A DNA stretch of 64,000 bases from Gammaproteobacteria bacterium. Its GTDB lineage: Bacteria > Pseudomonadota > Gammaproteobacteria > Steroidobacterales > Rariloculaceae. Each line of letters starts with the position of its first letter. Position 1 is the first letter of the stretch. This document shows positions 1 to 64,000 of this stretch, in pieces. The stretch covers positions 1 to 64,000 of the forward strand of contig PKRJ01000013.1 in the NCBI GenBank assembly GCA_017577365.1, read 5' to 3'. A program made the translations under genes and the position numbers. Under the pieces are notes generated by a model that was not told the origin of the DNA, made no database searches, and worked only from the letters and a program-made list of their open reading frames with translations.

Positions 1-731
1 CCCCAGGGCGGCGACGAGCTGAACCTGATCGAGCCCGGAAGGAACTACGGCTGGCCCGTCGTCACGTACGGCGAAGAATATTCCGGCGAGCCGATCGAAG
101 GCTCCGTGACGCAGCGTGAAGGCTACGAGCAGCCGGTCTACTACTGGGATCCGGTGATCGCGCCGTCGGGCGCGCAGTTCTACAGCGGCGATGCGTTTCC
201 GGAGTGGCAGGGCAGCCTCTTCATCGGCGGCCTCAAGGACGGTCGCCTCGTCCGCCTGACGCTCGAGGACGACCGCGTCTTCGACTACCCGTGGCTCTAT
301 GCCGTCGAGGTCGGGCACTGGGAGCTCAGCGAGGCCGAGGCGCGCAGGCTTCGCGAGTATCTCGACCGCGGCGGATTCCTGATGGTCGACGACTTCTGGG
401 GCGAGTACGAGTGGTCCGTGTTCATGGAGTCGCTGCGGCGCGTCTTCCCGGACAAGCAGGTCGTCGATCTGCCCGAGAATCACGAGCTGCTGCACGTCCT
501 CTACGATCTCGATCAGCGCACGCAGATTCCGGGATCGGCGGCATGCGCTACGAGACGCCGCACTGGCGCGGCGTGCTCGACGACGACGGCCGGCTGATGG
601 TCGCGATCAACTTCAACATGGACATGGGCGATGCGTGGGAGCACGCCGACGATCCGCGGTATCCGGAGCCGATGACGGCGCTCGCGTATAAGTTCGCCGT
701 CAACTACCTGATCTACGCGATGACCCACTGA
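1..731 (+). pseudogene. Chimeric, frameshifted remnant: PQQ sugar dehydrogenase C-terminal part joined to DUF4159 protein
   Basis: The reading frame enters from the left edge. Up to about base 280 it reads as the late blades of a soluble PQQ-dependent aldose/glucose-sorbosone dehydrogenase (NYGWPVVTYG, IAPSGAQFYSGD, FIGGLKDGRLVRLTL). At about 265-282 it passes in frame into a DUF4159 protein (FDYPWLYAVEVGHWELS, YLDRGGFLMVDDFWGEYEW), with both families lacking the parts normally found at that point. At about 528-535 the frame breaks: frame 1 stops at 597, while the true DUF4159 ending (MRYETPHWRGVL, MGDAWEHADDPRYPEP, NYLIYAMTH) continues in another frame to 731. A run of four Gs in place of the three present would restore the frame. 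I infer a deletion-generated fusion or an assembly chimera, plus a single-base deletion. Not expected to give a functional product as written. Confidence 0.75.
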
Positions 732-733
732 CC

Positions 734-822
734 GAAATCGAGGGTCCGAGAAATCGGGGTCGAGAAATCGGGGTCAGACCCCGATTTCCGGGGTCCGGAA
801 ATCGGGGTCTGACCCCGATTTC
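734..822. repeat. REP-like tandem inverted repeats between convergent genes
   Basis: The 12-mer gaaatcggggtc occurs at 750-761, 764-775 and 798-809, with a variant carrying one extra base at 734-746. Its exact reverse complement is at 777-788 and 811-822. This makes two perfect hairpins (764-788 and 798-822) with 12-bp stems and single-base centres. They lie between the end of the DUF4159 remnant and the end of norB, so they could act as a two-way transcription stop, but there is no T-run. The pattern resembles the REP-type repeats mobilised by TnpA-REP transposases; no such transposase is in the window. Confidence 0.8.
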
Positions 823-825
823 TCG

Positions 826-2202
826 TCAGCCGGCTGGTTGTGCCTCGCCGCTTGCCGACAGCTCGACCGCCTCGTCGGCCGCGACCTCCGTGAGCGGCAC
901 GCGGCGGAAGAAGTCATAGATGAAGAGGCCGACGCCGATCGCGAAGATCGACGCCGTCAGGATCAGCATCAGGAAGTGCACCTGGATCTTGAGCTGCGTG
1001 TCGAGATAGCCGAGCCCGACGATCCGCTCCAAGTAGACCTGCGCGACGCCCGCGGTCGCGAAGCTCAGTGTCATGCCGAACATGCCGGCAATCTGCAGCC
1101 AGAACGCGGCGTAGCCCAAGTAGCTTTCGCCCTCGTGCGGAGATCTGGTCATGGTCGGCAGCGCGTACGTGATCATCGCGAGCACGATCATCGCGTACGC
1201 GCCGTAGAACGCCGAATGCCCGTGCATCGCGGTGACGAGCGTGCCGTGCGTCCACCGGTTGACCGCGGGCCACGTGTGCGAGAGCCCGAGAAGCCCCGCG
1301 CCGAACAGCGCGAACACCGTGCTGCCGATCGTCCAGTGCAGAGCGAGCTTGTTCGGATGCGAGAGGCCCGCGCGGCGGAGCGCGAAATACGCGTACGCGG
1401 CCATGCCGACGAGGGCGACCGGCTCGAGCGCGCTGAAGAAGCCGCCGATCGGCAGCCAGTACGATGGCACGCCGACCCAATAGTAGTGATGCGCGGTGCC
1501 GAGGATGCCGGCGATGAACACGAGGCCGACGATCACGTACAGCCACTTCTCCATGACCTCGCGGTCGACGCCGGAGAGGCGGATCAAGAGGTACGCGAGG
1601 AACGATCCCATGATCATCATCCACACGCCTTCGACCCACAGATGGATCGTCCACCAGCGGTAGAAGATCGAGATCGTGTAGTTCTCGAACTCGAACAGCG
1701 CCGGCAGATACAGGACGGCCGACGCGGCGAGGCCGAGCACGAGCACGCCTTCGGTCACGGTGAAGCGGCCGGCCTTCCTGATCGTCATGCCGACGTTGTA
1801 GAGGAAAATCAGCATCGTCGCGACGATCGCGAGCTTGTGCGGCAGCGGCTGCTCGAGCAGCTTGTTGCCGGTTCCGTAACGGAAGAGGTAGCCGATCACC
1901 GCGGTGACGCCGGTGACCGTGAACAGCACGAGCTGCACGTACGCGAGCTTCACGCTGTGGAGCTCGGTTCTCGACTCCTCGGGCACGAGCCAGTACGTCG
2001 CTCCCATGAAGCCGAGGAGCACCCAGACGATCAGCAGGTTCGTGTGGATGACCTTGGTGACGTCGAACGGCAGGACGTCGAGCAGCGGATCCGGCCCGAG
2101 ATACTTCGCCGCCGACAACAGCCCGAAGACGATCTGCAGCCCGAACAGCACGATCGCGACCGCGAAGTACCAGTAGGCCACCGACTGGGATTGGTAGCGC
2201 AT
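826..2202 (-). CDS. norB: Nitric oxide reductase catalytic subunit NorB
   Basis: Integral membrane haem-copper-oxidase-superfamily enzyme reducing 2 NO to N2O with electrons from NorC. The 458-aa length and about 12 hydrophobic segments fit cNOR. Expected metal ligands are all visible: H187, H238 and H239 for the non-haem iron, E191 and E260 near it, H327 for haem b3, and H53 and H329 for haem b. The spacing between H187 and H327 equals that in the Pseudomonas enzyme (207 to 347). The quinol-type N-terminal extension is absent, so it is the cytochrome-dependent type. The start is preceded by GGAGGG at good spacing. It lies 19 bases downstream of norC in the same operon. NorQ/NorD activators are not in the window. 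Confidence 0.95.
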   Translation of the reverse strand: MRYQSQSVAYWYFAVAIVLFGLQIVFGLLSAAKYLGPDPLLDVLPFDVTKVIHTNLLIVWVLLGFMGATYWLVPEESRTELHSVKLAYVQLVLFTVTGVTAVIGYLFRYGTGNKLLEQPLPHKLAIVATMLIFLYNVGMTIRKAGRFTVTEGVLVLGLAASAVLYLPALFEFENYTISIFYRWWTIHLWVEGVWMMIMGSFLAYLLIRLSGVDREVMEKWLYVIVGLVFIAGILGTAHHYYWVGVPSYWLPIGGFFSALEPVALVGMAAYAYFALRRAGLSHPNKLALHWTIGSTVFALFGAGLLGLSHTWPAVNRWTHGTLVTAMHGHSAFYGAYAMIVLAMITYALPTMTRSPHEGESYLGYAAFWLQIAGMFGMTLSFATAGVAQVYLERIVGLGYLDTQLKIQVHFLMLILTASIFAIGVGLFIYDFFRRVPLTEVAADEAVELSASGEAQPAG

Positions 2203-2221
2203 GACGCCCTCCGTGGTCGTG

Positions 2222-3058
2222 TCAGCGGAAGCTCATGAGGTACGCGACGAGCTGATCGATTTCCTCGTCGCTCAAGCTTTCGGCGTACGTGGCCGGCATG
2301 AACGACATGCCGCCCGCCGAGTACATCGCGCCGGGAATGATGTGCGCGCTCGGTGCGACGATCGACTCGCGAATGTATCCGGCCGCATCTTCGGCTTCGC
2401 CGGTATATTCCCCGGAGGCGATCAATTCCTCGGCACGCGATGCGATGCCGGCGAGGCTCGGGCCGGCCAGGTTGACGCCCGGCGTCGTCGAATGGCACGC
2501 GAGACAGGCCGGCGTCGCGTTCTTGAAGACATTCTCGCCGGCCGCGATCGGATCGTCCTCCGGCGAGACCGGGCGCGTCGGCACGGCCGTGACGCCCGGC
2601 TGCTCGGCGGCGCCCGGCGCGGCGAGCCCGGTCGCGACGAGAATCGGTCTCGGCGGCCAGCCCTGCGTGTCGACGTTGCTGGCCCAACTGAGAAACGCGA
2701 TCAGATCCGCGATCTCCTGATCGGACAGATTCTGCTTCGGCATCAGCCGCCGATGAACCCGCTCGTCGTAGAACTGCCCGGGATCGCGCATGTACGCGGT
2801 CAGATAGGCGTCGCCGCGGAGCTGCGCGATCTTCGTGAGATCGGGCGCGTAGTACGCGCCTTCGCCGAAAAGCGTGTGGCAGTTGATGCAGTTGTAGCGA
2901 TGCCAGACGTCCTTCCCGGCAACGACCGCCGGCGTGATCGCCTCGGCGTTCGTGAGCGCGGGGAAGCGCGTGTGGCTGTGCACCGTGAGGATCAGGAAGA
3001 CGAGCGCTGCGATCGCCGTCGAGGCGATCGCGAACATGCGGGCTTGTCGGGTCGTCAT
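2222..3058 (-). CDS. norC: Di-haem NorC: nitric oxide reductase cytochrome c subunit with extra cytochrome domain
   Basis: Membrane-anchored cytochrome c feeding electrons to NorB. An uncleaved hydrophobic anchor (about residues 8-26) is followed by a NorC-type haem domain with CINCH at 57-61 and probable axial Met106. A proline-rich linker (about 135-168) then leads to a second cytochrome c domain with CLACH at 185-189 and probable axial Met254. Classical NorC is about 150 aa with one haem; at 278 aa this one carries an additional C-terminal cytochrome domain, presumably replacing or docking a soluble electron donor. Its start lies 10 bases after the stop of a small membrane ORF. Family assignment is firm; the role of the second haem is inference. 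Confidence 0.92.
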   Translation of the reverse strand: MTTRQARMFAIASTAIAALVFLILTVHSHTRFPALTNAEAITPAVVAGKDVWHRYNCINCHTLFGEGAYYAPDLTKIAQLRGDAYLTAYMRDPGQFYDERVHRRLMPKQNLSDQEIADLIAFLSWASNVDTQGWPPRPILVATGLAAPGAAEQPGVTAVPTRPVSPEDDPIAAGENVFKNATPACLACHSTTPGVNLAGPSLAGIASRAEELIASGEYTGEAEDAAGYIRESIVAPSAHIIPGAMYSAGGMSFMPATYAESLSDEEIDQLVAYLMSFR

Positions 3059-3068
3059 CCTGATCCGG

Positions 3069-3194
3069 TCACACGCCTATTCCGCTCCAGTACCGAATCG
3101 ACATCGCAACGGACCAGGCGAGCGCGGCGAGCATCAGCACGAGAACGAGTCGGCTCACGGCTCGAAGAGAACGATAGAGCCCGGTCGGATGCAT
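3069..3194 (-). CDS. Small single-span membrane protein ahead of norC (41 aa)
   Basis: A 41-codon ORF starts with ATG at 3194 and ends 10 bases before norC on the same strand. The peptide begins MHPTGLYRSL, has one hydrophobic helix at about residues 15-31 (LVLVLMLAALAWSV) and a short hydrophilic end (SIRYWSGIGV). Tight packing with norC, positive residues before the helix and a plausible membrane topology suggest a real gene, perhaps a small accessory subunit of the NO reductase. Small membrane proteins are known beside some nor operons (NorH in Thermus), but I see no clear homology. The Shine-Dalgarno sequence is weak. Alternatively it is untranslated leader. Confidence 0.5.
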   Translation of the reverse strand: MHPTGLYRSLRAVSRLVLVLMLAALAWSVAMSIRYWSGIGV

Positions 3195-3340
3195 GGGAAA
3201 GCTCGAAAGACCGCTCCGCTTTCACCTTAGCCGCAACCGCGATCGTTGACAACCCGCCATTGCCGCAATGTCGGCGCGGAGGCGGTTTGCTATGCTCGCG
3301 CCGACGCTGGCGAGGTCGAGGGGCGGAGAGCTACCGATCG

Positions 3341-3856
3341 ATGCAAACTTTGCACTTCATCTCGATTCTGCTGCACATCCTCGCGGCCGTCGTATGGATC
3401 GGCGGCATGGTGTTCCTCGGTATCGTGCTGATCCCCGTGCTGCGCCAACGCCGCGGCAGCCCCGAGTACGCGGAGCTCATCAGTCGCACCGGCACGCGTT
3501 TCCGGAACGTCGGCTGGATCTGTCTCGTGCTGCTCGTGATCACCGGTTTCGTCAACCTTGGCCGTTGGGTCGATCACTCGCGGCTCTTCAGCGCGGAGCT
3601 CTGGACGTCGCCGTGGGGACATATCCTCGCCGCGAAGCTCGTCCTCGTCGCGGTCGCCTTGGCGCTCTCCGCGGTGCACGATTTCGTCGTCGGTCCGCGC
3701 GCGACCCGTAAGCTGCGTGAAGCACCGGGCTCGGAGGAAGCGGGCCGGCTGCGGCGTGCGGCCGGATGGATGGGGAGGGCGAATCTCCTCGTGGCGGTGC
3801 TGATCGTCGCGGTCGCGATCATGCTCGCGCGCGGCGTGACGAGTCTCGTGAGCTAA
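3341..3856 (+). CDS. CopD/DUF4149-like four-helix membrane protein
   Basis: A 171-aa protein with four predicted membrane helices. It opens with an HFISILLHILAAVVWIGGM segment, matching the His-containing first helix of the CopD/DUF4149 family; members are copper-resistance or cytochrome-oxidase-associated membrane proteins. The start at 3341 has GGGCGGAG upstream and gives a protein beginning directly at the first helix; the much longer upstream extension in this frame is antisense to norC and is rejected. It is divergent from norCB and its stop overlaps the end of the antiporter operon by four bases on the opposite strand. A function in metal or haem handling for the neighbouring NO reductase is possible but unproven. 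Confidence 0.75.
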   Translation: MQTLHFISILLHILAAVVWIGGMVFLGIVLIPVLRQRRGSPEYAELISRTGTRFRNVGWICLVLLVITGFVNLGRWVDHSRLFSAELWTSPWGHILAAKLVLVAVALALSAVHDFVVGPRATRKLREAPGSEEAGRLRRAAGWMGRANLLVAVLIVAVAIMLARGVTSLVS

Positions 3857-4224
3857 TCGCGAGGCGGAATCGTTCCCCCGATGTCGTCGAGCGGCTGCGT
3901 CGGCTCCGGCCGTTTCCGGTGCTCGCGATACACCGCGGCCCGCATCAGCAGCATCGCCGAGACGGGTGCGGACATCACGACGAAGACCGTGATCAGAATC
4001 TCGTGAATCACGGGACGCTGCTCGAGCGCGGACGACACGAGCATCGACGTGATCAGCACGCAGCCGGTGCCTAGCGTCGTGCCCATCGTCGGCGGGTGCA
4101 TCCGCGCGTAGAAGTGCTCCAGCTTGACGAGGCCGGCCGACCCGATCAGCACGAGAAGCCCTCCGAAGACCAGGAGCAACGTGCCGGGTATCGTGACCCA
4201 GAGCGGCAGGTCCACGTGGTTCAC
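3853..4224 (-). CDS. mrpG: Mrp-type Na+/H+ antiporter subunit G
   Basis: Last gene of the antiporter operon, 123 aa, three hydrophobic segments, with the MrpG/PhaG pattern LVLIGSAGLVKLEHFYARMH-type motif followed by PTMGTTLG. Its GTG start at 4224 overlaps the stop of mrpF (GTGA), a typical sign of translational coupling. MrpG is needed for assembly of the multi-subunit secondary antiporter that exchanges Na+ or K+ for protons across the inner membrane. The hydrophilic C-terminal tail (about 25 residues, RKRPEPTQPLDD region) is lineage-specific. Its stop codon overlaps the convergent CopD-like gene. Confidence 0.92.
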   Translation of the reverse strand: MNHVDLPLWVTIPGTLLLVFGGLLVLIGSAGLVKLEHFYARMHPPTMGTTLGTGCVLITSMLVSSALEQRPVIHEILITVFVVMSAPVSAMLLMRAAVYREHRKRPEPTQPLDDIGGTIPPRD

Positions 4225-4502
4225 GGCTCGATCACCTCGCCGCGCAGCAGGAACTTCGCGAGCGCGATGGTGCTGGCGAAGCCGAACAGCGCGATCAGGA
4301 GCGCCATGTCGAAGTAGACCGTCGAGCTCGAGCGGATGCCGAGCATCAAGAGCGTCAGCATGCCGTTGATATACAGCGTGTCGAGCGCGAGCACACGGTC
4401 CTGAGCCGCCGGGCCGATGAAGAGCCGGACGAGCGCGCACAGCATCGCGAGCACGAAGCACAGCGACGCGAACCACGCGGCGTAATCGAAAACGGCGTTC
4501 AT
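4221..4502 (-). CDS. mrpF: Mrp-type Na+/H+ antiporter subunit F
   Basis: A 93-aa membrane protein with three hydrophobic helices and the MrpF signature GPAAQDRVLALDTLYIN in the first loop. The start at 4502 overlaps the mrpE stop (ATGA), which favours it over the longer frame starting at 4556. Part of the hydrophobic core of the Mrp antiporter. Overlap on both sides (with mrpE and mrpG) shows it is translated as part of a single polycistronic message. Confidence 0.93.
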   Translation of the reverse strand: MNAVFDYAAWFASLCFVLAMLCALVRLFIGPAAQDRVLALDTLYINGMLTLLMLGIRSSSTVYFDMALLIALFGFASTIALAKFLLRGEVIEP

Positions 4503-4996
4503 TCGAAGATCCTCATCAACAAGCGCTCGTAGCGTTGCTTGATCCAGCGTACCCATTCGCTTTCGTCGCGCAGGTCGAGCACGTGCAGCGTCAGGCGCTT
4601 ACCCCCTTCATCGACGCCGACCCAGACCGTCCCGGGCGTCGACGTGACGATGCCGGCGAGCACGGCGAGGGCGTGCGGGTCGCGCATGTCGAGCGGGATG
4701 CGGACGAATCCGGAGCGTACCTTGCGCTCGCCGACGAGGCCCAGCACGATCCGCGCGACGCCGATATTCGAGCGAACGATGTCGGCGAGCACCATGAAGA
4801 GAAGCGGAACGAACAGCCATGGCCGCGAGATCCGCGGCTGCAACGGCCGGAGATAACGCGTGGCCCAGGCGAGCAGCACCGCGAGCACGATGCCGATCAG
4901 GAGATGCCCGAGCGCGAGCGTCTGATTGAGCAGCAGCCACATCACGACGAGCACGCAGGTCAATGCGATCGGCCAGCGTCCGGGGGTCGGCTTCAC
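4499..4996 (-). CDS. mrpE: Mrp-type Na+/H+ antiporter subunit E
   Basis: A 165-aa MrpE/PhaE protein: two or three N-terminal helices (LTCVLVVMWLLLNQTL region) and a cytoplasmic domain with the family motif TSTPGTVWVGVD followed by LHVLDLRDE. The GTG start at 4996 overlaps the stop of mrpD by the GTGA arrangement seen repeatedly in this operon. MrpE bridges the membrane subunits during assembly of the antiporter. The length is normal and no key segment is missing. Confidence 0.93.
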   Translation of the reverse strand: MKPTPGRWPIALTCVLVVMWLLLNQTLALGHLLIGIVLAVLLAWATRYLRPLQPRISRPWLFVPLLFMVLADIVRSNIGVARIVLGLVGERKVRSGFVRIPLDMRDPHALAVLAGIVTSTPGTVWVGVDEGGKRLTLHVLDLRDESEWVRWIKQRYERLLMRIFE

Positions 4997-6672
4997 GGCG
5001 CGCCTCCTCCCAAATCGCCGCTCGAGCTCTCGGCGTCGCCGTGGGTGTCCGGAATCGACGAGAGCACGGTCGTGATATAGGTGTCGGGGTCGTGCAGCGA
5101 GTTCGCCGTGGCCTCGAGGAAACGCATCACGGGCGCGGATGCCGCGGCCAGCACGAGGCACACGAGCACGAGGAACGCGACGGGCGCGGCCTCGGTGACG
5201 TGCAGGCGCGGCGTGCGCCGCTCCGTCGACGACCAGAAGAGCCGCATACCGATACGGGTCAACGCGATGATGCCGACGAGCCCGGTCGCGAGCACCGCGA
5301 CCGCGAGCACCCAGCCGGCGTTACGCGCGCCGACGGTCGGCGTCGTCTCGAGCACGACAGAGAGCAGCGTGAACTTCGCGACGAAGCCGGGCAACGGCGG
5401 GAGGCCCGTGACGAGCAGCACGCAGCAGACGAACATCAGGCCGAGGAACGCCATCGCCGCCGGGATCGCCGCGCCGACCTCTTCCTCGGTGCCGTACGGG
5501 TCCGGCGCGCGGATGCCGAACGCCATGTAGTCCGGCATCATCTCGCGGTCCGTTTCGATGTGATCGGTAACCGGGGCCTGGAGCCTCGTGCGATCGGTCA
5601 TTCCGGTCAGCAGGAAGAACGCCGCCGTCGTCAGCACCGACGTGACGAGATAGAACAGCACGGGCGCGGTCACGGACTCGACGCCGAGACCGAGCGAGGC
5701 GAGCATCAAACCGGAGGAGACGATGACGGAGTACGCGACGAGCCGCTTCAGGTGCTGCGTCGCGAGCATGCCGATCGAGCCCGAGACGAGCGTGACGAGG
5801 CCGGTGTAATAGAGGATCGAGCCGAGGATCGTCGCGGCGGCCTCGTCCTCGCTCATCAGAGTGCCGATCCGAAGCACGGCGTAAACGCCGACCTTCGTCA
5901 TGATGGCGAAGCCCGCCGCGATCGGCGCCATGGAGACGGCGTACGCGCCCGGCAGCCACGAGTTCAGCGGCCAGCTTCCGGCTTTCACGAGGAACGCGAT
6001 ACCGAGGATCCACGCCCCGGCATCGAACAGCGCGCGCTCGTCCGGCTCGAGCGCGGCGACGCGGCCGAGCAGATCGGCCATGTTCAGCGTCCCGACCGTG
6101 CCGTACATCAGCGCGACGCCGATGAGGAACAGGAACGAGGCAGCGAGGTTCACGGCGATGTAGTGCAGTCCCGTGCGCACGCGCCCCATCCCGGTGCCGC
6201 GCAGCACGAGACCGTACGACGCGGCCAGCAGGATCTCGAAGAACACGAACAGGCTGAACAGGTCGCCGGTCAGGAACGCGCCGTTCTGTCCCATCACGAG
6301 GAGCTGAAACAGCGAATGGAACGGCTGACCGGGCTTGTCCCAGTGCGCGAGCGAGTAAACGAGCACCGACAGCGACACGATCGCGACGAGCGACAGCATC
6401 ATCGCGGACAGCCGGTCGACGACGAGCACGATGCCGAACGGCGCGGGCCAGCCGCCGATCGGATAAACGCCGATACCGTCGTCCCAGATATGCGCCGCCG
6501 CGTCGGTGGTCTGATAGAGCAGCGTCAGCGCGACGGCGAGCTGCACGAGGAGCGAGCCGAGCGCGATCGAGGTCCGCAGGCCGCGCCGGCTTTCGCTGAG
6601 CAGCAGCATGACCGTCGCCGCCGCGAGCGGCACGATGATCGGCAGCACCGGCAGGTGATCGAGCACGCTCAT
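4993..6672 (-). CDS. mrpD: Mrp-type Na+/H+ antiporter subunit D
   Basis: A 559-aa polytopic protein of the proton-conducting antiporter family related to complex I subunits NuoL/M/N. Visible landmarks are the Glu-containing helix NGAFLTGDLFSLFVFFEIL, the lysine-containing GIAFLVKAGSWPLNSWLPGAY segment and the LKRLVAYSVIVSSGLML segment. A loop at about residues 365-395 (DREMMPDYMAFGI, DPYGTEEEVG) is typical of MrpD. It overlaps mrpC by four bases and mrpE by four bases. Proton translocation with MrpA is the family function. Confidence 0.94.
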   Translation of the reverse strand: MSVLDHLPVLPIIVPLAAATVMLLLSESRRGLRTSIALGSLLVQLAVALTLLYQTTDAAAHIWDDGIGVYPIGGWPAPFGIVLVVDRLSAMMLSLVAIVSLSVLVYSLAHWDKPGQPFHSLFQLLVMGQNGAFLTGDLFSLFVFFEILLAASYGLVLRGTGMGRVRTGLHYIAVNLAASFLFLIGVALMYGTVGTLNMADLLGRVAALEPDERALFDAGAWILGIAFLVKAGSWPLNSWLPGAYAVSMAPIAAGFAIMTKVGVYAVLRIGTLMSEDEAAATILGSILYYTGLVTLVSGSIGMLATQHLKRLVAYSVIVSSGLMLASLGLGVESVTAPVLFYLVTSVLTTAAFFLLTGMTDRTRLQAPVTDHIETDREMMPDYMAFGIRAPDPYGTEEEVGAAIPAAMAFLGLMFVCCVLLVTGLPPLPGFVAKFTLLSVVLETTPTVGARNAGWVLAVAVLATGLVGIIALTRIGMRLFWSSTERRTPRLHVTEAAPVAFLVLVCLVLAAASAPVMRFLEATANSLHDPDTYITTVLSSIPDTHGDAESSSGDLGGGAP

Positions 6673-7010
6673 TGCTCGGGCTCCCGTCCGTCGACGTGAT
6701 CGGTGCCGGACAGCCCGCGCAGCGCGAGCAGCACGACGAGGAAGAGCGCCGTGGTCGCAAAGCCGATCACGATCGCGGTCAGCACGAGCGCTTGAGGCAC
6801 CGGGTCCGTATACAAGGAAGGATCGGGCGCGGCGTCGTTCAGGATCGGCGGGCGCTGCATGTGGAGCCGCCCCATGCCGAAGATGAAAAGATTCGTCGCG
6901 TACGACAACAGCGACAGCCCCATGATGACCTGGAACGTGCGCGGCCGAAGAAGCAGCCAGACGCCTGCGGACACGAGAATACCGACGGCGAGCGCGTAGA
7001 CGAGCTCCAT
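6669..7010 (-). CDS. mrpC: Mrp-type Na+/H+ antiporter subunit C
   Basis: A 113-aa NuoK-like membrane protein with three helices and the motifs IMGLSLLSYATNLFIFGMG and DPVPQALVLTAIVIGFATTA, both diagnostic for MrpC/MnhC. The ATG at 7010 is used because it starts exactly at the first helix and overlaps by one base the stop codon of the upstream mrpA/B fusion; longer extensions in this frame would run inside that gene. Confidence 0.94.
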   Translation of the reverse strand: MELVYALAVGILVSAGVWLLLRPRTFQVIMGLSLLSYATNLFIFGMGRLHMQRPPILNDAAPDPSLYTDPVPQALVLTAIVIGFATTALFLVVLLALRGLSGTDHVDGREPEQ

Positions 7011-9925
7011 CAGACCACCGCCTCCGCCTCGTCGGTTTCTTCCGCCGATTCCCTGCTCGGCTCGACCGGTACGCGCCGCGGACTGCGCAGCGATTGATGC
7101 GCGAGCGCGACGAGCATCAGCACGACCGCGCCGATCACGAGCATGTAGACGCCGAGGTCGAACAAGAGCACCGTCGAGAGGTGCACGTCGCCGATCAACG
7201 GCAGGTGCAGGTCCGCGGCGAGCGCGCTCAAGAAAGGCTTTCCGGCGAACCACGCCGCGATTCCAGCGGTGCCCGCGCCGATCATCCCGAGCGCGATCCA
7301 GACTTGCGGATGGATGCGCAATCGCGACTCTACCCACATCGTGCCGCCGACCATGTACTGCACGATCACCGCGCTCGCCATCACGAGCCCGCCGACGAAG
7401 CCGCCGCCCGGCGCCTGATGGCCGCGGAGCAGGAAGTACACGGAGACGAGGCCGGCCATCGGGCCGATCAGGCGCACGAGCACGGCCGGCAGGCGCATGT
7501 AGCCGCGCGGCAACGGCGCATCGACCGCCGTCGTCAGCGGCGCGGGATCGGCACGCTGCGCCTTCGGCACGTCGATGCTCTCGGGGGCCGGGCGGAAGCG
7601 GCGGAGCAGCGCGTACACGATCAGGGCCACGATCGCGACGACCGTGATCTCGCCGAGCGTGTCGAAGCTGCGGAAGTCGACGAGGATCACGTTCACGACG
7701 TTGCGTCCGCCGGCGACCTCGAGCGAGTTACGCAGGAAATAGCCCGGAAGATCCGAGACCTGAGGCCTCGTCAGCACCGCGAACGCGAGCGCCGCGGTGC
7801 CGCAGCCGGCGGCGACGGCGAGCAAGAAGTCTCGCGCTCGCCGGCCGCGCGCTCGCGGCGTCTTCCGCCTCGGGTCGTCGAACGCGATCCGGCGCGGCAG
7901 CCAGCGAAGTCCGAGCAGCAGCAGGACGACCGTGACCACCTCGACCGCGATCTGCGTGAGCGCGAGATCGGGGGCGGAGAACCACGCGAACGTGAGGCAC
8001 GTCACGAGTCCCGCGCCGCCGAGCATGATCAGCGCCGCGAGTCGGTGGAACTTCGCTTGCTGCGCCGCGCCGACCGCGCACGCGGCGCCGACGACCCAGA
8101 GCAGCGTGAAGAGCGGGTCGATCGGCGTCAGCGGGTTTTCGCCGGCCGACCAGCCGGTCGAGCCGAAGGCGGCGACGCCGGCGACGAGCGCGATGCCGAC
8201 GATCGCGAGGAGCTGCGACTGGAGCCGCCGCGTGAAGAAGAGATGGCTGAGCTTCGCCGCTCCGCGCACGACGACGACGTTCGCGACGTCGAACATCCGC
8301 GCGGCGTTCAGGCGCGACAAGATCGGCGTCGGGCTCATCACGGCGCCCCGCGCGAGCAGGAGCACGTAGAACGTGATACCGCCGGCGAGCGCGATGAAGC
8401 TCATCACGAGCGGCAGCGTGAATCCATGCCAGATCGCGAGCCGATACTCGGGCAGCTCGGGGCCCAAGATCGACATCATCGCCGTCTCGAGCACGGGGCC
8501 GACGGTGACCGCCGGGAGCACGCCGACGAGCAGGCACGCGACAACGAGCAGCGCGCCCGGAACGATCATCCCGCGCGTCGGCTCGTGCCCGGGCTTGGGA
8601 AGGTCGTGTGACGGTTCCGTGAAGAAGACCTGATGCACGAAGCGCAGCGAGTACGCGACGCTGAAGACGCCCGCGAGCAGCGCGATCGTCGGCAGCGTGA
8701 TCGACATGCCGAGCGACCTGCCGACGACGATCGCTTCCGCGAAGAACATCTCCTTCGACAGGAATCCGTTCAAGAGCGGCACGCCGGCCATCGCCGCGGC
8801 GGCGACGGTCGCGACAGCGGCGGTGATCGGCATCGATCGCGCGAGGCCGCCGAGCCGCTTCATGTCGCGCGTGCCCGTCTCGTGCTGCACGATGCCGGCC
8901 GCCATGAACAGCGACGCCTTGAATGTCGCGTGATTCATCATGTGGAAGACGGCGGCGACGAGGGCGAGCTCGCTGTTCATGCCGAGCAGCATCGTGATCA
9001 GGCCGAGATGGCTGATCGTCGAGTACGCGAGCACGCCTTTCGTATCGCGCTGAAAGGTCGCGGAGAACGCTCCGACGAGCAGCGACGCCGCGCCTGCGCT
9101 CGCGATGATCCAGAACCAGAGGTTCGTGCCGGCGAGCGCGGGCCAGAGCCGCGCGAGCAGGAACACGCCGGCCTTGACCATCGTCGCCGAATGCAGGTAC
9201 GCCGAGACCGGCGTCGGCGCGGTCATCGCCTGCGGCAGCCAGAAATGGAACGGGAACTGCGCGCTCTTCGTCAGCACGCCGAGCGCGATCAGGATCAGCA
9301 GCGCGCCGTACCACGGATGCGCCCGCAGCACGTCGCCCGCGACCAGCACGTCGTCGAGATCGTAGCTGCCGACGATCTCGCCGATCATCAGCACGCCCAT
9401 CAGGAGGCACAGGCCGCCCGCGACGGTGACCGTGACGGACATTCTCGCCGCTCGCCGCGCGTCCGGCAGGTGATACCAGTACGCGATCAGCATGAACGAC
9501 GTGAAGCTCGTCAGCTCCCAGAAGACGACGATCTGAATGAGATTCCCGGAGAGCACTACGCCGAGCATCGCGCCCATGAACGCGAGCAGGAACGCGAAGA
9601 AGCGCGGGACCGGGTCCTCCGGGGACATGTAGTAGCGCGCGTACAGGACGACGAGCGCGCCCATCAGCGAGACGAGCAACGCGAACAGCCACGCGAAGCC
9701 GTCCATGCGGAAGTACAGGTCGAGGCCGAACTGCGGCAGCCACTCGAAGCGGAACGTCTCGACGCCTCCCGCCTGCACGCCGGGATAGAGGAGCGCCACC
9801 AGCGCGAGACACGCGACCGCGACGACGCCGGCGAGCCACGCCGCGGCGTTGCGCGCCCCGGCAGGCAGGAACGCGGCTGCGATGCTGCCGACGAAGGGCA
9901 GCGCGGCAATCAGCGTGAGCAGCAT
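7010..9925 (-). CDS. mrpA: Mrp-type Na+/H+ antiporter fused subunits A and B
   Basis: A 971-aa fusion. Residues about 1-480 form the NuoL-like MrpA module with FFAFLLAFMGAMLGVVLSGN, LTKSAQFPFHFWLPQAM and VSAYLHSATMVKAGVFLLARL; residues about 560-760 hold the MrpA C-terminal helices and DUF4040 (LTQIAVEVVTVVLLLLGLRW). Residues about 795-950 are an MrpB domain (LRGHQAPGGGFVGGLVMASA). Fused A/B subunits are known in the Pha/Mrp group-2 systems of alphaproteobacteria and Pseudomonas. It is the first gene of the six-gene operon mrpAB-C-D-E-F-G. The start at 9925 follows GAGGAC. No linked regulator is seen. Confidence 0.95.
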   Translation of the reverse strand: MLLTLIAALPFVGSIAAAFLPAGARNAAAWLAGVVAVACLALVALLYPGVQAGGVETFRFEWLPQFGLDLYFRMDGFAWLFALLVSLMGALVVLYARYYMSPEDPVPRFFAFLLAFMGAMLGVVLSGNLIQIVVFWELTSFTSFMLIAYWYHLPDARRAARMSVTVTVAGGLCLLMGVLMIGEIVGSYDLDDVLVAGDVLRAHPWYGALLILIALGVLTKSAQFPFHFWLPQAMTAPTPVSAYLHSATMVKAGVFLLARLWPALAGTNLWFWIIASAGAASLLVGAFSATFQRDTKGVLAYSTISHLGLITMLLGMNSELALVAAVFHMMNHATFKASLFMAAGIVQHETGTRDMKRLGGLARSMPITAAVATVAAAAMAGVPLLNGFLSKEMFFAEAIVVGRSLGMSITLPTIALLAGVFSVAYSLRFVHQVFFTEPSHDLPKPGHEPTRGMIVPGALLVVACLLVGVLPAVTVGPVLETAMMSILGPELPEYRLAIWHGFTLPLVMSFIALAGGITFYVLLLARGAVMSPTPILSRLNAARMFDVANVVVVRGAAKLSHLFFTRRLQSQLLAIVGIALVAGVAAFGSTGWSAGENPLTPIDPLFTLLWVVGAACAVGAAQQAKFHRLAALIMLGGAGLVTCLTFAWFSAPDLALTQIAVEVVTVVLLLLGLRWLPRRIAFDDPRRKTPRARGRRARDFLLAVAAGCGTAALAFAVLTRPQVSDLPGYFLRNSLEVAGGRNVVNVILVDFRSFDTLGEITVVAIVALIVYALLRRFRPAPESIDVPKAQRADPAPLTTAVDAPLPRGYMRLPAVLVRLIGPMAGLVSVYFLLRGHQAPGGGFVGGLVMASAVIVQYMVGGTMWVESRLRIHPQVWIALGMIGAGTAGIAAWFAGKPFLSALAADLHLPLIGDVHLSTVLLFDLGVYMLVIGAVVLMLVALAHQSLRSPRRVPVEPSRESAEETDEAEAVV

Positions 9926-9946
9926 CCTGTCGCGTCCTCAGCAAAG

Positions 9947-9970
9947 ACCGCGGCCGGGCTCGGCCGCGGT
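9947..9970 (-). terminator. Hairpin after gdhA, before the antiporter operon
   Basis: A perfect 9-bp inverted repeat (accgcggcc at 9947-9955 and ggccgcggt at 9962-9970) with a six-base loop lies between the gdhA stop and the mrpA start on the same strand. In the transcribed direction it is followed by CTTTGC, a weak T-stretch, so it is a plausible but imperfect intrinsic terminator that would separate the two transcription units. Confidence 0.55.
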
Positions 9971-10037
9971 TGCCGGTAGCTTCTCGCGAAGGCCGGCTCG
10001 GATGGCGATACGGGTCGCTCGTCCGGGCCAGCGCGCG

Positions 10038-13062
<3,025 letters not shown>

Positions 13063-13071
13063 CCAGCACCC

Positions 13072-13113
13072 ATCTGTATCAGTGAAAAATCAAGATACCT
13101 GAATCTGTACCAC
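13072..13113. promoter_or_regulatory. Candidate MocR operator between the regulator and the LysE gene
   Basis: Two near-identical direct repeats, atctgtatcag at 13072-13082 and atctgtaccac at 13103-13113, are spaced 31 bases start to start (about three helical turns). A partial inverted match gatac lies between them at 13094-13098. Direct repeats at this kind of spacing are typical MocR-family binding sites. The region is the only non-coding DNA between the two divergent genes and is AT-richer than its surroundings. Confidence 0.45.
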
Positions 13114-13160
13114 TCGGCCAGCGGCGCGCTACGGTGCTTCCGACATCTGGAGGACTTGCC

Positions 13161-13787
13161 ATGGAGACGCTGCTGCCGCTCGCCGGCTTCGCGTTCGCGT
13201 CGTCGATCACACCCGGCCCGAACAATCTGATGCTGTCCGCGTCCGGCATCGCGTTCGGCTTGCGGCGCACGTTGCCGCATCTCGCGGGCGTCGTCGCCGG
13301 ATTCGAGGTGCTGCTCGTCGTCTGCGCGAGCGGCGTCGGCGCGCTCGTCGGCGCGTTCCCCGCGGCCGGCTTCGCGATGAAGGCGATCGGCTCGGGCTAT
13401 TTGCTCTATCTTGCCTGGTCGATGCGCGGCGTGTTCTCGCCCGACGTCGCATCGCGGCCGTCGAAGCCGTTGACGTTCGTCGAAGCCGCGCTATTCCAGT
13501 TCGTCAACCCGAAAGCCTGGCTCATGGCGATCACGGCGGTCTCCGTCTTCGTGCCCCCGCGCGAGCCGCGTTGGCTCGCCGTCGCCGAGGTCTGCGGCGT
13601 ATTCGGCGCGATAAACTTGCCGTGCGTCGGCGCCTGGGCCGTCGTCGGCGCCGCGCTGCGCCGCTCGCTCGCGATCGAGCGTTGGGCGGATTACTTCCGG
13701 CTGGTGGTCGGCGTGCTGATGCTCTATGCCGTCGCCGCGATCTGGGTCGGCGGCGATTCACCGATTGCGCCGATGCCCGCGCCGTGA
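13161..13787 (+). CDS. LysE/RhtB-family amino-acid exporter
   Basis: A 208-aa inner-membrane protein with six hydrophobic segments. Family landmarks are FASSITPGPNNLML near the N-terminus, GSGYLLYLAWSMR in the middle and FQFVNPKAWLMAI near residue 120. The ATG at 13161 has CTGGAGGA eight bases upstream and starts at the family's usual N-terminus. It is divergent from the MocR regulator, which probably controls it. The substrate is probably an amino acid or small amine, not determinable from sequence. Confidence 0.9.
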   Translation: METLLPLAGFAFASSITPGPNNLMLSASGIAFGLRRTLPHLAGVVAGFEVLLVVCASGVGALVGAFPAAGFAMKAIGSGYLLYLAWSMRGVFSPDVASRPSKPLTFVEAALFQFVNPKAWLMAITAVSVFVPPREPRWLAVAEVCGVFGAINLPCVGAWAVVGAALRRSLAIERWADYFRLVVGVLMLYAVAAIWVGGDSPIAPMPAP

Positions 13788-13820
13788 GAAAACGGAGGCG
13801 GAATGCGGAAAGGAGCTCTC

Positions 13821-14588
13821 ATGAGATCGAAGTGGGTACCCGGCAGCTTCCTCGTCGCGGCGGGGGCACTGCTCGCCTCGAGCCTCGTGCTCGCGCAGGA
13901 CGACCCGCGCGCCGGACGGCCGCCGGTGATCACCGTATCGGCTTCCGCTGAGGTGTCCGCGCAGCCGGACGAAGCCGTCGTGCGGCTCGGCGTGCTCGCG
14001 CAGGCGCCCGAAGCCGCCGACGCGCAGCAACGCGTGAACGAGACGATGCAGCGGATCCTCGCGGCAGTGACGGCGCTGGGCGTCGCGGAGCGATCGGTCA
14101 GAACGGAAGATCTATCGCTGACGCCGGTGTATGCCGATCAGCGGCCGGTCCCCGATCGTGAGCCGCAGGAGCCGCGCATCGTCGGCTATCGCGCGAGCAA
14201 CGTCGTCGCCGTCGAGGTGACGGAGCTTGCCCGCGTCGGCGAGATCATCGATGCGGGCATCGGTGCCGGCGCGAATCAGTTGCAAGGCATATCGTTCGGC
14301 TTGCGGGACGACGCCGAGGCGCGCGCGCAGGCGATGCGTCAGGCCGTCGCGGAAGCCGCGTTGCAGGCGCGCGCGATCGCGGACGCGCTCGGCGTCCGTC
14401 TCGGGCGAGTCCGCGAGGTCGTCGGCGGCGGCTACGAGGTCCGCCCGCCGATGCCGTACATGAACGCGCGTTACGCGGTCGCGGAAATGGCCTCGACACC
14501 GGTCCAGCCCGGCGACATCGCCATCACCGCGAACGTGACCGTCACATACGACATCGCCGGCGACGGGCCGGGCGCGCGCGGCCGGTAG
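13821..14588 (+). CDS. Periplasmic SIMPL-domain (DUF541) protein
   Basis: A 255-aa exported protein. A signal peptide (MRSKWVPGSFLVAAGALLAS, ending near LAQ) precedes a SIMPL domain beginning ITVSASAEVSAQPDEAVVRLGV and including the ALGVAERSVRTEDLSLTPVY segment. E. coli YggE is the nearest known type, linked to oxidative-stress tolerance. ATG 13821 has AAAGGAG just upstream; an alternative ATG at 13803 in frame with GGAGG upstream would add six residues. It follows the LysE gene closely and may share its message. Confidence 0.88.
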   Translation: MRSKWVPGSFLVAAGALLASSLVLAQDDPRAGRPPVITVSASAEVSAQPDEAVVRLGVLAQAPEAADAQQRVNETMQRILAAVTALGVAERSVRTEDLSLTPVYADQRPVPDREPQEPRIVGYRASNVVAVEVTELARVGEIIDAGIGAGANQLQGISFGLRDDAEARAQAMRQAVAEAALQARAIADALGVRLGRVREVVGGGYEVRPPMPYMNARYAVAEMASTPVQPGDIAITANVTVTYDIAGDGPGARGR

Positions 14589-14998
14589 CGCGGCTCGCGC
14601 GCGACTCCGCGTCGATCGTCGCAGCGTCGCATTCTCGCGGGCAATGCGTCGAAGTCGCCTGGTCAATAAATAGACGAATCCGAGACGATTCCCCCACGCG
14701 AATCTTTCCCGCGGCCGCGCTCCGAGCGGCCGCCATGCGCTCCAGCTCGACTCTTCTTCTCCATCCGCCGCCGGTGGCGGTCGAGACGGCCGGCCGCGCC
14801 TCGGGAGCATCTCCCGCTCGCCGCGTCGGCGTGATCGATCTCACGGAATAATGTTTGTCTCTCAACATATTATCGGCCCACATCGGGATGCACGCGCTAG
14901 GGACGGCGTCGGCGTTCGTGCCGTTGGAGAAGCCGACGATCGCGCTCGTCGTCGCGGGGGTCTTGGAGTGAACGAGCGCTCGGACTGAAAGAGGGGAT
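14589..14998. other. Intergenic region, 410 bp, with an AT-rich imperfect palindrome
   Basis: No convincing gene. The notable part is 14846-14874, where aataatgtttg and caacatattat form an imperfect inverted repeat in an otherwise GC-rich gap, a possible regulator site or promoter for the downstream cytochrome peroxidase operon. A 28-codon frame at 14887-14970 (MHALGTASAFVPLEKP start) resembles a gene fragment but cannot be assigned. Confidence 0.4.
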
Positions 14999-16024
14999 AT
15001 GCCGACTAGGCGCTGCGACGCGCGTCACCTGCAAACGCAGGCATGGAGCCTTCTGGTCGGCTGCTGCTTGCTCGGCTGCTCCGAGTCCGATCTCGCTGGC
15101 GTCGGACCCGAGTTCGCCTTGCCGGGGCCGCCTTCGCTCGCGGGCGTGATGCCGCTGACGCGGCCGGAAGGGCTCGATCGGCAGAAGGTCGCGCTCGGCA
15201 AGGATCTGTTCAACGACACGCGCTTGTCGGCGGACGGCAGCATCGCGTGCTCGAGCTGCCACGATGTCGCGGCCGGCGGCGACGACGGGCGCCCGACGGC
15301 GATCGGAATCGGCGGCCGCGTCGGACCGCTCAATACGCCTACGGTATTCAATAGCTCGCTCAACGTGGCGCAGTTCTGGGACGGGCGCGCGTCGAGCCTC
15401 GAGGAGCAGATCGATCAGACGGTGCAGAGCCCGCTCGAGCTGGGCGCGGACTGGACGACGATCGAGAAACGTCTGCGCGCCGACCGGGCGATGCGGAAGC
15501 GCTTCGAGGCGGTATTCGGCACAGAGCCCGATGCGCAAACCGTCAAGAGCGCGATCGCGGAATACTTGCGCGCGCTGATCACGGTCGATGCACCGTTCGA
15601 CCGGTACCTCGCCGGGGATCGAAGTGCCATGGGGGCGGACGCGGTCGAGGGCTACGAGCTGTTCTCGAGGCTCGGCTGCATCTCGTGCCATCAAGGCAGG
15701 AACCTCGGCGGCAACTTCTTTCAGCGTATCGGCGTCATGGGCGACTTCTTCGCGAAGCGCGGAAGGGCTCCGAGCGAAGCCGATCTCGGCCGCTTCAATG
15801 TCACGGGCCGCGAAGAGGATCGATACAAGTTCAAAGTGCCGAGCTTGCGCAACGTGGCGCAGACGGCGCCGTACTTTCACGACGGGAGCGGCGAGACGCT
15901 CGAGGACGCGGTGCGAATGATGGTCGACGTGCAGCTCGGGCGTCCGGTTCGCGACGACGAGATTCGCAAGCTCGTCGCGTTCCTCGAGGCGTTGACCGGC
16001 GAGGTGGACGAGGCGCTGCTATGA
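14999..16024 (+). CDS. Di-haem cytochrome c peroxidase-family lipoprotein
   Basis: A 341-aa exported protein with a lipobox-like signal (LLVGCCLLGC, Cys27) and the CcpA/MauG-type fold: low-potential haem motif CSSCH at 84-88, high-potential motif CISCH at 227-231 and the family segments LGKDLFNDTRLSADGSIAC and TPYFHDGS-like TAPYFHDGSGETL near the C-terminus. The family reduces hydrogen peroxide with cytochrome electrons in the periplasm, though MauG-like members oxidise proteins. GAAAGAGGGG precedes the start. It overlaps the following histidine kinase by four bases, so the two are co-translated, suggesting a sensory partnership. Confidence 0.9.
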   Translation: MPTRRCDARHLQTQAWSLLVGCCLLGCSESDLAGVGPEFALPGPPSLAGVMPLTRPEGLDRQKVALGKDLFNDTRLSADGSIACSSCHDVAAGGDDGRPTAIGIGGRVGPLNTPTVFNSSLNVAQFWDGRASSLEEQIDQTVQSPLELGADWTTIEKRLRADRAMRKRFEAVFGTEPDAQTVKSAIAEYLRALITVDAPFDRYLAGDRSAMGADAVEGYELFSRLGCISCHQGRNLGGNFFQRIGVMGDFFAKRGRAPSEADLGRFNVTGREEDRYKFKVPSLRNVAQTAPYFHDGSGETLEDAVRMMVDVQLGRPVRDDEIRKLVAFLEALTGEVDEALL

Positions 16025-17811
16025 CGTCCGCGGCGAAGCGAATGGGCTCCGTCAAGGGACCGCTCGCGATCGCGATCGGCATGCTCCTCTTGATGGTGTT
16101 TCTGCTCGTCATGTCGAACCGCACCGGGCAGCGCACGTTCGAGCTCGCGAAGCAGCAGCTCGACAGCGTCGAGGCGGTGAACGTGCGGATGGACGGCGCC
16201 TTGTTCATGTCGCTGTTCGAGCTCCAGATCGATTTCGATCTGCTCGCTCGCTTGCAGGCGGAGATGCGCACGGCCGGCGAGGAGCTCGCGAGCGTCCTTC
16301 CCGAGAGCGGCCAGACGGTATTGCCGCTGATCGAGCGCAAGCTCGAAGCGGTCGAGGCGTTCAAGTCGAATCAGGCGATCTTTCGGAACTCGCGCGCGAT
16401 CGCGGGCCAGCTCATCGCCGAGCTGTGGCAGCGTCCCGAGGTACGCGTGGGCGAGTCGGATCGCATCCTGTTCGACGTCGAGCGAGCCATGCTCGACTTC
16501 GTCGGGCGGCGCGACGCGGAGAGCTCGCAACGCCTCGTCGCGGCGCTCGAGCGCGCCGCGTCTGCCCGCGTTCCGCTTACCGAGCTCGAGGAATGGCACG
16601 CGCTCGTCGAGCACGCCGAGACGTTGATCGATTACACGAACCGTCTCGGAGCGGTGCTCGCGTCGGAGGTCTTCTACCAGTTTCCGGTCGTGCTGTACGA
16701 AGAGGGCAGACGGCTCGCTCAAGGGCTCGCCGTGTCGGTGGCCAAGGCCGGCCTTTATCGGAGCCTCTTGTTCGTCGTCGGCGTGCTGTTGCTCGCGTTC
16801 AGCGCCGCGATGGTGATTCGCGTGCGGCGTTATCTGCACATGATGGAGCGCTACAACGACGTGCTCGAGGATCGCGTGCGCGAGCGCACAGAGCAGCTCG
16901 CGAGCGTCAACGAGGCGCTGCGCAGCGAGATTGCCGAGCGCGAGCACGTCGAAGCGCAGCTCCGGATCGCGCAGAAGCTCGAGGCGATCGGCCAGCTCGC
17001 GTCCGGCATCGCGCACGAGATCAATACGCCGACGCAGTACGTCAGCGACAACGTCAGTTTTCTCTCTTCCGTATGGCGCGATCTCGAGCCCGTGCTCGAC
17101 GACTACGAGCGGATCGCGCGCGAGGAGGGCGAGAAGGGCAAGCGCAGCCGGGAGCTCCTCGAGCGGGCGAACGTCTCCTTCGTTCGAGAGGAAGTCCCGC
17201 GCGCGCTGGAGCAGGCCGCGGCGGGCCTCCGGCAGATCGGCGCCATCGTGGCCGCGATGCGCAATTTCTCCCATCCCGGCGGAATCGGGTTGCAGGAGGG
17301 TAACCTGAACGCAGCGATCGAGAGCACGGTGATCGTCGCGCGGAACCAATGGAAACATGTCGCCGAGCTCACGGTCGACCTCGATCCGAACCTGCCGCTC
17401 GTGCCGTGCAATCTGTCGGCGGTGAACCAGGCGTTGCTCAATCTCGTCGTCAACGCGGTGCACGCGATCGAGTCGTCGAAGCGCGAGGGCGAGCTCGGGC
17501 GGATCCGAATCTCGTCGCGATCGTTCGACGACCACGTCGAGATCGCCGTCGAGGACGACGGTCCCGGCGTGCCGGCGGAGATCCAGGACCGGATCTTCGA
17601 TCCGTTCTTCACTACGAAGGAAATCGGCAAGGGGACGGGCCAGGGGCTCGCAATCTCGCACCGCATCGTCCATAAGATGCACGGCGGCACGCTGACCTAC
17701 GAGCCCGTTCGCGGGCGGCCGGGTGCGCGCTTCGTCATCCGGCTGCCGCTCGCTCGACGCGAGTCTTCGATCGAGCCGCAAGCGAGTTACCTGGAGGCCG
17801 CGGCGGGATGA
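16021..17811 (+). CDS. Membrane sensor histidine kinase with DAHL-like sensor domain
   Basis: A 596-aa kinase. Two membrane helices (about 14-31 and 248-266) enclose an all-helical periplasmic domain of about 215 residues; its VEAFKSNQAIFRNS segment matches the DAHL sensor family. A coiled-coil linker (about 280-320) precedes the phosphoacceptor His332 in ASGIAHEINTPTQ and an HATPase domain with NQALLNLVVNAVHAIE, VEDDGPGVP and GKGTGQGLAIS. The ATG overlaps the stop of the upstream peroxidase. Its likely partner is the REC-containing protein 65 bases downstream. The signal may be the redox state or an interaction with the peroxidase, which is inference. Confidence 0.9.
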   Translation: MTSAAKRMGSVKGPLAIAIGMLLLMVFLLVMSNRTGQRTFELAKQQLDSVEAVNVRMDGALFMSLFELQIDFDLLARLQAEMRTAGEELASVLPESGQTVLPLIERKLEAVEAFKSNQAIFRNSRAIAGQLIAELWQRPEVRVGESDRILFDVERAMLDFVGRRDAESSQRLVAALERAASARVPLTELEEWHALVEHAETLIDYTNRLGAVLASEVFYQFPVVLYEEGRRLAQGLAVSVAKAGLYRSLLFVVGVLLLAFSAAMVIRVRRYLHMMERYNDVLEDRVRERTEQLASVNEALRSEIAEREHVEAQLRIAQKLEAIGQLASGIAHEINTPTQYVSDNVSFLSSVWRDLEPVLDDYERIAREEGEKGKRSRELLERANVSFVREEVPRALEQAAAGLRQIGAIVAAMRNFSHPGGIGLQEGNLNAAIESTVIVARNQWKHVAELTVDLDPNLPLVPCNLSAVNQALLNLVVNAVHAIESSKREGELGRIRISSRSFDDHVEIAVEDDGPGVPAEIQDRIFDPFFTTKEIGKGTGQGLAISHRIVHKMHGGTLTYEPVRGRPGARFVIRLPLARRESSIEPQASYLEAAAG

Positions 17812-17875
17812 TCGTGACGTCGCGCATCGGCCGCCTCGGGGCCGAAGTCGGGGCGGTCGCGCCGGAGGGAAGCGT

Positions 17876-19561
17876 ATGATGGGGGGGCGCGTCGGCGGAA
17901 GCTTGCTGCTGGTCGACGACGAGCCGCACGTCTGCGAGGGCCTTCGACGCATCCTGTATCGGGAAGGCTATCGCATTCATACGGCCAACGGCCCCGACGA
18001 TGCGCTCGAGATCCTGGCGAACCATCAGGTCGACGTCATCGTTTCGGATCAGCGAATGCCGAAGCGGAAAGGGACCGAGCTGCTCGCCGAGGTCGCGCGC
18101 CTCTATCCGCGCACCGTGAGGATGATCTTGAGCGGCGCCGCGGACGTCGACGAGGTCGCGCGAGCGATGGAGAACGGCGCGATCTACAAGTTCCTGACGA
18201 AGCCGATCGAGCCCACGCTGCTTCGCGCGAACGTCAAGGAAGCTTTCTCGCGGGCCGCGTCGTTGCGGCCGGCCGTCGCCGCCGCCGCCGGAGTCGATCC
18301 GGATACGGGGTTGCCGCGGCGCCGTCGGCTCGAGCTCCTGTTCCCGAGGCTGATGGCCGACGCGAGGAGCTGCGGACGGCGCGTTTGCCTGCTGATGCTC
18401 AAGATCGACCAGTACGATCACGTGATCAGCAGCTTCGGCTACTCGTTCGGCCGCCGTTTCCTGCGTCGAGTGGCGACGATGCTGCGCGAGAAGTTCTCGG
18501 CCGAGCACTTTCTCGCGTGCGATTCGCCAGGAACGTTCCTGCTGCTGACGAGCGCCCCGAATCCTTCGGCGCGCATCGACGCGCTCGATGCGGCGCTCGA
18601 CCATCTCTTCGCACGGCCGCTCGAGATCGACGGCCGGTGCATCGTCGCGACGGTCAGCATCGGCGCGGCGGCCGCGGAGGGCGACATCGGCTTCGACGAG
18701 CTCGTCGATCGGACGTACGCCGCGATGAAGACGGGCAGCGAGCGCGGCGGGGCGACGATGCAGATCTTCCTGCCGCAGCTCGTGAGCGCGTTCAGAGGGC
18801 AGCTCGAGCTCGAGTCGGACCTGCGGCAGGCGGCGATCACGCGAGACTTTCTCCTTCATTATCAGCCGCAGATCGATCTCGCTACGGGAAAGATCGCGGG
18901 GGTCGAGGCGCTGCTGCGCTGGCCGCACCCGTCGCGGGGCTTCGTGAGCCCGAAGGAGTTCGTGCCGGTCGCGGAGCGCGTCGGCCTGATCCCGGAGCTC
19001 GGCGCGTGGGTGCTCGAGTCCGCCGTCGCGCAGCTCGCCGCGTGGCGAGACGAAGGGCTCGCGTTCGGCGAAGTGGCGGTCAACGTCTCGGCGCTCGAGC
19101 TCAAGGAACCCGGGTTCGTCGGCAGGGTCGGCGAAGTGCTCGAGCGGTTCGCATGGCCGGCCTGCCGTCTCGTGCTCGAGGTCACCGAGTCGACCGCGAT
19201 CGGACAGGAGCCGACGATCGTCAAGACCCTCGAGGAGGTCGGCGGGATGGGGGTGAAGCTGGCCGTCGACGACTTCGGCACGGGATACGCGAACCTTGCG
19301 AACCTCACGCGTTTCGCGTTCCGCAAGCTCAAGATCGACCGCTCGTTGCTCCCCGGCCGCAACGACGAGCGCGGTCAGCGGCTGTATGAAAGAATCGTCG
19401 GCATCTCGAGCGAGCTCGGCCTCGACGTCGTCGCCGAAGGCGTCGAGACTCAAGCCGAGCTCGCGTTCGTCCGCGGCACGGGCTGCAAGACCGTGCAAGG
19501 CTATTTCTTCAGCGCACCGTTGAGCCCGGACCGGCTCGTCAAGTTCGCCACGCGCAAGTAA
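17876..19561 (+). CDS. Response regulator with REC, degenerate GGDEF and EAL domains (c-di-GMP phosphodiesterase)
   Basis: A 561-aa protein. The REC domain (about 8-125) has acidic DDE near 14-16, phosphoacceptor D58 in VSDQRMP and K109 in FLTKP. The middle domain is GGDEF-like, but the catalytic loop reads CDSPGT at about 215-220, so cyclase activity is probably lost. The EAL domain (about 315-555) keeps GVEALLRW (E344), EVTES, DDFGTG, KIDR and VAEGVET, so c-di-GMP hydrolysis is expected. GGAGGGA precedes tandem ATG codons; the first is used. Together with the kinase upstream it forms a two-component path from the periplasm to c-di-GMP breakdown. Confidence 0.92.
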   Translation: MMGGRVGGSLLLVDDEPHVCEGLRRILYREGYRIHTANGPDDALEILANHQVDVIVSDQRMPKRKGTELLAEVARLYPRTVRMILSGAADVDEVARAMENGAIYKFLTKPIEPTLLRANVKEAFSRAASLRPAVAAAAGVDPDTGLPRRRRLELLFPRLMADARSCGRRVCLLMLKIDQYDHVISSFGYSFGRRFLRRVATMLREKFSAEHFLACDSPGTFLLLTSAPNPSARIDALDAALDHLFARPLEIDGRCIVATVSIGAAAAEGDIGFDELVDRTYAAMKTGSERGGATMQIFLPQLVSAFRGQLELESDLRQAAITRDFLLHYQPQIDLATGKIAGVEALLRWPHPSRGFVSPKEFVPVAERVGLIPELGAWVLESAVAQLAAWRDEGLAFGEVAVNVSALELKEPGFVGRVGEVLERFAWPACRLVLEVTESTAIGQEPTIVKTLEEVGGMGVKLAVDDFGTGYANLANLTRFAFRKLKIDRSLLPGRNDERGQRLYERIVGISSELGLDVVAEGVETQAELAFVRGTGCKTVQGYFFSAPLSPDRLVKFATRK

Positions 19562-19743
19562 GTCGAGCTGATCGCGCGAAGTCGCGCGCATCTCGAGCGG
19601 CTCTCGAGGCGCACCGTCCGCGCGCATTCCGTTCTTTCGCCGCGTCGACTTGGTGCGACGCGTGAGCTCGCGGCATCGAAGAGCGCGCGACGCGCCCGAC
19701 GCCATTCCCTAGAAATCAAACACCTACTCCGCCGCCGCAAAGC

Positions 19744-19759
19744 TGGCACGACGCTTGTA
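19744..19759 (+). promoter_or_regulatory. Sigma-54 type -24/-12 promoter ahead of the Rieske gene
   Basis: The sequence tggcacgacgcttgta matches the RpoN consensus (TGGCAC, five bases, TTGCA/TTGTA) with correct spacing. It sits about 80 bases upstream of the NirD-like Rieske gene and points towards it. RpoN commonly drives nitrogen-metabolism genes, which fits the gene's family. The needed enhancer-binding activator is not encoded nearby. Seen by pattern only. Confidence 0.6.
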
Positions 19760-19839
19760 GTGACGCGCGCGAGTGCGACGCCCGGATGCATATGGACGAA
19801 TAACCGCTCGCTGGCCGTGAGCTCGACTTGGAGGGACGT

Positions 19840-20181
19840 ATGAGAATCGTCGATGCCGGACCGATGACGGACATTCCGACGCGCGGTGCACGCGTGCTAC
19901 GCGTCGACGGTCTCGAGATCGCGCTCTTTCGTACCACCGGCGACCGCGTTTACGCGCTCGAGGATCGCTGCCCGCATTGCGGGGCGCCGCTGTCGCAAGG
20001 AATCGTGCACGGCCACAGTGTCACGTGCGCCGTCCACGAGTGGGTCATCGATCTCGAAAGCGGCGAGGCGACCGGCGCGGACGAGGGCGCGACGAGGCGT
20101 TTCGACGTGCGCATCGAGGACGGCAGGATCCTCGTTGCGGTGCCGGATCGCGATGCCGCTAGGCAGGCTCGGTCAACTTGA
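19840..20181 (+). CDS. NirD-like Rieske [2Fe-2S] protein, standing alone
   Basis: A 113-aa soluble Rieske ferredoxin domain. Cluster ligands are C44 and H46 in [10 protein letters not shown] and C63 and H66 in VTCAVHEW, spaced as in NirD, the small subunit of assimilatory NADH-nitrite reductase; [13 protein letters not shown] and the WVIDL-SG motif also fit NirD. No nirB lies nearby, so it may serve another oxidoreductase or a NirB encoded elsewhere. The ATG at 19840 follows GGAGGGA. A sigma-54-like promoter precedes it. Its 3' end overlaps the convergent gdx gene by 23 bases. Confidence 0.82.
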
Positions 20182-20485
20182 GACCGACGATGCCGACGAC
20201 GATCAGCGCGATGCAGCCGAGCCGCACGGCCGACGTCGACTCGCCGAGCAGTAGGATGCCGAGGATCACGGTGCCGGCCGCGCCGATGCCGGTCCAGACC
20301 GCGTACGCGGTGCCGATCGGCAGCGAGCGCGCGGCGAAAGCGAGGAGCGCCATGCTCGCGATCATCGCGGCGATCGTGAGCGCGGCGGGCATCGGCCGCG
20401 TCAGCCCGTCGCTGAATTTGAGGCCGAGCGCCCAGGCGATCTCGAGTATCCCGGCGGCGAGCAGGACGATCCACGCGGTCGACAT
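20159..20485 (-). CDS. gdx: Gdx/SugE guanidinium exporter (small multidrug resistance family)
   Basis: A 108-aa four-helix protein. It carries the glutamate of the SMR family in [16 protein letters not shown] (E15 region) and the Gdx-type segments [20 protein letters not shown] and [12 protein letters not shown], which separate it from drug-exporting EmrE. It works as a dual-topology homodimer exchanging guanidinium for protons in the inner membrane. Many gdx genes sit behind a guanidine riboswitch; none is recognisable in the 11-base gap here, and the gene follows UPF0210 on the same strand. Confidence 0.92.
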
Positions 20486-20496
20486 GCCGGCTCCCG

Positions 20497-21864
20497 TCAG
20501 TTGTTGAGCGCCTGAAGCGGCGCGGGAATGCGTCCCCCGCGGCGGATGAACGCGGCGCTCGAGCACGCATTGAGCGCGACGACCGGCGCACGGCCCAAGA
20601 GCCCGCCGAACTCGACGAAGTCGCCGACGTCCTTGCCCGGCGCCGGCACGAGCCGCACCGCGGTCGTCTTGCGGTTGATCATGCCGATCGCCGCCTCGTC
20701 CGCGATGATCGCCGCGATCGTTTCCGGGGGCGTCGAGCCCGGCACGGCGATCATGTCGAGCCCGACCGAGCAGACCGCCGTCATCGCCTCGAGCTTGTCG
20801 AACGTGATCGCGCCCATCTCCGCGGCTTCGATCATGCCGATATCCTCGGAGACCGGAATGAACGCGCCGGAAAGACCGCCGACGTAGCCAGACGCCATCG
20901 CGCCGCCTTTCTTCACCGCGTCGTTCAACAGCGCGAGCGCCGCGGTCGAGCCGTGCGCGCCGACGCGCTCGAGGCCCATCGCCTCGAGAATGCGCGCGAC
21001 GCTGTCGCCGTGCGCCGGGGTCGGCGCGAGCGACAGATCGACGATGCCGAAAGGCACGCCGAGCTTCTCCGATGCCGCACGTCCGACGAGCTCGCCCATC
21101 CTCGTGATCTTGAACGCCGTGCGCTTGATCACGGACGCGAGCTCGCCGAAATCCGCGTCCGGCATCTGCTGCACCGCGCTCATCACGACGCCGGGCCCGC
21201 TGACGCCGACGTTGATCACGCAATCGGGCTCGCCGACGCCGTGGAACGCGCCGGCCATGAACGGATTGTCCTCGACGGCGTTGCAGAACACCACGAGCTT
21301 CGCCGCGCCGATGCCGTCGCGGTCGGCGGTGCGATGCGCGGTCTCGTGCACGATCCGGCCCATCTCGGCGACGGCATCCATGTTGATGCCCGCGCGGGTG
21401 GTGCCGACGTTCACCGATGCGCAGACGCGCTCCGTGGTCGACAGGGCCTCCGGTATCGAGGCGATCAACGCGCGATCGCCGGGCGTTGCGCCCTTGTGCA
21501 CGAGCGCGGAGAAGCCGCCGATGAAGTTGACGCCGACCTCGGCTGCGGCGCGGTCGAGGTGCTCGGCGAAGCGCACGTAGCTTTTCGCGGCGGTGCACTC
21601 GGCGATCAGCGATATGGGCGTGACCGAGATCCGTTTGTTGACGACGGGAATGCCGTACTCGCGCTCGATCTCGTTGCCGACCGCGACGAGGCGGCCGGCG
21701 AGGCGGCAGATCTTCTCGTACGCCTTGCGGCCGGCGGCGTCGAGATCGGGATGCGCGCAGTCACGCAAGGATATGCCCATCGTGATGGTGCGGATGTCGA
21801 GATTCTCCATCTGCACCATGCGGATGGTCTCGACGATCTCCTGCGGTGAGAACGGCAGCGGCAT
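20497..21864 (-). CDS. UPF0210 / DUF711 (PFL-like) protein
   Basis: A 455-aa cytoplasmic protein of the UPF0210 family, distantly similar in fold to pyruvate formate-lyase. Typical stretches are [15 protein letters not shown] near residue 26, [14 protein letters not shown] near 76, [14 protein letters not shown] and a C-terminal [20 protein letters not shown]. The start follows GAGGAC. It is placed 19 bases after the ACT-domain gene on the same strand, the common UPF0237-UPF0210 pairing in bacteria and archaea. The biochemical role of the family is unknown. Confidence 0.93.
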
Positions 21865-21883
21865 GGCGGCGTCCTCGCGTCGC

Positions 21884-22168
21884 TCAGACGCGATGCATGT
21901 ACTTGAAGACGTCCTCGTGCTGGGCGTCGATCTTCACGCCCATCTCTTCGCCTTTCTCGGTCAGCCGGCGCTTCAGCTCGTCGAACGGGATGGTCGCCTG
22001 ACTCAGGTCGGCCATCAGGATCATCGTGAAAAACTCGCGCAACGTCGTCTGCGAGATGTCGACGATATTCGCGTTGGCCTCCGCGAGGACGGTCGCGACG
22101 CCTGCGATGATCCCGACCCGATCGGCGCCGATCACGGTGACGATGATGCGGTTCGATTTCTCGCTCAT
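21884..22168 (-). CDS. UPF0237 ACT-domain protein
   Basis: A 94-aa single ACT domain: [23 protein letters not shown]-type N-terminus, then [18 protein letters not shown] and a helical second half ending DVFKYMHRV. These small ACT proteins are conserved next to UPF0210 genes and are thought to bind an amino acid or small ligand and regulate the partner. It overlaps nothing but is tightly packed between UPF0210 and the methyltransferase, suggesting one operon. Confidence 0.93.
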
Positions 22169-22189
22169 GGGGCGGCCATTATACGGCGC

Positions 22190-23560
22190 CTAGCCGACCG
22201 TCGGCCTTTGCGCGTCGTCGTGCATCGTCGCGAGGAATGTCCTGAGCGCGGCCTCGGCCTCGTCGGCCGGCATCAGCCTCTGCTCGGCGAGCACTTTCGC
22301 GATGTCTTTCAGCGTCCGCTTGCCGTCGATCAGCGACATGATGAACGCGTGCACGCGCGTCGCGACGATCTGCGAGCGGAACGCGGGCGAGAGCGGAATC
22401 GGCTCGTTGCCGCGGACGATCCAGTCGGGCAGCGCCTGATGGCGTGACGGCGCCTTCGCCGCGCGCGCCTTGTCGGCGCGCCACGCGACGACCTCCTCGA
22501 GACGCGCGTGCCGGCTCGCCGGCGACGCGAGATACGGTATGCGCCGCTCGCAAGTCGCGACCGGGGCGAAACCGTTCTCGCCGAGGGCGTCGAGGCATTC
22601 CTCGAGCGAGTACCTGAGCGCGGGGTCCGCATCGTGGAAAGTCAGCGAGCCGAAACTGATCCAGCGCCCGCCGTCGGCGAGGAGCCCGTTGATCCGCGCC
22701 GCGAGCGTATCGAACGGCTCCGGGAGGATATCGACGATCCACGGCGTGACGACGGTATCGAACGCGCCTTTCGCGAACGGCGGACGGTGCGCGTCGGCGA
22801 GCACGTGCAAGAGGCCGGGGCGCGCGGGCTCGGGCGCCGCGAGCCGGCGCAGCACCGCGTGGTCCTCGAGGCGCCGCGGTGCGAGCGGAAACTCGTGGAG
22901 CTCGACCGTCTCGCCGCGCGTGACGCGCTCGGAAACGAGCATCAGCAACGGGTTGAAATCGAGCACGACCGTGACCTCGGGCGCGAGACGACGGTGCACG
23001 TCGTAGGCGAGGCGGCCGGCGCCCGCGCCGAGCACGAGCACGCGCCCGGGCTTCGCGTCGCCGAGGACTTCGCGCACGATCTCGATCGACGCATCGTTCT
23101 CCTCGTCGCCCCAGGCCCAGTCGCGATGCACGTTGCCGTAATAGGTCATGAGCCCCTGGTCCGGCGGCAGGCGCGTGCGAAGGGCGAGGTAGGTCTCGAT
23201 GCTTGCGCCCGGCGCGTCGATGCCGAGCGGCGCGAGCAGCGCCGCGATGCGCTTCGCATGATCCTCGACCGCCGCGCGCAAGGCCTCGAGGCGCTTACGG
23301 GTCGCGGCGCGCCGTCCCGCGCGCTCGAGCGCGCGATCGAGCTCGTGCCGCCGCCGTTCGAGCTCGCGGAGCGAGAAGTTGAGCCTCGCGCGCCATTCGC
23401 CGAGCGCGGCCGTCGGCTCGGCGAACAGCCACGGGATCGATCCGACGTTCGGGAAGTCGACCTTGCAGCCCGCGCAGCGATAGCCGTTCGCGGTCTCGTC
23501 GAGCGGCGTGCGGTCGCAGCGCGGGCACGCGAGGAGCGGGGTCAGTTGCGGTGTCGTCAC
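22190..23560 (-). CDS. Three-domain SAM methyltransferase: Trm112-like zinc ribbon, N2227/CARNMT-like core, PqqD-like tail
   Basis: A 456-aa protein. Residues about 8-48 form a Trm112-like ribbon with CPRC and CAGC pairs. After a helical Arg-rich linker, the core (about 165-370) has the SAM motif VLVLGAGAGRLAYDVH, then VVTPWIVDILPEP and GGRWISFGSLTFH, resembling carnosine N-methyltransferase (N2227) where NFGPLLYH-like motifs occur. The C-terminal 75 residues (RVHAFIMSLIDGKRTLKDIAK) look like a PqqD or winged-helix module. The substrate is unknown; a small peptide or protein is plausible. It lies 21 bases upstream of the ACT gene on the same strand. Confidence 0.75.
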   Translation of the reverse strand: MTTPQLTPLLACPRCDRTPLDETANGYRCAGCKVDFPNVGSIPWLFAEPTAALGEWRARLNFSLRELERRRHELDRALERAGRRAATRKRLEALRAAVEDHAKRIAALLAPLGIDAPGASIETYLALRTRLPPDQGLMTYYGNVHRDWAWGDEENDASIEIVREVLGDAKPGRVLVLGAGAGRLAYDVHRRLAPEVTVVLDFNPLLMLVSERVTRGETVELHEFPLAPRRLEDHAVLRRLAAPEPARPGLLHVLADAHRPPFAKGAFDTVVTPWIVDILPEPFDTLAARINGLLADGGRWISFGSLTFHDADPALRYSLEECLDALGENGFAPVATCERRIPYLASPASRHARLEEVVAWRADKARAAKAPSRHQALPDWIVRGNEPIPLSPAFRSQIVATRVHAFIMSLIDGKRTLKDIAKVLAEQRLMPADEAEAALRTFLATMHDDAQRPTVG

Positions 23561-23691
23561 GCGGGCGAATCCGTCGCGGAGTCGGGCGACACCTTAGGTT
23601 ATTCGCGGTTCGTGTGCAAAAGGAACGCTCGCCGCCGGGCCGGAAAGGGGGGACTGATGCCGAATTCGTCGCCGGCCGCGGCGGCGAAGCG

Positions 23692-25305
23692 TTACGCAAT
23701 CGTGCCGTCCACGATCTTCTCGAACGCGATGAGCCGGTCGAGGCTGGCCGCGCCCCCGAGCGAGTTACCGAAGATCTCGGCGAAGCGGTTCTGCTCGTTG
23801 TGAAGCGCCAAGTAGTTCAGCACGACCATCTCGACGAGCAAATTGACGTTGTTCGCGCCCGGGGAGCTCGAGCGATCGACATCGCCGTTCGGCGTGAACC
23901 AGCCGATCTGCTGGTGCTGCTCGGGGGGCAGCCCGTCCAATCCGTTCTGGTAGAGCGCGGGCCTACCTCCCGGGTTGTAGACGAGGAAGAACGACGCGGC
24001 GGTATCCTGGTTGTCGCTCGTCCACTCGCCCTTGCCGCGGCCGTTCACCGAGTCGTCGATCACGCCGTTGCTCGAGAGCGATCCGTCGCTGAACACGTAG
24101 AGCATCAGCGGCACGCCGATACGATGGGCATACTCGAGGCAGGCGCCCATGCAGCGGCCGGCGCGGAAATCCTTGATCTCGCCTTCCTGCCGCGCGCCGC
24201 CGTGATAGTCGTAGCCGCCCATCGTGATGCAGCCGGCCCCGGCGTAGCCCTTGATCACGAGCTTCATCACAGACGCGGTCTTACGGAACTCGGCCCCGTC
24301 CGTGTTGTTCGCGAAGAACTCCTCGGCGCTGAAGATCCCGCCCGGTCCGACGATGAGCGGGTCCTGACCGGGATCGAGGACCTCTTTACCGAAGCGGTCC
24401 GCGATATCGGCCGCCTTGAGATAGCCGCATTTCACGAGGTCCTTGATGACCGCGTCGCCGCTGATACCGGTGGAGACGCGGTCGAGCTTGTCGCGGCTCA
24501 GGCGGTAGATCGACTCGAGCACCGCGGTCGCGTCCTCGGGGCCGAGCAGGCCGACCAGCTGCCCGGTGTCGATGAGGCTCGTCACGTCGCTCGGCCGATC
24601 GATCTTCGTCGGCCGGTACTGCGGGTCGATCATCGACAGCGGAGCCACCGAGTTTCCGCCGGATTCGGTGTTGCGCGAGCCGCAGAGCGTCAGGATAGAG
24701 CCGTCGGCCCCGGCCTTCTGGATGCCGTACAGCGGATTGTGCGGGTTGTTGCCCGTATCGTTCTCCGATCGCGCCGGGATGACCGCGCCGTTGATCATCG
24801 ATTCGATCCCGGGCGAGCGCAGGCTCGCCTGGATGCCGCGCAGGAAAGCGCTGTCGCTGTGGAACGCGAGGCCGAGACTCGTATCGGTGTGGTCGCCATT
24901 GCTCGTCGCGGTCGGCGCGGCTTCCGGCACGCCCGGGACCATGTTCCCCGGCAAGCCGAGCTTGCGGTAACCCGCGGTGCTCAGCGTATCGAACTGCCCC
25001 CCGCGGCCGCCGACGAGAACGTTCGAGCCCGCCATGTTCGCGCCCCCGGCGAGATCGAAGCAGATGAAGGGGATCTTGCCCGCGCCGTTCGTGATGCCGC
25101 AGGCCTGCTTCAACTCGATGAGATCGCCCGCGAGCTCGGCGTACGCCTGACGCGGGTTCGCGAAGAGCCCGAGGATTCCGCCCGACAACACGGTCGCGGA
25201 CCCGGCGATGAAACCCTGCGCAATCAGCTCGCGGCGCGTCATCGCGCGGTGATTCCGCTGCGGCGCTTCCGGATGCCGCAACTTGCGCTTGACCTTGATG
25301 ATCAT
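23692..25305 (-). CDS. Tat-exported DUF1501-like protein of the cytochrome cluster
   Basis: A 537-aa protein with a twin-arginine signal (MTRRELIAQGFIAGSATVLS at 22-41, cleavage likely after AYA near 56). The body has ICFDLAGGANMAGSNVLVG, GRCMGACLEYAHRIGVPLML and MEV-type LVEMVVLNYLALHNEQ segments, and an overall layout similar to DUF1501/sulfatase-like Tat proteins that accompany planctomycete-type cytochromes. No active site can be claimed. GGAGG precedes the start. It is the last gene of a three-gene leftward operon after two haem proteins, so it is presumably a cofactor-carrying or folded partner exported by Tat. Confidence 0.65.
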   Translation of the reverse strand: MIIKVKRKLRHPEAPQRNHRAMTRRELIAQGFIAGSATVLSGGILGLFANPRQAYAELAGDLIELKQACGITNGAGKIPFICFDLAGGANMAGSNVLVGGRGGQFDTLSTAGYRKLGLPGNMVPGVPEAAPTATSNGDHTDTSLGLAFHSDSAFLRGIQASLRSPGIESMINGAVIPARSENDTGNNPHNPLYGIQKAGADGSILTLCGSRNTESGGNSVAPLSMIDPQYRPTKIDRPSDVTSLIDTGQLVGLLGPEDATAVLESIYRLSRDKLDRVSTGISGDAVIKDLVKCGYLKAADIADRFGKEVLDPGQDPLIVGPGGIFSAEEFFANNTDGAEFRKTASVMKLVIKGYAGAGCITMGGYDYHGGARQEGEIKDFRAGRCMGACLEYAHRIGVPLMLYVFSDGSLSSNGVIDDSVNGRGKGEWTSDNQDTAASFFLVYNPGGRPALYQNGLDGLPPEQHQQIGWFTPNGDVDRSSSPGANNVNLLVEMVVLNYLALHNEQNRFAEIFGNSLGGAASLDRLIAFEKIVDGTIA

Positions 25306-25338
25306 ACCCTCTACCTCCGATCCGGATGCGCGGCCCGT

Positions 25339-27861
25339 TCACTGAACCAGCATCGCCGCGCTGCCGAGCACCGTCGCGCAGACGGCTTTCGCGAGCGTCA
25401 TCGTGCGCGCGTTCGTCTCGTCGTCCTCGTCCTCGTCTTCGACGTCGATCGTCGCCAGTCCGACGCGGCCTTCGTAGGGGTCGTACAGCATGCGGTGGAG
25501 CTCGGTCTTGATGGTCGCGTAATCCGGCTGCGTCGCGAGCTGCTCGCCGCCGTACAGGCGCGCGAGCAGCGGATCGACCAGGTCGTCGAGGCTCGCGCCC
25601 TGGAAGGCCGTGCCCGGCGGCGCACCGAAATCGAAATCTTCGAAGATCGTTCCGCGCAGCGTGTCGTTCTCGATCATCGCGTTGCAATACTCGATCGCGA
25701 GCTGCGCGATCGCGACCTGATGCGACGCGAGCACCGCCTCGAGCGTCGGCACCGCCGGCAGCGACTCGCGCACCGTCTCGAACGTGGCGCGGACGTTCGG
25801 ATCGTTCGGGCTCACGCCCGTGACCGCGGCCATCGTCGCATTGATCTCGTCGAAGATGCGAACGCCGATGTCCGAGGCCGGCGGGAGATCGGCCGGCGCG
25901 GGCGCGGGCGGAACCGGCGGCGGCTTGCGGCTGTAGCGATGGCCGCCGATCGCGTCGAACGTCAAAAAGAATTCGTCGGATTCCGGTCCCTTCTCCAAGG
26001 GAACGACGGTTCCGAGCTCGGCGAGGAGCTGGCCCGTCGCGGGATCGTACGTGTTCGTCGAGATCACGGCGTCGACCTTGGCGAACGCCTGGCCCACCGG
26101 CGCCTCGCTGCCGTTCAGGCCGATTCGAATGCCTTCGATCTCGAGGTTCTGCGGCTGTGCGGTCGCGTCGAGGCTGATGAAGAACGGCCGCCGGAACAGA
26201 TACGAATAGCTGTCGTACTGCGCGGCTTCGACGACGACGTAGCTTTGCGGGACGTTCGTCAGATGCTCGACGCCGAACAGCAGGAAGAACTTCTCGCCGA
26301 CGCCGGCCTCGTAGTTCTGCACGATCTGCTCTTCCGACAGCGCGCGGTTGTGGATCGCGACGAGCCGGATCACGCCCGCCCACGGCCGGTTGCCGGACAC
26401 CTCGTTCGCGAGCACGAACGCGTACGTGTCGTCCCAGTCGCCGAGCAGCCCGGGAGGCACCGGATCCGGCCCCGTCACGAGCACGCCGTTGACGTAGATC
26501 TTGCGCCCCTCGACCGGGTCGAACGTCGCGACGACGTGCTGCAGCGTCGCCTGCAGCACCTCGGCGGCCGACGGCGTCGACAGCGCGGGGCTGCCGTTCT
26601 CGTCGGTGAAGCTCGAGCGGACGAAGAAGTCGTAGTCGTACATCGTCTGCCCGAGATTGAAGTTGCGCAGCATCGGTCCGGCCGAATAGCTGACGATCCG
26701 CGCGTCCTCCTGCACGACGTTGGCCGGCGCGACCCACGCCTCGATCGAGAACTCGCCGGTCGCGCCGATCAGATCGCGCAGCTTGCGGCTCGCGGCGGTC
26801 GTCGCCTGCGCCTTGCCGCCCGAGAAGCTGACGCCCCAGCCGCCGTACCACTCGTAAGCGCCGGATAGCGTGAGGTCCATCGCCGGCTCGACGCCGCTCG
26901 TATCGAACGCGATATTGCCTACGCCCGTCTTGAACTCGTACAGCGCGATCACGTGCGCCTCGTAGCGGTTGCCGCCGGAGGCGATCGTGCCTTCGTGGAG
27001 CGTCAACGCCTTGCTCGCGAGCAGGCTGGGGTCGACGGGGGTCGGCTCGATGCCGTTCGCGAAGGCGCGGATCGCAGCCTCCATCTCGTCGGCATCGGCG
27101 GCGCAGTTGTTCGTCCAGCAGTTATGTGCTTCGACTCCGAGCCGCACGACGAAGCGCGAGCGGGCGGGGTCGTCGAGATCGATCCTCGCCTTCGCCGACT
27201 CGTACGCGGCTTGCACGGCCGCCGGGTTGGTTGCAGGCCCTTCCGCGAAGAACGGCGACTGCGGGGTCTTCGCGTTCGACGCGTGGCAGCTCGAGCAGTG
27301 CTCGGCCAGTAGCGGATAGACGGTCGTCTGGAATCCCGAGACGTCCGCCGGGAAACTCTTGCTCTGGCCGGGATCGCGAAGCGGCGGCGGCTCGAGCACG
27401 ATCTCCCGGCCGCCGACCGCCTGATCGCCGGCCCAGTTGCGGATCCACGTCTCGAGAATATCCGCGCACGCGCTATCGCTCGCGAGCCAGCAATTGTGGC
27501 CGCTCGCGACCTTCGTCACGATCAGCGAATCGCCGGGCGACGTCAGATCGACGACGGTGTTCGCCGCAGCATACGCGAGGTTGACGTCGTCCCCGCGCGC
27601 GAACATCGGTGCCTGGCCGACGTCGACGTCGTGGCAGCCGCCGCAGCGGTTCACCGGGCGAACGTTGTCGTAGAAATGAATCTTGAACGCCTGCACATCC
27701 GCCGTCGCGGGCGGCGGGCCGTTGTAGTTTCCGCCTCCGCCGCTGCCTCCCTGACCGGGAATCTCCTCCACGTCGGCGCCGCTGCCGCCGCTGCATCCCG
27801 CGAGCGCCGCACCGAGCATCGTCGCGAGCGCGATCGCAACGGCTCTCGCTCTCCGCTGCAT
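25339..27861 (-). CDS. Di-haem LamG-domain lipoprotein
   Basis: An 840-aa lipoprotein (signal MQRRARAVAIALATMLGAAL, lipobox Cys23). A Gly-rich linker leads to two planctomycete-type cytochrome modules with CGGCH at 73-77 and CSSCH at 189-193. Residues about 300-530 form a LamG/concanavalin-like domain (GEFSIEAWVAPANVV, GRKIYVNGVLV, GNRPWAGVIRLVAIHNRAL). The C-terminal third has no recognised fold and ends with an acidic EDEDEDD stretch and a hydrophobic tail. GGAGG supports ATG 27861; ATG 27888 would overlap the upstream stop by four bases and add nine residues. Probably surface or periplasm-facing, with electron transfer plus ligand binding. Confidence 0.75.
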   Translation of the reverse strand: MQRRARAVAIALATMLGAALAGCSGGSGADVEEIPGQGGSGGGGNYNGPPPATADVQAFKIHFYDNVRPVNRCGGCHDVDVGQAPMFARGDDVNLAYAAANTVVDLTSPGDSLIVTKVASGHNCWLASDSACADILETWIRNWAGDQAVGGREIVLEPPPLRDPGQSKSFPADVSGFQTTVYPLLAEHCSSCHASNAKTPQSPFFAEGPATNPAAVQAAYESAKARIDLDDPARSRFVVRLGVEAHNCWTNNCAADADEMEAAIRAFANGIEPTPVDPSLLASKALTLHEGTIASGGNRYEAHVIALYEFKTGVGNIAFDTSGVEPAMDLTLSGAYEWYGGWGVSFSGGKAQATTAASRKLRDLIGATGEFSIEAWVAPANVVQEDARIVSYSAGPMLRNFNLGQTMYDYDFFVRSSFTDENGSPALSTPSAAEVLQATLQHVVATFDPVEGRKIYVNGVLVTGPDPVPPGLLGDWDDTYAFVLANEVSGNRPWAGVIRLVAIHNRALSEEQIVQNYEAGVGEKFFLLFGVEHLTNVPQSYVVVEAAQYDSYSYLFRRPFFISLDATAQPQNLEIEGIRIGLNGSEAPVGQAFAKVDAVISTNTYDPATGQLLAELGTVVPLEKGPESDEFFLTFDAIGGHRYSRKPPPVPPAPAPADLPPASDIGVRIFDEINATMAAVTGVSPNDPNVRATFETVRESLPAVPTLEAVLASHQVAIAQLAIEYCNAMIENDTLRGTIFEDFDFGAPPGTAFQGASLDDLVDPLLARLYGGEQLATQPDYATIKTELHRMLYDPYEGRVGLATIDVEDEDEDDETNARTMTLAKAVCATVLGSAAMLVQ

Positions 27862-27884
27862 CGTCGTGCCTCCGCCCGTGAATC

Positions 27885-29081
27885 TCATTCGCCGCGGCAG
27901 TACACCGCGGACTGCGCGAAGACGTTCCGCAGGTCGTAGCCGCCCTTGAAGCTCTGGGTCAGGTCCGTGATGAACTCGTGGTCGTTCGCATCCGGATCGC
28001 GCAGGCAGACGTTCTTGAACACCTTCTTGACCTGGCACTGCGCGAACGCCTCGCTTCTCGCGAGCTCCATGCCCATCGATTTCGCGCCGTTACCGTGCCC
28101 GGGCAGCGTCGGATCCCAGCCGAGCAGCGCGTTGCGGCCGACCCTCCAGTAGTTCTCCCACGCGTCGTCGGGTGTGACGTAACCGTCGGGGAACGTGTCC
28201 GCGTTGTTGAAATACTTCGGCTGCACGATGCCTTGCGTGTACTCGATGCTGCCGGTGGCCGGATTGAAGTTGTAGTACGCGAACGCCTGCGCGAGCGGAT
28301 CCATGCCCGCGTGACAGCCGATGCAGTTGTTCATGAAGACGCGGCTGTCTCCGCCCGGGCTGCGCGAGACGTCCTGACGGATACGATCCGGAATCGTGCT
28401 CGTGTCGAGCACCTGCTCCATGTCGACGCACAAGTGATTGAGCAGCGTGAAGCGGAACATCGCGCGGTTCGTGCCGGCGATGAAGAAAGCTTCTGCCGCC
28501 GCGCGCGTCGTGATCGCGCCCGCGGTCGCGTTCGGCGGCAACGGATAGAACGCGGACTGCGCCGTTTGAACGATGTCCGTTTCCGGATCGAAGCTCGGGT
28601 CGTTCATCCGTCGCTCGAGCGCCTCGTAATGCGCGTTGCTCGACGCGGACGGCAACGGCGATACGCTCGGCGCGTAATAGAGCAGGTCCCCGTAGAGAAT
28701 CTGATCGAACGGAAGATCGTCTTTCACGAGCCCGATCACGAGCGTCGTGTAATCGTTCAACGGGACGAACGGCGACTGGTCGCGGTTCGTCCACGGTGCC
28801 GCGAAGTTCTTCAGCGTCACCGTATAGAAATGACGGTTGTGTGTCGCGAGGAGCGCGGCGCCGAGCGGGTTCTTGTTCTCGATCATCTGCGTCATCTGAC
28901 GGAGTACTGTCTCGTCCGCCGGCACGCCCGCGATTCGGTCGTGCATGCGCTGCGCCTGCTCTCGCGGGCCTGCCAACGCGCCGGCCGCGAGGCTCAATGC
29001 CGCGGCCGCGGCGAGCGTTTTCGACACACCCTTCCCCCACACGGTGCCCGATCTCGATCGCGATCGCGCTCGGCTGTTCAT
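27885..29081 (-). CDS. Exported mono-haem protein, first gene of the leftward operon
   Basis: A 398-aa protein with an N-terminal signal (KTLAAAAALSLAAGALAG) and one haem motif CIGCH near residue 253 followed by HAGMDPLAQAF, a pattern seen in DUF1585/DUF1592-family cytochromes of planctomycete type. The C-terminal SEAFAQCQVKKVFKNVCLRDP segment has two further Cys. AGGAAG precedes ATG 29081, which is preferred over the longer frame starting at 29111. It is divergent from the hydrazine-synthase-alpha-like gene across 335 bases and co-directional with the LamG and Tat genes, suggesting one redox assembly. Confidence 0.7.
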   Translation of the reverse strand: MNSRARSRSRSGTVWGKGVSKTLAAAAALSLAAGALAGPREQAQRMHDRIAGVPADETVLRQMTQMIENKNPLGAALLATHNRHFYTVTLKNFAAPWTNRDQSPFVPLNDYTTLVIGLVKDDLPFDQILYGDLLYYAPSVSPLPSASSNAHYEALERRMNDPSFDPETDIVQTAQSAFYPLPPNATAGAITTRAAAEAFFIAGTNRAMFRFTLLNHLCVDMEQVLDTSTIPDRIRQDVSRSPGGDSRVFMNNCIGCHAGMDPLAQAFAYYNFNPATGSIEYTQGIVQPKYFNNADTFPDGYVTPDDAWENYWRVGRNALLGWDPTLPGHGNGAKSMGMELARSEAFAQCQVKKVFKNVCLRDPDANDHEFITDLTQSFKGGYDLRNVFAQSAVYCRGE

Positions 29082-29416
29082 CTGTGCTTCCTGGATGCGA
29101 TGAGAAGTCATTCGATACGCGGCACGCTACCGCTTCGAGAAATTTCCTTCCACTGTAGAGCTTTCGCGACGTCTCGGTTTCGCGACAGGTTCGGCGAAGA
29201 GTAGCCCGCGGGTAAGCTCCGCGACGGTGATCTGGTACCGGTTTCTCGCAGCGGTTCTCGGGGAGGGAAGCGGCGGCGTGCCGGCGGACAACGCGCGGTG
29301 CGCACTACAGGCCGCGAATCGAGACGCCCCTCATGTTCGACATTCGCCTCTTCGTGCCGCCGTGTGATCGCGTTAACGGTAGACCTTTCTTGACGTGCTC
29401 ATTATTCGCGGACGCC
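29082..29416. other. Divergent promoter region between the two halves of the exported cytochrome locus
   Basis: 335 bases separating two divergent operons, so both promoters should lie here. I see no conserved operator or riboswitch. A TTGACG hexamer at 29390-29395 is a possible -35 box for the rightward operon but has no good -10 partner before 29417; it would suit the alternative start at 29474. Nothing else supportable. Confidence 0.4.
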
Positions 29417-32068
29417 ATGATTACGTTGAATCGTCGGGCGGCGAGTCGTGACGGTGCGCGCCGCTCGGCCTCGATGCCGACGGCCCGTCTACTTCTCGTT
29501 GCGCTCGCGGGCGTCCTCGGCGCGTGCGGCGGGGGCAGCGACGGCAGCGTCGGCGTCGGCTCCGGGCAGCAGCCCGATCCCGTCGTGCTGGATTTCCCGA
29601 TCGCTTACACGAAGGGGCCGCTGCTCGACGAGAACATGCAGCCGTTCTCCAGCGATCTCCGCGAGCTGCTGCGGTTCAACGTGGGCACCGATCTTTATGT
29701 CCGCGACCGGGCATCGCCGAGCTCCGAGGACCGGAACGTGACGTTCGAGTTCACCCAGGGCCTGGGCGACGTGCAGGGCCTCGAGATCTCGGCGGACGGG
29801 ACGAAAGTGCTGTTCTCGATGCGCGGTCCGTTCGATCCGAATCTCGACGAGGACGAGCAGCCGACGTGGAACATCTGGGAATACGACATCCCGACCGGGA
29901 CGCTGCGCCGCCTGATCGAATCGGATCTCGTCGCCGAGGCCGGCCACGACCTTTTTCCGCACTATCTGCCGGACGGCCGAATCATCTTCTCGTCGACGCG
30001 CCAGCGGCAGGCGAAGGCTATCCTGATCGACGAGGGCAAGCCGCAGTTCGATGCGCTCGACGAGGACCGTAACGAGCCCGCGTTCGTGCTGCACGTGATG
30101 AACGCGGATGGCACGGACATTCGTCAGATTTCGTTCAATCAGAGCCATGACCTCGAGCCGACCGTGCTCGACGACGGCAGGATTCTATTCAGCCGCTGGG
30201 ATCGCGCGGGTCCGCGCAACGGGATCCATCTTTACAGAATGAATCCCGACGGCACGGAGCTCGAGCTGCTCTACGGCGCGCGGAGTCACGCGACCGGAAC
30301 GAACGGCGCCCAGATCCAGTTCGTCGGCGCGCGCGAAATGCCGGACGGGCGCGTGATGGCGATCGCGCGGCCGTTCGAGCATCCCGATCACGGCGGCGAC
30401 ATCGTCGTGATCGACGTGCGTTATTTCGTCGAGAACGAGCAGCCCACGGCGCCGAACGCCGGGCTCGCGGGACCCGCTCAGACGCAGGCGACGTCACACA
30501 TCGTGCGCACTGATATCGGTCCTTCGCCCGGCGGCCGATTCGCGTCGGCGTTTCCGCTATGGGACGGCACGGGACGCATCCTCACGACGTGGACGATGTG
30601 CCGTCTCGTCGACGGCGAGGGACGCATCGGCCCGTGCACCGAGGAAGCGCTCGCCGACCCGGAAGCGACGCCGGCGCCGCCGCTCTACGGCGTATGGATC
30701 TACGACCCGCGCGACGATACGCATCAGCCGGTCGTCGTCGGCGAGGAAGGCGTGATGGTCGGCGAGGTGGTCGCCGCGCAGCCGCGCGGCAATCCGCGCT
30801 ATATCCCGGATCTGATCGGTGATGCGGACCTGGTGGCCGAGAACGCCGGCATTCTGAATATCCGCAGCGTCTACGACGTCGACGGCGTCGATACCGCGAA
30901 TCCGGATATCGCGACGCTCGCGGATCCGTCGCAGACGAGCGCCGACGACAGGCCGGCGCGCTTCCTGCGCGTCGTCAAAGCCGTCTCGCTCCCCGACGAT
31001 GACATCGTCGATCTCGACGGCACGGCGTTCGGCCCGAACGCCCGTCTCGGGATGCGCGAGATCGTCGCGTACGCGCCGATCGAGCCGGACGGCTCGGTGC
31101 GCATCAAGGTGCCCGCGCAGGTGCCGCTCGCGATCGAGGTTCTCGACCGCTTCGGGCGACGCATCTCGGCGCCCCATCACAACTGGCTCCAGGTCATGCC
31201 GGGCGAGGAGCGGAAGTGCAATGGCTGCCATAACCCGAATAGCGCGCTTTCGCACGGACGCGCGGACGCGTTCGAATCTGTCTACGCCGGCGCCGAGTCG
31301 ACCGGCGTGCCGTTCCCCGGAACCGTCGCTTCGATCAGTCCCGATCTCGGCGAGACGATGGCCGAGGCGAGGACCCGCGTGGGGTGCCAGATCGACTGCG
31401 CCGCGGCGCTCAGGCCGTCGGTCGACCTGGTCTACGAGGACGTCTGGACCGATCCGGCGGCACGCGAGCCGGACGAGCCTATTTCACTCCGTTACGGTGA
31501 CCTGACGACCGAACCTCCCACGACCCTCGCCTGCATGAACGCGTGGACGCCGAATTGCCGCATCGTCATTCACTACGAGACGCACATCCATCCGCTTTGG
31601 AGCGTCCCGCGACAGATCCTCGACGCGGACGGCGTCACGGTGCTCGCGGATCACACCTGCACGCGGGGCGGCTGTCACGTCCCGCTCGACGACATGGGCC
31701 AGACGGCGGTCCCGGCCGCGCAGCTCGACCTTTCCGACGGCCAGTCGCCGGATCAGGCCGCGCATTTCAACGCGTATCGGGAGCTGCTCTTCGGCGACAA
31801 CGCGCAGGAGGTCGTGGACGGCGCGCTGCAGGATATTCGGATCGAGGTCGGAATCGACGAGAACGGTATTCCGATCTTCGCGACCGTGCCGGTGCAGCCG
31901 TCGATGAGCGCGGCGGGCGCGCGCGCCTCGGCGCGCTTCTTCTCGCGATTCGATGCGGGCGGCACGCACGAAGGTTTTCTCACGGATGCCGAGCTGCGCT
32001 TGATCGCCGAATGGCTCGACCTCGGCGCGCAGTACTACAACGATCCGTTCGCCGTGCCGCAGGACTGA
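29417..32068 (+). CDS. HzsA-like beta-propeller lipoprotein with canonical and CX4CH haem motifs
   Basis: An 883-aa lipoprotein (VALAGVLGACGGG lipobox). The first half has TolB/PD40-like propeller repeats (LEISADGTKVLFSM, YLPDGRIIFSSTRQ, LDDGRILFSRWDRAG, MNPDGTELELLYG). The middle resembles the domain of hydrazine synthase alpha subunit (HzsA) relatives (GSVRIKVPAQVPLAIEVLD, HHNWLQVMPGEE) and leads to CNGCH at 601-605. Near the C-terminus CTRGGCH (748-754) is a CX4CH motif able to bind haem in some cytochromes. No Shine-Dalgarno sequence is clear; ATG 29474 (MPTARLLLV) is an alternative that trims the signal. Hydrazine synthesis itself is not implied. Confidence 0.72.
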   Translation: MITLNRRAASRDGARRSASMPTARLLLVALAGVLGACGGGSDGSVGVGSGQQPDPVVLDFPIAYTKGPLLDENMQPFSSDLRELLRFNVGTDLYVRDRASPSSEDRNVTFEFTQGLGDVQGLEISADGTKVLFSMRGPFDPNLDEDEQPTWNIWEYDIPTGTLRRLIESDLVAEAGHDLFPHYLPDGRIIFSSTRQRQAKAILIDEGKPQFDALDEDRNEPAFVLHVMNADGTDIRQISFNQSHDLEPTVLDDGRILFSRWDRAGPRNGIHLYRMNPDGTELELLYGARSHATGTNGAQIQFVGAREMPDGRVMAIARPFEHPDHGGDIVVIDVRYFVENEQPTAPNAGLAGPAQTQATSHIVRTDIGPSPGGRFASAFPLWDGTGRILTTWTMCRLVDGEGRIGPCTEEALADPEATPAPPLYGVWIYDPRDDTHQPVVVGEEGVMVGEVVAAQPRGNPRYIPDLIGDADLVAENAGILNIRSVYDVDGVDTANPDIATLADPSQTSADDRPARFLRVVKAVSLPDDDIVDLDGTAFGPNARLGMREIVAYAPIEPDGSVRIKVPAQVPLAIEVLDRFGRRISAPHHNWLQVMPGEERKCNGCHNPNSALSHGRADAFESVYAGAESTGVPFPGTVASISPDLGETMAEARTRVGCQIDCAAALRPSVDLVYEDVWTDPAAREPDEPISLRYGDLTTEPPTTLACMNAWTPNCRIVIHYETHIHPLWSVPRQILDADGVTVLADHTCTRGGCHVPLDDMGQTAVPAAQLDLSDGQSPDQAAHFNAYRELLFGDNAQEVVDGALQDIRIEVGIDENGIPIFATVPVQPSMSAAGARASARFFSRFDAGGTHEGFLTDAELRLIAEWLDLGAQYYNDPFAVPQD

Positions 32069-32072
32069 CGAC

Positions 32073-32852
32073 GTGCGGTACGAGATCGGACGGCGACGGC
32101 TTCGAAGGGCGGCAAGAGCGCTCGTCGCGGCCGTGTTGCTGTGCGGAGCGGGCTTCGCACCGAGCGCGCTGGCCAAGCGGGGCGCCGTCGAGGTCGTCGT
32201 CGAGGATCCCTATCTCGAGCTTCATACCGGACCGGGACGCGGTTATCCGATCTTCTACGTCGCCGAGCGGGGCGAGACGGTCGAGGTGCTGAAGCGGCGC
32301 ACCGACTGGTTCCGCATTCGCATTCCGCGTGGGCAGGAGGGCTGGGTGCCCCTCGAGCAGATGCGCAGGACGCTCGGCCTCGACGGCGAGCCGTTCGACG
32401 TGCCGACCTTCGACGTCGCGGATCTCGCCGAGCGGCGCTGGGAAACGGGGGTGCTTTACGGCGACTTCGGCGGCGCGAACGTGATCTCGGTCTACGGCGC
32501 GTTCGGCATGACGCCGAATCTGTCGATCGAGCTTTGGCTCTCGCAGGCCCTCGGGCGCTTCTCCGACAGCAAGATCGCGAGCCTCGACATCGTGCACACG
32601 ATGTTCCCCGACCGCCGCTTCTCGCCGTATATCGCGCTCGGCGCGGGGGTCGTCGAAACGGATCCGAAAGCGACGCTCGTCGCCGCGACCGACCGCAGCG
32701 ACAACGCCGCGCACGCGGGGGCGGGACTCCGCGCGTATTTGGCCCGGCGCTTCGTGTTTCGCGCCGAGTACAAGACCTACGTCGTGTTCACGAGCCGCGA
32801 CGACAACGAGGAAATCAGAGAATGGAAAGCAGGCTTCTCGTTCTTCTTCTGA
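32073..32852 (+). CDS. SH3-domain outer-membrane beta-barrel protein
   Basis: A 259-aa exported protein. A signal peptide (AARALVAAVLLCGAGFAPSALA) is followed by a bacterial SH3 domain (about 38-98, LELHTGPGRGYPIFYVAERGE, WFRIRIPRGQEGWV) and a small eight-strand-type barrel ending in the aromatic GFSFFF, the C-terminal signature recognised by the Bam machine. The GTG start lies 4 bases after the stop of the previous gene. The SH3 domain may bind peptidoglycan and hold the barrel near the cell wall. It overlaps the next gene by 31 bases. Confidence 0.8.
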   Translation: MRYEIGRRRLRRAARALVAAVLLCGAGFAPSALAKRGAVEVVVEDPYLELHTGPGRGYPIFYVAERGETVEVLKRRTDWFRIRIPRGQEGWVPLEQMRRTLGLDGEPFDVPTFDVADLAERRWETGVLYGDFGGANVISVYGAFGMTPNLSIELWLSQALGRFSDSKIASLDIVHTMFPDRRFSPYIALGAGVVETDPKATLVAATDRSDNAAHAGAGLRAYLARRFVFRAEYKTYVVFTSRDDNEEIREWKAGFSFFF

Positions 32853-33475
32853 CGGTGCCGCTCGCGCTCGGGCTCGCGGGCTGCGGGAGACATCGCGTCG
32901 CCGCGGTCGACGCGGACGAGCCGCCCGTGATCGAGCCGAGAGTGGAACGGCGCGAGGTCGACGTCGCCGACATCGACACCGAGAACTTCGAGCTCGGCGT
33001 CTTCGCGGGCCAGATCAGCGTCGAGGATTTCGGCGTGAACACCGTGGGCGGCGTGCGATTCGCGTACCACGTGACCGAAGGTTTCTTCGTCGAGGCGGCG
33101 GCCGGGCGCGCCGACACCGAGCCGACGAGCTTCGAGCGGCTGAGCGGCGCTGCGCAACTGCTCACGGATTCGGAGAGAGAGTACACCTACTATAACGTTT
33201 CGCTCGGCTACAACATCTTGCCGGGCGAGACGTTCATCGGGCGCAACCGTGCGATGAACATGGCGCTTTATGTCATAGGCGGCGTGGGTAGCACGAAGTT
33301 CGCGGGCGACGATCGGTTCACGCTGAACTTCGGCATGGGGATGCGGCTGCTGCCGCTCGACTGGCTCGCCGTGCACGCGGACGTTCGCGATCACATCATG
33401 GATCTCGACGTGCTCGGCAGCCAGAAGACGGTGCACAACCTCGAGGCGCACGTCGGCGTGACGTTCTTCTTCTAG
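32822..33475 (+). CDS. Outer-membrane beta-barrel lipoprotein-like protein
   Basis: A 217-aa protein with a lipobox-type signal (LLTVPLALGLAGC, Cys about 21) and a barrel of the same family as its upstream neighbour without the SH3 domain: FELGVFAGQISVEDFGVNTV, YTYYNVSLGYNILPG, MGMRLLPLDWLAVHADVRDH and terminal VTFFF. Lipoprotein processing of a barrel protein is unusual; the Cys could be fortuitous and the signal a standard one. Start lies within the end of the SH3-barrel gene, so they are translationally linked. Confidence 0.75.
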   Translation: MESRLLVLLLTVPLALGLAGCGRHRVAAVDADEPPVIEPRVERREVDVADIDTENFELGVFAGQISVEDFGVNTVGGVRFAYHVTEGFFVEAAAGRADTEPTSFERLSGAAQLLTDSEREYTYYNVSLGYNILPGETFIGRNRAMNMALYVIGGVGSTKFAGDDRFTLNFGMGMRLLPLDWLAVHADVRDHIMDLDVLGSQKTVHNLEAHVGVTFFF

Positions 33476-33486
33476 CGAGGTGAGCC

Positions 33487-33990
33487 ATGCGGAAAACGAC
33501 GATGCTGGGGAAGATCATCGGGGCGGCGGCGAGCGTGCTGCTCGCGATCGGCGCGCATGCCGATGATGTCTCGGGGCCCGCGCCGAATTTCACGCTGAAG
33601 TCTCGCGACGGCGGCACGGTATCGCTCGAGGATTTCGCGGGCGACGTCGTGCTGATCAACTTCTGGGCGACATGGTGCGGGCCTTGCCGCAAGGAGATGC
33701 CGCATCTCGAGGCGCTTCATCAGCGCTACAAGAATCTCGGCTTCACGCTGCTCGGCATCAACGTCGAGGACGACACGAGAGGCGTCGAGAAGTTTCTGAA
33801 AGAAACGCCGGTCAGCTTCCCCGTGCTGCTCGATCCGGCGAACGAGGTCAGCGGTCTGTATCGAGTCGTCGCGATGCCGACGACCGTGATCATCGATCGC
33901 AACGGCCAGATGCGCTATATCCATCACGGCTACCAGTCCGGCTACGAGCATCAGTATCAGGCTCAGATCAGGGAGCTGTTGCGAGAATGA
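33487..33990 (+). CDS. TlpA/ResA-type periplasmic thioredoxin
   Basis: A 167-aa protein with a signal peptide (about 1-25) and a thioredoxin fold carrying CGPC at 64-67 in NFWATWCGPCRKEMP and the cis-proline segment VVAMPTTVIID. Proteins of this type reduce disulfides, often to free haem-binding cysteines or to protect Cys-rich partners. It precedes, with a four-base overlap, the DUF4266 lipoprotein that ends in Cys-Gly-Cys, and follows genes for exported haem proteins, so its clients are probably these. GAGGTGAGCC precedes the start. Confidence 0.92.
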   Translation: MRKTTMLGKIIGAAASVLLAIGAHADDVSGPAPNFTLKSRDGGTVSLEDFAGDVVLINFWATWCGPCRKEMPHLEALHQRYKNLGFTLLGINVEDDTRGVEKFLKETPVSFPVLLDPANEVSGLYRVVAMPTTVIIDRNGQMRYIHHGYQSGYEHQYQAQIRELLRE

Positions 33991-34247
33991 CGAGCCGTTC
34001 GCTGCAATCGGCACGGCGCGGCCCAACGGCCGCCGCGGCCGTGCTCGCGGTGCTCGCGACGTTGCTGCTCGGCGGTTGCGCGGTCGAGCCGTGGGTGAAA
34101 CCTTACGAGCGCGACCGCATCGCCGATCCGATCATGTCGTGGGATCGCGATCCGGTCTCGAGCGCCTATCTCCATCACGTCTACGAAGCGCGTGAAGGCG
34201 CGCGAGGCGCGACGGGTAGCGCCGGAGGCGGCTGTGGCTGCAATTAG
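33987..34247 (+). CDS. DUF4266 small lipoprotein with C-terminal Cys-Gly-Cys
   Basis: An 86-aa protein with a lipobox (LLLGGC, Cys31), the DUF4266 core MSWDRDPVSSAYLHHVYEARE, a Gly-rich spacer and the ending GGGCGCN (Cys83 and Cys85). The CGCN ending is characteristic of the family. The free thiol pair looks suited to metal binding, covalent cofactor attachment, or a disulfide handled by the neighbouring TlpA. Members regularly neighbour DUF3570 barrels. Start overlaps the TlpA stop. No function has been established to my knowledge. Confidence 0.85.
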   Translation: MTSRSLQSARRGPTAAAAVLAVLATLLLGGCAVEPWVKPYERDRIADPIMSWDRDPVSSAYLHHVYEAREGARGATGSAGGGCGCN

Positions 34248-35397
34248 CCGCGGATCGCTACCGCGTCGTGCAGCCGCTGTGCTCGCGGCGTGCGCGGCGG
34301 CGCTGTCGTGCGCGGTGCGCGCCGGTGTGCTTCCCGAGGATCGTGCGGATCTCCTTTATCACTCGTACGATGGCGGCGGCGTGACGATCGACGGCCCGTC
34401 GCTCCTCGTGCGCAAACAGTTCGCGGACAAGTTTTCGGCGTCGGCGAACTATTACGTCGACCGCGTGACGAGCGCCTCGATCGACGTCGTGACGACCGCG
34501 AGCCCGTATACCGAGGAGCGCACGCAGTACTCGCTCGGGCTCGACTACCTGCACGATCGGTGGCTGCTGAACCTGGGCTACACGTCGAGCGAGGAGAACG
34601 ACTATTCGGCGTCGACCTTCAGCGTCGGCGTGAGCCAGGACTTTTTTGGCGACCTCACGACGCTGTCGCTCGGCTACAGCCTCGGCAAGGACGAGGTGGG
34701 GCGCCGCGGCGATTCGATCTTCAAGGATACCGTCGAGCGTCAGCAGTACCGCATCGGGCTCTCGCAGATCCTGACACGGAATCTGATCGTCGGGTTGTCG
34801 TTCGAGACGATCACCGACGAAGGCTTTCTCAACAATCCGTACCGTCAGGTCCGCTATATCGACGAGACGAGCCCGCTCGGCTACGCGTACGAGCCGGAGG
34901 TTTATCCGCGCACAAGGACGAGCGATGCGGCCGCGTTCCGGTTGCGTTATCACCTGCCGTATCGCGCGGCGTTGCACGGCGAGTACCGCTGGTACACGGA
35001 TAGCTGGGATATCGGCGCCGATACCTTCGAGCTCGGCTACACGCATCCGCTCGACGGCGGCTGGATCCTCGAGGCGAAGGTCAGGCTCTATTCGCAGACC
35101 GCGGCCTCGTTCTACGAGGATCTCTTCCCGCGCTCGCGGTTCCAGAACTTCATGGCGCGCGACAAGGAGCTCAGCACCTTCGACAGCCGCACGATTAGGA
35201 TCGGCGCGAGCTACGACGTGCTGCGCGGCGGTTGGAAATTCGTCGATCGGGGCACGGTCAACATCGCGTACGACCGCATCCGGTTCGACTACAAGGATTT
35301 CCGCGATCTTCGCGTGACGGGCGTGCCGCCGGGCCAGGAGCCGCTCTACGGCTTCGACGCGAACGTCGTGCAGGTGTTCGTGTCGTTCTGGTTCTGA
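34234..35397 (+). CDS. DUF3570 outer-membrane beta-barrel protein
   Basis: A 387-aa protein with a signal peptide (PRRAAAVLAACAAALSCAVRA) and a barrel of alternating aromatic strands: FSASANYYVDRVTSASIDVV, TEERTQYSLGLDYLHDRWLL, AALHGEYRWYTDSWDIGADT and terminal VFVSFWF. The GTG at 34234 is chosen because GGAGG sits five bases upstream and the signal peptide then starts correctly; it overlaps the DUF4266 gene by 14 bases. DUF3570 proteins are coded with DUF4266, TlpA and often ApbE; they are proposed outer-membrane partners. It ends the rightward operon. Confidence 0.88.
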   Translation: MAAISRGSLPRRAAAVLAACAAALSCAVRAGVLPEDRADLLYHSYDGGGVTIDGPSLLVRKQFADKFSASANYYVDRVTSASIDVVTTASPYTEERTQYSLGLDYLHDRWLLNLGYTSSEENDYSASTFSVGVSQDFFGDLTTLSLGYSLGKDEVGRRGDSIFKDTVERQQYRIGLSQILTRNLIVGLSFETITDEGFLNNPYRQVRYIDETSPLGYAYEPEVYPRTRTSDAAAFRLRYHLPYRAALHGEYRWYTDSWDIGADTFELGYTHPLDGGWILEAKVRLYSQTAASFYEDLFPRSRFQNFMARDKELSTFDSRTIRIGASYDVLRGGWKFVDRGTVNIAYDRIRFDYKDFRDLRVTGVPPGQEPLYGFDANVVQVFVSFWF

Positions 35398-35400
35398 AGC

Positions 35401-36600
35401 CTACCAGCGGAAGAGGCGCACCGCGGTCCCGCGCTCGTAGACCTCGGGACCGCGCGGCAGCTCGACGAAGCCGTCCGTGCCCGCGAGCGTGATGAAGTCG
35501 CCGGAGGTGTTCGTCGGCCGCGGCTCCGCGGCGAGCACGCCGTCCGGCCGCGATTCGAGCACGACGGGCATGAAGAGGCCGAGGCGCGCCGGCATGCGGA
35601 CGTCGGCGGTCAATACCGCGTGCTCGACGCGATAGGGCGCGAGCCCGAGCGACTTCCGAAGCGCCGGCAGCACGTAGCGGGTCGTGCAGACGAGCGCCGA
35701 GACCGGGTTCCCGGGCAGCGCGAAGACCGGCTTCCCCTCGCGTGCGATGCCGAACCACATCGGCCGGCCCGGCCGCTGCTCGATCTTATGGAACACGAGC
35801 TCGACGGCGAGCCGCTCGAGCACCGCGGGAACGAAATCGAACTGGCCCATCGACACGCCGCCGGAAAGGATCAGCATGTCGTGCTCCTCGTGCAGGCGGC
35901 CGATCTCGTCGAGCAGCACACGCTCGTCGTCGGGCAGCCGGGCTCGCGTGACCGTGCCGAGCCGGTGCCGTGTCAGTGCCGTCTCGATCGCACGATCGTT
36001 GCAGGAGCGAATCTGATGCGGAGCGATCGGCTCGTCGACGTCGACGAGCTCGTCGCCGGTCGAGATCACCGCGACGCGCGGCAACGCGGCGACGGCGACT
36101 TCCGCTTTGCCCGCACTTGCGAGCACCGCCATCTCGGGGCCGCCGATCACCGTCCCGCGGCGGAGCACGACGCTGCCCGCGCGGCGGTCGCTGCCTTGCG
36201 GGTGCACGAACTGACGCTCCGCGACCTCGGCGCTCTCCGAGACTTCCGCCTCGTCGCCGCGGCGCTGGATCCGCTCGACGGGGATCACGGTATCGCAGCC
36301 GCGCGGCAGCATCGCGCCGGTCATGACCTCGATGCACTCGCCCGGCGCCTGCCGATCGAGCGCCGGCGCCCCCGCAGCTTGCGTGCCGCGGACCTTGAAT
36401 CGCCGGATCCCGCTCGCGAAATCGCGATAGGCGATCGCGATACCGTCCATCGTCACGCGGTCGAACGGCGGCTGGTCGCGCTCCGCGTGCACGTCCTCGG
36501 CGAGGACCCTTCCGCTCGTGCGGACGAGCGGCTCGCGCACGACGGGAGCCTGCGCCATGCGCGCGAGGATCAGACGTTCCGCATCGGCGATCTCGGTCAT
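35401..36600 (-). CDS. moeA: Molybdopterin molybdenumtransferase MoeA
   Basis: A 399-aa MoeA that inserts molybdate into adenylated molybdopterin. Typical motifs are PPFDRVTMDGIAIAYRDF near 45, AGECIEVMTGAMLPRGCDTV near 85, VAVISTGDEL near 180, SGGVSMGQFDFV near 265 and FALPGNPVSALV near 305. The start at 36600 gives the usual N-terminus. It is convergent with the DUF3570 barrel and divergent from a TPR gene. It stands 13 kb from the moaA-moaB group, so Moco genes are split in this genome. Confidence 0.95.
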   Translation of the reverse strand: MTEIADAERLILARMAQAPVVREPLVRTSGRVLAEDVHAERDQPPFDRVTMDGIAIAYRDFASGIRRFKVRGTQAAGAPALDRQAPGECIEVMTGAMLPRGCDTVIPVERIQRRGDEAEVSESAEVAERQFVHPQGSDRRAGSVVLRRGTVIGGPEMAVLASAGKAEVAVAALPRVAVISTGDELVDVDEPIAPHQIRSCNDRAIETALTRHRLGTVTRARLPDDERVLLDEIGRLHEEHDMLILSGGVSMGQFDFVPAVLERLAVELVFHKIEQRPGRPMWFGIAREGKPVFALPGNPVSALVCTTRYVLPALRKSLGLAPYRVEHAVLTADVRMPARLGLFMPVVLESRPDGVLAAEPRPTNTSGDFITLAGTDGFVELPRGPEVYERGTAVRLFRW

Positions 36601-36678
36601 TCCCGTGCTTCTTTCCGGTAACGCTACGTTCGTGAAACAGGCGACGATGCTATAATCGGCCGCAGGAGGCAACCCGCA

Positions 36679-37119
36679 ATGGGGCGCTTGCTTCTCGGCA
36701 TCATTGCCGCGCTCATCGCCGCTTCGACCTGGGCTCAATCCGAAAGCCGCACGGTCGTGGGCCAACGCCATCCTCTACTCGCCGACGGCGCCGACGCCAT
36801 CCGTGCCGGCTCGTACGATGAAGGCATCCGCCTTACGACGCTCGGCCTCGAGACCGAGTCCGTCACGAGCTCGGATCGCGCCGCCGCCCTTTCCAACCTG
36901 TGCGCCGCCTATGCCGGGAAAGGCGACGCCGACAAGGCGATCGAGCATTGCAACGCTTCGATCGAGCTTGGCGGCCGAAACTGGCGTGCGTACAGCAACC
37001 GTGCGTATGCGTACTGGCTCAAAGGTATGTACGACGAAGCCGCTCGAGACATCGAGGTCGCGGCGCAGCTGGCGCCCGAGGCAAGACAGGTCGCGCAGAT
37101 CCGCGGCATGATCAACTAG
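36679..37119 (+). CDS. Exported TPR protein
   Basis: A 146-aa protein with a signal peptide (RLLLGIIAALIAASTWAQ) and about three tetratricopeptide repeats (GADAIRAGSYDEGIRLT, ALSNLCAAYAGKGDADKAIEHC, AYSNRAYAYWLKGMYDEAARDIEVA). GCAGGAGG precedes the ATG at good distance. It is divergent from moeA and followed by a TonB-type protein. A protein-protein scaffold in the periplasm is the likely role. Confidence 0.85.
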   Translation: MGRLLLGIIAALIAASTWAQSESRTVVGQRHPLLADGADAIRAGSYDEGIRLTTLGLETESVTSSDRAAALSNLCAAYAGKGDADKAIEHCNASIELGGRNWRAYSNRAYAYWLKGMYDEAARDIEVAAQLAPEARQVAQIRGMIN

Positions 37120-37163
37120 CGCCGACTCGCGCCGAACGTCACGATCGAGGATCGAAGATAACC

Positions 37164-38000
37164 GTGGGCCGCAGCAGCATCGATCGTCGTGCCGGGGGCG
37201 TGGGACGTCTGTTGCGTGCCGCGCGCGCCATGGCCGTGCCGGCCGCCATGCTTGCCGCGTTCGCGTTCCACGTGACGCCGAAGGCGGTAGCCTCGAGCTC
37301 GACCCTTCGCTTATTGCCGCATGCAGTGGTCGCGGCGACATTCGCTGCGGGCGGCGAGCGCGCGAAGGCACAGGGGGAAGCGCGCAGCCGGAGGGGCCGC
37401 GTCGATCCGATCGGCGTCTGGCATTGCCTGATGTTCGGTCGGGATGGGGAGCAACGTTTCTATCTCGCGCTCGACTCCGACGGAGGCGCCCGGATCGCCC
37501 GGGTCACCGAGGCGCTCGAGGGCCGTTGGACCGCGGTCGGTGAATGGCGCCGCGTGTACGGGCGCTTCGAGCTCGAGGATCGTGCGAACGCGCGCCGGTT
37601 CATTGCCGACCTTCGTGCCGAGACGCTCGGCGGCCGCTGGATGGCAACGATCTACGAAGGCGGCTGGTGGTGCGCGCCGGTCGACGGCGTCGCGCCGCAC
37701 GACGAGAAGCCGCCGCCCGCACGCGGATTGATGGAAGCGCTCGTACCCGCCATTATTGCGGGGCCGAATTATCCGCGGCAGGCAGTAAGGGAAGCCAAGG
37801 AAGGACGGGCAGTCAGTTGCTTCATCGTCGACGGTCGGGGGGAGATCAGTCGGCCCGGCATTATCGAGCTGACGGACGAAGTTTTCCGCGAGGCGACGCT
37901 CGGTGCCGTCGCCCGGTCGCGCTTTCGGAGTCGCGGCGATGACAGTGCACCGATGCCTGCCTGTCGCAGCTTCAAGTACGAGCTGCGCATCGCCGGTTGA
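37164..38000 (+). CDS. Exported protein with C-terminal TonB/TolA-like domain
   Basis: A 278-aa protein whose first 70 residues form a long signal or anchor (MAVPAAMLAAFAFHV). The middle (about 80-180, PIGVWHCLMFGRDGEQRFYLAL and GRWMATIYEGGWWCAPVDGV) has no recognised family. The last 80 residues (PNYPRQAVREAKEGRAVSCFIVDGRGEISRPGI) match the energy-transducer TonB C-terminal domain. The GTG start at 37164 follows a GAGGATCGAAGA stretch; ATG 37230 is possible. It might link envelope processes to membrane energy, but there is no ExbBD nearby. Confidence 0.7.
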   Translation: MGRSSIDRRAGGVGRLLRAARAMAVPAAMLAAFAFHVTPKAVASSSTLRLLPHAVVAATFAAGGERAKAQGEARSRRGRVDPIGVWHCLMFGRDGEQRFYLALDSDGGARIARVTEALEGRWTAVGEWRRVYGRFELEDRANARRFIADLRAETLGGRWMATIYEGGWWCAPVDGVAPHDEKPPPARGLMEALVPAIIAGPNYPRQAVREAKEGRAVSCFIVDGRGEISRPGIIELTDEVFREATLGAVARSRFRSRGDDSAPMPACRSFKYELRIAG

Positions 38001-38020
38001 CCACGGCTAGCCCCACGACG

Positions 38021-39397
38021 ATGAGCGGCGTTGAGGCCGGACGCGGAGGGCCGTCGCGCCCCCGGCTCGTCGAGGGCCCGGTCGGGCGACACCTGTGGCA
38101 GCTCGCGGCGCCGATGTTCGTCGGCCTCGTCGCGGTCAGCTCGTACAGCATCGTCGATACCTACTTCGTCGGTCAGCTCGGCACGCTGCCGCTCGCCGCG
38201 CTCGGATTCACGTTCCCCGTCGCATTCTCGCTGGTCGCCGTCGCGCTCGGCGTCGGCGTCGGCTGCTCGTCGGTGCTGTCGCGTTCGTACGGCGCCGGCG
38301 ACCTCGAATCGGCGCAGCGGATCACGACGCATTCGCTCGTGCTCGCCGTGCTGCTCGGCTTGGTCGTGATGGTCGCCGGGCTTGCGAGCATCGACCGGGT
38401 CTTCGGATGGCTCGGCGCCGACGAGCGCACGTTGCCGCTCGTGCGCGAGTACATGGAGATCTATTACTTCGGCGGCTTTCTGTTGATTCTTCCCCTCGTC
38501 GGGAACTTCGCGATGCGCTCGGTCGGCGATGCGCGCATCCCGGCGGTGATCATGGGAATTTCGTCCGTCGTGAACATCGTGCTCGACCCCATCCTGATCT
38601 TCGGATGGTTCGGCTTTCCCCGCCTCGAGATGCGCGGCGCGGCGATCGCGACGGTGATCGCGAACGGCGTGACCGTGCTCGCGTCGGTGTGGATCCTTCA
38701 TCGCCGCGAGCACCTCGTGCGGGCACGCTATCTGCGGCCGTCCGGTTACTGGGACTCGTTCCGCCGTCTCGCCCACGTCGGCGTGCCCGCGACCGCGGCG
38801 AACCTGCTGAACCCGCTGACCGTCGGCGCGATCACGGCACTCGTCGCGTCCCATGGTCCCGAAGCCGTCGCGGGGTTCGGCGTGGCGTCGCGCGTCGAAT
38901 CGCTCGTCATGATCGTGATCTTCGCCGTGTCGTCGTCCGTGACGCCGTTCGTCGGCCAGAACTACGGCGCGGGCAGGATCGACCGCGTGCGGAGCATGAC
39001 ACGGATCTCGGGGCTCTTCTGCGTCGCGTACGGCGTCGCGGTTGCCGTGGTGCTCTGGTTCGCCGGCGCGCCGCTCGCGGCACTCTTCAACGACGCGCCC
39101 GGGGTCGTCTCGACGGCGGCGGCCTATCTTTCGATCGTGCCGGTGACGCTCGGCGCCTTCGGCGTCATGCTCGTTTGCGCCGCAGCGTTCAACGCGCTCG
39201 GCAAGCCGATGCCGGCGACGACGCTGACGTTCGCGAAGCTCTTTCTCGCATATATCCCCCTCGCGTGGCTCTTCTCTCGTGCCGTCGGGTTGCTCGGCAT
39301 CTTCTGGGCGAACGCGATCGTGCATGTGCTATTCGGGATCGTCGCGTCCATCTGGGTGAAGCGGACGTTCGACGAGGTCGAGCGGCGGGCCGCATAG
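38021..39397 (+). CDS. MATE-family efflux transporter
   Basis: A 458-aa inner-membrane protein of twelve helices. Both MatE repeats are visible: LWQLAAPMFVGLVAVSSYSIVDT with GQLGTLPLAALGFTFP at the start, and LAHVGVPATAANLLNPLTV with VSSSVTPFVGQNYGAGR later. The family exports drugs or cationic metabolites in exchange for Na+ or H+. The start at ATG 38021 is preferred; a TTG at 37997 would extend it by eight residues. Located directly after the TonB-domain gene, but no functional link is seen. Confidence 0.93.
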   Translation: MSGVEAGRGGPSRPRLVEGPVGRHLWQLAAPMFVGLVAVSSYSIVDTYFVGQLGTLPLAALGFTFPVAFSLVAVALGVGVGCSSVLSRSYGAGDLESAQRITTHSLVLAVLLGLVVMVAGLASIDRVFGWLGADERTLPLVREYMEIYYFGGFLLILPLVGNFAMRSVGDARIPAVIMGISSVVNIVLDPILIFGWFGFPRLEMRGAAIATVIANGVTVLASVWILHRREHLVRARYLRPSGYWDSFRRLAHVGVPATAANLLNPLTVGAITALVASHGPEAVAGFGVASRVESLVMIVIFAVSSSVTPFVGQNYGAGRIDRVRSMTRISGLFCVAYGVAVAVVLWFAGAPLAALFNDAPGVVSTAAAYLSIVPVTLGAFGVMLVCAAAFNALGKPMPATTLTFAKLFLAYIPLAWLFSRAVGLLGIFWANAIVHVLFGIVASIWVKRTFDEVERRAA

Positions 39398-39535
39398 CGA
39401 CTCGGGCCGCCCGTTGCGTCAGCGCGCCTTGTGTTGCCCGCGGTATCACCGCACACTTCCGCCGACTATCGACCTGCGCACGGCGGCGCCCCGTGCAATA
39501 CGGATGCTCGAGAACGAAACGAACGGGGGGAGACG

Positions 39536-41365
39536 ATGCGGAAGCTTGCAGGGCTCTTGCTGGCGGCAAGTTGCGGCCTGATCGCCGCGCCGGCTTTTCC
39601 GCAGAACCAGAGCGATGTGGTTTATGAGTGCGATCGCGCTTGCCTGAAAGGATTCGTCGATGCGTGGCTAGGTGCGCTCATCGCGAGCGATGCTTCGGCG
39701 ATCCCGCTTGCGCCCGATGCGAAGGTTACGTTGAACGATGATTTCGTCGACGTGAAGGATGCTTTCTGGCGCAGTGCGGCCTCCGTGCAAGCGCGTATCG
39801 ATATCGCGAATCCGCGTTGGGGAGATACTGCAACCCAGGCAGTCATCAACAACGACGACGGTACTCGATACCTCTATGTGCTTCGTCTGAAGGTCAAAGG
39901 CGGCGCGATCACCGAAGCCGAGTCGATCGTGGTTCGAAACGCCGAAGAAGGCGGACTGTTCGACGTTTCGACGCTTGAGACCCCGAACGCGAACTTCAAC
40001 ATTCGGATTCGCCCCGCGGAGCAGGATTCCTATTACGACCTGATCGCCGCGGCCGAAGGCTATTGGCGCGCGTTCAACACCAACGGCACCGATGAATATC
40101 ATCCCGCCCCGCTGTGGCCCAATGTTCCGCGCGTCGTGAACGGCGTGAGCACGGCGAACGCCGCGAGCGGCGGCGAGGGCACAATGACCGCCGCGGAGCA
40201 GTTCGACCGCGGTCTTCATGCCGGGCGCAACGCGTGGGACCTGCGCTATCCGGTCGTCGACGAGGAGTACGGCGTCGTCATGAGCGTGGCTCGGCTGGGT
40301 CTCAAGGCGGACGCTCGACCGTTGCGGCCGGAGCACGCGGCCGAGCGGCTGGCCGCGATGTTCTTCGCGATTCGCAAGGGCCTGATTTGGGACATGCAGG
40401 GCGTGATGGTGAACCGCGCCGAAGCGCTGCCGAGCGCGTGGCCGCCGGATTACGGTCCGACGCGGGGCGGTTGGCCGCCGATCACTTGCGACCGCGCATG
40501 CCTTACGCGTTTTATCGATGCTTACTACGCGGCGCTCCTCGCGAACGATCCATCGGCCCTTCCCGAGGCGGCAAACGCGCGCGTCACGCTGAACGGAGAT
40601 GAAGTCACATTGGCCGATGCCTTCTGGGAGGAAGCAGAGAAAGTCCGCTGGCGGTTCGATATCGTGAACGAGCGGCTCGGCGACACGGGCACTCAGGTCG
40701 TGGTCGTCAACGAGGACGGCTCCGACACGATGGAGACCGTGCGCCTCAAGGTCGTGCAGGGCGCGATCACCGAGATGGAGATCATCCGCGCGTTCCGCGG
40801 TGATGCCGGCGAGGCGTGGTGGGGACCGGAGCAGCTCGACCCGGAGCCTTCCGACTTTTTGAAGCTCCCGATCCCACCGTCCGAGCGCGATTCCTATTAC
40901 GAGCTCGTCGCCGTCGCGGACGGGTATTTCAGAGCGTTCCAGACCAACGGCACACCGGATTACCACCGCGCGGACCTCTTGCCGGATACGCGGCGTTTCG
41001 AGAACGGCGCGCAGTTCACCGGCAACTATCGCAACGGCGTCTATGCGGTCGCCGCGGAAGGTTTCCACCGCGGCCGCTTCATCGGGCGCAATCTCTGGGA
41101 CCGCCGCTATGCGGTCGTCGACGAGGAGCGCGGCATCGTGCTCACGATTCTGCGTTTCGGCCGGCTCGACGGCCCGATCGAAAACGCGAGCCCGGTGACC
41201 GCGTTCGACCGTATCGTCGCCGAGTTCTTCACGATCAAGTCCGGCAAGATCCAGGAGGTTCAGGCCATCCTGGTCAATCGGGACGATGCCGAGCCCACTG
41301 GCTGGGACACGCTTTGGTACGGCCCCGGCCGCGGCGGCTGGCACAACATGCCGACGGGGCAGTAA
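39536..41365 (+). CDS. Secreted protein made of two tandem DUF8021-like domains
   Basis: A 609-aa exported protein (signal [20 protein letters not shown]). It is an internal duplication: copy one from about residue 31 and copy two from about 318, each opening with CDRACL followed by a D-A-(W/Y) helix, containing VTLN-(D/G)-[12 protein letters not shown] or [21 protein letters not shown] or [10 protein letters not shown], and ending VNR-x-(E/D)-A followed by YGPxRGGW. This pattern is like the DUF8021 family better known from fungi and actinobacteria. AACGGGGGGAGAC precedes the start. The function is unknown; codon use matches the neighbours. Confidence 0.7.
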
Positions 41366-41496
41366 ACGAACGGCGTGCGCGGGCTCCTCGTGGGCTCGCG
41401 CCACCTGCGCAGACGGTGCGACGCGTGGCACACTCCCGGCATAGGGGAACGACCTGCGTTCTCGTTCGCAGGCTAGCCTGGGGAGTGCCTGAGCCC

Positions 41497-43038
41497 ATGA
41501 GCACGGCGCCATTACTCATCGCCAAAGCCGGCGACACGAGCCTCGAGCTCTTGCCGGCGCTCGCGAACCGTCACGGTCTCATTGCGGGCGCTACCGGCAC
41601 CGGTAAAACCGTCACGCTGCAAACGTTGGCCGAGCGCTTCTCGTCGATCGGTGTGCCGGTATTCATGGCCGACGTGAAGGGCGATCTCGCCGGGATGTCC
41701 ATGCCGGGCGGCGGCAATCCCAAGGTCGAGGAGCGCCTGACGCAGCTCGGCATCGAGCCCGACTATGCGGGCTGCCCGGTGGTCTTCTGGGACGTGTTCG
41801 GCGCGAGCGGGCATCCCGTGCGCGCAACGATATCCGACATGGGGCCGCTCTTGCTCGCGCGCATGCTCGAGCTCAACGACACGCAAGAGGGCGTGCTGAA
41901 CCTCGTCTTCAAGGTCGCCGACGACGCCGGGTTGTTGCTCCTCGATCTCAAGGACCTGCGCGCGATGCTGCAGCTCGTCGCGGAGAACGCGGCGGAGCTG
42001 CGCACGGAGTACGGCAACGTCTCGGCGGCCTCGGTCGGCGCGATTCAGCGCGGGCTGCTCGCCCTCGAGTCGCAGGGCGCCGATCGGTTCTTCGGCGAGC
42101 CGATGCTCAATGTCGACGATTTGCTGCAAACCGACCGGGGCCGCGGCGTCGTGAACATTCTCGCGGCGGACAAGCTGCTCCACTCGCCGAAGGTCTACAG
42201 CATGTTCCTGCTGTGGCTTCTCGCGGAGCTCTTCGAGCACTTGCCCGAGGTCGGCGATCTCGAGAAGCCGAAGCTCGTGTTCTTTTTCGACGAAGCGCAT
42301 CTGCTCTTCGACGACGCACCCAAGGCGCTCGTCGACAAGATCGAGCAGGTCGTGCGGCTCATCCGCTCGAAGGGCGTCGGCGTGTACTTCGTCACGCAGA
42401 ATCCGCTCGACATTCCGGATGCCGTGCTCGGGCAGCTCGGCAACCGCGTGCAGCATGCGCTGCGTGCGTTCACGCCGCGCGACCAGAAAGCCGTGAAGGC
42501 GGCGGCGCAGACGATGCGCGCGAATCCCGCGCTCGACATCGAAACGGCGATCACGGAGCTCGGCGTCGGCGAGGCGCTCGTATCGCTGCTCGACGAGAAG
42601 GGCCGTCCGGGCGTGACGCAACGTGCGCTGATCGTGCCCCCGATGAGCAGGCTCGGGCCGATCGAGCCCGCCGTGCGCGCGCAGCTGATCGCATCGTCGA
42701 GCTTGGCTGGTCACTACGACACGGCGGTCGACCGAGAATCGGCTTACGAAAAGCTGCGCGCGCGTGCCGAAAGCGACGGCTCCCAGGGTCGGAAACCCGG
42801 TCGAGCGGCCGGCGGCTCGGCTCGACGCGGCCCGGCGGGGCAAGGCCGATCCGCGAGCAACGACACGGGCAGTCTCGCGTCGGACATCTTGTTCGGTCGA
42901 CGCGGGCCGCGCGGCGGGCGGCAGTCGCAGGGCTTGATCGAGGCGATGGCGAAGAGCGCCGTGCGCTCGATGGGCACTCAGGTCGGCCGCTCGCTGATGC
43001 GCGGATTACTCGGCTCCTTGCTCGGCAGCAAGAAGTAG
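41497..43038 (+). CDS. HerA-like DUF853 family ATPase
   Basis: A 513-aa protein with Walker A GATGTGKT at 31-38, [11 protein letters not shown] near 52, Walker [11 protein letters not shown] at about 259-268 and the arginine-rich sensor region [18 protein letters not shown]. The tail (about 420-495) is low complexity ([17 protein letters not shown]) and ends in a short helix. The DUF853 family is a stand-alone relative of the HerA/FtsK translocases, of uncertain cellular task; it is not with NurA or defence genes here. ATG 41497 is used; GTG 41485 is an alternative. Confidence 0.9.
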
Positions 43039-43059
43039 GGACTCGCGCGGCTTCTTCGT

Positions 43060-44622
43060 TCAGTCCGCCACGCGCGCCGACACGATCGCAACCTCGTACG
43101 CGTTCGCCGAGGCAAACGGGCCGAGCCCCGTAGCGATGCGCTGCGCCGCGCCGGCCGGGAGGCGAGAGATCCGCTGACCGGCCTGCCGGATGCCGCCGTC
43201 GACCGCATAGCGAATGGCGAGCGCGACGTCCGCGACGTTGACCCCGGTCGGATTGCCGACCTCGACGACGAGCCGTCCTTGGGCGTCGAGCCCCGTCCGC
43301 ACCTGCAGGTATTGACCGGGGTTCTGCGGCAGGTCGAGCCGCACGGCCCGATCGCGCGCCGCCTGCCCGACCTCGCTGCTCGATTGCGCCGCCGCCGCGT
43401 AGCGCTCGAGCGCCGCAGCGCGGTTGCCGCGCTGCTCGGCGATCAGCCCAAGCACGTAGTAGGCCTCCGCGGTCGGCAGGAGCGAAACGCTCGTCTCGAG
43501 ATCGGCCTCGGCGGCGTCCCACTGGCGGAGTCGCTGGTGCGCGATGCCTTTCTTGAGCGGGTAATAGAAGTAGCGGTCGTTGCGCGCGATCGCGGCGCGA
43601 TAGTGCTCGACCGCCTCGGCGTTCCGCCCTCGCTCGAGCTCGATATCGCCCATGAGCGCATGGAAGTGTCCCTCCGCGGGCAGCAGCCGGAGGGCCTCAC
43701 GGGCGTGCCGTTCCGCCTCGTCGAGGCGTCCCTCGGAAAGCGCCTTGAGGCCCGCATCGTAGGCGTCGTAAGCGGGTTTCGCCTCTTTGAGCCGCGCGAT
43801 GGCCGCTTGATAGCGCTCGCGTCCGAGCTCGCCTCCGGGCGGGAGCGACGCGGCCGTCTGCCGATTCCGCTCGACGCGCTCGGTCGACGGCGGATGGCTC
43901 GCGAACAGCCCGGCGAGCCAGCCTTCGTTGCCGCTGCCCTCGGAGAGGCGCACGAATGTCTCCTGAAGCGTGACGGCCGCCATCGGATCGTAGCCCGCCT
44001 TGGCCATGTACTGCGTGCCGTAGAGATCCGATTCGAGCTCGGCGCCGCGGCTGTAACGCTGATTGACGAGCTGCGCGCCGAGATTCGCGGCGCCGACGAC
44101 GAGATTCGAATAGTCGTTGTCCCGCGCGCCGATCGCGGCGGCGAGCACCGCACCCTGAAGCAGCATCCCGCGCTGCATCGCGAGCGCGCCGTGCCGCGCC
44201 GCGGCGTGCACGATCTCGTGCCCGAGCACGGCCGCGAGCTCCGCCTCGTTGTCGAGCTCGAGCAAGAGCCCCCGGTTCACCGCGATCTTCCCGCCGGGGA
44301 GCGCCCAGGCATTCGGCACCGAGTTGTTCAGCACGACGAACTCGTACGGCAGCGCGCGGTCGCTCACCGCGGCGAGCCGCTGTCCGACGCTCGAGACATA
44401 GGCCGTGAGCTCGGGATCGACGACGTAGTCGCCGCCCTGCGCCTGCCGCATCGGGAAGTACTGCTGCTCGCCGATCGCGATTTCCTGATCCGCGGAGACG
44501 AGCGCGAGCTCCCGGTCGCCGGTGACCGGATTGATCACGCAGCCGGCGGAGGCCAGAAGGGCGGCACCCGCGGCGACCGCACACGCCGCGTGACGGATGC
44601 GTCGAATCGTCTTCTTTTCCAT
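43060..44622 (-). CDS. M48-family metalloprotease lipoprotein with TPR tail (BepA/LoiP-like)
   Basis: A 520-aa lipoprotein (lipobox LLASAGC, Cys28). The peptidase M48 domain has HEIVH at 135-139 and the downstream Glu ligand in [22 protein letters not shown]. Residues about 290-450 hold TPR repeats ([42 protein letters not shown]) as in BepA, which helps outer-membrane protein assembly. A further C-terminal domain of about 70 residues follows. GGAGGAT precedes ATG 44622. It is convergent with the HerA-like gene and divergent from glnS. Confidence 0.92.
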
Positions 44623-44773
44623 TCTTTGCGATCCTCCCGGGCGGTTCGTCGAGGCGCTCCGGGTGCCGAAAGCTTCGCCGAAAACGATAATAGGAGTCGA
44701 GTCTTCGGACCCGCAGCGTAGCCCCGGGTTCCGGCGGCCCAAGCGCCGCGCCCTTGGACTACAATGCTTCGCC

Positions 44774-46465
44774 ATGGACAAGGAAGGTACGCCGACGGAT
44801 TTCATCCGTCAGATCGTTGCTGCGGACGTCGCGGCCGGCAAGAACGGCGGCCGCGTGCAGACTCGTTTCCCGCCGGAGCCGAACGGGTATCTCCACATCG
44901 GCCACGCGAAGGCGATCTGCGTCGACTTCGGCATCGCCGAGGAATTCGGCGGCACGTGCTATTTGCGCTTCGACGACACGAATCCGACCAAGGAAGACGA
45001 GGAGTACGTCGAGGCGATCAAGCGCGACGTCCGCTGGCTCGGCTTCGACTGGGGCGACCGGCTGACGCACGCGTCGGACTATTTCCCGCAGATGTACGAG
45101 CTCGCCGTGCATCTGATTCGCGCCGGCAAGGCGTATGTGGATCACCTCTCGACCGAGGAGATCCGCGAATACCGCGGCACGCTGACCGAGCCGGGACGCG
45201 AGAGCCCGTATCGCAACCGCTCGGTCGAGGAGAACCTCGAGCTGTTCGAGCGGATGCGCCGAGGCGAGTTCGAAGAAGGCGAGTGCGTGCTTCGCGCGAA
45301 GATCGACATGGCGTCGCCGAACATCAATCTGCGCGACCCGCCGCTGTATCGCATCCGCAAGGTGCCGCACCAGCGCACCGGCACGACGTGGTGCATCTAC
45401 CCGTTGTACGACTTCGCGCACACGCTTTCCGATGCGCTCGAGGGCACCACGCACTCGCTCTGCACCCTCGAGTTCGAGGATCACCGACCGCTCTACGAAT
45501 GGTTCCTCGACAACCTGCCCGTGCCGCACCGGCCCAGGCAGATCGAGTTCTCGCGGCTCAATCTGATGTATACGCAGATGAGCAAGCGGCGGCTGCGGCA
45601 GCTCGTCGAGGAGAAGCACGTCGAGGGCTGGGACGATCCGAGGATGCCGACGCTTTCGGGGTTCCGGCGCCGCGGCTACACGCCCGAATCGATCCGCGAT
45701 TTCATTCGCCGGATCGGCGTGACGAAGAAGGAGCACATGATCGAGCTCGGCCTGCTCGAGAGCTGCATCCGCGACGACCTGAACGTGCGCGCCGAGCGGC
45801 GCTTCGCGGTGCTCGATCCGCTGAAGATCACGATCGTGAACTTCCCGGACGACGAGGTCGAGTGGCTCGAGGCCGCGAATCATCCGAGCCGCTCCGAGCT
45901 CGGCACGCGCACCGTGCCGTTCTCGCGTGAGATCCTGATCGAGCGCTCGGATTTCATGGAGGATCCGCCGAAGCAATTCCACCGGCTGAAGCCCGGCGGC
46001 GAGGTGCGGCTGCGCTACGCGTACATCATCAAGTGCGAGGAAGTCGTGAAGGACGCCGCGGGGAACGTGGTCGAGCTCAAGTGCAGCTACGATCCGACGA
46101 CCCGCAGCGGGTCGGGCGACGAGGGGCGCAAGGTCAAGGGCACGATCCATTGGGTGTCGGCGCGGCACGCCGCGCGCGCCGAGGTGCGGCTCTACGACCG
46201 GCTGTTCAAGGTGCCGTTCCCGACCGGCGAGTCGCTCGAGGACGAGCTCAACCCGAGCTCGCTCGAGATCGTCGAGGCCGCCGTGGAGCCCGCGCTCGCC
46301 GACGCGCCGCCCGAGTCGCACTTTCAGTTCGAGCGGAACGGCTACTTCTTCGTCGATCCCGTGCTGTCGCGTCCCGGCAAGCCGGTCTTCAACCGGACCG
46401 TGACGCTGCGCGACAGCTGGGCGAAGCTCGAGAAGGAAGCCCTGAGCGGCGCCGCGCAAGGCTGA
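44774..46465 (+). CDS. glnS: Glutaminyl-tRNA synthetase
   Basis: A 563-aa class I synthetase that charges tRNA-Gln directly. HIGH is at 41-44 in [14 protein letters not shown] and the KMSKS equivalent is MSKRR at about 269-273. The GlnRS-specific [19 protein letters not shown] and [20 protein letters not shown] are present, and the C-terminal anticodon-binding domain is complete. Its presence, rather than the GatCAB route only, supports a gamma- or betaproteobacterial host. A convergent hairpin follows. Confidence 0.97.
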
Positions 46466-46480
46466 TACGAGAGGCCAACT

Positions 46481-46508
46481 GGTCGCGGCAGCCTCGAGCG
46501 CCGCGACC
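46481..46508. terminator. Shared hairpin between glnS and the FAD gene
   Basis: Perfect inverted repeat ggtcgcggc (46481-46489) and gccgcgacc (46500-46508) with a ten-base loop lies in the 52-base gap between two convergent genes. There is no T-run, so termination may be two-directional but weak. Confidence 0.55.
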
Positions 46509-46517
46509 GGCTCGGCG

Positions 46518-47867
46518 TCAGGGCGGCAGCACGACCTTCTGATACAGCGTCTTCGCGCGCCCCTGCGGGTCGTACTTCGCCTTCAGCTCGCGATACGCCT
46601 CGCCGTTGTAGCGCGCGTCGAATTCCTCCTCGGTCATGAACGACGAGGAATAGAGCATCTTGATTCCGCCGAGCGCGAAGGTCTTCTCGTCGAGGATCTT
46701 CGTGTAGTAGTACGGCGGCTTGCCTTCGGGCTTGCGGACCTGGAGGTAGCAGCCGAGATTGAAGTACAGCGTGTTCGGGCGGATCGGGTAGAGCGTCGGC
46801 TGACGCGGCGTGCGAATCGGCACCGCGGCCCACGGCCGGCCGTCGAGCCGCACTTCCCGGAGCGCGAACTCGAGCAGCTCCTCCGCGTGCTCCCACGGCA
46901 CTTCCCAGTCCTGAATGAGCGGCTCGGTGTCGGGCTCACGGGCGCCGGGGAGCTTCTGCGCGAGCCTGTCCTTCCACGCGACGTAGTGCGTGTAGAACGC
47001 CGAGTTGCGGAAGCGCGCGGGCGCGTAGCGGCGAAAGAGCGCGTAGAGGAGGCCGTCCGGGATATTCCAGAACCATTCCGGATCGTAGCGGAAGAGGTAG
47101 TCGCGCGTCGTCAGATAGATGTCGCTGCGCGCCTGCACGAGCCGATAGAAAATGTTGCGCCGCAAGATGTCGTCGACGTGCGGGACGCTCTGCGCGTAGC
47201 GGCCGGTCATCAAAATGAAGCGGCCGTCCTCGAACACGAGCCCTTCGACGAAGTGGTGCTCGCCCGAATCCGCCGCCGCGCGCATCGCGTCGAGGTACGA
47301 CGCGGCCGTGCCGTACGTCTCCATGTGCAGGTGCACGTACGGCTGGACCGGCTCGATCTTGATGCGCGCGCGCAGGATATAGCCGAGCGTGCCGTAGGAG
47401 TTCGGCAGCGCGTTGAAGAGATCCGCGTACTCGTTCGTCGCCGACGCGGTGACGACGCGCCCGGTCGGCAGCAGCACGTCGGCCTCGACGAGACCGTCGT
47501 GCACGAACCCGTTACGAAAGCACGTCGACTCGATGCCGATGCCGACCGTGGCGCCGCCGACCGTGATGTGCTTCAGCTCCGGCACGACGAGCGGCACGTG
47601 GCCGCGCGCGATCGCGTAGTCCGCAATCGTCTCGAACGTCGTGAGCCCCTCGACGTCCATCGTGAGGCTTTCGGCGTCGAGCGAGATCGGCTGGTTGAAG
47701 TCGCCGAGCGAAAGGCGCTTCGTGCCGGTCTCGCGCGGCTGGTAACGAAACAGATTCGAGATCGTCGACTTCGAGAGCTGAAGGTGTCCCGGGCCTTCGG
47801 TCCACTCGCTCTCGAGCCGCGCCTTTTTCCGCTCGTACTCGGCGGCGGCCGCCGCGTTCGCGCTCAC
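46518..47867 (-). CDS. DHCR24-like FAD-dependent oxidoreductase (TmsA-like)
   Basis: A 449-aa FAD_binding_4-type protein. The FAD site is seen in PELKHITVGGATVGIGIEST with a preceding Leu-rich VEGLTTFETIADYAIARGHVP segment, and the whole resembles delta24-sterol reductase and actinobacterial TmsA. The GTG at 47867 overlaps the stop of the CFA-like methyltransferase by GTGA, so the pair is translated together. In Tms systems the methyltransferase puts a methylene on a membrane phospholipid acyl chain and the FAD protein reduces it to a methyl branch; this is the most likely function here, inferred. Confidence 0.78.
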   Translation of the reverse strand: MSANAAAAAEYERKKARLESEWTEGPGHLQLSKSTISNLFRYQPRETGTKRLSLGDFNQPISLDAESLTMDVEGLTTFETIADYAIARGHVPLVVPELKHITVGGATVGIGIESTCFRNGFVHDGLVEADVLLPTGRVVTASATNEYADLFNALPNSYGTLGYILRARIKIEPVQPYVHLHMETYGTAASYLDAMRAAADSGEHHFVEGLVFEDGRFILMTGRYAQSVPHVDDILRRNIFYRLVQARSDIYLTTRDYLFRYDPEWFWNIPDGLLYALFRRYAPARFRNSAFYTHYVAWKDRLAQKLPGAREPDTEPLIQDWEVPWEHAEELLEFALREVRLDGRPWAAVPIRTPRQPTLYPIRPNTLYFNLGCYLQVRKPEGKPPYYYTKILDEKTFALGGIKMLYSSSFMTEEEFDARYNGEAYRELKAKYDPQGRAKTLYQKVVLPP

Positions 47868-49141
47868 GCTTTCTCGTAGACGTGCGCGCGCGTCCACGGC
47901 ACGCCGTTGTAGCCGGTCCGGGCGAACAGCACCTGGAACAGCTGCAGCTTGCCGTGCACGAACGCCATGATCGAGCCCGCGAGGTAGAGCCGCCACGCGC
48001 GGACGAACGTCTCGTCGAACATCTTGCGCACCGCGTCAACGTTCTCCTCGAAGCGGTCGAGCCACGCTCGGAGCGTCTCCGCGTAATGCAGGCGGATGTT
48101 CTCGACATCGAGCACGGACAGTCCGTTCGGCTCGAAGATGTCCATCATCTGCCGCAGGGTCGGAGGATAGGCGCCCGGGAAGATGCGCTTGTCGATCCAC
48201 GCGTTCAGCGGCTCCGGCCAGTCGCGCCCGATGGTGTGGATCAAGCCGCGTCCTTCCGGCGTGATCAGCCGATCGATGAGGTTGCCGAGCGCACGGTAGT
48301 TGCCGGGCCCGACGTGCTCGAGCATGCCGATCGAGACGAACGCGTCGTAGCGCGGCGACTTGGCGCCCGCCGCGTTACGGTAGTCGTCCTCGACGAACTC
48401 GACCTTGTCCGTGAGCCCTTCGCGCTTCGCCCATTCGCGCGCGTGCTCGACCTGCTCGTGCGAGATGTTGAAGCTGCGCACGTTCACGCCGTAGTTCTTC
48501 GCCATGAAGAGCGCGAAGCCGCCCCAGCCGCTGCCGGCCTCGATGACGCGCTCGCCGGGCTGGAGCCGGAGCTTCCGGCTAACGTGGTGCATCTTCGCCT
48601 GCTGCGCCTGCTCGAGCGTCATCGAAGGGTCGGCGTAGTACGCGCACGTGTACTGCAGCGCCTCGCGGTCGAGCCACAGCTCGTAGAACTCGTTGCCGAT
48701 GTCGTAGTGATGGTGGATGTTGCGCTTCGAATCGGCGAGATCGGGCGCGAGCCGGCTGCCGCGCCGCAGCCAGCCGGGCACGCCGCGGGCATCGAGATAT
48801 CGGTACGCGGCATCGAGCAGCGTCAGCAGATCGCCGTTCACCTGGATGCGTCCGGCGCTGTAGAGGTCGCCGAAATGCAGCTCCGGGTTCACGAGGACCT
48901 GGAACAGCGCGCGCCGGTCGCCGATGCGCACCGTCACGCGGCCCTCGGCCGGTTGGGCCTTCTCGGGCGGGACGTCCCACAGCACGACGTCGATCGGCGC
49001 ATCGCCGAGACGGCTCGTGAGCTGACGCACGATCCAGCGATCCGCTGCCGTCGGGACGCCGAGCGCGGCGCGCTCGGGCGCCGAATCGGCCGGATAGCCC
49101 GAGGTGGGCACGCCGAGAGGCTCCAGGCGACTTCTATTCAT
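47864..49141 (-). CDS. Cyclopropane-fatty-acid-synthase-like phospholipid methyltransferase (TmsB-like)
   Basis: A 425-aa SAM methyltransferase. SAM motif EAGSGWGG at 201-208 and all bicarbonate/active-site residues known from E. coli CFA synthase are present: C166 in YTCAYY, E275 in GMLEHVGPGNY, H302 and I304 in IHTIG, and Y353 in HYAETL. It is thus either a cyclopropane synthase or a TmsB-type 10-methylating enzyme; the overlap with a DHCR24-like FAD gene favours the latter. ATG 49141 follows GGAGAA at about 10 bases. The longer upstream frame in 49142-49438 lacks support. It is divergent from moaA. Confidence 0.88.
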   Translation of the reverse strand: MNRSRLEPLGVPTSGYPADSAPERAALGVPTAADRWIVRQLTSRLGDAPIDVVLWDVPPEKAQPAEGRVTVRIGDRRALFQVLVNPELHFGDLYSAGRIQVNGDLLTLLDAAYRYLDARGVPGWLRRGSRLAPDLADSKRNIHHHYDIGNEFYELWLDREALQYTCAYYADPSMTLEQAQQAKMHHVSRKLRLQPGERVIEAGSGWGGFALFMAKNYGVNVRSFNISHEQVEHAREWAKREGLTDKVEFVEDDYRNAAGAKSPRYDAFVSIGMLEHVGPGNYRALGNLIDRLITPEGRGLIHTIGRDWPEPLNAWIDKRIFPGAYPPTLRQMMDIFEPNGLSVLDVENIRLHYAETLRAWLDRFEENVDAVRKMFDETFVRAWRLYLAGSIMAFVHGKLQLFQVLFARTGYNGVPWTRAHVYEKA

Positions 49142-49470
49142 CTCGTTATTCTCCGCTGCGAGCACCGCCGCCGGGATAGGGCGGCTTGCGAGCCATGGAA
49201 CGAGGGGAGGCGTCCTCGCCGCAGGCCTCCTGTCGGCCTGCCGGGACGCGCGCCGGCCGCGGCTTCGGCCGCCGGCCGACGGAAAGGCCCTCGTGAATTT
49301 CCATATCCGGGTCGACCGGCTCCACGGTATTGTGCCATGCGGCGCCAGCGACTTGAACTTCAACGTTTTTTGTAGGTGCTTGTTCGGGCAAGGATCGTTT
49401 CTCGGTCGATTTCCGCGCGCGCCGATCGACGAATGCATGGGGTGGTAACATAGGCGGCGAGGGTGGATCG
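49142..49470. other. Divergent intergenic region between the lipid and moa genes, 329 bp
   Basis: Non-coding stretch with both promoters expected. It includes a UUCG-capped hairpin (gcggc-ttcg-gccgc, 49259-49272) within a longer GC-rich palindromic area (about 49246-49280) on the moaA side. No Moco riboswitch consensus could be aligned. AT-rich ttttttgtagg at 49367-49377 might belong to a moaA promoter. Confidence 0.4.
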
Positions 49471-50514
49471 ATGACGAACGGCAGCGTGAAGCGATGGCAG
49501 GGCGAGGGGGCGGTCCGGGACCGCCTGAATCGGCCCGTGCGCGATCTCCGGATCTCGGTGATCGATCGCTGCAATTTCCGCTGCCCGTACTGTATGCCCG
49601 AGGACGTCTACGGCGACGAGCACGCGTTCATGCCGCGCTCCGAGTGGCTCACGGCGGGCGAGATCAAGCGCATCGCGTCGCTGTTCTTGCAGCTCGGCGT
49701 CACGAAGTTCCGCCTGACCGGCGGCGAGCCGCTCCTGCGGCGCGATCTCGTCGAGATCGTCGCGGCGCTCGCCGAGCTGCCGGGCGCCGACGATCTCGCG
49801 CTGACGACGAACGGCTCGTTGCTCGCGCGCCGGGCGAAGGAGCTCAAGTCCGCAGGCTTGAAGCGCGTGACGGTGAGCCTCGACAGCCTCGACGACGCGA
49901 CGTTCAAGATGATGAGCGGCGGCCGCGGCGACGTCGCGACGGTGCTCGGGGCGATCGAGACGGCGCGCGAGGTGGGCTTCTCGCCGGTCAAGGTCAACGT
50001 GATGGTGCAGCGCGGCAAGAACGAGGAAGGGGTCCTCGATCTCGTCGAGCGCTTCCGCGGCACCGGCGTGATCGTGCGGTTCATCGAGTACATGGATGTC
50101 GGCACGCTGAACGGCTGGCGCCGCGAGGACGTCGTGCCGTCGAAGGAGCTCGTCGAGAAGATCGGCGCGCGCTGGCCGCTCGAGCCGCTCGACAAGAACT
50201 ATCGCGGCGAGGTCGCGGAGCGCTATCGCTTCGTCGACGGCGCGGGCGAGATCGGTTTCATCTCGTCGGTCAGCAATCCGTTCTGCGGCGACTGTCATCG
50301 CGCGCGGCTGTCCGCCGACGGAAAGCTCTACACGTGCCTCTTCGCGGCGAACGGCACGGATCTTCGAACCCCGCTTCGGGCCGGCGCGAGCGATGCCGAG
50401 CTCATCGGCCTGCTGCAGAACGTGTGGCGTTCGCGCGCTGACCGCTACAGCGAGCTTCGCGCGGAGCTCCGGGCGCGGCGCGAGCGGGTCGAGATGTACA
50501 GGATCGGCGGCTGA
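49471..50514 (+). CDS. moaA: GTP 3',8-cyclase MoaA
   Basis: Radical-SAM first enzyme of molybdenum cofactor synthesis, converting GTP to 3',8-cyclo-7,8-dihydro-GTP. 347 aa. The N-terminal cluster is C34, C38 and C41 in DRCNFRCPYC, the C-terminal cluster lies in NPFCGDCHRARLSADG with a third Cys in LYTCLF, and the protein ends in the family's Gly-Gly (MYRIGG). The start follows a weak GGCGAGGGTGG stretch. It overlaps moaC by one base (TGATG), so the moa genes form one operon moaA-C-D-E. Confidence 0.97.
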   Translation: MTNGSVKRWQGEGAVRDRLNRPVRDLRISVIDRCNFRCPYCMPEDVYGDEHAFMPRSEWLTAGEIKRIASLFLQLGVTKFRLTGGEPLLRRDLVEIVAALAELPGADDLALTTNGSLLARRAKELKSAGLKRVTVSLDSLDDATFKMMSGGRGDVATVLGAIETAREVGFSPVKVNVMVQRGKNEEGVLDLVERFRGTGVIVRFIEYMDVGTLNGWRREDVVPSKELVEKIGARWPLEPLDKNYRGEVAERYRFVDGAGEIGFISSVSNPFCGDCHRARLSADGKLYTCLFAANGTDLRTPLRAGASDAELIGLLQNVWRSRADRYSELRAELRARRERVEMYRIGG

Positions 50515-51014
50515 TGCTCACGCATGTCGACGAGCGCGATCGGCCGACGATGGTCGACGTCGGCGACAAGGCGGTGACGACGCGCACCGCCGAGGCGCGC
50601 GCGATCGTCGAGTTTCCGGAAGAGGCGGGCGTTTCGGCCGGCGAGGAGCTGCGCACGAAGAAGGGGCCGGTCTTCGATACGGCGATCATCGCGGGCGTGA
50701 TGGCCGCGAAGAAGACGCACGATCTCGTGCCGTTCTGTCATCCGATCGCGCTCGAGGATTGCAAGATCGCGATCGACTGGAGCGGCCCGCGCGAGATCAC
50801 GGTGCGCTGCTCCGTGCGTGCGACGCACAAGACCGGCGTCGAGATGGAGGCGCTGACCGGCGCGACGGTCGCCGCGCTCACGATCTACGACATGTGCAAG
50901 GCGCTGACGCACGGGATAAGGATCAAAGAGGTCGCGCTGCTGTCGAAGACCGGCGGCAAGCGCGACTATCGGCTCGAGCCGGCGGCAGCGGGTACCGCCG
51001 GGGGCGAGACTTAG
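50514..51014 (+). CDS. moaC: Cyclic pyranopterin monophosphate synthase MoaC
   Basis: Second enzyme of Moco synthesis, converting the MoaA product into cyclic pyranopterin phosphate. 166 aa. Diagnostic segments are MVDVGDKAVTTRTA near 13, KKTHDLVPFCHPIALEDC near 66 and TGVEMEALTGATVAALTIYDMCKAL near 105; Lys and His active-site residues in these are intact. It overlaps moaA by one base and is followed 37 bases later by moaD. Confidence 0.97.
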   Translation: MLTHVDERDRPTMVDVGDKAVTTRTAEARAIVEFPEEAGVSAGEELRTKKGPVFDTAIIAGVMAAKKTHDLVPFCHPIALEDCKIAIDWSGPREITVRCSVRATHKTGVEMEALTGATVAALTIYDMCKALTHGIRIKEVALLSKTGGKRDYRLEPAAAGTAGGET

Positions 51015-51051
51015 AGCGACTGTGGTCGTGCATCGATAGCAGGGAGAGAAG

Positions 51052-51294
51052 ATGATCGATGTGACGGCGCGCTACTTCGCGGCCTTTCGCGAGCAGGTCG
51101 GTGCCGAGTCCGAGCGGATCACGACTTCGGCCCGCACGGCGGCCGAGCTCTTCAGCGAGCTCGCCGAGCGCCACGGTTTCGCGGACGCGCGGGTCCGCTG
51201 CAAGGTCGCGATCAACGACGAGCTCTGCGACTGGGAGACCGAGCTCACGCACGGCGACGAGGTGCTGTTCTTCCCGCCGGTCGCGGGCGGTTGA
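51052..51294 (+). CDS. moaD: Molybdopterin synthase small subunit MoaD
   Basis: An 80-aa ubiquitin-like sulfur carrier with the C-terminal Gly-Gly that is thiocarboxylated (VLFFPPVAGG). It forms molybdopterin synthase with MoaE, whose start is two bases downstream. GGGAGAG precedes the start. The adenylating MoeB/ThiF-type protein that charges it is not in this window. Confidence 0.95.
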   Translation: MIDVTARYFAAFREQVGAESERITTSARTAAELFSELAERHGFADARVRCKVAINDELCDWETELTHGDEVLFFPPVAGG

Positions 51295-51296
51295 CG

Positions 51297-51758
51297 ATGA
51301 GCTTCGCGATTCGCTCGACCCCGATCGATCCGCGCGCGCTCGAAGAGCGCCTTCGTGACGCGCGCGCCGGCGCGTGCGTGACGTTCGAAGGCTGGGTGCG
51401 CAATCACCAGGACGGTCACGAGGTCACCCTGCTCGAGTACGAGGCGCACGAGCCGATCGCCGTCGCCGAGGGCGAGAAGATCATCGCCGAGGCGAAGCAA
51501 CGTTTCGACGTGCTCGAGATCCTCGCCGAGCATCGCGTCGGCAGGCTCGAGATCGGCGACTGTGCGGTCTGGGTCGGCGTGAGCGCCGCGCACCGCGGCG
51601 CGGCGTTCGACGCGTGCCGCTACGTGATCGACGAGATCAAGCACCGCGTGCCGATCTGGAAGAAGGAACACTACGCGGACGGCGCGAGCGGCTGGGTCAA
51701 CTGCGCGACCGGTGCACCGGTCCGAAACGCCGAGCGGGCCGCAGAGACAGCCTCCTGA
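51297..51758 (+). CDS. moaE: Molybdopterin synthase large subunit MoaE
   Basis: A 153-aa subunit that transfers sulfur from MoaD onto cyclic pyranopterin phosphate. Typical segments include GACVTFEGWVRNHQDGHEV, LEYEAHEPIA, HRVGRLEIGDCAVWVGVSAAHR and the lysines of PIWKKEHYADG. The ATG is two bases after moaD. The last 62 bases overlap the convergent MobA-like gene. Confidence 0.96.
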   Translation: MSFAIRSTPIDPRALEERLRDARAGACVTFEGWVRNHQDGHEVTLLEYEAHEPIAVAEGEKIIAEAKQRFDVLEILAEHRVGRLEIGDCAVWVGVSAAHRGAAFDACRYVIDEIKHRVPIWKKEHYADGASGWVNCATGAPVRNAERAAETAS

Positions 51759-52365
51759 GATCCTCCGCGGTATCGACGTCGACGGCAGCCTCCGGAAGAT
51801 CGACGCGCGTGACGCTCCGGCTTGCCGCGAGCACGCGCCGAGCGCCTTCGTCGCCCGAGAGCGCGCGGAGCGCGGCGAACGTTCTGCGCGGCAAGATCGC
51901 GGGCGCCCCGAGCCGACCGGAGTGGGCGGCGGCCGCCGGCTGCGACGGCCGGCGCCGCCAAGCGGCGATGAGCCGCGCGAGGCTCCTCACATCGACGTGC
52001 GGCTGATCGGCGATCATGAAGAGCACCGCGCGCGCGTTGCGCGGCACCGCATCGAGGCCGCGGCGGAGCGACGTCGCCATCCCTTCGCGCCAGCCCGGGT
52101 GGTGGACTATTTCGGCTCGCTGCGCGCGCATTCGCGCGACGAGGCTCCGTAGCCGTTGCGCTTCGGCGCCGACGACGACGATCACCGGGCCGGCCGTCGC
52201 GCGCAGCGCCGTGCTCACGGCACGCTCTAGCAGCGTGCGGCCGCGGAGCCGCACGAGCTGTTTCGGCCGCCCGAGCCGCGTCGAGCCGCCGGCGGCGAGG
52301 ATCACCGTAGCGAGTCCGGATGCTGCGCCGCCCTTGATCGCGCGGCGGCCGAAGGCTCGACGCAT
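51697..52365 (-). CDS. MobA/MocA-like molybdenum cofactor nucleotidyltransferase
   Basis: A 222-aa NTP-transferase-fold protein with the signature VILAAGGSTRLGRPKQLVRL (about 21-40) and ADQPHVDVRSL near 118; the pattern fits the MocA/MobA-like class that adds CMP or GMP to the cofactor for xanthine-oxidase-family or DMSO-reductase-family enzymes. The LGRPKQL form points to the MocA (CTP) side. It lies opposite the moa operon, sharing 62 bases with moaE. The start codon at 52365 is the most upstream; an ATG slightly inside is possible. Confidence 0.82.
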   Translation of the reverse strand: MRRAFGRRAIKGGAASGLATVILAAGGSTRLGRPKQLVRLRGRTLLERAVSTALRATAGPVIVVVGAEAQRLRSLVARMRAQRAEIVHHPGWREGMATSLRRGLDAVPRNARAVLFMIADQPHVDVRSLARLIAAWRRRPSQPAAAAHSGRLGAPAILPRRTFAALRALSGDEGARRVLAASRSVTRVDLPEAAVDVDTAEDLRRLSLRPARRFGPVHRSRS

Positions 52366-52417
52366 GAGTTTCCCGTATCTCGTGTTCCGAGGCGCATCCG
52401 CGCACTATACTCGACTC

Positions 52418-52891
52418 ATGAACATACGCTTGGGCCTCGCGCGGCGCGACGACGCGACGGAAATCTCGCTGATGTCGCGCTTCCTGGTCGAGCACGGCTT
52501 GCCGTGGTCGTGGACGGAGAGCCGCGTCTCGCGGTATATCCGGCACCCGGACTGCTCGGTCGTCGTCGCGCGCGACCGCCGCCGGATCGCGGGCTTCGGC
52601 GTGATGGAGTTTCACGACGCGCACGCGCACTTGAGCCTGCTCGCCGTGCGGCCTGCGTATCAGCGCCGCGGTATCGGCCGCAGGATCATCGAGTGGCTCG
52701 AGTCGACGGCGCGGACGGCCGGCATCTTCCTCGTGCGCCTCGAGCTTCGTGCGGGCAACGACGCCGCACGGCAGTTCTACGAGAAGCTCGGTTACCGCGA
52801 GACGGGACGTAAAGCCGGTTACTACGATGCGCGCGAGGACGCGGTCGTGATGACGCGCGACTTGAGCGTGCATTCGAGCTTCAACGCATGA
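52418..52891 (+). CDS. GNAT-family N-acetyltransferase
   Basis: A 157-aa RimI-like acetyltransferase. The acetyl-CoA-binding motif is seen in AVRPAYQRRGIGRRIIEWLE and the end of the fold in LRAGNDAARQFYEKLGYRETGRKAGYY. It begins 52 bases after the start of the MobA-like gene on the other strand and is followed by moaB 25 bases downstream. Its place inside a Moco locus is probably neutral, although protein N-terminal acetylation is possible. Confidence 0.9.
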   Translation: MNIRLGLARRDDATEISLMSRFLVEHGLPWSWTESRVSRYIRHPDCSVVVARDRRRIAGFGVMEFHDAHAHLSLLAVRPAYQRRGIGRRIIEWLESTARTAGIFLVRLELRAGNDAARQFYEKLGYRETGRKAGYYDAREDAVVMTRDLSVHSSFNA

Positions 52892-52916
52892 CGAGCGTCG
52901 CGCACGAGAGGAACCG

Positions 52917-53432
52917 ATGAGCGAGCCCGCGTTTCTGCCGCTATCGATCGCCGTGCTCACCGTGTCGGATACACGCACGGAGGAGACGGACAAGTCCGGC
53001 GCGCTGCTCGCCGAGCGCATCGTCGCCGCGGGCCATCGGCTCGCGGAGAAGCGCATCGTCAAGGACGACGTTTACGCGATTCGCGCCGTCGTCGCCGCGT
53101 GGATCGCCGATCCCGAGATCGATGTCGTGCTCACGACCGGCGGCACCGGCATCACCGCCCGCGACGGCACGCCCGAGGCCGTCGCGGTGCTGCTCGACAA
53201 GACGATCGACGGTTTCGGCGAAATGTTTCGCATGCTGTCGTACGAGGAGATCGGCACGTCGAGCCTGCAGTCGCGTTGTCTCGCCGGCGTCGCGAACTCG
53301 ACGTTCGTCTTCTGCCTGCCGGGCTCGGCGCATGCGTGCGCGACCGGCTGGGACAAGATCCTCCGCGCGCAGCTCGACATACGCACGCGTCCGTGCAATT
53401 TCGCGGAGCTCTTGCCGCGGCTTCGCGAGTGA
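52917..53432 (+). CDS. moaB: Molybdenum cofactor biosynthesis protein MoaB
   Basis: A 171-aa member of the MoaB/MogA family, which adenylates molybdopterin before molybdate insertion. The binding motif is [18 protein letters not shown] at about 80-97, with [12 protein letters not shown]-like [21 protein letters not shown] later. GAGAGGAACCG precedes the ATG. Follows the GNAT gene on the same strand and closes the Moco group. Confidence 0.94.
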
Positions 53433-53539
53433 TCGCGTCGCGGGCGTCGATCGTCCAACTGTCCGTCATCGTCTCGATTCAAGGACGACCGGTTGGCATT
53501 GCCGCCGGCCGCGTTCTATCATTCGCCCCGCAAGTCATT

Positions 53540-53633
53540 AGTCCGAGGGGTGGCCGCCGAAGCGGCCTGAGAGGCTGGCTAGTTCGCCAGCTAACCCTTT
53601 GAACCTGATCCGGTTAGTGCCGGCGTAGGGACT
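53540..53633 (+). ncRNA. TPP riboswitch (THI element)
   Basis: The thi-box is plain: ggggtgg near 53547, ctgagagg at 53567-53574 and the pyrophosphate-sensing end gaacctgatc..ggttagtgccggcgtaggga at about 53601-53631. P1 closes through agtcc (53540-53544) with ggact (53629-53633). It precedes a TonB-dependent receptor, so it is expected to reduce expression of the thiamine-uptake operon when thiamine diphosphate is plentiful. Confidence 0.93.
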
Positions 53634-53668
53634 GGAGCTCTTCCTCTTCCCCGATCGCTGCTCGCACC

Positions 53669-53694
53669 GGATCTCGCTTGATGAAAGGAGATCC
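53669..53694 (+). promoter_or_regulatory. Hairpin covering the ribosome-binding site of the TonB receptor
   Basis: ggatctc (53669-53675) and gagatcc (53688-53694) form a perfect 7-bp stem whose 3' arm and loop contain the AAAGGAGAT Shine-Dalgarno sequence for ATG 53697. It lies directly downstream of the TPP riboswitch and could be the expression-platform stem that blocks translation. The exact switching partner was not worked out. Confidence 0.6.
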
Positions 53695-53696
53695 GC

Positions 53697-55901
53697 ATGC
53701 GTCATTCGTTCGCCGCTCGCCGCGCGCGAGCGCGGCTCGCCGCAAAGCCTATTCAGCCGTCTGGCGGGGCCGCCGCCCGTTCCGACCGGGCATTACGCAG
53801 CCTTCCGGCAGCGCTGCTCGCGGTGCCGCTCGGGCTCGTGGCTTTCCCATCTCATGCGCAGCTCGGCATCGAAGAAGTCGTCGTCACCGCCGAGTTTCGC
53901 GAGGCCGATGCGCAATCGCTCGCGCGCAGCGTGACCGTGCTCGATGCCGATCTGCTCGAAGCCGCGACGGTTCAGCACTTCGAGGAGACGACGCTGCTCG
54001 TGCCGAACCTCAATTGGTCCGGCGAAGGGTCCAGAGCGCGGTACTTTCAGCTGCGCGGCATCGGCGAGCTCGAGCAGTACGAGGGCGCGCCGAATCCGTC
54101 GGTCGGTTTCCTGATCGACGACATCGACTTCTCGGCGATCGGCGCCGTCGCGACGCTGTTCGACGTCGAGCGCATCGAGGTGCTGCGCGGTCCGCAAGGG
54201 ACGCGCTACGGCGCGAACGCGCTCGGCGGGCTCGTCTACGTGCGCTCCGCCGAGCCGCCCGAGACGCTGTCCGCGGACTTCGAGCTGACCGGCGGTAACG
54301 ACGGAACGAGAGCATACGGCGCCGCCCTCGGCGGACCGCTCGGGGGGCGAGCGGGGTATCGCGTGTCGCTGCATCGCTACGAGAGCAACGGCTTCCGCGA
54401 CAACGTTTATCTCGGCCGGGACGACACATACGGCCGCGACGAGCTGGCGTTGCGCGGAAAGCTCAAGTTCGACGTCGGCGAGCGCGTCGGCATCGAGGCG
54501 ACCGCGCTCTACCTCGACATGGATAACGGCTACGACGCGTGGACGATCTTCAACGACTTCGACGTCCACTCCGACCGGCCGGGCCGCGACGAGCAGGAGT
54601 CGATCGCCGCGTCGGTGCGCATGACGGCCGAGCTCGATAGGTTCGATCTCGTCTCGATCACCGGCATCAACTCGACCGACGCGCTCTTCAGCTTCGACGC
54701 GGATTGGGGCAATCCCGATCTGTGGGCGCCGGTCGTTTACGATTTCTTCCTCGCGAACGATCGGCAGCGCGACACGCTGAATCAGGAGGTCCGGTTCTTG
54801 TCGAAGCCCGGCGCGCTCGCCGGCGGCCGCGGCGACTGGCTCTTCGGCGTGTACGTGCTCGACCTCGAGGAAACGAACGACCGCTTCGAGAACGGCGTGC
54901 TCGACGACGGCGTCTTCGATCCGTTCGTCCTCGACGTGCAGTCGTCGAGCGCGTACGACGCGACGAATTTCGCCGTGTTCGGTCAGGTCGATTTCGCGCT
55001 GACCGAGCGCCTCGAGCTCACGGCGGGACTTCGCTGGGAGCGCCGCGACGCGAGCTATACCGACAGCTTCGGCAACGCATTCTCTCCCGAGGATCGCATG
55101 CTCGGCGGCGAGCTTTCGCTCGCGTGGCACGTCGCGGACGGCTGGACGACCTACGCGCGGCTCGCGCGCGGCTACAAGGCGGGCGGCTTCAACGTCTCGT
55201 TCGCCGGCGTCGACTTCGACGAGGTCGACAACGTCACGCCGGATCAGATCGAGTTCGACGCCGAGTCGCTGGTGAGCCTCGAAGCCGGCGTCAAAGGGGC
55301 CTGGCTCGACGGCCGGCTGCGTGCCGATATCGGGGTCTTCGAGGCGCGCCGCGACGATCAGCAGATCAAGATTCCGCTGCAGCTGCGTCTCGGCGATCCT
55401 TCGTCGTTTCTGTTCCTCACCGAGAACGCCGAGGAGGGCCGTCACCGCGGCGCCGAGGCGACCGTCGACTGGCTCGCGACCGAGAGCGTCCGCCTGTTCG
55501 GCTCGCTCGGCTGGCTCGATACGGAGATCGTCGAGTTCAGCGTGTTTTCGGATCTCGAGGGCCGCGAGCAGGCGCACGCGCCGCGCATGAGCTACTCGCT
55601 CGGCGCGGAGTATCGCAACGGCGACGGCTGGTTCGGCCGTCTCGAGATCGGCGGGCGCGAAGGCTTCTACTTCGACTACTCGCACGACGAGAAGTCCGAG
55701 AGCTACCGGCTCGTGAACCTGCGCATCGGCCGCGATATGGGGGCGTTCAGCGTCTCGCTGTGGGCGCGCAACCTGCTCGACGAGGAGTACGCGGTGCGCG
55801 GCTTCTTCTTCGGCAACGAGCCGCCCGACTTTCCGAACAAGCGCTATATCCGCCTCGGCGATCCGCGGCACTTCGGCGTGACGTTCAAATACCGGATGTA
55901 A
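53697..55901 (+). CDS. TonB-dependent outer-membrane receptor, probably for thiamine
   Basis: A 734-aa receptor with a long signal peptide (SLPAALLAVPLGLVAFPSHA, cleavage about residue 54). The TonB box/plug region opens with IEEVVVTAEFRE, contains RYFQLRGIGELEQYEG and IEVLRGPQGTRYGANALGGLVYV, and the barrel ends with the aromatic GVTFKYRM. The control by a TPP riboswitch and the three downstream thiamine genes identify the substrate as thiamine or a precursor, by context. AAAGGAG precedes the start. Confidence 0.9.
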   Translation: MRHSFAARRARARLAAKPIQPSGGAAARSDRALRSLPAALLAVPLGLVAFPSHAQLGIEEVVVTAEFREADAQSLARSVTVLDADLLEAATVQHFEETTLLVPNLNWSGEGSRARYFQLRGIGELEQYEGAPNPSVGFLIDDIDFSAIGAVATLFDVERIEVLRGPQGTRYGANALGGLVYVRSAEPPETLSADFELTGGNDGTRAYGAALGGPLGGRAGYRVSLHRYESNGFRDNVYLGRDDTYGRDELALRGKLKFDVGERVGIEATALYLDMDNGYDAWTIFNDFDVHSDRPGRDEQESIAASVRMTAELDRFDLVSITGINSTDALFSFDADWGNPDLWAPVVYDFFLANDRQRDTLNQEVRFLSKPGALAGGRGDWLFGVYVLDLEETNDRFENGVLDDGVFDPFVLDVQSSSAYDATNFAVFGQVDFALTERLELTAGLRWERRDASYTDSFGNAFSPEDRMLGGELSLAWHVADGWTTYARLARGYKAGGFNVSFAGVDFDEVDNVTPDQIEFDAESLVSLEAGVKGAWLDGRLRADIGVFEARRDDQQIKIPLQLRLGDPSSFLFLTENAEEGRHRGAEATVDWLATESVRLFGSLGWLDTEIVEFSVFSDLEGREQAHAPRMSYSLGAEYRNGDGWFGRLEIGGREGFYFDYSHDEKSESYRLVNLRIGRDMGAFSVSLWARNLLDEEYAVRGFFFGNEPPDFPNKRYIRLGDPRHFGVTFKYRM

Positions 55902-55918
55902 TGCGCACGGAGGCCGAC

Positions 55919-56197
55919 ATGGAAATCACCGCGGAGCTGTCGTTGTATCCGCTCGGGAGCGATCACCCGATCGCCGAGATCGTAGAGCTCATCAACGGCT
56001 TGCGCGCCGACCCGCGCGTTCGCGTCGTCGTGAATCAGATGAGCACGCAGATCACGGGCGAGCTCGACGACGTCATGGCCGTCGTGACCGATGCGATGCG
56101 GTCGTCGTTCGGCACCGGCAGCACGAAGGTGCTCGTCGCGAAGTTCCTGAGCAAGGGGCTGCCGATCGCCGACACGCCCGTGCTCACGACGAGCTGA
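55919..56197 (+). CDS. YkoF-type (COG0011) thiamine-binding protein
   Basis: A 92-aa single-domain protein: MEITAELSLYPLGSDHPIAEIVELI and NQMSTQITGELDDVMAVVTDAMR match the MTH1187/YkoF fold, which binds thiamine or hydroxymethylpyrimidine in the cytoplasm. GGAGG five bases upstream supports ATG 55919; ATG 55901, overlapping the receptor stop, is possible. Located in the riboswitch-led operon between receptor and transporter, supporting a thiamine-carrier or sensing task. Confidence 0.87.
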   Translation: MEITAELSLYPLGSDHPIAEIVELINGLRADPRVRVVVNQMSTQITGELDDVMAVVTDAMRSSFGTGSTKVLVAKFLSKGLPIADTPVLTTS

Positions 56198-56206
56198 GCG
56201 CCGGCG

Positions 56207-56809
56207 ATGGCTGCGCTCGAAGTGCTCCAGGTCGTCGCCGTCGTTTGCGCGGTGCTGTACCTGGTGCTCGTGATCCGCGAGAACACCTGGTGCTGGCCGG
56301 TCGCGCTGATCGGCTCGCTGCTGTCGCTCGTCGTCGTCTTCGATAGAAAGCTCTACATGGACGCGGCGCTGCACCTTTTCTACGCGGCGATGGCGATCTA
56401 CGGCTGGCTGCAATGGGTGCGCGGCGGGGAACGCTCCTCCGGGGTGGCGATCTGCGTGTGGTCGTGGCGTCGTCACGCGGTTGCGATCGCCGGAATTCTG
56501 GTGGGTACCGTTGCGTTCGGGGCGCTGCTCGAGGCCCGCACCGACGCCGCGCTGCCGTACCTCGACTCGTTCACGACCATCGCCGCGCTCGTCACGACCT
56601 ACATGGTCGCGAAGAAGGTGCTCGAGAACTGGATCTACTGGTTCGTGATCGACGGCATATCGGTTTATCTTTATGTCGCTCGAGAGCTTTTCTGGTTCGC
56701 GGGCCTCTTCGTCGGCTATCTGGTGCTGATCGTGATTGGATTTAGGGCATGGAGCCGTGAATGGCGCACCAGTCGTATTGAGGCTGCGGCGGGCAGTGGA
56801 GCCTATTGA
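56207..56809 (+). CDS. pnuT: PnuC-family transporter, thiamine type (PnuT)
   Basis: A 200-aa inner-membrane protein with seven or eight helices. The PnuC family pattern is present in ENTWCWPVALIGSLLSLVVVF and AAMAIYGWLQWVRGG and near the end in LENWIYWFVIDGISVYLYV. PnuC proteins move vitamins by facilitated diffusion, trapped by phosphorylation. The neighbours (TPP riboswitch, thiamine receptor, binding protein, kinase) make thiamine the likely cargo; the nicotinamide-riboside type is less likely. Confidence 0.88.
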   Translation: MAALEVLQVVAVVCAVLYLVLVIRENTWCWPVALIGSLLSLVVVFDRKLYMDAALHLFYAAMAIYGWLQWVRGGERSSGVAICVWSWRRHAVAIAGILVGTVAFGALLEARTDAALPYLDSFTTIAALVTTYMVAKKVLENWIYWFVIDGISVYLYVARELFWFAGLFVGYLVLIVIGFRAWSREWRTSRIEAAAGSGAY

Positions 56810-57686
56810 CGATGCGACTCGCGCCGCGCTGATCGCCGCGTTGCGGAAGGTCGGGCTCGCCGACGCGCCCGACAAGCCGCCCGCCGATGGATTCGCTTTT
56901 CAGCCGCTTGCCGGAGGCCTGGGACGACGCGCGTTCCTTGCCTCTTGCGGCGAGCATCAATGGGTGGTTCGCCTCGCGGGCGCGGATCGCGCGGGCGCGC
57001 TCGATCTCGTCGACGAAGCGCGGATCACCGCCGAGGCCGCCTCGTTCGAGATCGCGCCGCGCGTCGTCGCGTGCGACGAAGCCGCAGGCGTGCTCGTCAC
57101 GGAGCATCTGCGCGGCGCGCGGCCGGTCGACGCCCGTACGCTGAAGAGCCCAGAAGGCATCCGGCGGGCCGCCGCGCTGCTCAAACGTCTCCATCGTCTC
57201 CGGATCGCGATCCGTCCTTTCGATCCCGAGCGCTTCGCAGCGCAGTACCTCTCGGGCGCGTGCGCCGAGGAGCATCTCGACGAGCGGCATCGGCGGCTCG
57301 CCCGGGAGCTCCGTGCACTCGCGCGGGAGTATCGCCGCCGATATCCGAGCATCGTCGTCTGCCACAACGACCTGGTGCCGTCGAATATCCTCGACGACGG
57401 GCGGCTGCGTCTCGTCGACTTCGAGTATGCTGTGCTGGCTGCGCCGATCCTCGATCTTGCCGGGCTCGCGGCGTCGAGCGGTTTCGACGCCGGTGCTCGC
57501 CGACGGCTCGTCGAGGCGTATTACGGCAGTGCGCCGGCGCCGTTCACGCTGATCGAGTTCGATCGGGTCGTGCGCCTGGTGCGATTGTTGGGTTATTTCT
57601 GGGCACTGCATTCGGCGTCGACGGCGGCGGACCGCGCGCCGTATGAGGCGTTCGCGCGGCAGACGGCGGCGACGCTCGACGCATAG
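56757..57686 (+). CDS. Choline/aminoglycoside-kinase-family protein, probable thiamine kinase
   Basis: A 309-aa APH-fold kinase. The glycine-rich N-lobe is LAGGLGRRAFLASCGEHQWVVRL, the catalytic Brenner-type motif is VVCHNDLVPSNIL and the metal motif is RLRLVDFEYA. It overlaps the transporter gene by 53 bases if GTG 56757 is used; GTG 56796 is an alternative with less overlap. Phosphorylation of imported thiamine would trap it, as ThiK or related kinases do. It closes the thiamine-salvage set. Confidence 0.8.
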   Translation: MNGAPVVLRLRRAVEPIDDATRAALIAALRKVGLADAPDKPPADGFAFQPLAGGLGRRAFLASCGEHQWVVRLAGADRAGALDLVDEARITAEAASFEIAPRVVACDEAAGVLVTEHLRGARPVDARTLKSPEGIRRAAALLKRLHRLRIAIRPFDPERFAAQYLSGACAEEHLDERHRRLARELRALAREYRRRYPSIVVCHNDLVPSNILDDGRLRLVDFEYAVLAAPILDLAGLAASSGFDAGARRRLVEAYYGSAPAPFTLIEFDRVVRLVRLLGYFWALHSASTAADRAPYEAFARQTAATLDA

Positions 57687-57703
57687 CGAGACGGTAGGGA
57701 ACG

Positions 57704-58579
57704 ATGACTTTGCACGTGGCATTTCTCGGGCTCGGCGTGATGGGGTATCCGATGGCCGGCTGGCTCAGCAAAGCCGGGCATCGCGTGTCCGTCTACAACC
57801 GCACGGCCGAGAAAGCCGAACGCTGGGCCGCCGAGCACGGCGGTCGCAAGGCGGCTTCCGTGGCGGAAGCGGTCGAGGACGCCGATTTCGTGTTCACGTG
57901 CGTCGGTGACGATCCCGACGTGCGCGAGGTCGTGCTCGGACCCGACGGCGCGCTCACGGCCATGAGGAAGGGCGCGGTGCTCGTCGATCACACGACGGCG
58001 TCGGCGACGCTCGCCCGCGAGATCGCGGCCGCGGGCGCCGAGCGCGGCATCGGGTGCCTCGATGCGCCGGTCTCGGGCGGTCAGTCCGGCGCGGAGCAGG
58101 GCAAGCTCACGGTGATGGTCGGCGGCGACCGCGACACGTTCGAGCGCGCCGAGCCCGTGATCCGGGCGTATGCGCACAACGTGCGTCTGATCGGTCCGCC
58201 GGGCTCGGGACAGCTTGCGAAGATGGTCAACCAGATCGCGATCGCAGGCGTCGTGCAGGGCCTGGCCGAGGCGCTCAATTTCGCGAAGCGCGCCGGGCTC
58301 GACGTGGCCGCCGTCGTCGACGTGATCTCGAAGGGCGCCGCGCAATCGTGGCAGATGGACAATCGATGGCAGACGATGATCGAGGGCCGCTTCGATTTCG
58401 GCTTTGCCGTCGAGTGGATGCGCAAAGACCTGCGAATCTGTCTCGAGGAGGCGCGGCGCAACGGAGCGGAGCTGCCGGTCGCAGCGCTCGTCGATCAGTT
58501 CTATGCCGATATCGTGAACATGGGAGGCAAGCGCTGGGACACGTCGAGCCTGATCGCGCGGCTCAATCGAGCCAAGTGA
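57704..58579 (+). CDS. NAD(P)-dependent beta-hydroxyacid dehydrogenase
   Basis: A 291-aa 6-phosphogluconate/3-hydroxyisobutyrate-dehydrogenase-family enzyme: Rossmann motif FLGLGVMGYPMAGWLSKAG, the substrate-binding DAPVSGGQSGAEQGKLTVMVGG, and the catalytic lysine in GSGQLAKMVNQ. The exact substrate (hydroxyisobutyrate, tartronate semialdehyde or glyoxylate) cannot be read from sequence. It starts 17 bases after the kinase and may share the thiamine message. Confidence 0.92.
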   Translation: MTLHVAFLGLGVMGYPMAGWLSKAGHRVSVYNRTAEKAERWAAEHGGRKAASVAEAVEDADFVFTCVGDDPDVREVVLGPDGALTAMRKGAVLVDHTTASATLAREIAAAGAERGIGCLDAPVSGGQSGAEQGKLTVMVGGDRDTFERAEPVIRAYAHNVRLIGPPGSGQLAKMVNQIAIAGVVQGLAEALNFAKRAGLDVAAVVDVISKGAAQSWQMDNRWQTMIEGRFDFGFAVEWMRKDLRICLEEARRNGAELPVAALVDQFYADIVNMGGKRWDTSSLIARLNRAK

Positions 58580-58645
58580 CGGGCGGGCACGTGGCCGGCG
58601 CGGCCGCAATGCGCGGTATCGAGCGCGAGGAGGCTTGAGGACGCC

Positions 58646-59515
58646 ATGCATCCCGTGCTTGCCGACTTGCTTCGTCTGCTCGAGCTCGAGCGACTCGAGG
58701 AGAACCTGTTTCGCGGCGAGAGCCGCGATATCGGCAGCAATCGCGTCTTCGGCGGGCAAGTGCTCGGGCAAGCGCTGCGCGCGATGAGCTGCACCGTCGA
58801 AGGGCGTCCCGTGCACTCGCTGCACGCCTATTTTCTTAGGCCCGGCGACGTGAACGCGCCGATCGTCTACGACGTCGATCGCGCTCGCGACGGTCGGAGC
58901 TTCAGCAATCGCCGAGTCGTCGCGATCCAGCACGGGCGCCCGATCTTCAACATGACGGCGTCGTTCCAGGCGCCCGAGGAAGGGCTCGAGCATCAAGCGC
59001 CCATGCCCGACGTGCCGGGACCCGAGGGTCTCGCGGATCTCCGCGAGGTGCCGCCGCAATTGCTCGAGAAGATTCCGGAGAAGATGCGGCGGTTCGTGAT
59101 CGGCGAAAGACCTTTCGAATTCCGCCCCGTCGAGCCGATTCATGTCTTCTCACCGCAACCCAGCCCGCCGCAGCGGCACGTGTGGATTCGCACGATCGAT
59201 CCGCTGCCGGACGATCCGGACCTGCATCGACGCGTGCTCGCGTACGTCTCCGACTACCAGCTCGTCGCGACGTCGACGTTGCCGCACGGCATCCGCTTCG
59301 AGCACGGCAACGTGCAATTGGCGAGCATCGACCACGCGATGTGGTTCCATCGGCCGTTCCGCGTCGACGAATGGCTGCTCTACTCGATGTGGAGCCCGAA
59401 TGCCTCGGGTGCACGCGGGCTCGCATTCGGGCAGTTCTTCACGAGGGACGGGCGGCTGGTTGCGTCGACCGCGCAGGAAGGCGTGGTGCGGATCTGGCCG
59501 GCGGGCGCCGAGTAG
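58646..59515 (+). CDS. tesB: Acyl-CoA thioesterase II (TesB)
   Basis: A 289-aa double-hotdog thioesterase. Landmarks are NRVFGGQVLGQALRAMSCTV near 32, SLHAYFLRPGDVNAPIVYDV near 56 and RDGRSFSNRRVVAIQ near 80. In the second domain LAYVSDYQLVATS, SIDHAMWFHRPFRVDEWLLY and ARGLAFGQFFTRDG carry the family's Asp-Thr-Gln active site. GAGGAGG and TTGAGGAC precede the start. Hydrolyses medium- and long-chain acyl-CoA. Confidence 0.95.
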   Translation: MHPVLADLLRLLELERLEENLFRGESRDIGSNRVFGGQVLGQALRAMSCTVEGRPVHSLHAYFLRPGDVNAPIVYDVDRARDGRSFSNRRVVAIQHGRPIFNMTASFQAPEEGLEHQAPMPDVPGPEGLADLREVPPQLLEKIPEKMRRFVIGERPFEFRPVEPIHVFSPQPSPPQRHVWIRTIDPLPDDPDLHRRVLAYVSDYQLVATSTLPHGIRFEHGNVQLASIDHAMWFHRPFRVDEWLLYSMWSPNASGARGLAFGQFFTRDGRLVASTAQEGVVRIWPAGAE

Positions 59516-59699
59516 CGCGCCGCATCCGAGACCATCACGCCTTCACCGCAGTGAACGGATCGGGCCGCGCCGTAACGAGACGCACTTTGCGCATGTAACC
59601 TCGCCGAGCTTTCATCGTTCTAGGAGTCGTGTGGCCCGCGCGACAAGCGACTGTGCGAGGTCGCGTCGCCGGCGAGGCTAGACAGTCGCTATACGGCAA

Positions 59700-59713
59700 C
59701 GTTCCGAGGAACG
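59700..59713. promoter_or_regulatory. Perfect 14-bp palindrome upstream of the EreA/ChaN-like gene
   Basis: cgttccgaggaacg reads identically on both strands, 63 bases before ATG 59777. It has the size of a dimeric repressor operator. Nothing else in the 261-base gap is recognisable. Confidence 0.35.
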
Positions 59714-59776
59714 GGTGCTTTCGGACTGTTCCTGTGCAGCCGCGCGGGCGGCGATACTGACTGGGAGGTGCGCTCT

Positions 59777-60976
59777 ATGCCTGAGCTTGACGTCCGTTCG
59801 CCTGCGCTCTCCACGCTCGCTTGCGTGGGCGCGCTCGCGACGATCCTCGCGAGCACCGCGGTCGCACAGACCACGGGCGGTCCGGAGCCGACGATCCGTC
59901 CCGCTCTCGACGGCATCTTCGAGGCGTTCGAGACCTACCCGCTGGTCGGTATCGGCGAAGTGCATCAGGTCGCCCAGATTCTCGATTTCTACCGGGATAT
60001 CGTCCAAGACCCGCGCTTCGCGCAGGAAGTGGGCAACGTGGTCGTCGAGTTCGGAGGCGCGGCGTATCAGGACGTCATCGACCGCTATGTCGCCGGCGAG
60101 ACGGTTCCCTATGCCGAGCTGCGCAAGGTCTGGACCGAGACCGTCGGTTGGGTGCCGGCCGTTCCGAGCGAAGGCTACGCCCGCTTCTTCGGTTACGTGC
60201 GCCAGACGAATCTCGGGCTGCCGCCCGAGCAGCGCATCAAAGTCTGGCTCGGCGAGCCGCCGATCGATTGGTCCGAGATCGACACGACGGAAGAGTATCG
60301 CGCGATCGCCGCGACGCGCGACAGCCATGCCGCCGGGGTCATCCTGCACAACATCCTGGCCGAGAATCGCAAGGCGCTCGTGATCTACGGCGGAGGGCAC
60401 TTGGAGCGGACCGATCAGTGGGAGCGGGAGGCGAGCGCGCTGATCGCCGAGGCGGATCCGGGCGGTCCGATGTCGCAGGGGCCGAGCGCCACGCTGCGCG
60501 ATCTCGTCGAGGCAGAGTACCCGGGCAGCTTCTTCGTCGCGATGTCTTATCGCGGCTTCAGGGACGAGGAGTGCACGCGCCGTTTCGAGGAGCGGTTCGC
60601 CGAGTGGCCGATGCCGGCATTGGCCGTATCGGTGCGCGGCACGACCCTGGAGGACGCGATGCGCGCGTGCCTCAGGCCGTTCGATGCGAGCCAGATGCGC
60701 TTTCCGCCTTCGATCCCCGAGGACATTCAGGAGCGCGTGCGCGCGATACTGACTGAGAACGTCGACCGCGACCGGCCGCTGCTCGCCGACTCCGTGATCT
60801 TCTACGCCCCGGCCGCCGAGCTCACCGTCGCATCGCAGTTCATCGAATTCTCGCTCGATGAAGAATGGCGGGCCGAGCTCGAGCGAAGGAACATGCTGAT
60901 CACCGGACGGCCGCTCGGACCGCAGCTCGGGAACGGCTCTCCGGCTTCCCCGGTCCCGTACGGCGGAAGGGACTGA
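59777..60976 (+). CDS. Exported EreA/ChaN-like protein of unknown function
   Basis: A 399-aa protein with a signal peptide (LSTLACVGALATILASTAVA). The first half carries the GE-x-H motif and VVVEFGG-type strands (LVGIGEVHQVAQILDFYRDI, EVGNVVVEFGGAAYQD, ALVIYGGGHLERTDQW) that point to the EreA/ChaN esterase-like superfamily; the second half is unassigned. ATG 59777 is chosen because GGGAGG is eight bases upstream. A 14-bp perfect palindrome (59700-59713) lies in the upstream gap. An enzyme for an extracytoplasmic ester, haem or lipid is possible. Confidence 0.55.
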   Translation: MPELDVRSPALSTLACVGALATILASTAVAQTTGGPEPTIRPALDGIFEAFETYPLVGIGEVHQVAQILDFYRDIVQDPRFAQEVGNVVVEFGGAAYQDVIDRYVAGETVPYAELRKVWTETVGWVPAVPSEGYARFFGYVRQTNLGLPPEQRIKVWLGEPPIDWSEIDTTEEYRAIAATRDSHAAGVILHNILAENRKALVIYGGGHLERTDQWEREASALIAEADPGGPMSQGPSATLRDLVEAEYPGSFFVAMSYRGFRDEECTRRFEERFAEWPMPALAVSVRGTTLEDAMRACLRPFDASQMRFPPSIPEDIQERVRAILTENVDRDRPLLADSVIFYAPAAELTVASQFIEFSLDEEWRAELERRNMLITGRPLGPQLGNGSPASPVPYGGRD

Positions 60977-61109
60977 CGGAGGACTCTGATACGGGCTCGT
61001 CCCCCTGACTTGCGCGTCAGAGGGCGTCGTATCGTTCTCGGCCAGTGTCGAAACTCGCTATCCCCGTTCGTCTAGTGACGGACAGCGAACGAGCAAGGCG
61101 GAGGACGAT

Positions 61110-61547
61110 ATGGAAAAGCTGGTCCTCGAGAAATCCATCGTTATCGACGCACCCACGGCGACGGTCTGGAGCGTCGTCACCACACCCGACGCGATGAAGC
61201 GTTGGATGCTCGTGGTGCCGGAGTTCGAGAGCGACAGGCCGCTGACGCTAGGGAGCCCGCTCCAGTGGAAGGACGAGCAAGGCGAAACCTATCTCACCGG
61301 GACGGTCGTCGAGCTCGAGCCGCCGCGTAAGCTCGTGCTCGAGCTGCAAGACATCAGCTGGACGAGAGAACCAGCACGAGGCGGCGTAACGTATGCGCTG
61401 ACCCTCGTCCCGAGAGAGAAGGGAACGGAGCTTCAGCTCGTATTCGGCGATTTGGCCATCGACCGGGAAGGGAAGCGGTGGTTCGATGCCTTCAACGAGG
61501 CTCGAGAGCTCGATCTAATCAAGAGCTTGGCGGAGGGGCGGTTGTGA
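61110..61547 (+). CDS. SRPBCC/AHSA1-family protein
   Basis: A 145-aa START-like domain protein: EKSIVIDAPTATVWSVVTTPDAMKRW at the N-terminus and the closing LVFGDLAIDREGKRWFDAFNEARELDLIK helix. Members bind hydrophobic ligands or act as stress/co-chaperone proteins. GGCGGAGGAC precedes the ATG. Free-standing, with 133 bases upstream; no operon partner. Confidence 0.87.
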   Translation: MEKLVLEKSIVIDAPTATVWSVVTTPDAMKRWMLVVPEFESDRPLTLGSPLQWKDEQGETYLTGTVVELEPPRKLVLELQDISWTREPARGGVTYALTLVPREKGTELQLVFGDLAIDREGKRWFDAFNEARELDLIKSLAEGRL

Positions 61548-61600
61548 GCGGCGTTCCGTCGAAGGAATGGGAAGCCTTAACCCATGCGTGGCACTAGCTG

Positions 61601-61801
61601 GTGCCTCAAACGTCTCCTCTCGTGAGGGAGGCATGGGCCGTGCGCCGAGAAGTGACCGCACCTATGTACGCATTAACTCATCACAGAACGTACTATGAGC
61701 AGAGTTTCTTCAATCTCGGCGTTCAAGAGGATCGTTTCGTGCGGCCGGATAGCGGAGCGGCGACGCTGTTGTTGGGATCCGAGAAGGTTAGGTTAGCCTG
61801 A
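61601..61801 (+). pseudogene. Possible gene remnant of 66 aa, low support
   Basis: A short open frame in a gap between SRPBCC and the MFS gene, with lower GC than its neighbours. It contains THHRTYYEQSFFNLGVQEDRFV and GAATLLLGSEKV, not matched to any family that I recognise. There is no convincing ribosome-binding site, and its end overlaps the MFS stop on the opposite strand. Either a degraded fragment or a chance frame. Confidence 0.2.
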
Positions 61802-63079
61802 AGATGCGGCCCCGGCCGTCAATGGTATGCGACGCCGCGCTCGATAGACCAAGGCGAGCTGTGCTGCCAGCGTCAGCAGCGCCGCAGTGCTCAGGTAGTA
61901 ACCGACCGACGCGATGCCGTATCCGGACGCGAGGTACGTCGCGATATACGGCGCAAGCGACCCGCCGAATATTCCCGCGAGGTTGAACGTCACCGATGCG
62001 CCCGTGTAGCGGACGGCGGTCGGGAAGAGCTCGGCGAGCGCCGCGCCGAGCGGTCCGTAAGTGAGCCCCATGATCGCGAGGCCGAGCGCGAGGAACGCGG
62101 TCGTTTGCACGGCGTTCCCCGAGCTGAAGAGCGGCGCGAACACGAGACCGAAGACGACGACCGTCACGCTCGCGAACATAAGCACCGGCTGACGCCCAAA
62201 GCGGTCCGCGGCGATAGCCGAAAGCGGAATGGTCAGCGCGAAGAACAGCACGCCGATCAGCTGCAGCGACAAGAACTCCTGTCGCGAGTAGCCGAGCGCG
62301 CTCGTGCCCCAGCTCAGCGTGAACACGGTCATCAGATAAAAGACGACGAACGTCGTGATCGCCGAAATGGTCGCGAGCGCAAGCGTGCCGGGATGCTCTC
62401 GGGCGACCGTGAAGATCGGTACCCGCACGCGTTCGTTACGTTCGAGGGCTTGTTGGAACGCCGGCGTCTCGGTGAGCTGCAGGCGAATCCATAGGCCGAG
62501 GGCGACGAGGATCGCGCTCGCCAGGAACGGAATGCGCCATCCCCATGCCATGAAGTCCTCGTCGCTCAGCGCCGTCGCGAGCACCATGAAGACTCCGGTC
62601 GAGAGCACGAAGCCGAGCGGCGCCCCGAGCTGCGGGAACATGCCGTACCAGCTCTCCTTGCCGCGCGGCGCGTTCTCCGTCGCGAGCAGCACGGCCCCGC
62701 CCCATTCGCCGCCCAGCCCCAGCCCCTGGCCGAGGCGGCAGAGCGCGAGCAACGCGGGCGCCGCGATCCCGATGCTTGCGTAGGTCGGAAGCAGGCCGAT
62801 CACGACGGTCGAGATGCCCATCGTGAGCAGCGCCGCCACGAGCGTGGCCTTGCGTCCGATCCGGTCCCCGAAATGGCCGAACAGCGCCGAGCCGACGGGC
62901 CGCGCGAAAAAGGCGAGCGCAAACGTGGCGAGAGACTGCAGCGTGGCCGTCGTCGGGTTGCCCGCGGGGAAGAACAGCTGCGGGAAGACGAGCACGGCGG
63001 CCGTGCCGTAGATATAGAAGTCGAAGAATTCGATCGTCGTGCCGGCGAGGCTCGCGATGAGAACGCGGCTTTTCGTCAT
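61793..63079 (-). CDS. MFS transporter of the metabolite:H+ symporter (MHS/ShiA/ProP) family
   Basis: A 428-aa permease of twelve helices. Diagnostic motifs are GTTIEFFDFYIYGTAA at helix 1, GHFGDRIGRKATLVAAL after helix 2, RLGQGLGLGGEWGGAVLLATE at helix 4 and WGWRIPFLASA near helix 6. These belong to the MHS group, which imports organic acids, shikimate or betaines. ATG 63079 after GAAGGAC is preferred to the TTG at 63100. Substrate unknown; single-gene unit. Confidence 0.9.
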   Translation of the reverse strand: MTKSRVLIASLAGTTIEFFDFYIYGTAAVLVFPQLFFPAGNPTTATLQSLATFALAFFARPVGSALFGHFGDRIGRKATLVAALLTMGISTVVIGLLPTYASIGIAAPALLALCRLGQGLGLGGEWGGAVLLATENAPRGKESWYGMFPQLGAPLGFVLSTGVFMVLATALSDEDFMAWGWRIPFLASAILVALGLWIRLQLTETPAFQQALERNERVRVPIFTVAREHPGTLALATISAITTFVVFYLMTVFTLSWGTSALGYSRQEFLSLQLIGVLFFALTIPLSAIAADRFGRQPVLMFASVTVVVFGLVFAPLFSSGNAVQTTAFLALGLAIMGLTYGPLGAALAELFPTAVRYTGASVTFNLAGIFGGSLAPYIATYLASGYGIASVGYYLSTAALLTLAAQLALVYRARRRIPLTAGAASSG

Positions 63080-63597
63080 GTCCTTCGTGCTGTTTGCCAA
63101 CGCGCCGATGGCCGGTAGGTCTGGGCCTACGGGAGACGCGGCTCAAGTGCAGTAGACTCGTTCGGGCGGCGGGTAGTATTGAGGAACGGTTTTCGAGCCG
63201 CAAGGCCGGAAGGCCGGCCTCGTTGATCGAGGTGAGAGAAGAGAGCATCGTTCATCCGAGTTGTCAGGAGCGGGCTGACACATAGGCCGCATCGAGCACT
63301 GGACAGCAGCTCACACTGAATGCGCGGATCGTCACAGGAGGCGTCATCGCCTCGAGCGCCAGTGACGGTCCTTGTCTAGCGGCACGAGCAGTATGCGACG
63401 ACTCGACCGACGCGGAAGCTATTTCTGCGCGCGCCTCTGGCATGCGTCGCCGCTGGCTCGCCGAGGCTATAACCGAACGGACTTTTCAGAAGCTCCTGGA
63501 AGCGAGATAGTATTCGCGAGCGGTGAACGCTGCCGCGGCACTCCCCGGACCAAACGTTCGAGTCGTCGGTCGGCGGCGCTACGTCCAGAGGTGAGCC
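63080..63597. other. Divergent intergenic region, 518 bp
   Basis: Contains the expected promoters of the MFS gene (leftward) and the VOC gene (rightward). I see no gene of credible size, no known RNA motif and no repeat. Short GC-rich palindromic spots such as gccggaaggccggc (about 63203-63216) occur but are not persuasive. Confidence 0.5.
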
Positions 63598-63966
63598 ATG
63601 GTATTCAAGGTAACTAGAACGCAGCACGTATTGGCGGTGGACGATTTCGACGCCGAGGTCGCCTATTTCGTCGAGGAGCTCGGCTTCACCGAGTACAACC
63701 GCGTCGACGGCTGGTCTTTTCTGCATCTCGGAGATTTCTGGCTCATGGTCGGCGATTGCCGAGGCGAGAAGCCCGCGCGGGAGACGGGCAATCATTCATG
63801 GTTCGCCTACGTCAACTGCGAGGGCATCGATGAGCTCTACTCGCGATATCGTGCGCGCCGGGTGCTCATCAAGGAGCCAATCGCGGACAAGCCATGGGGA
63901 ATGCGCGAGTTTCTCGTGGAGACGCCGGAAGGACACCGCATCAAGTTCGGCCAGGCGCTGCATTGA
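63598..63966 (+). CDS. VOC-superfamily (glyoxalase/bleomycin-resistance) protein
   Basis: A 122-aa VOC domain: RTQHVLAVDDFDAEVAYFVEELGF opens the first half-repeat, and PWGMREFLVETPEGHRIKFGQ closes the second, giving the His/Glu metal positions of the fold. These proteins may be isomerases, dioxygenases or resistance-type binders. GAGGTGAGCC precedes the start. No neighbour suggests a specific task. Confidence 0.88.
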   Translation: MVFKVTRTQHVLAVDDFDAEVAYFVEELGFTEYNRVDGWSFLHLGDFWLMVGDCRGEKPARETGNHSWFAYVNCEGIDELYSRYRARRVLIKEPIADKPWGMREFLVETPEGHRIKFGQALH

Positions 63967-64000
63967 AGCGCTTCACCTCGAACGGCGACTGCATCGTTAG

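What the first reader, a model, noticed from the sequence alone, without database searches (positions are those of the whole stretch)
23692..35397. Possible undescribed exported redox system: divergent operons of haem lipoproteins, Tat protein, DUF4266/DUF3570 and TlpA
Nine genes in two divergent operons all encode exported products: four or five haem sites across three proteins, a LamG domain, an HzsA-like propeller, a Tat-folded partner, three outer-membrane barrels, a thioredoxin and a Cys-Gly-Cys lipoprotein. No enzyme of known metabolism is included. Taken together this resembles a surface-exposed electron-transfer or substrate-oxidising complex with its own assembly factors, combining planctomycete-type cytochrome modules in a gammaproteobacterial context.
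Basis: partly seen in the sequence, partly recalled or inferred. Interest (0 to 1): 0.75.

Follow-up and report, generated by a model that had tools for sequence, protein, structure and literature searches.

The report
Redox arm of gliding-type envelope machine
Nine neighbouring genes for exported haem, outer-membrane and thiol proteins form a conserved gammaproteobacterial gene set that travels with, and in some genomes is joined to, genes resembling the proton-driven core of the Myxococcus gliding machine, suggesting a redox-equipped cell-surface machine.

Summary
In detail: nine genes in two divergent runs (three on -, six on +) encode exported proteins with five haem motifs in three proteins. 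Haem counts are nearly fixed in relatives (1 in 99/99, 2 in 92/93, 2 in 77/77). The stated refutation failed: of 29 sampled genomes with both the trio cytochrome and the HzsA-like gene, 26 have them on one contig; loci include Alteromonas, Microbulbifer, Marinobacter and Woeseia.

The HzsA-like gene co-occurs with p192, marker of a TPR, ExbB, ExbD, AgmX-tail cluster, in 34 of 35 genomes, against 18 of 194 without it. In several genomes both form one co-directional array, in four with ApbE. By composition that cluster is the Agl/Glt 'core complex' of unknown function that Luciano et al. 2011 described in gammaproteobacteria. The window's own genome has it on another contig.

Best reading: a proton-driven envelope machine with an outer-membrane redox arm, plus a separable cytochrome/LamG/Tat trio, probably handling a surface polymer. 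Composition and linkage are shown; function is inferred. Hydrazine synthesis is disfavoured.

The parts
22190..23560 (-). Methyltransferase (CARME-like) with C-terminal PqqD-like domain; possible extra member
   Evidence: Pfam CARME 2.8e-7, PqqD 8e-5 just under its cut-off; homologue near the Tat gene in 27 of 80 named loci by clustering, 25 of these downstream on the same strand; by tblastn in 31 of 80 named and 1 of 28 class loci
23692..25305 (-). Tat-exported protein, alkaline phosphatase/sulfatase superfamily-like fold (weak)
   Evidence: invariant RR (motif in 103 of 106); the 50 listed Foldseek matches are that superfamily but best E 2.8e-3; no meaningful Pfam match
25339..27861 (-). Lipoprotein with two haem c motifs, LamG domain, helical C-terminus
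   Evidence: Laminin_G_3 6.1e-20; two CxxCH in 92 of 93; AlphaFold2 mean pLDDT 78, pTM 0.47, with a lectin-like jelly roll
27885..29111 (-). One-haem (CIGCH) exported protein, probably divergent PSCyt3-PSD2 type
   Evidence: PSD2 in 8 of 10 members at E up to 1, best 1.4e-7; PSCyt3 in 5 of 10, best 0.016; motif count 1 in 99 of 99
29112..29473 (.). Divergent intergenic region between the two runs
29474..32068 (+). HzsA-like lipoprotein: propeller, HZS middle domain (CNGCH), C-terminal haem motif (CTRGGCH)
   Evidence: HZS_alpha 3.9e-14 and PD40; profile matches 5c2v_A at 1.7e-14 overall, only the middle-domain stretch significant on its own (3e-5)
32073..32852 (+). SH3 domain plus outer-membrane beta-barrel
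   Evidence: SH3_3 1.6e-10, OMP_b-brl 3.2e-7
32822..33475 (+). Outer-membrane barrel with lipobox-like signal (TIGR04565, OMP_myx_plus)
   Evidence: TIGR04565 7.8e-49, above its cut-off
33487..33990 (+). TlpA/ResA-like thioredoxin (WCGPC)
   Evidence: AhpC-TSA 1.3e-32; not detected in 15 named loci that have both its neighbours
33987..34247 (+). DUF4266 lipoprotein ending GGCGCN
   Evidence: DUF4266 5.9e-23; tail GGCGCN in 67 of 67
34192..35397 (+). DUF3570 outer-membrane protein; ApbE motifs degenerate here (TSAS, TTAS)
   Evidence: DUF3570 1.8e-44; sequence; motif survey of relatives; only DUF3570 match in the genome

Best explanation
The nine genes are the window's share of a larger cell-envelope machine. 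Core: an inner-membrane proton channel (ExbB, two ExbD), a TonB/AgmX-tail force transducer and periplasmic TPR proteins, as in the Agl/Glt core of Myxococcus. Outer-membrane arm: two small barrels, the DUF3570 barrel (probably flavinylated where the ApbE motif is kept), the HzsA-like two-haem lipoprotein, usually TlpA, and the CxC-tailed DUF4266. Separable trio: LamG two-haem lipoprotein, PSD-type one-haem protein and Tat-exported phosphatase/sulfatase-like protein. Proposed working: the motor moves or strains the outer-membrane arm while it holds a surface or environmental polymer (the LamG domain and the Glt/Nfs precedent suggest a glycan); the trio processes that polymer; haem, flavin and thiol centres pass the electrons between the surface and the periplasm. 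Shown: composition, linkage, co-occurrence, haem counts. Inferred: that the products form one complex, the direction of electron flow, and the substrate.
For: Co-occurrence in 229 Gammaproteobacteria genomes: HzsA-like with p192 34 of 35 versus 18 of 194; trio cytochrome with HzsA-like 29 of 31 versus 6 of 198; the 35 genomes fall in 25 families. In 39 relatives (three genomes are in both samples): HzsA-like with p192 17 of 17 versus 4 of 22, Tat with HzsA-like 15 of 15 versus 2 of 24. Linkage: best p192 hit on the HzsA-like gene's contig in 23 of 35, within 10.1 kb in 21. In 28 class loci p192 was found in 14, each time beside the trio or the DUF3570 end, and in 8 of these it follows HzsA-like...DUF3570 on the same strand. 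Of 16 further stretches chosen and fetched, 8 show HzsA-like, barrels, DUF3570, p192 and Glt-like TPR genes on one strand, 4 of them led by ApbE (G163, G194, G081, and G223 up to its contig end). AgmX/PglI tail 5.3e-19 and GltG 4.3e-12 for the own genome's transducer; MotA_ExbB and ExbD matches in G163. The one HzsA-like hit without p192 (G071) covers only profile positions 8-458 of 861 and lies where SH3...DUF3570 were not detected. Papers: the core is conserved in gammaproteobacteria with unknown function (PMC3169522); Agl-Glt/Nfs machines are surface transport systems that interact with extracellular polysaccharides (PMC3858216); DUF3570 is flavinylated by ApbE (PMC8238504).
Against: No biochemistry. 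Co-occurrence counts related genomes and is not phylogeny-corrected, and the p192 profile was built mostly from loci found through this system. In the window's own genome the Glt-like core lies on another contig, as it does for 11 of the 34 genomes with both. Four sampled genomes hold a Glt-like core near which no gene of the nine was detected (G045, G056, G058, G123), and 18 of 52 p192 genomes have no HzsA-like match, so the redox arm is not obligatory for the core. The Glt TPR proteins are assigned by order, length and general TPR matches; the GltG and GltE equivalog cut-offs are not met. The tie between the DUF3570 motif and nearby ApbE is weak (10 of 23 versus 9 of 49, p 0.043). The polymer substrate rests on a generic LamG fold and on analogy.
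Confidence: 0.45

Rival explanations
1. Stand-alone extracellular electron-transfer or substrate-oxidising complex: barrels and lipoprotein cytochromes carry electrons across the outer membrane for respiration, and the Glt-like core is only a frequent neighbour.
For: Five conserved haem sites, ApbE near the locus in part of the genomes, TlpA and a CxC tail. Meheust et al. place DUF3570/DUF4266/thioredoxin/ApbE clusters among extracytosolic electron-transfer systems (PMC8238504, passages read). Glt-like cores also occur without the nine genes.
Against: One or two haems per protein, so no multihaem wire; the strong co-occurrence and the shared co-directional arrays with the motor genes would be unexplained.
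Confidence: 0.25
2. Iron or other metal acquisition: flavin and haem reduce extracellular metal, and the ExbB/ExbD/TonB-like motor energises its uptake.
For: Meheust et al. note 25 DUF3570 clusters with a VIT1 iron transporter (PMC8238504, passages); the wider system has a TonB-like energiser.
Against: None of the nine matches a TonB-receptor or metal-transporter family, and the transducer is AgmX/PglI type. Neighbours were annotated only in part (10 proteins), so absence of transporters nearby is not shown; one neighbour cluster of 4 loci looks like a cation-efflux protein (my reading of its letters) but lies about 9 kb away.
Confidence: 0.12
3. A gliding or other surface-motility apparatus.
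For: Related to the Agl/Glt core; TIGR04565 barrels.
Against: Luciano et al. [quoted passage not shown] Group A genes were not searched for here.
Confidence: 0.08
4. Nitrogen chemistry akin to hydrazine synthase.
For: HZS middle domain, propeller and two haem motifs.
Against: The position four after the haem-1 His is never Tyr in 77 of 77; the position matching Cys303 (in a weak alignment stretch) is not Cys in any of 11 aligned. Hagglund et al. report that such key residues are not conserved in HzsA homologues and reject them as unrecognised anammox enzymes (PMC12758564, abstract and sections 7-8 read). Beta/gamma subunits were not searched for.
Confidence: 0.02

Closest known systems
Agl/Glt (and Nfs) machinery core, Myxococcus xanthus and gammaproteobacteria (Luciano 2011, Wartel 2013)
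   Same: ExbB/TolQ-type channel, two ExbD/TolR, AgmX/PglI-tail (GltG-like) transducer, three TPR proteins, one extra gene (p192 may be it), encoded together
   Different: Here joined to or co-inherited with an HzsA-like cytochrome, DUF3570/DUF4266/TlpA, in part ApbE, and the trio; Group A genes were not searched for; the window itself holds none of the core
DUF3570/DUF4266/thioredoxin/ApbE flavin system (Meheust 2021)
   Same: DUF3570, DUF4266 with CxC end, thioredoxin-like protein adjacent; ApbE in the fetched stretch in part of the genomes
   Different: Flavinylation motifs degenerate in the window (TSAS, TTAS); no DsbD among the nine; haem proteins and two further barrels added
Hydrazine synthase alpha subunit (HzsA, PDB 5c2v)
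   Same: Propeller, middle domain with haem motif, a second haem motif further C-terminal
   Different: Cys303 and the Tyr591 ligand not conserved; different partner genes
Planctomycete PSCyt/PSD cytochromes with CBM domains (He 2017)
   Same: PSD2-like (weakly PSCyt3-like) C-terminus, LamG (pfam13385), a sulfatase-superfamily-like neighbour
   Different: Split over separate proteins, very divergent, in Gammaproteobacteria; Tat protein matches no Pfam family

Membership tests
Agl/Glt core complex | ExbB/TolQ plus two ExbD/TolR genes in the same cluster | tested here: met
   for the linked cluster: MotA_ExbB 1.2e-27, ExbD 3.8e-12 and 4.2e-18 in G163; similar genes on the window genome's contig C65 by tblastn; none in the window
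Agl/Glt core complex | GltG-type transducer (AgmX/PglI or TonB-like C-terminus) | tested here: met
   NF033768 5.3e-19 above cut-off, GltG 4.3e-12 in the own genome, GltG equivalog cut-off not reached
Agl/Glt core complex | GltC, GltD, GltE TPR proteins as orthologues | tested here: inconclusive
   three TPR genes in order; GltE only 7e-8, under cut-off, and other TPR models score better
Gliding machinery (Agl/Glt with Group A genes) | gltF, H, I, J, A, B, K present | not tested
   only the GltJ profile was met in passing, weakly (1.6e-6); TIGR04565 barrels present, their relation to GltA/GltB not tested
DUF3570 flavinylated system | DUF3570 and DUF4266 adjacent, with thioredoxin-like protein | tested here: met
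DUF3570 flavinylated system | [ST]GA[ST] flavinylation motif in DUF3570 | tested here: not met
   window TSAS/TTAS; in relatives the first motif is kept in 23 of 75 loci, 3 more keep only the second
DUF3570 flavinylated system | ApbE in the cluster | tested here: not met
   no ApbE match in the window; two ApbE genes on other contigs; present in the fetched stretch of some relatives
Hydrazine synthase | HZS_alpha middle domain with haem alphaI motif | tested here: met
   PF18582 3.9e-14; alignment to 5c2v_A
Hydrazine synthase | C-terminal haem alphaII domain | tested here: inconclusive
   a second motif is present in 77 of 77 but its alignment to 5c2v_A is not significant
Hydrazine synthase | Tyr591 haem ligand and Cys303 | tested here: not met
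   no Tyr at +4 in 77 of 77; no Cys in 11 aligned rows, in a weak alignment stretch
Hydrazine synthase | beta and gamma subunits | not tested
   none recognised among the nine; genome not searched for them
Planctomycete PSCyt/PSD protein | PSCyt3 (DUF1588) followed by PSD2 (DUF1585) | tested here: inconclusive
   window protein below cut-off (PSD2 0.0049, PSCyt3 0.18); relatives up to PSD2 1.4e-7 and PSCyt3 0.016
DUF1501/alkaline phosphatase superfamily (Tat protein) | sequence profile or confident fold match | tested here: inconclusive
   no meaningful Pfam match; the 50 listed Foldseek hits are that superfamily but none reaches E 1e-3, query TM 0.09-0.23. The DUF1501 resemblance is recalled
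MtrCAB-type porin-cytochrome conduit (recalled) | multihaem cytochrome embedded in a large porin | tested here: not met
   haem counts 1, 2, 2 in the three haem proteins

The most novel reading that the evidence does not exclude
A previously undescribed class of bacterial surface machine in which an Agl/Glt-type proton-driven motor works together with an outer-membrane redox chain (haem, flavin and thiol centres), so that mechanical work at the cell surface and oxidation or reduction of a surface polymer are done by one apparatus; this would be the unknown function of part of the gammaproteobacterial Glt cores.
Probability: 0.3. Interest if true: 0.88.

Novelty: new variant of a known kind. 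Interest (0 to 1): 0.7.

Why it matters
Luciano et al. 2011 left the function of the gammaproteobacterial Agl/Glt core open, and Wartel et al. 2013 called it standalone. The linkage found here gives that core, in part of the lineages, a concrete set of partners, and makes it testable in cultured marine bacteria. It also places an HzsA-like cytochrome and the DUF3570/DUF4266 pair in a physical setting, and shows five conserved haem sites in proteins with no assigned function. No paper naming these parts together was seen in the listings of the searches made (open-licence PubMed Central only, most subscription journals missing, supplements not read).

Tried and rejected
Hydrazine synthesis: disfavoured on ligand residues. 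Only the DUF part conserved: rejected. Mobile element: the Tat protein was not found in 72,556 plasmid records; other mobile contexts were not tested. Flavin motif explained by ApbE loss: only a weak association, and nine loci without the motif have ApbE in the fetched stretch. Methyltransferase/PqqD neighbour as a fixed member: 27 of 80 by clustering, 31 of 80 named and 1 of 28 class loci by tblastn. Structure of the LamG protein: the 50 listed PDB matches are generic concanavalin-like jelly rolls (lectin-like parts of trypanosome sialidases and of clostridial toxins; query TM about 0.2, 7-16% identity), read as fold only, with no functional meaning. PDB sequence search found nothing useful for the Tat and CIGCH proteins. 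Phylum search with the CIGCH profile: 5 of 299 genomes, all of the same class; how many of the 299 lie outside the class is not shown. DUF4266 alone: 55 of 229 genomes, so it also occurs outside this system.

Rows dropped before counts, and limits: L032 (stop in frame) was left out of the first Tat alignment, and L021 and L030 were not put into it; L137 from A8; L104 from A11. L130 repeats L101, so recounts without it (the earlier figures were 100/100, 93/94, 77/77, 67/67, 104/107). One search's linkage counts use the best hit per genome. The TlpA count (49) includes three matches of about 35% downstream of the Tat gene (L057, L062, L097), and TlpA was not detected in 15 named loci that have both its neighbours. 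Named loci were cut at 10 kb flanks and many at contig ends, so absences there are not evidence of loss. The 16 stretches were chosen by hand from the hits. The p192 profile (A6) was built from seven sequences, six of them from loci found through this system.
Full report
1. What is there. Nine exported proteins are encoded in two divergent runs separated by about 360 bases. Pfam and NCBIfam give LamG, HZS_alpha, SH3, OMP_b-brl, TIGR04565, AhpC-TSA, DUF4266 and DUF3570. The Tat protein matches no family. The CIGCH protein only grazes PSD2 (0.0049, under cut-off); of ten members scanned, itself included, eight match PSD2 at E up to 1 (best 1.4e-7) and five PSCyt3 (best 0.016), so it is probably a divergent planctomycete-type cytochrome.

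2. Fixed features. Over the distinct orthologues in 107 fetched loci, the CIGCH protein has one CxxCH in 99 of 99 near-full-length sequences, the LamG protein two in 92 of 93, the HzsA-like protein two in its C-terminal half in 77 of 77; DUF4266 ends GGCGCN in 67 of 67; the twin-arginine motif is found in 103 of 106 (which recounts without one repeated locus). The window's second HzsA-like motif has four residues between the cysteines, a spacing seen in 2 of the 77.

3. Linkage of the two runs. Of 15 stretches fetched round Tat hits in relatives, 14 show the same order and divergence as far as their contig or stretch ends (TlpA not detected in L029); the fifteenth (L032, a second contig of the genome of L018) holds a lone divergent Tat paralogue. 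They include Alteromonas, Paraglaciecola, Microbulbifer, Marinobacter, Porticoccus, Aliikangiella and Woeseia. In an even draw of 229 Gammaproteobacteria genomes the CIGCH gene is in 31 and the HzsA-like gene in 35 genomes of 25 families; 29 have both, on one contig in 26 of the 29, and within 8.4 kb in 23. Of 28 class loci fetched round a CIGCH gene, 28 have CIGCH, LamG and Tat, 20 the HzsA-like gene and 17 DUF3570; some of the rest end at contig ends.

4. The larger system. Neighbour clustering showed ApbE and a run of p192, three TPR genes, ExbD genes and a TonB-like protein. The TonB-like protein carries the AgmX/PglI tail (1.1e-16, 1.9e-19 and 5.3e-19 in three genomes) and resembles GltG (up to 4.3e-12, under that model's cut-off). 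Luciano et al. 2011 (PMC3169522; [quoted passage not shown] Wartel et al. 2013 (PMC3858216; passages read) call it standalone and describe Agl-Glt/Nfs as surface transport systems that interact with extracellular polysaccharides.

5. Co-occurrence. p192 is in 52 of 229 genomes: 34 of the 35 with the HzsA-like gene and 18 of the 194 without (Fisher 3e-26, not phylogeny-corrected); the exception, G071, has HzsA-like matches only at profile positions 8-458 of 861. In 39 closer relatives (three shared with the larger sample): 17 of 17 versus 4 of 22; Tat with HzsA-like 15 of 15 versus 2 of 24. The best p192 hit is on the HzsA-like gene's contig in 23 of 35 genomes and within 10.1 kb in 21. In the 28 class loci p192 was found in 14; in 8 of these it follows HzsA-like...DUF3570 on the same strand, and in the others it stands beside the trio, or after DUF3570 without an HzsA-like match (L143). 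Of 16 further stretches, chosen from the hits, 8 carry HzsA-like, SH3 barrel, barrel, DUF3570, p192 and Glt-like TPR genes on one strand; in G163, G194, G081, and in G223 up to its contig end, ApbE leads the array and TlpA and DUF4266 are in it. In G163 the order was read gene by gene and ExbB and both ExbD confirmed. The trio is not in these four arrays; G163, G194 and G223 have no CIGCH match, while in G081 it lies about 365 kb away. G045, G056, G058 and G123 carry a Glt-like core near which none of the nine was detected. The window's own genome has the core on contig C65, 5136-14741, with a TlpA paralogue before it, two ApbE genes elsewhere and a single DUF3570.

6. Flavin. Meheust et al. 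2021 (PMC8238504; passages read) show that a DUF3570 protein with two [ST]GA[ST] motifs is flavinylated by ApbE, and that DUF3570, DUF4266, a thioredoxin-like protein and ApbE often cluster. Here the first motif is kept in 23 of 75 loci, 3 more keep only the second site, and 49 have neither, like the window. ApbE lies in the fetched stretch in 10 of the 23, 0 of the 3 and 9 of the 49 (p 0.043 for 10/23 against 9/49); flank lengths differ between loci. So flavin use may differ between lineages; this is unresolved.

7. HzsA-like protein. Its profile matches 5c2v chain A at 1.7e-14 overall, with stretches along the propeller, the middle haem domain and the C-terminus, of which only the middle one is significant alone. 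With the offset read from that alignment (His587 at chain position 560), Cys303 aligns to a non-Cys position in all 11 rows, and the residue four after the haem-1 His is never Tyr in 77 of 77. Hagglund et al. 2025 (PMC12758564; abstract and sections 7-8 read) report the loss of key residues in other HzsA homologues. So it is HzsA-like in build, and probably not a hydrazine synthase.

8. Trio. AlphaFold2 of the Tat protein is only moderate (mean pLDDT 67); the 50 listed Foldseek matches are alkaline phosphatases, sulfatases, phosphoglycerate mutases and phosphoethanolamine transferases, none at E 1e-3. The LamG protein model is better (mean pLDDT 78, but pTM 0.47, so domain placement is uncertain) and shows a lectin-like jelly roll and a helical C-terminus. 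He et al. 2017 (PMC5615132; passages read) note that some planctomycete-type cytochrome genes carry carbohydrate-binding modules including pfam13385 and often lie near sulfatase genes, suggest a role in carbohydrate metabolism, but say nothing is known of their function; that is one source of the polymer idea.

9. Mechanism. Shown: gene content, conservation, linkage, co-occurrence. Inferred: that the products form one complex; that the proton motor works the outer-membrane arm; that the LamG protein binds a polymer; that electrons pass between surface and periplasm by haem, thiol and, where the motif is kept, flavin. I put the machine reading at 0.45, a plain electron-transfer system at 0.25 and metal acquisition at 0.12.

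10. Novelty. Each part belongs or comes close to a known family; the combination was not seen in the listings of the searches made (open-licence PubMed Central only). I rate it a new variant of a known kind, with a more novel reading left open.

Noticed in passing
window 22190-23560: Methyltransferase with a PqqD-like (recalled: peptide-binding) C-terminal domain directly downstream of the Tat gene; a homologue lies near the Tat gene in 27 of 80 named loci by clustering and 31 of 80 by tblastn.
   Followed up: partly
L147 (G000:C65) 5136-14741: Own genome's Glt-like core: TlpA paralogue, p192, three TPR genes, ExbB, two ExbD, AgmX-tail protein.
   Followed up: yes
L126 (G071) 7600-9150: HzsA-like gene that matches only the propeller part, in a genome without a p192 match.
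   Followed up: partly
L160-L163 (G045, G056, G123, G058): Glt-like core clusters near which none of the nine genes was detected, with more distant p192.
   Followed up: partly
L134, L135, L137, L142, L143: Divergent trio paralogues (Tat 40-49% identity); no HzsA-like match beside them, though L143 has the SH3...DUF3570 genes.
   Followed up: partly
L140 (G174): Rearranged locus: HzsA-like operon, ApbE and trio all on one strand, with the Glt-like core divergent from them.
   Followed up: no
L040, L046, L048, L049, L056, L058, L061, L067, L073, L081, L084, L086, L088, L098, L104: TlpA not detected between the barrel and DUF4266 in these 15 named loci, so TlpA seems dispensable or replaced.
   Followed up: no
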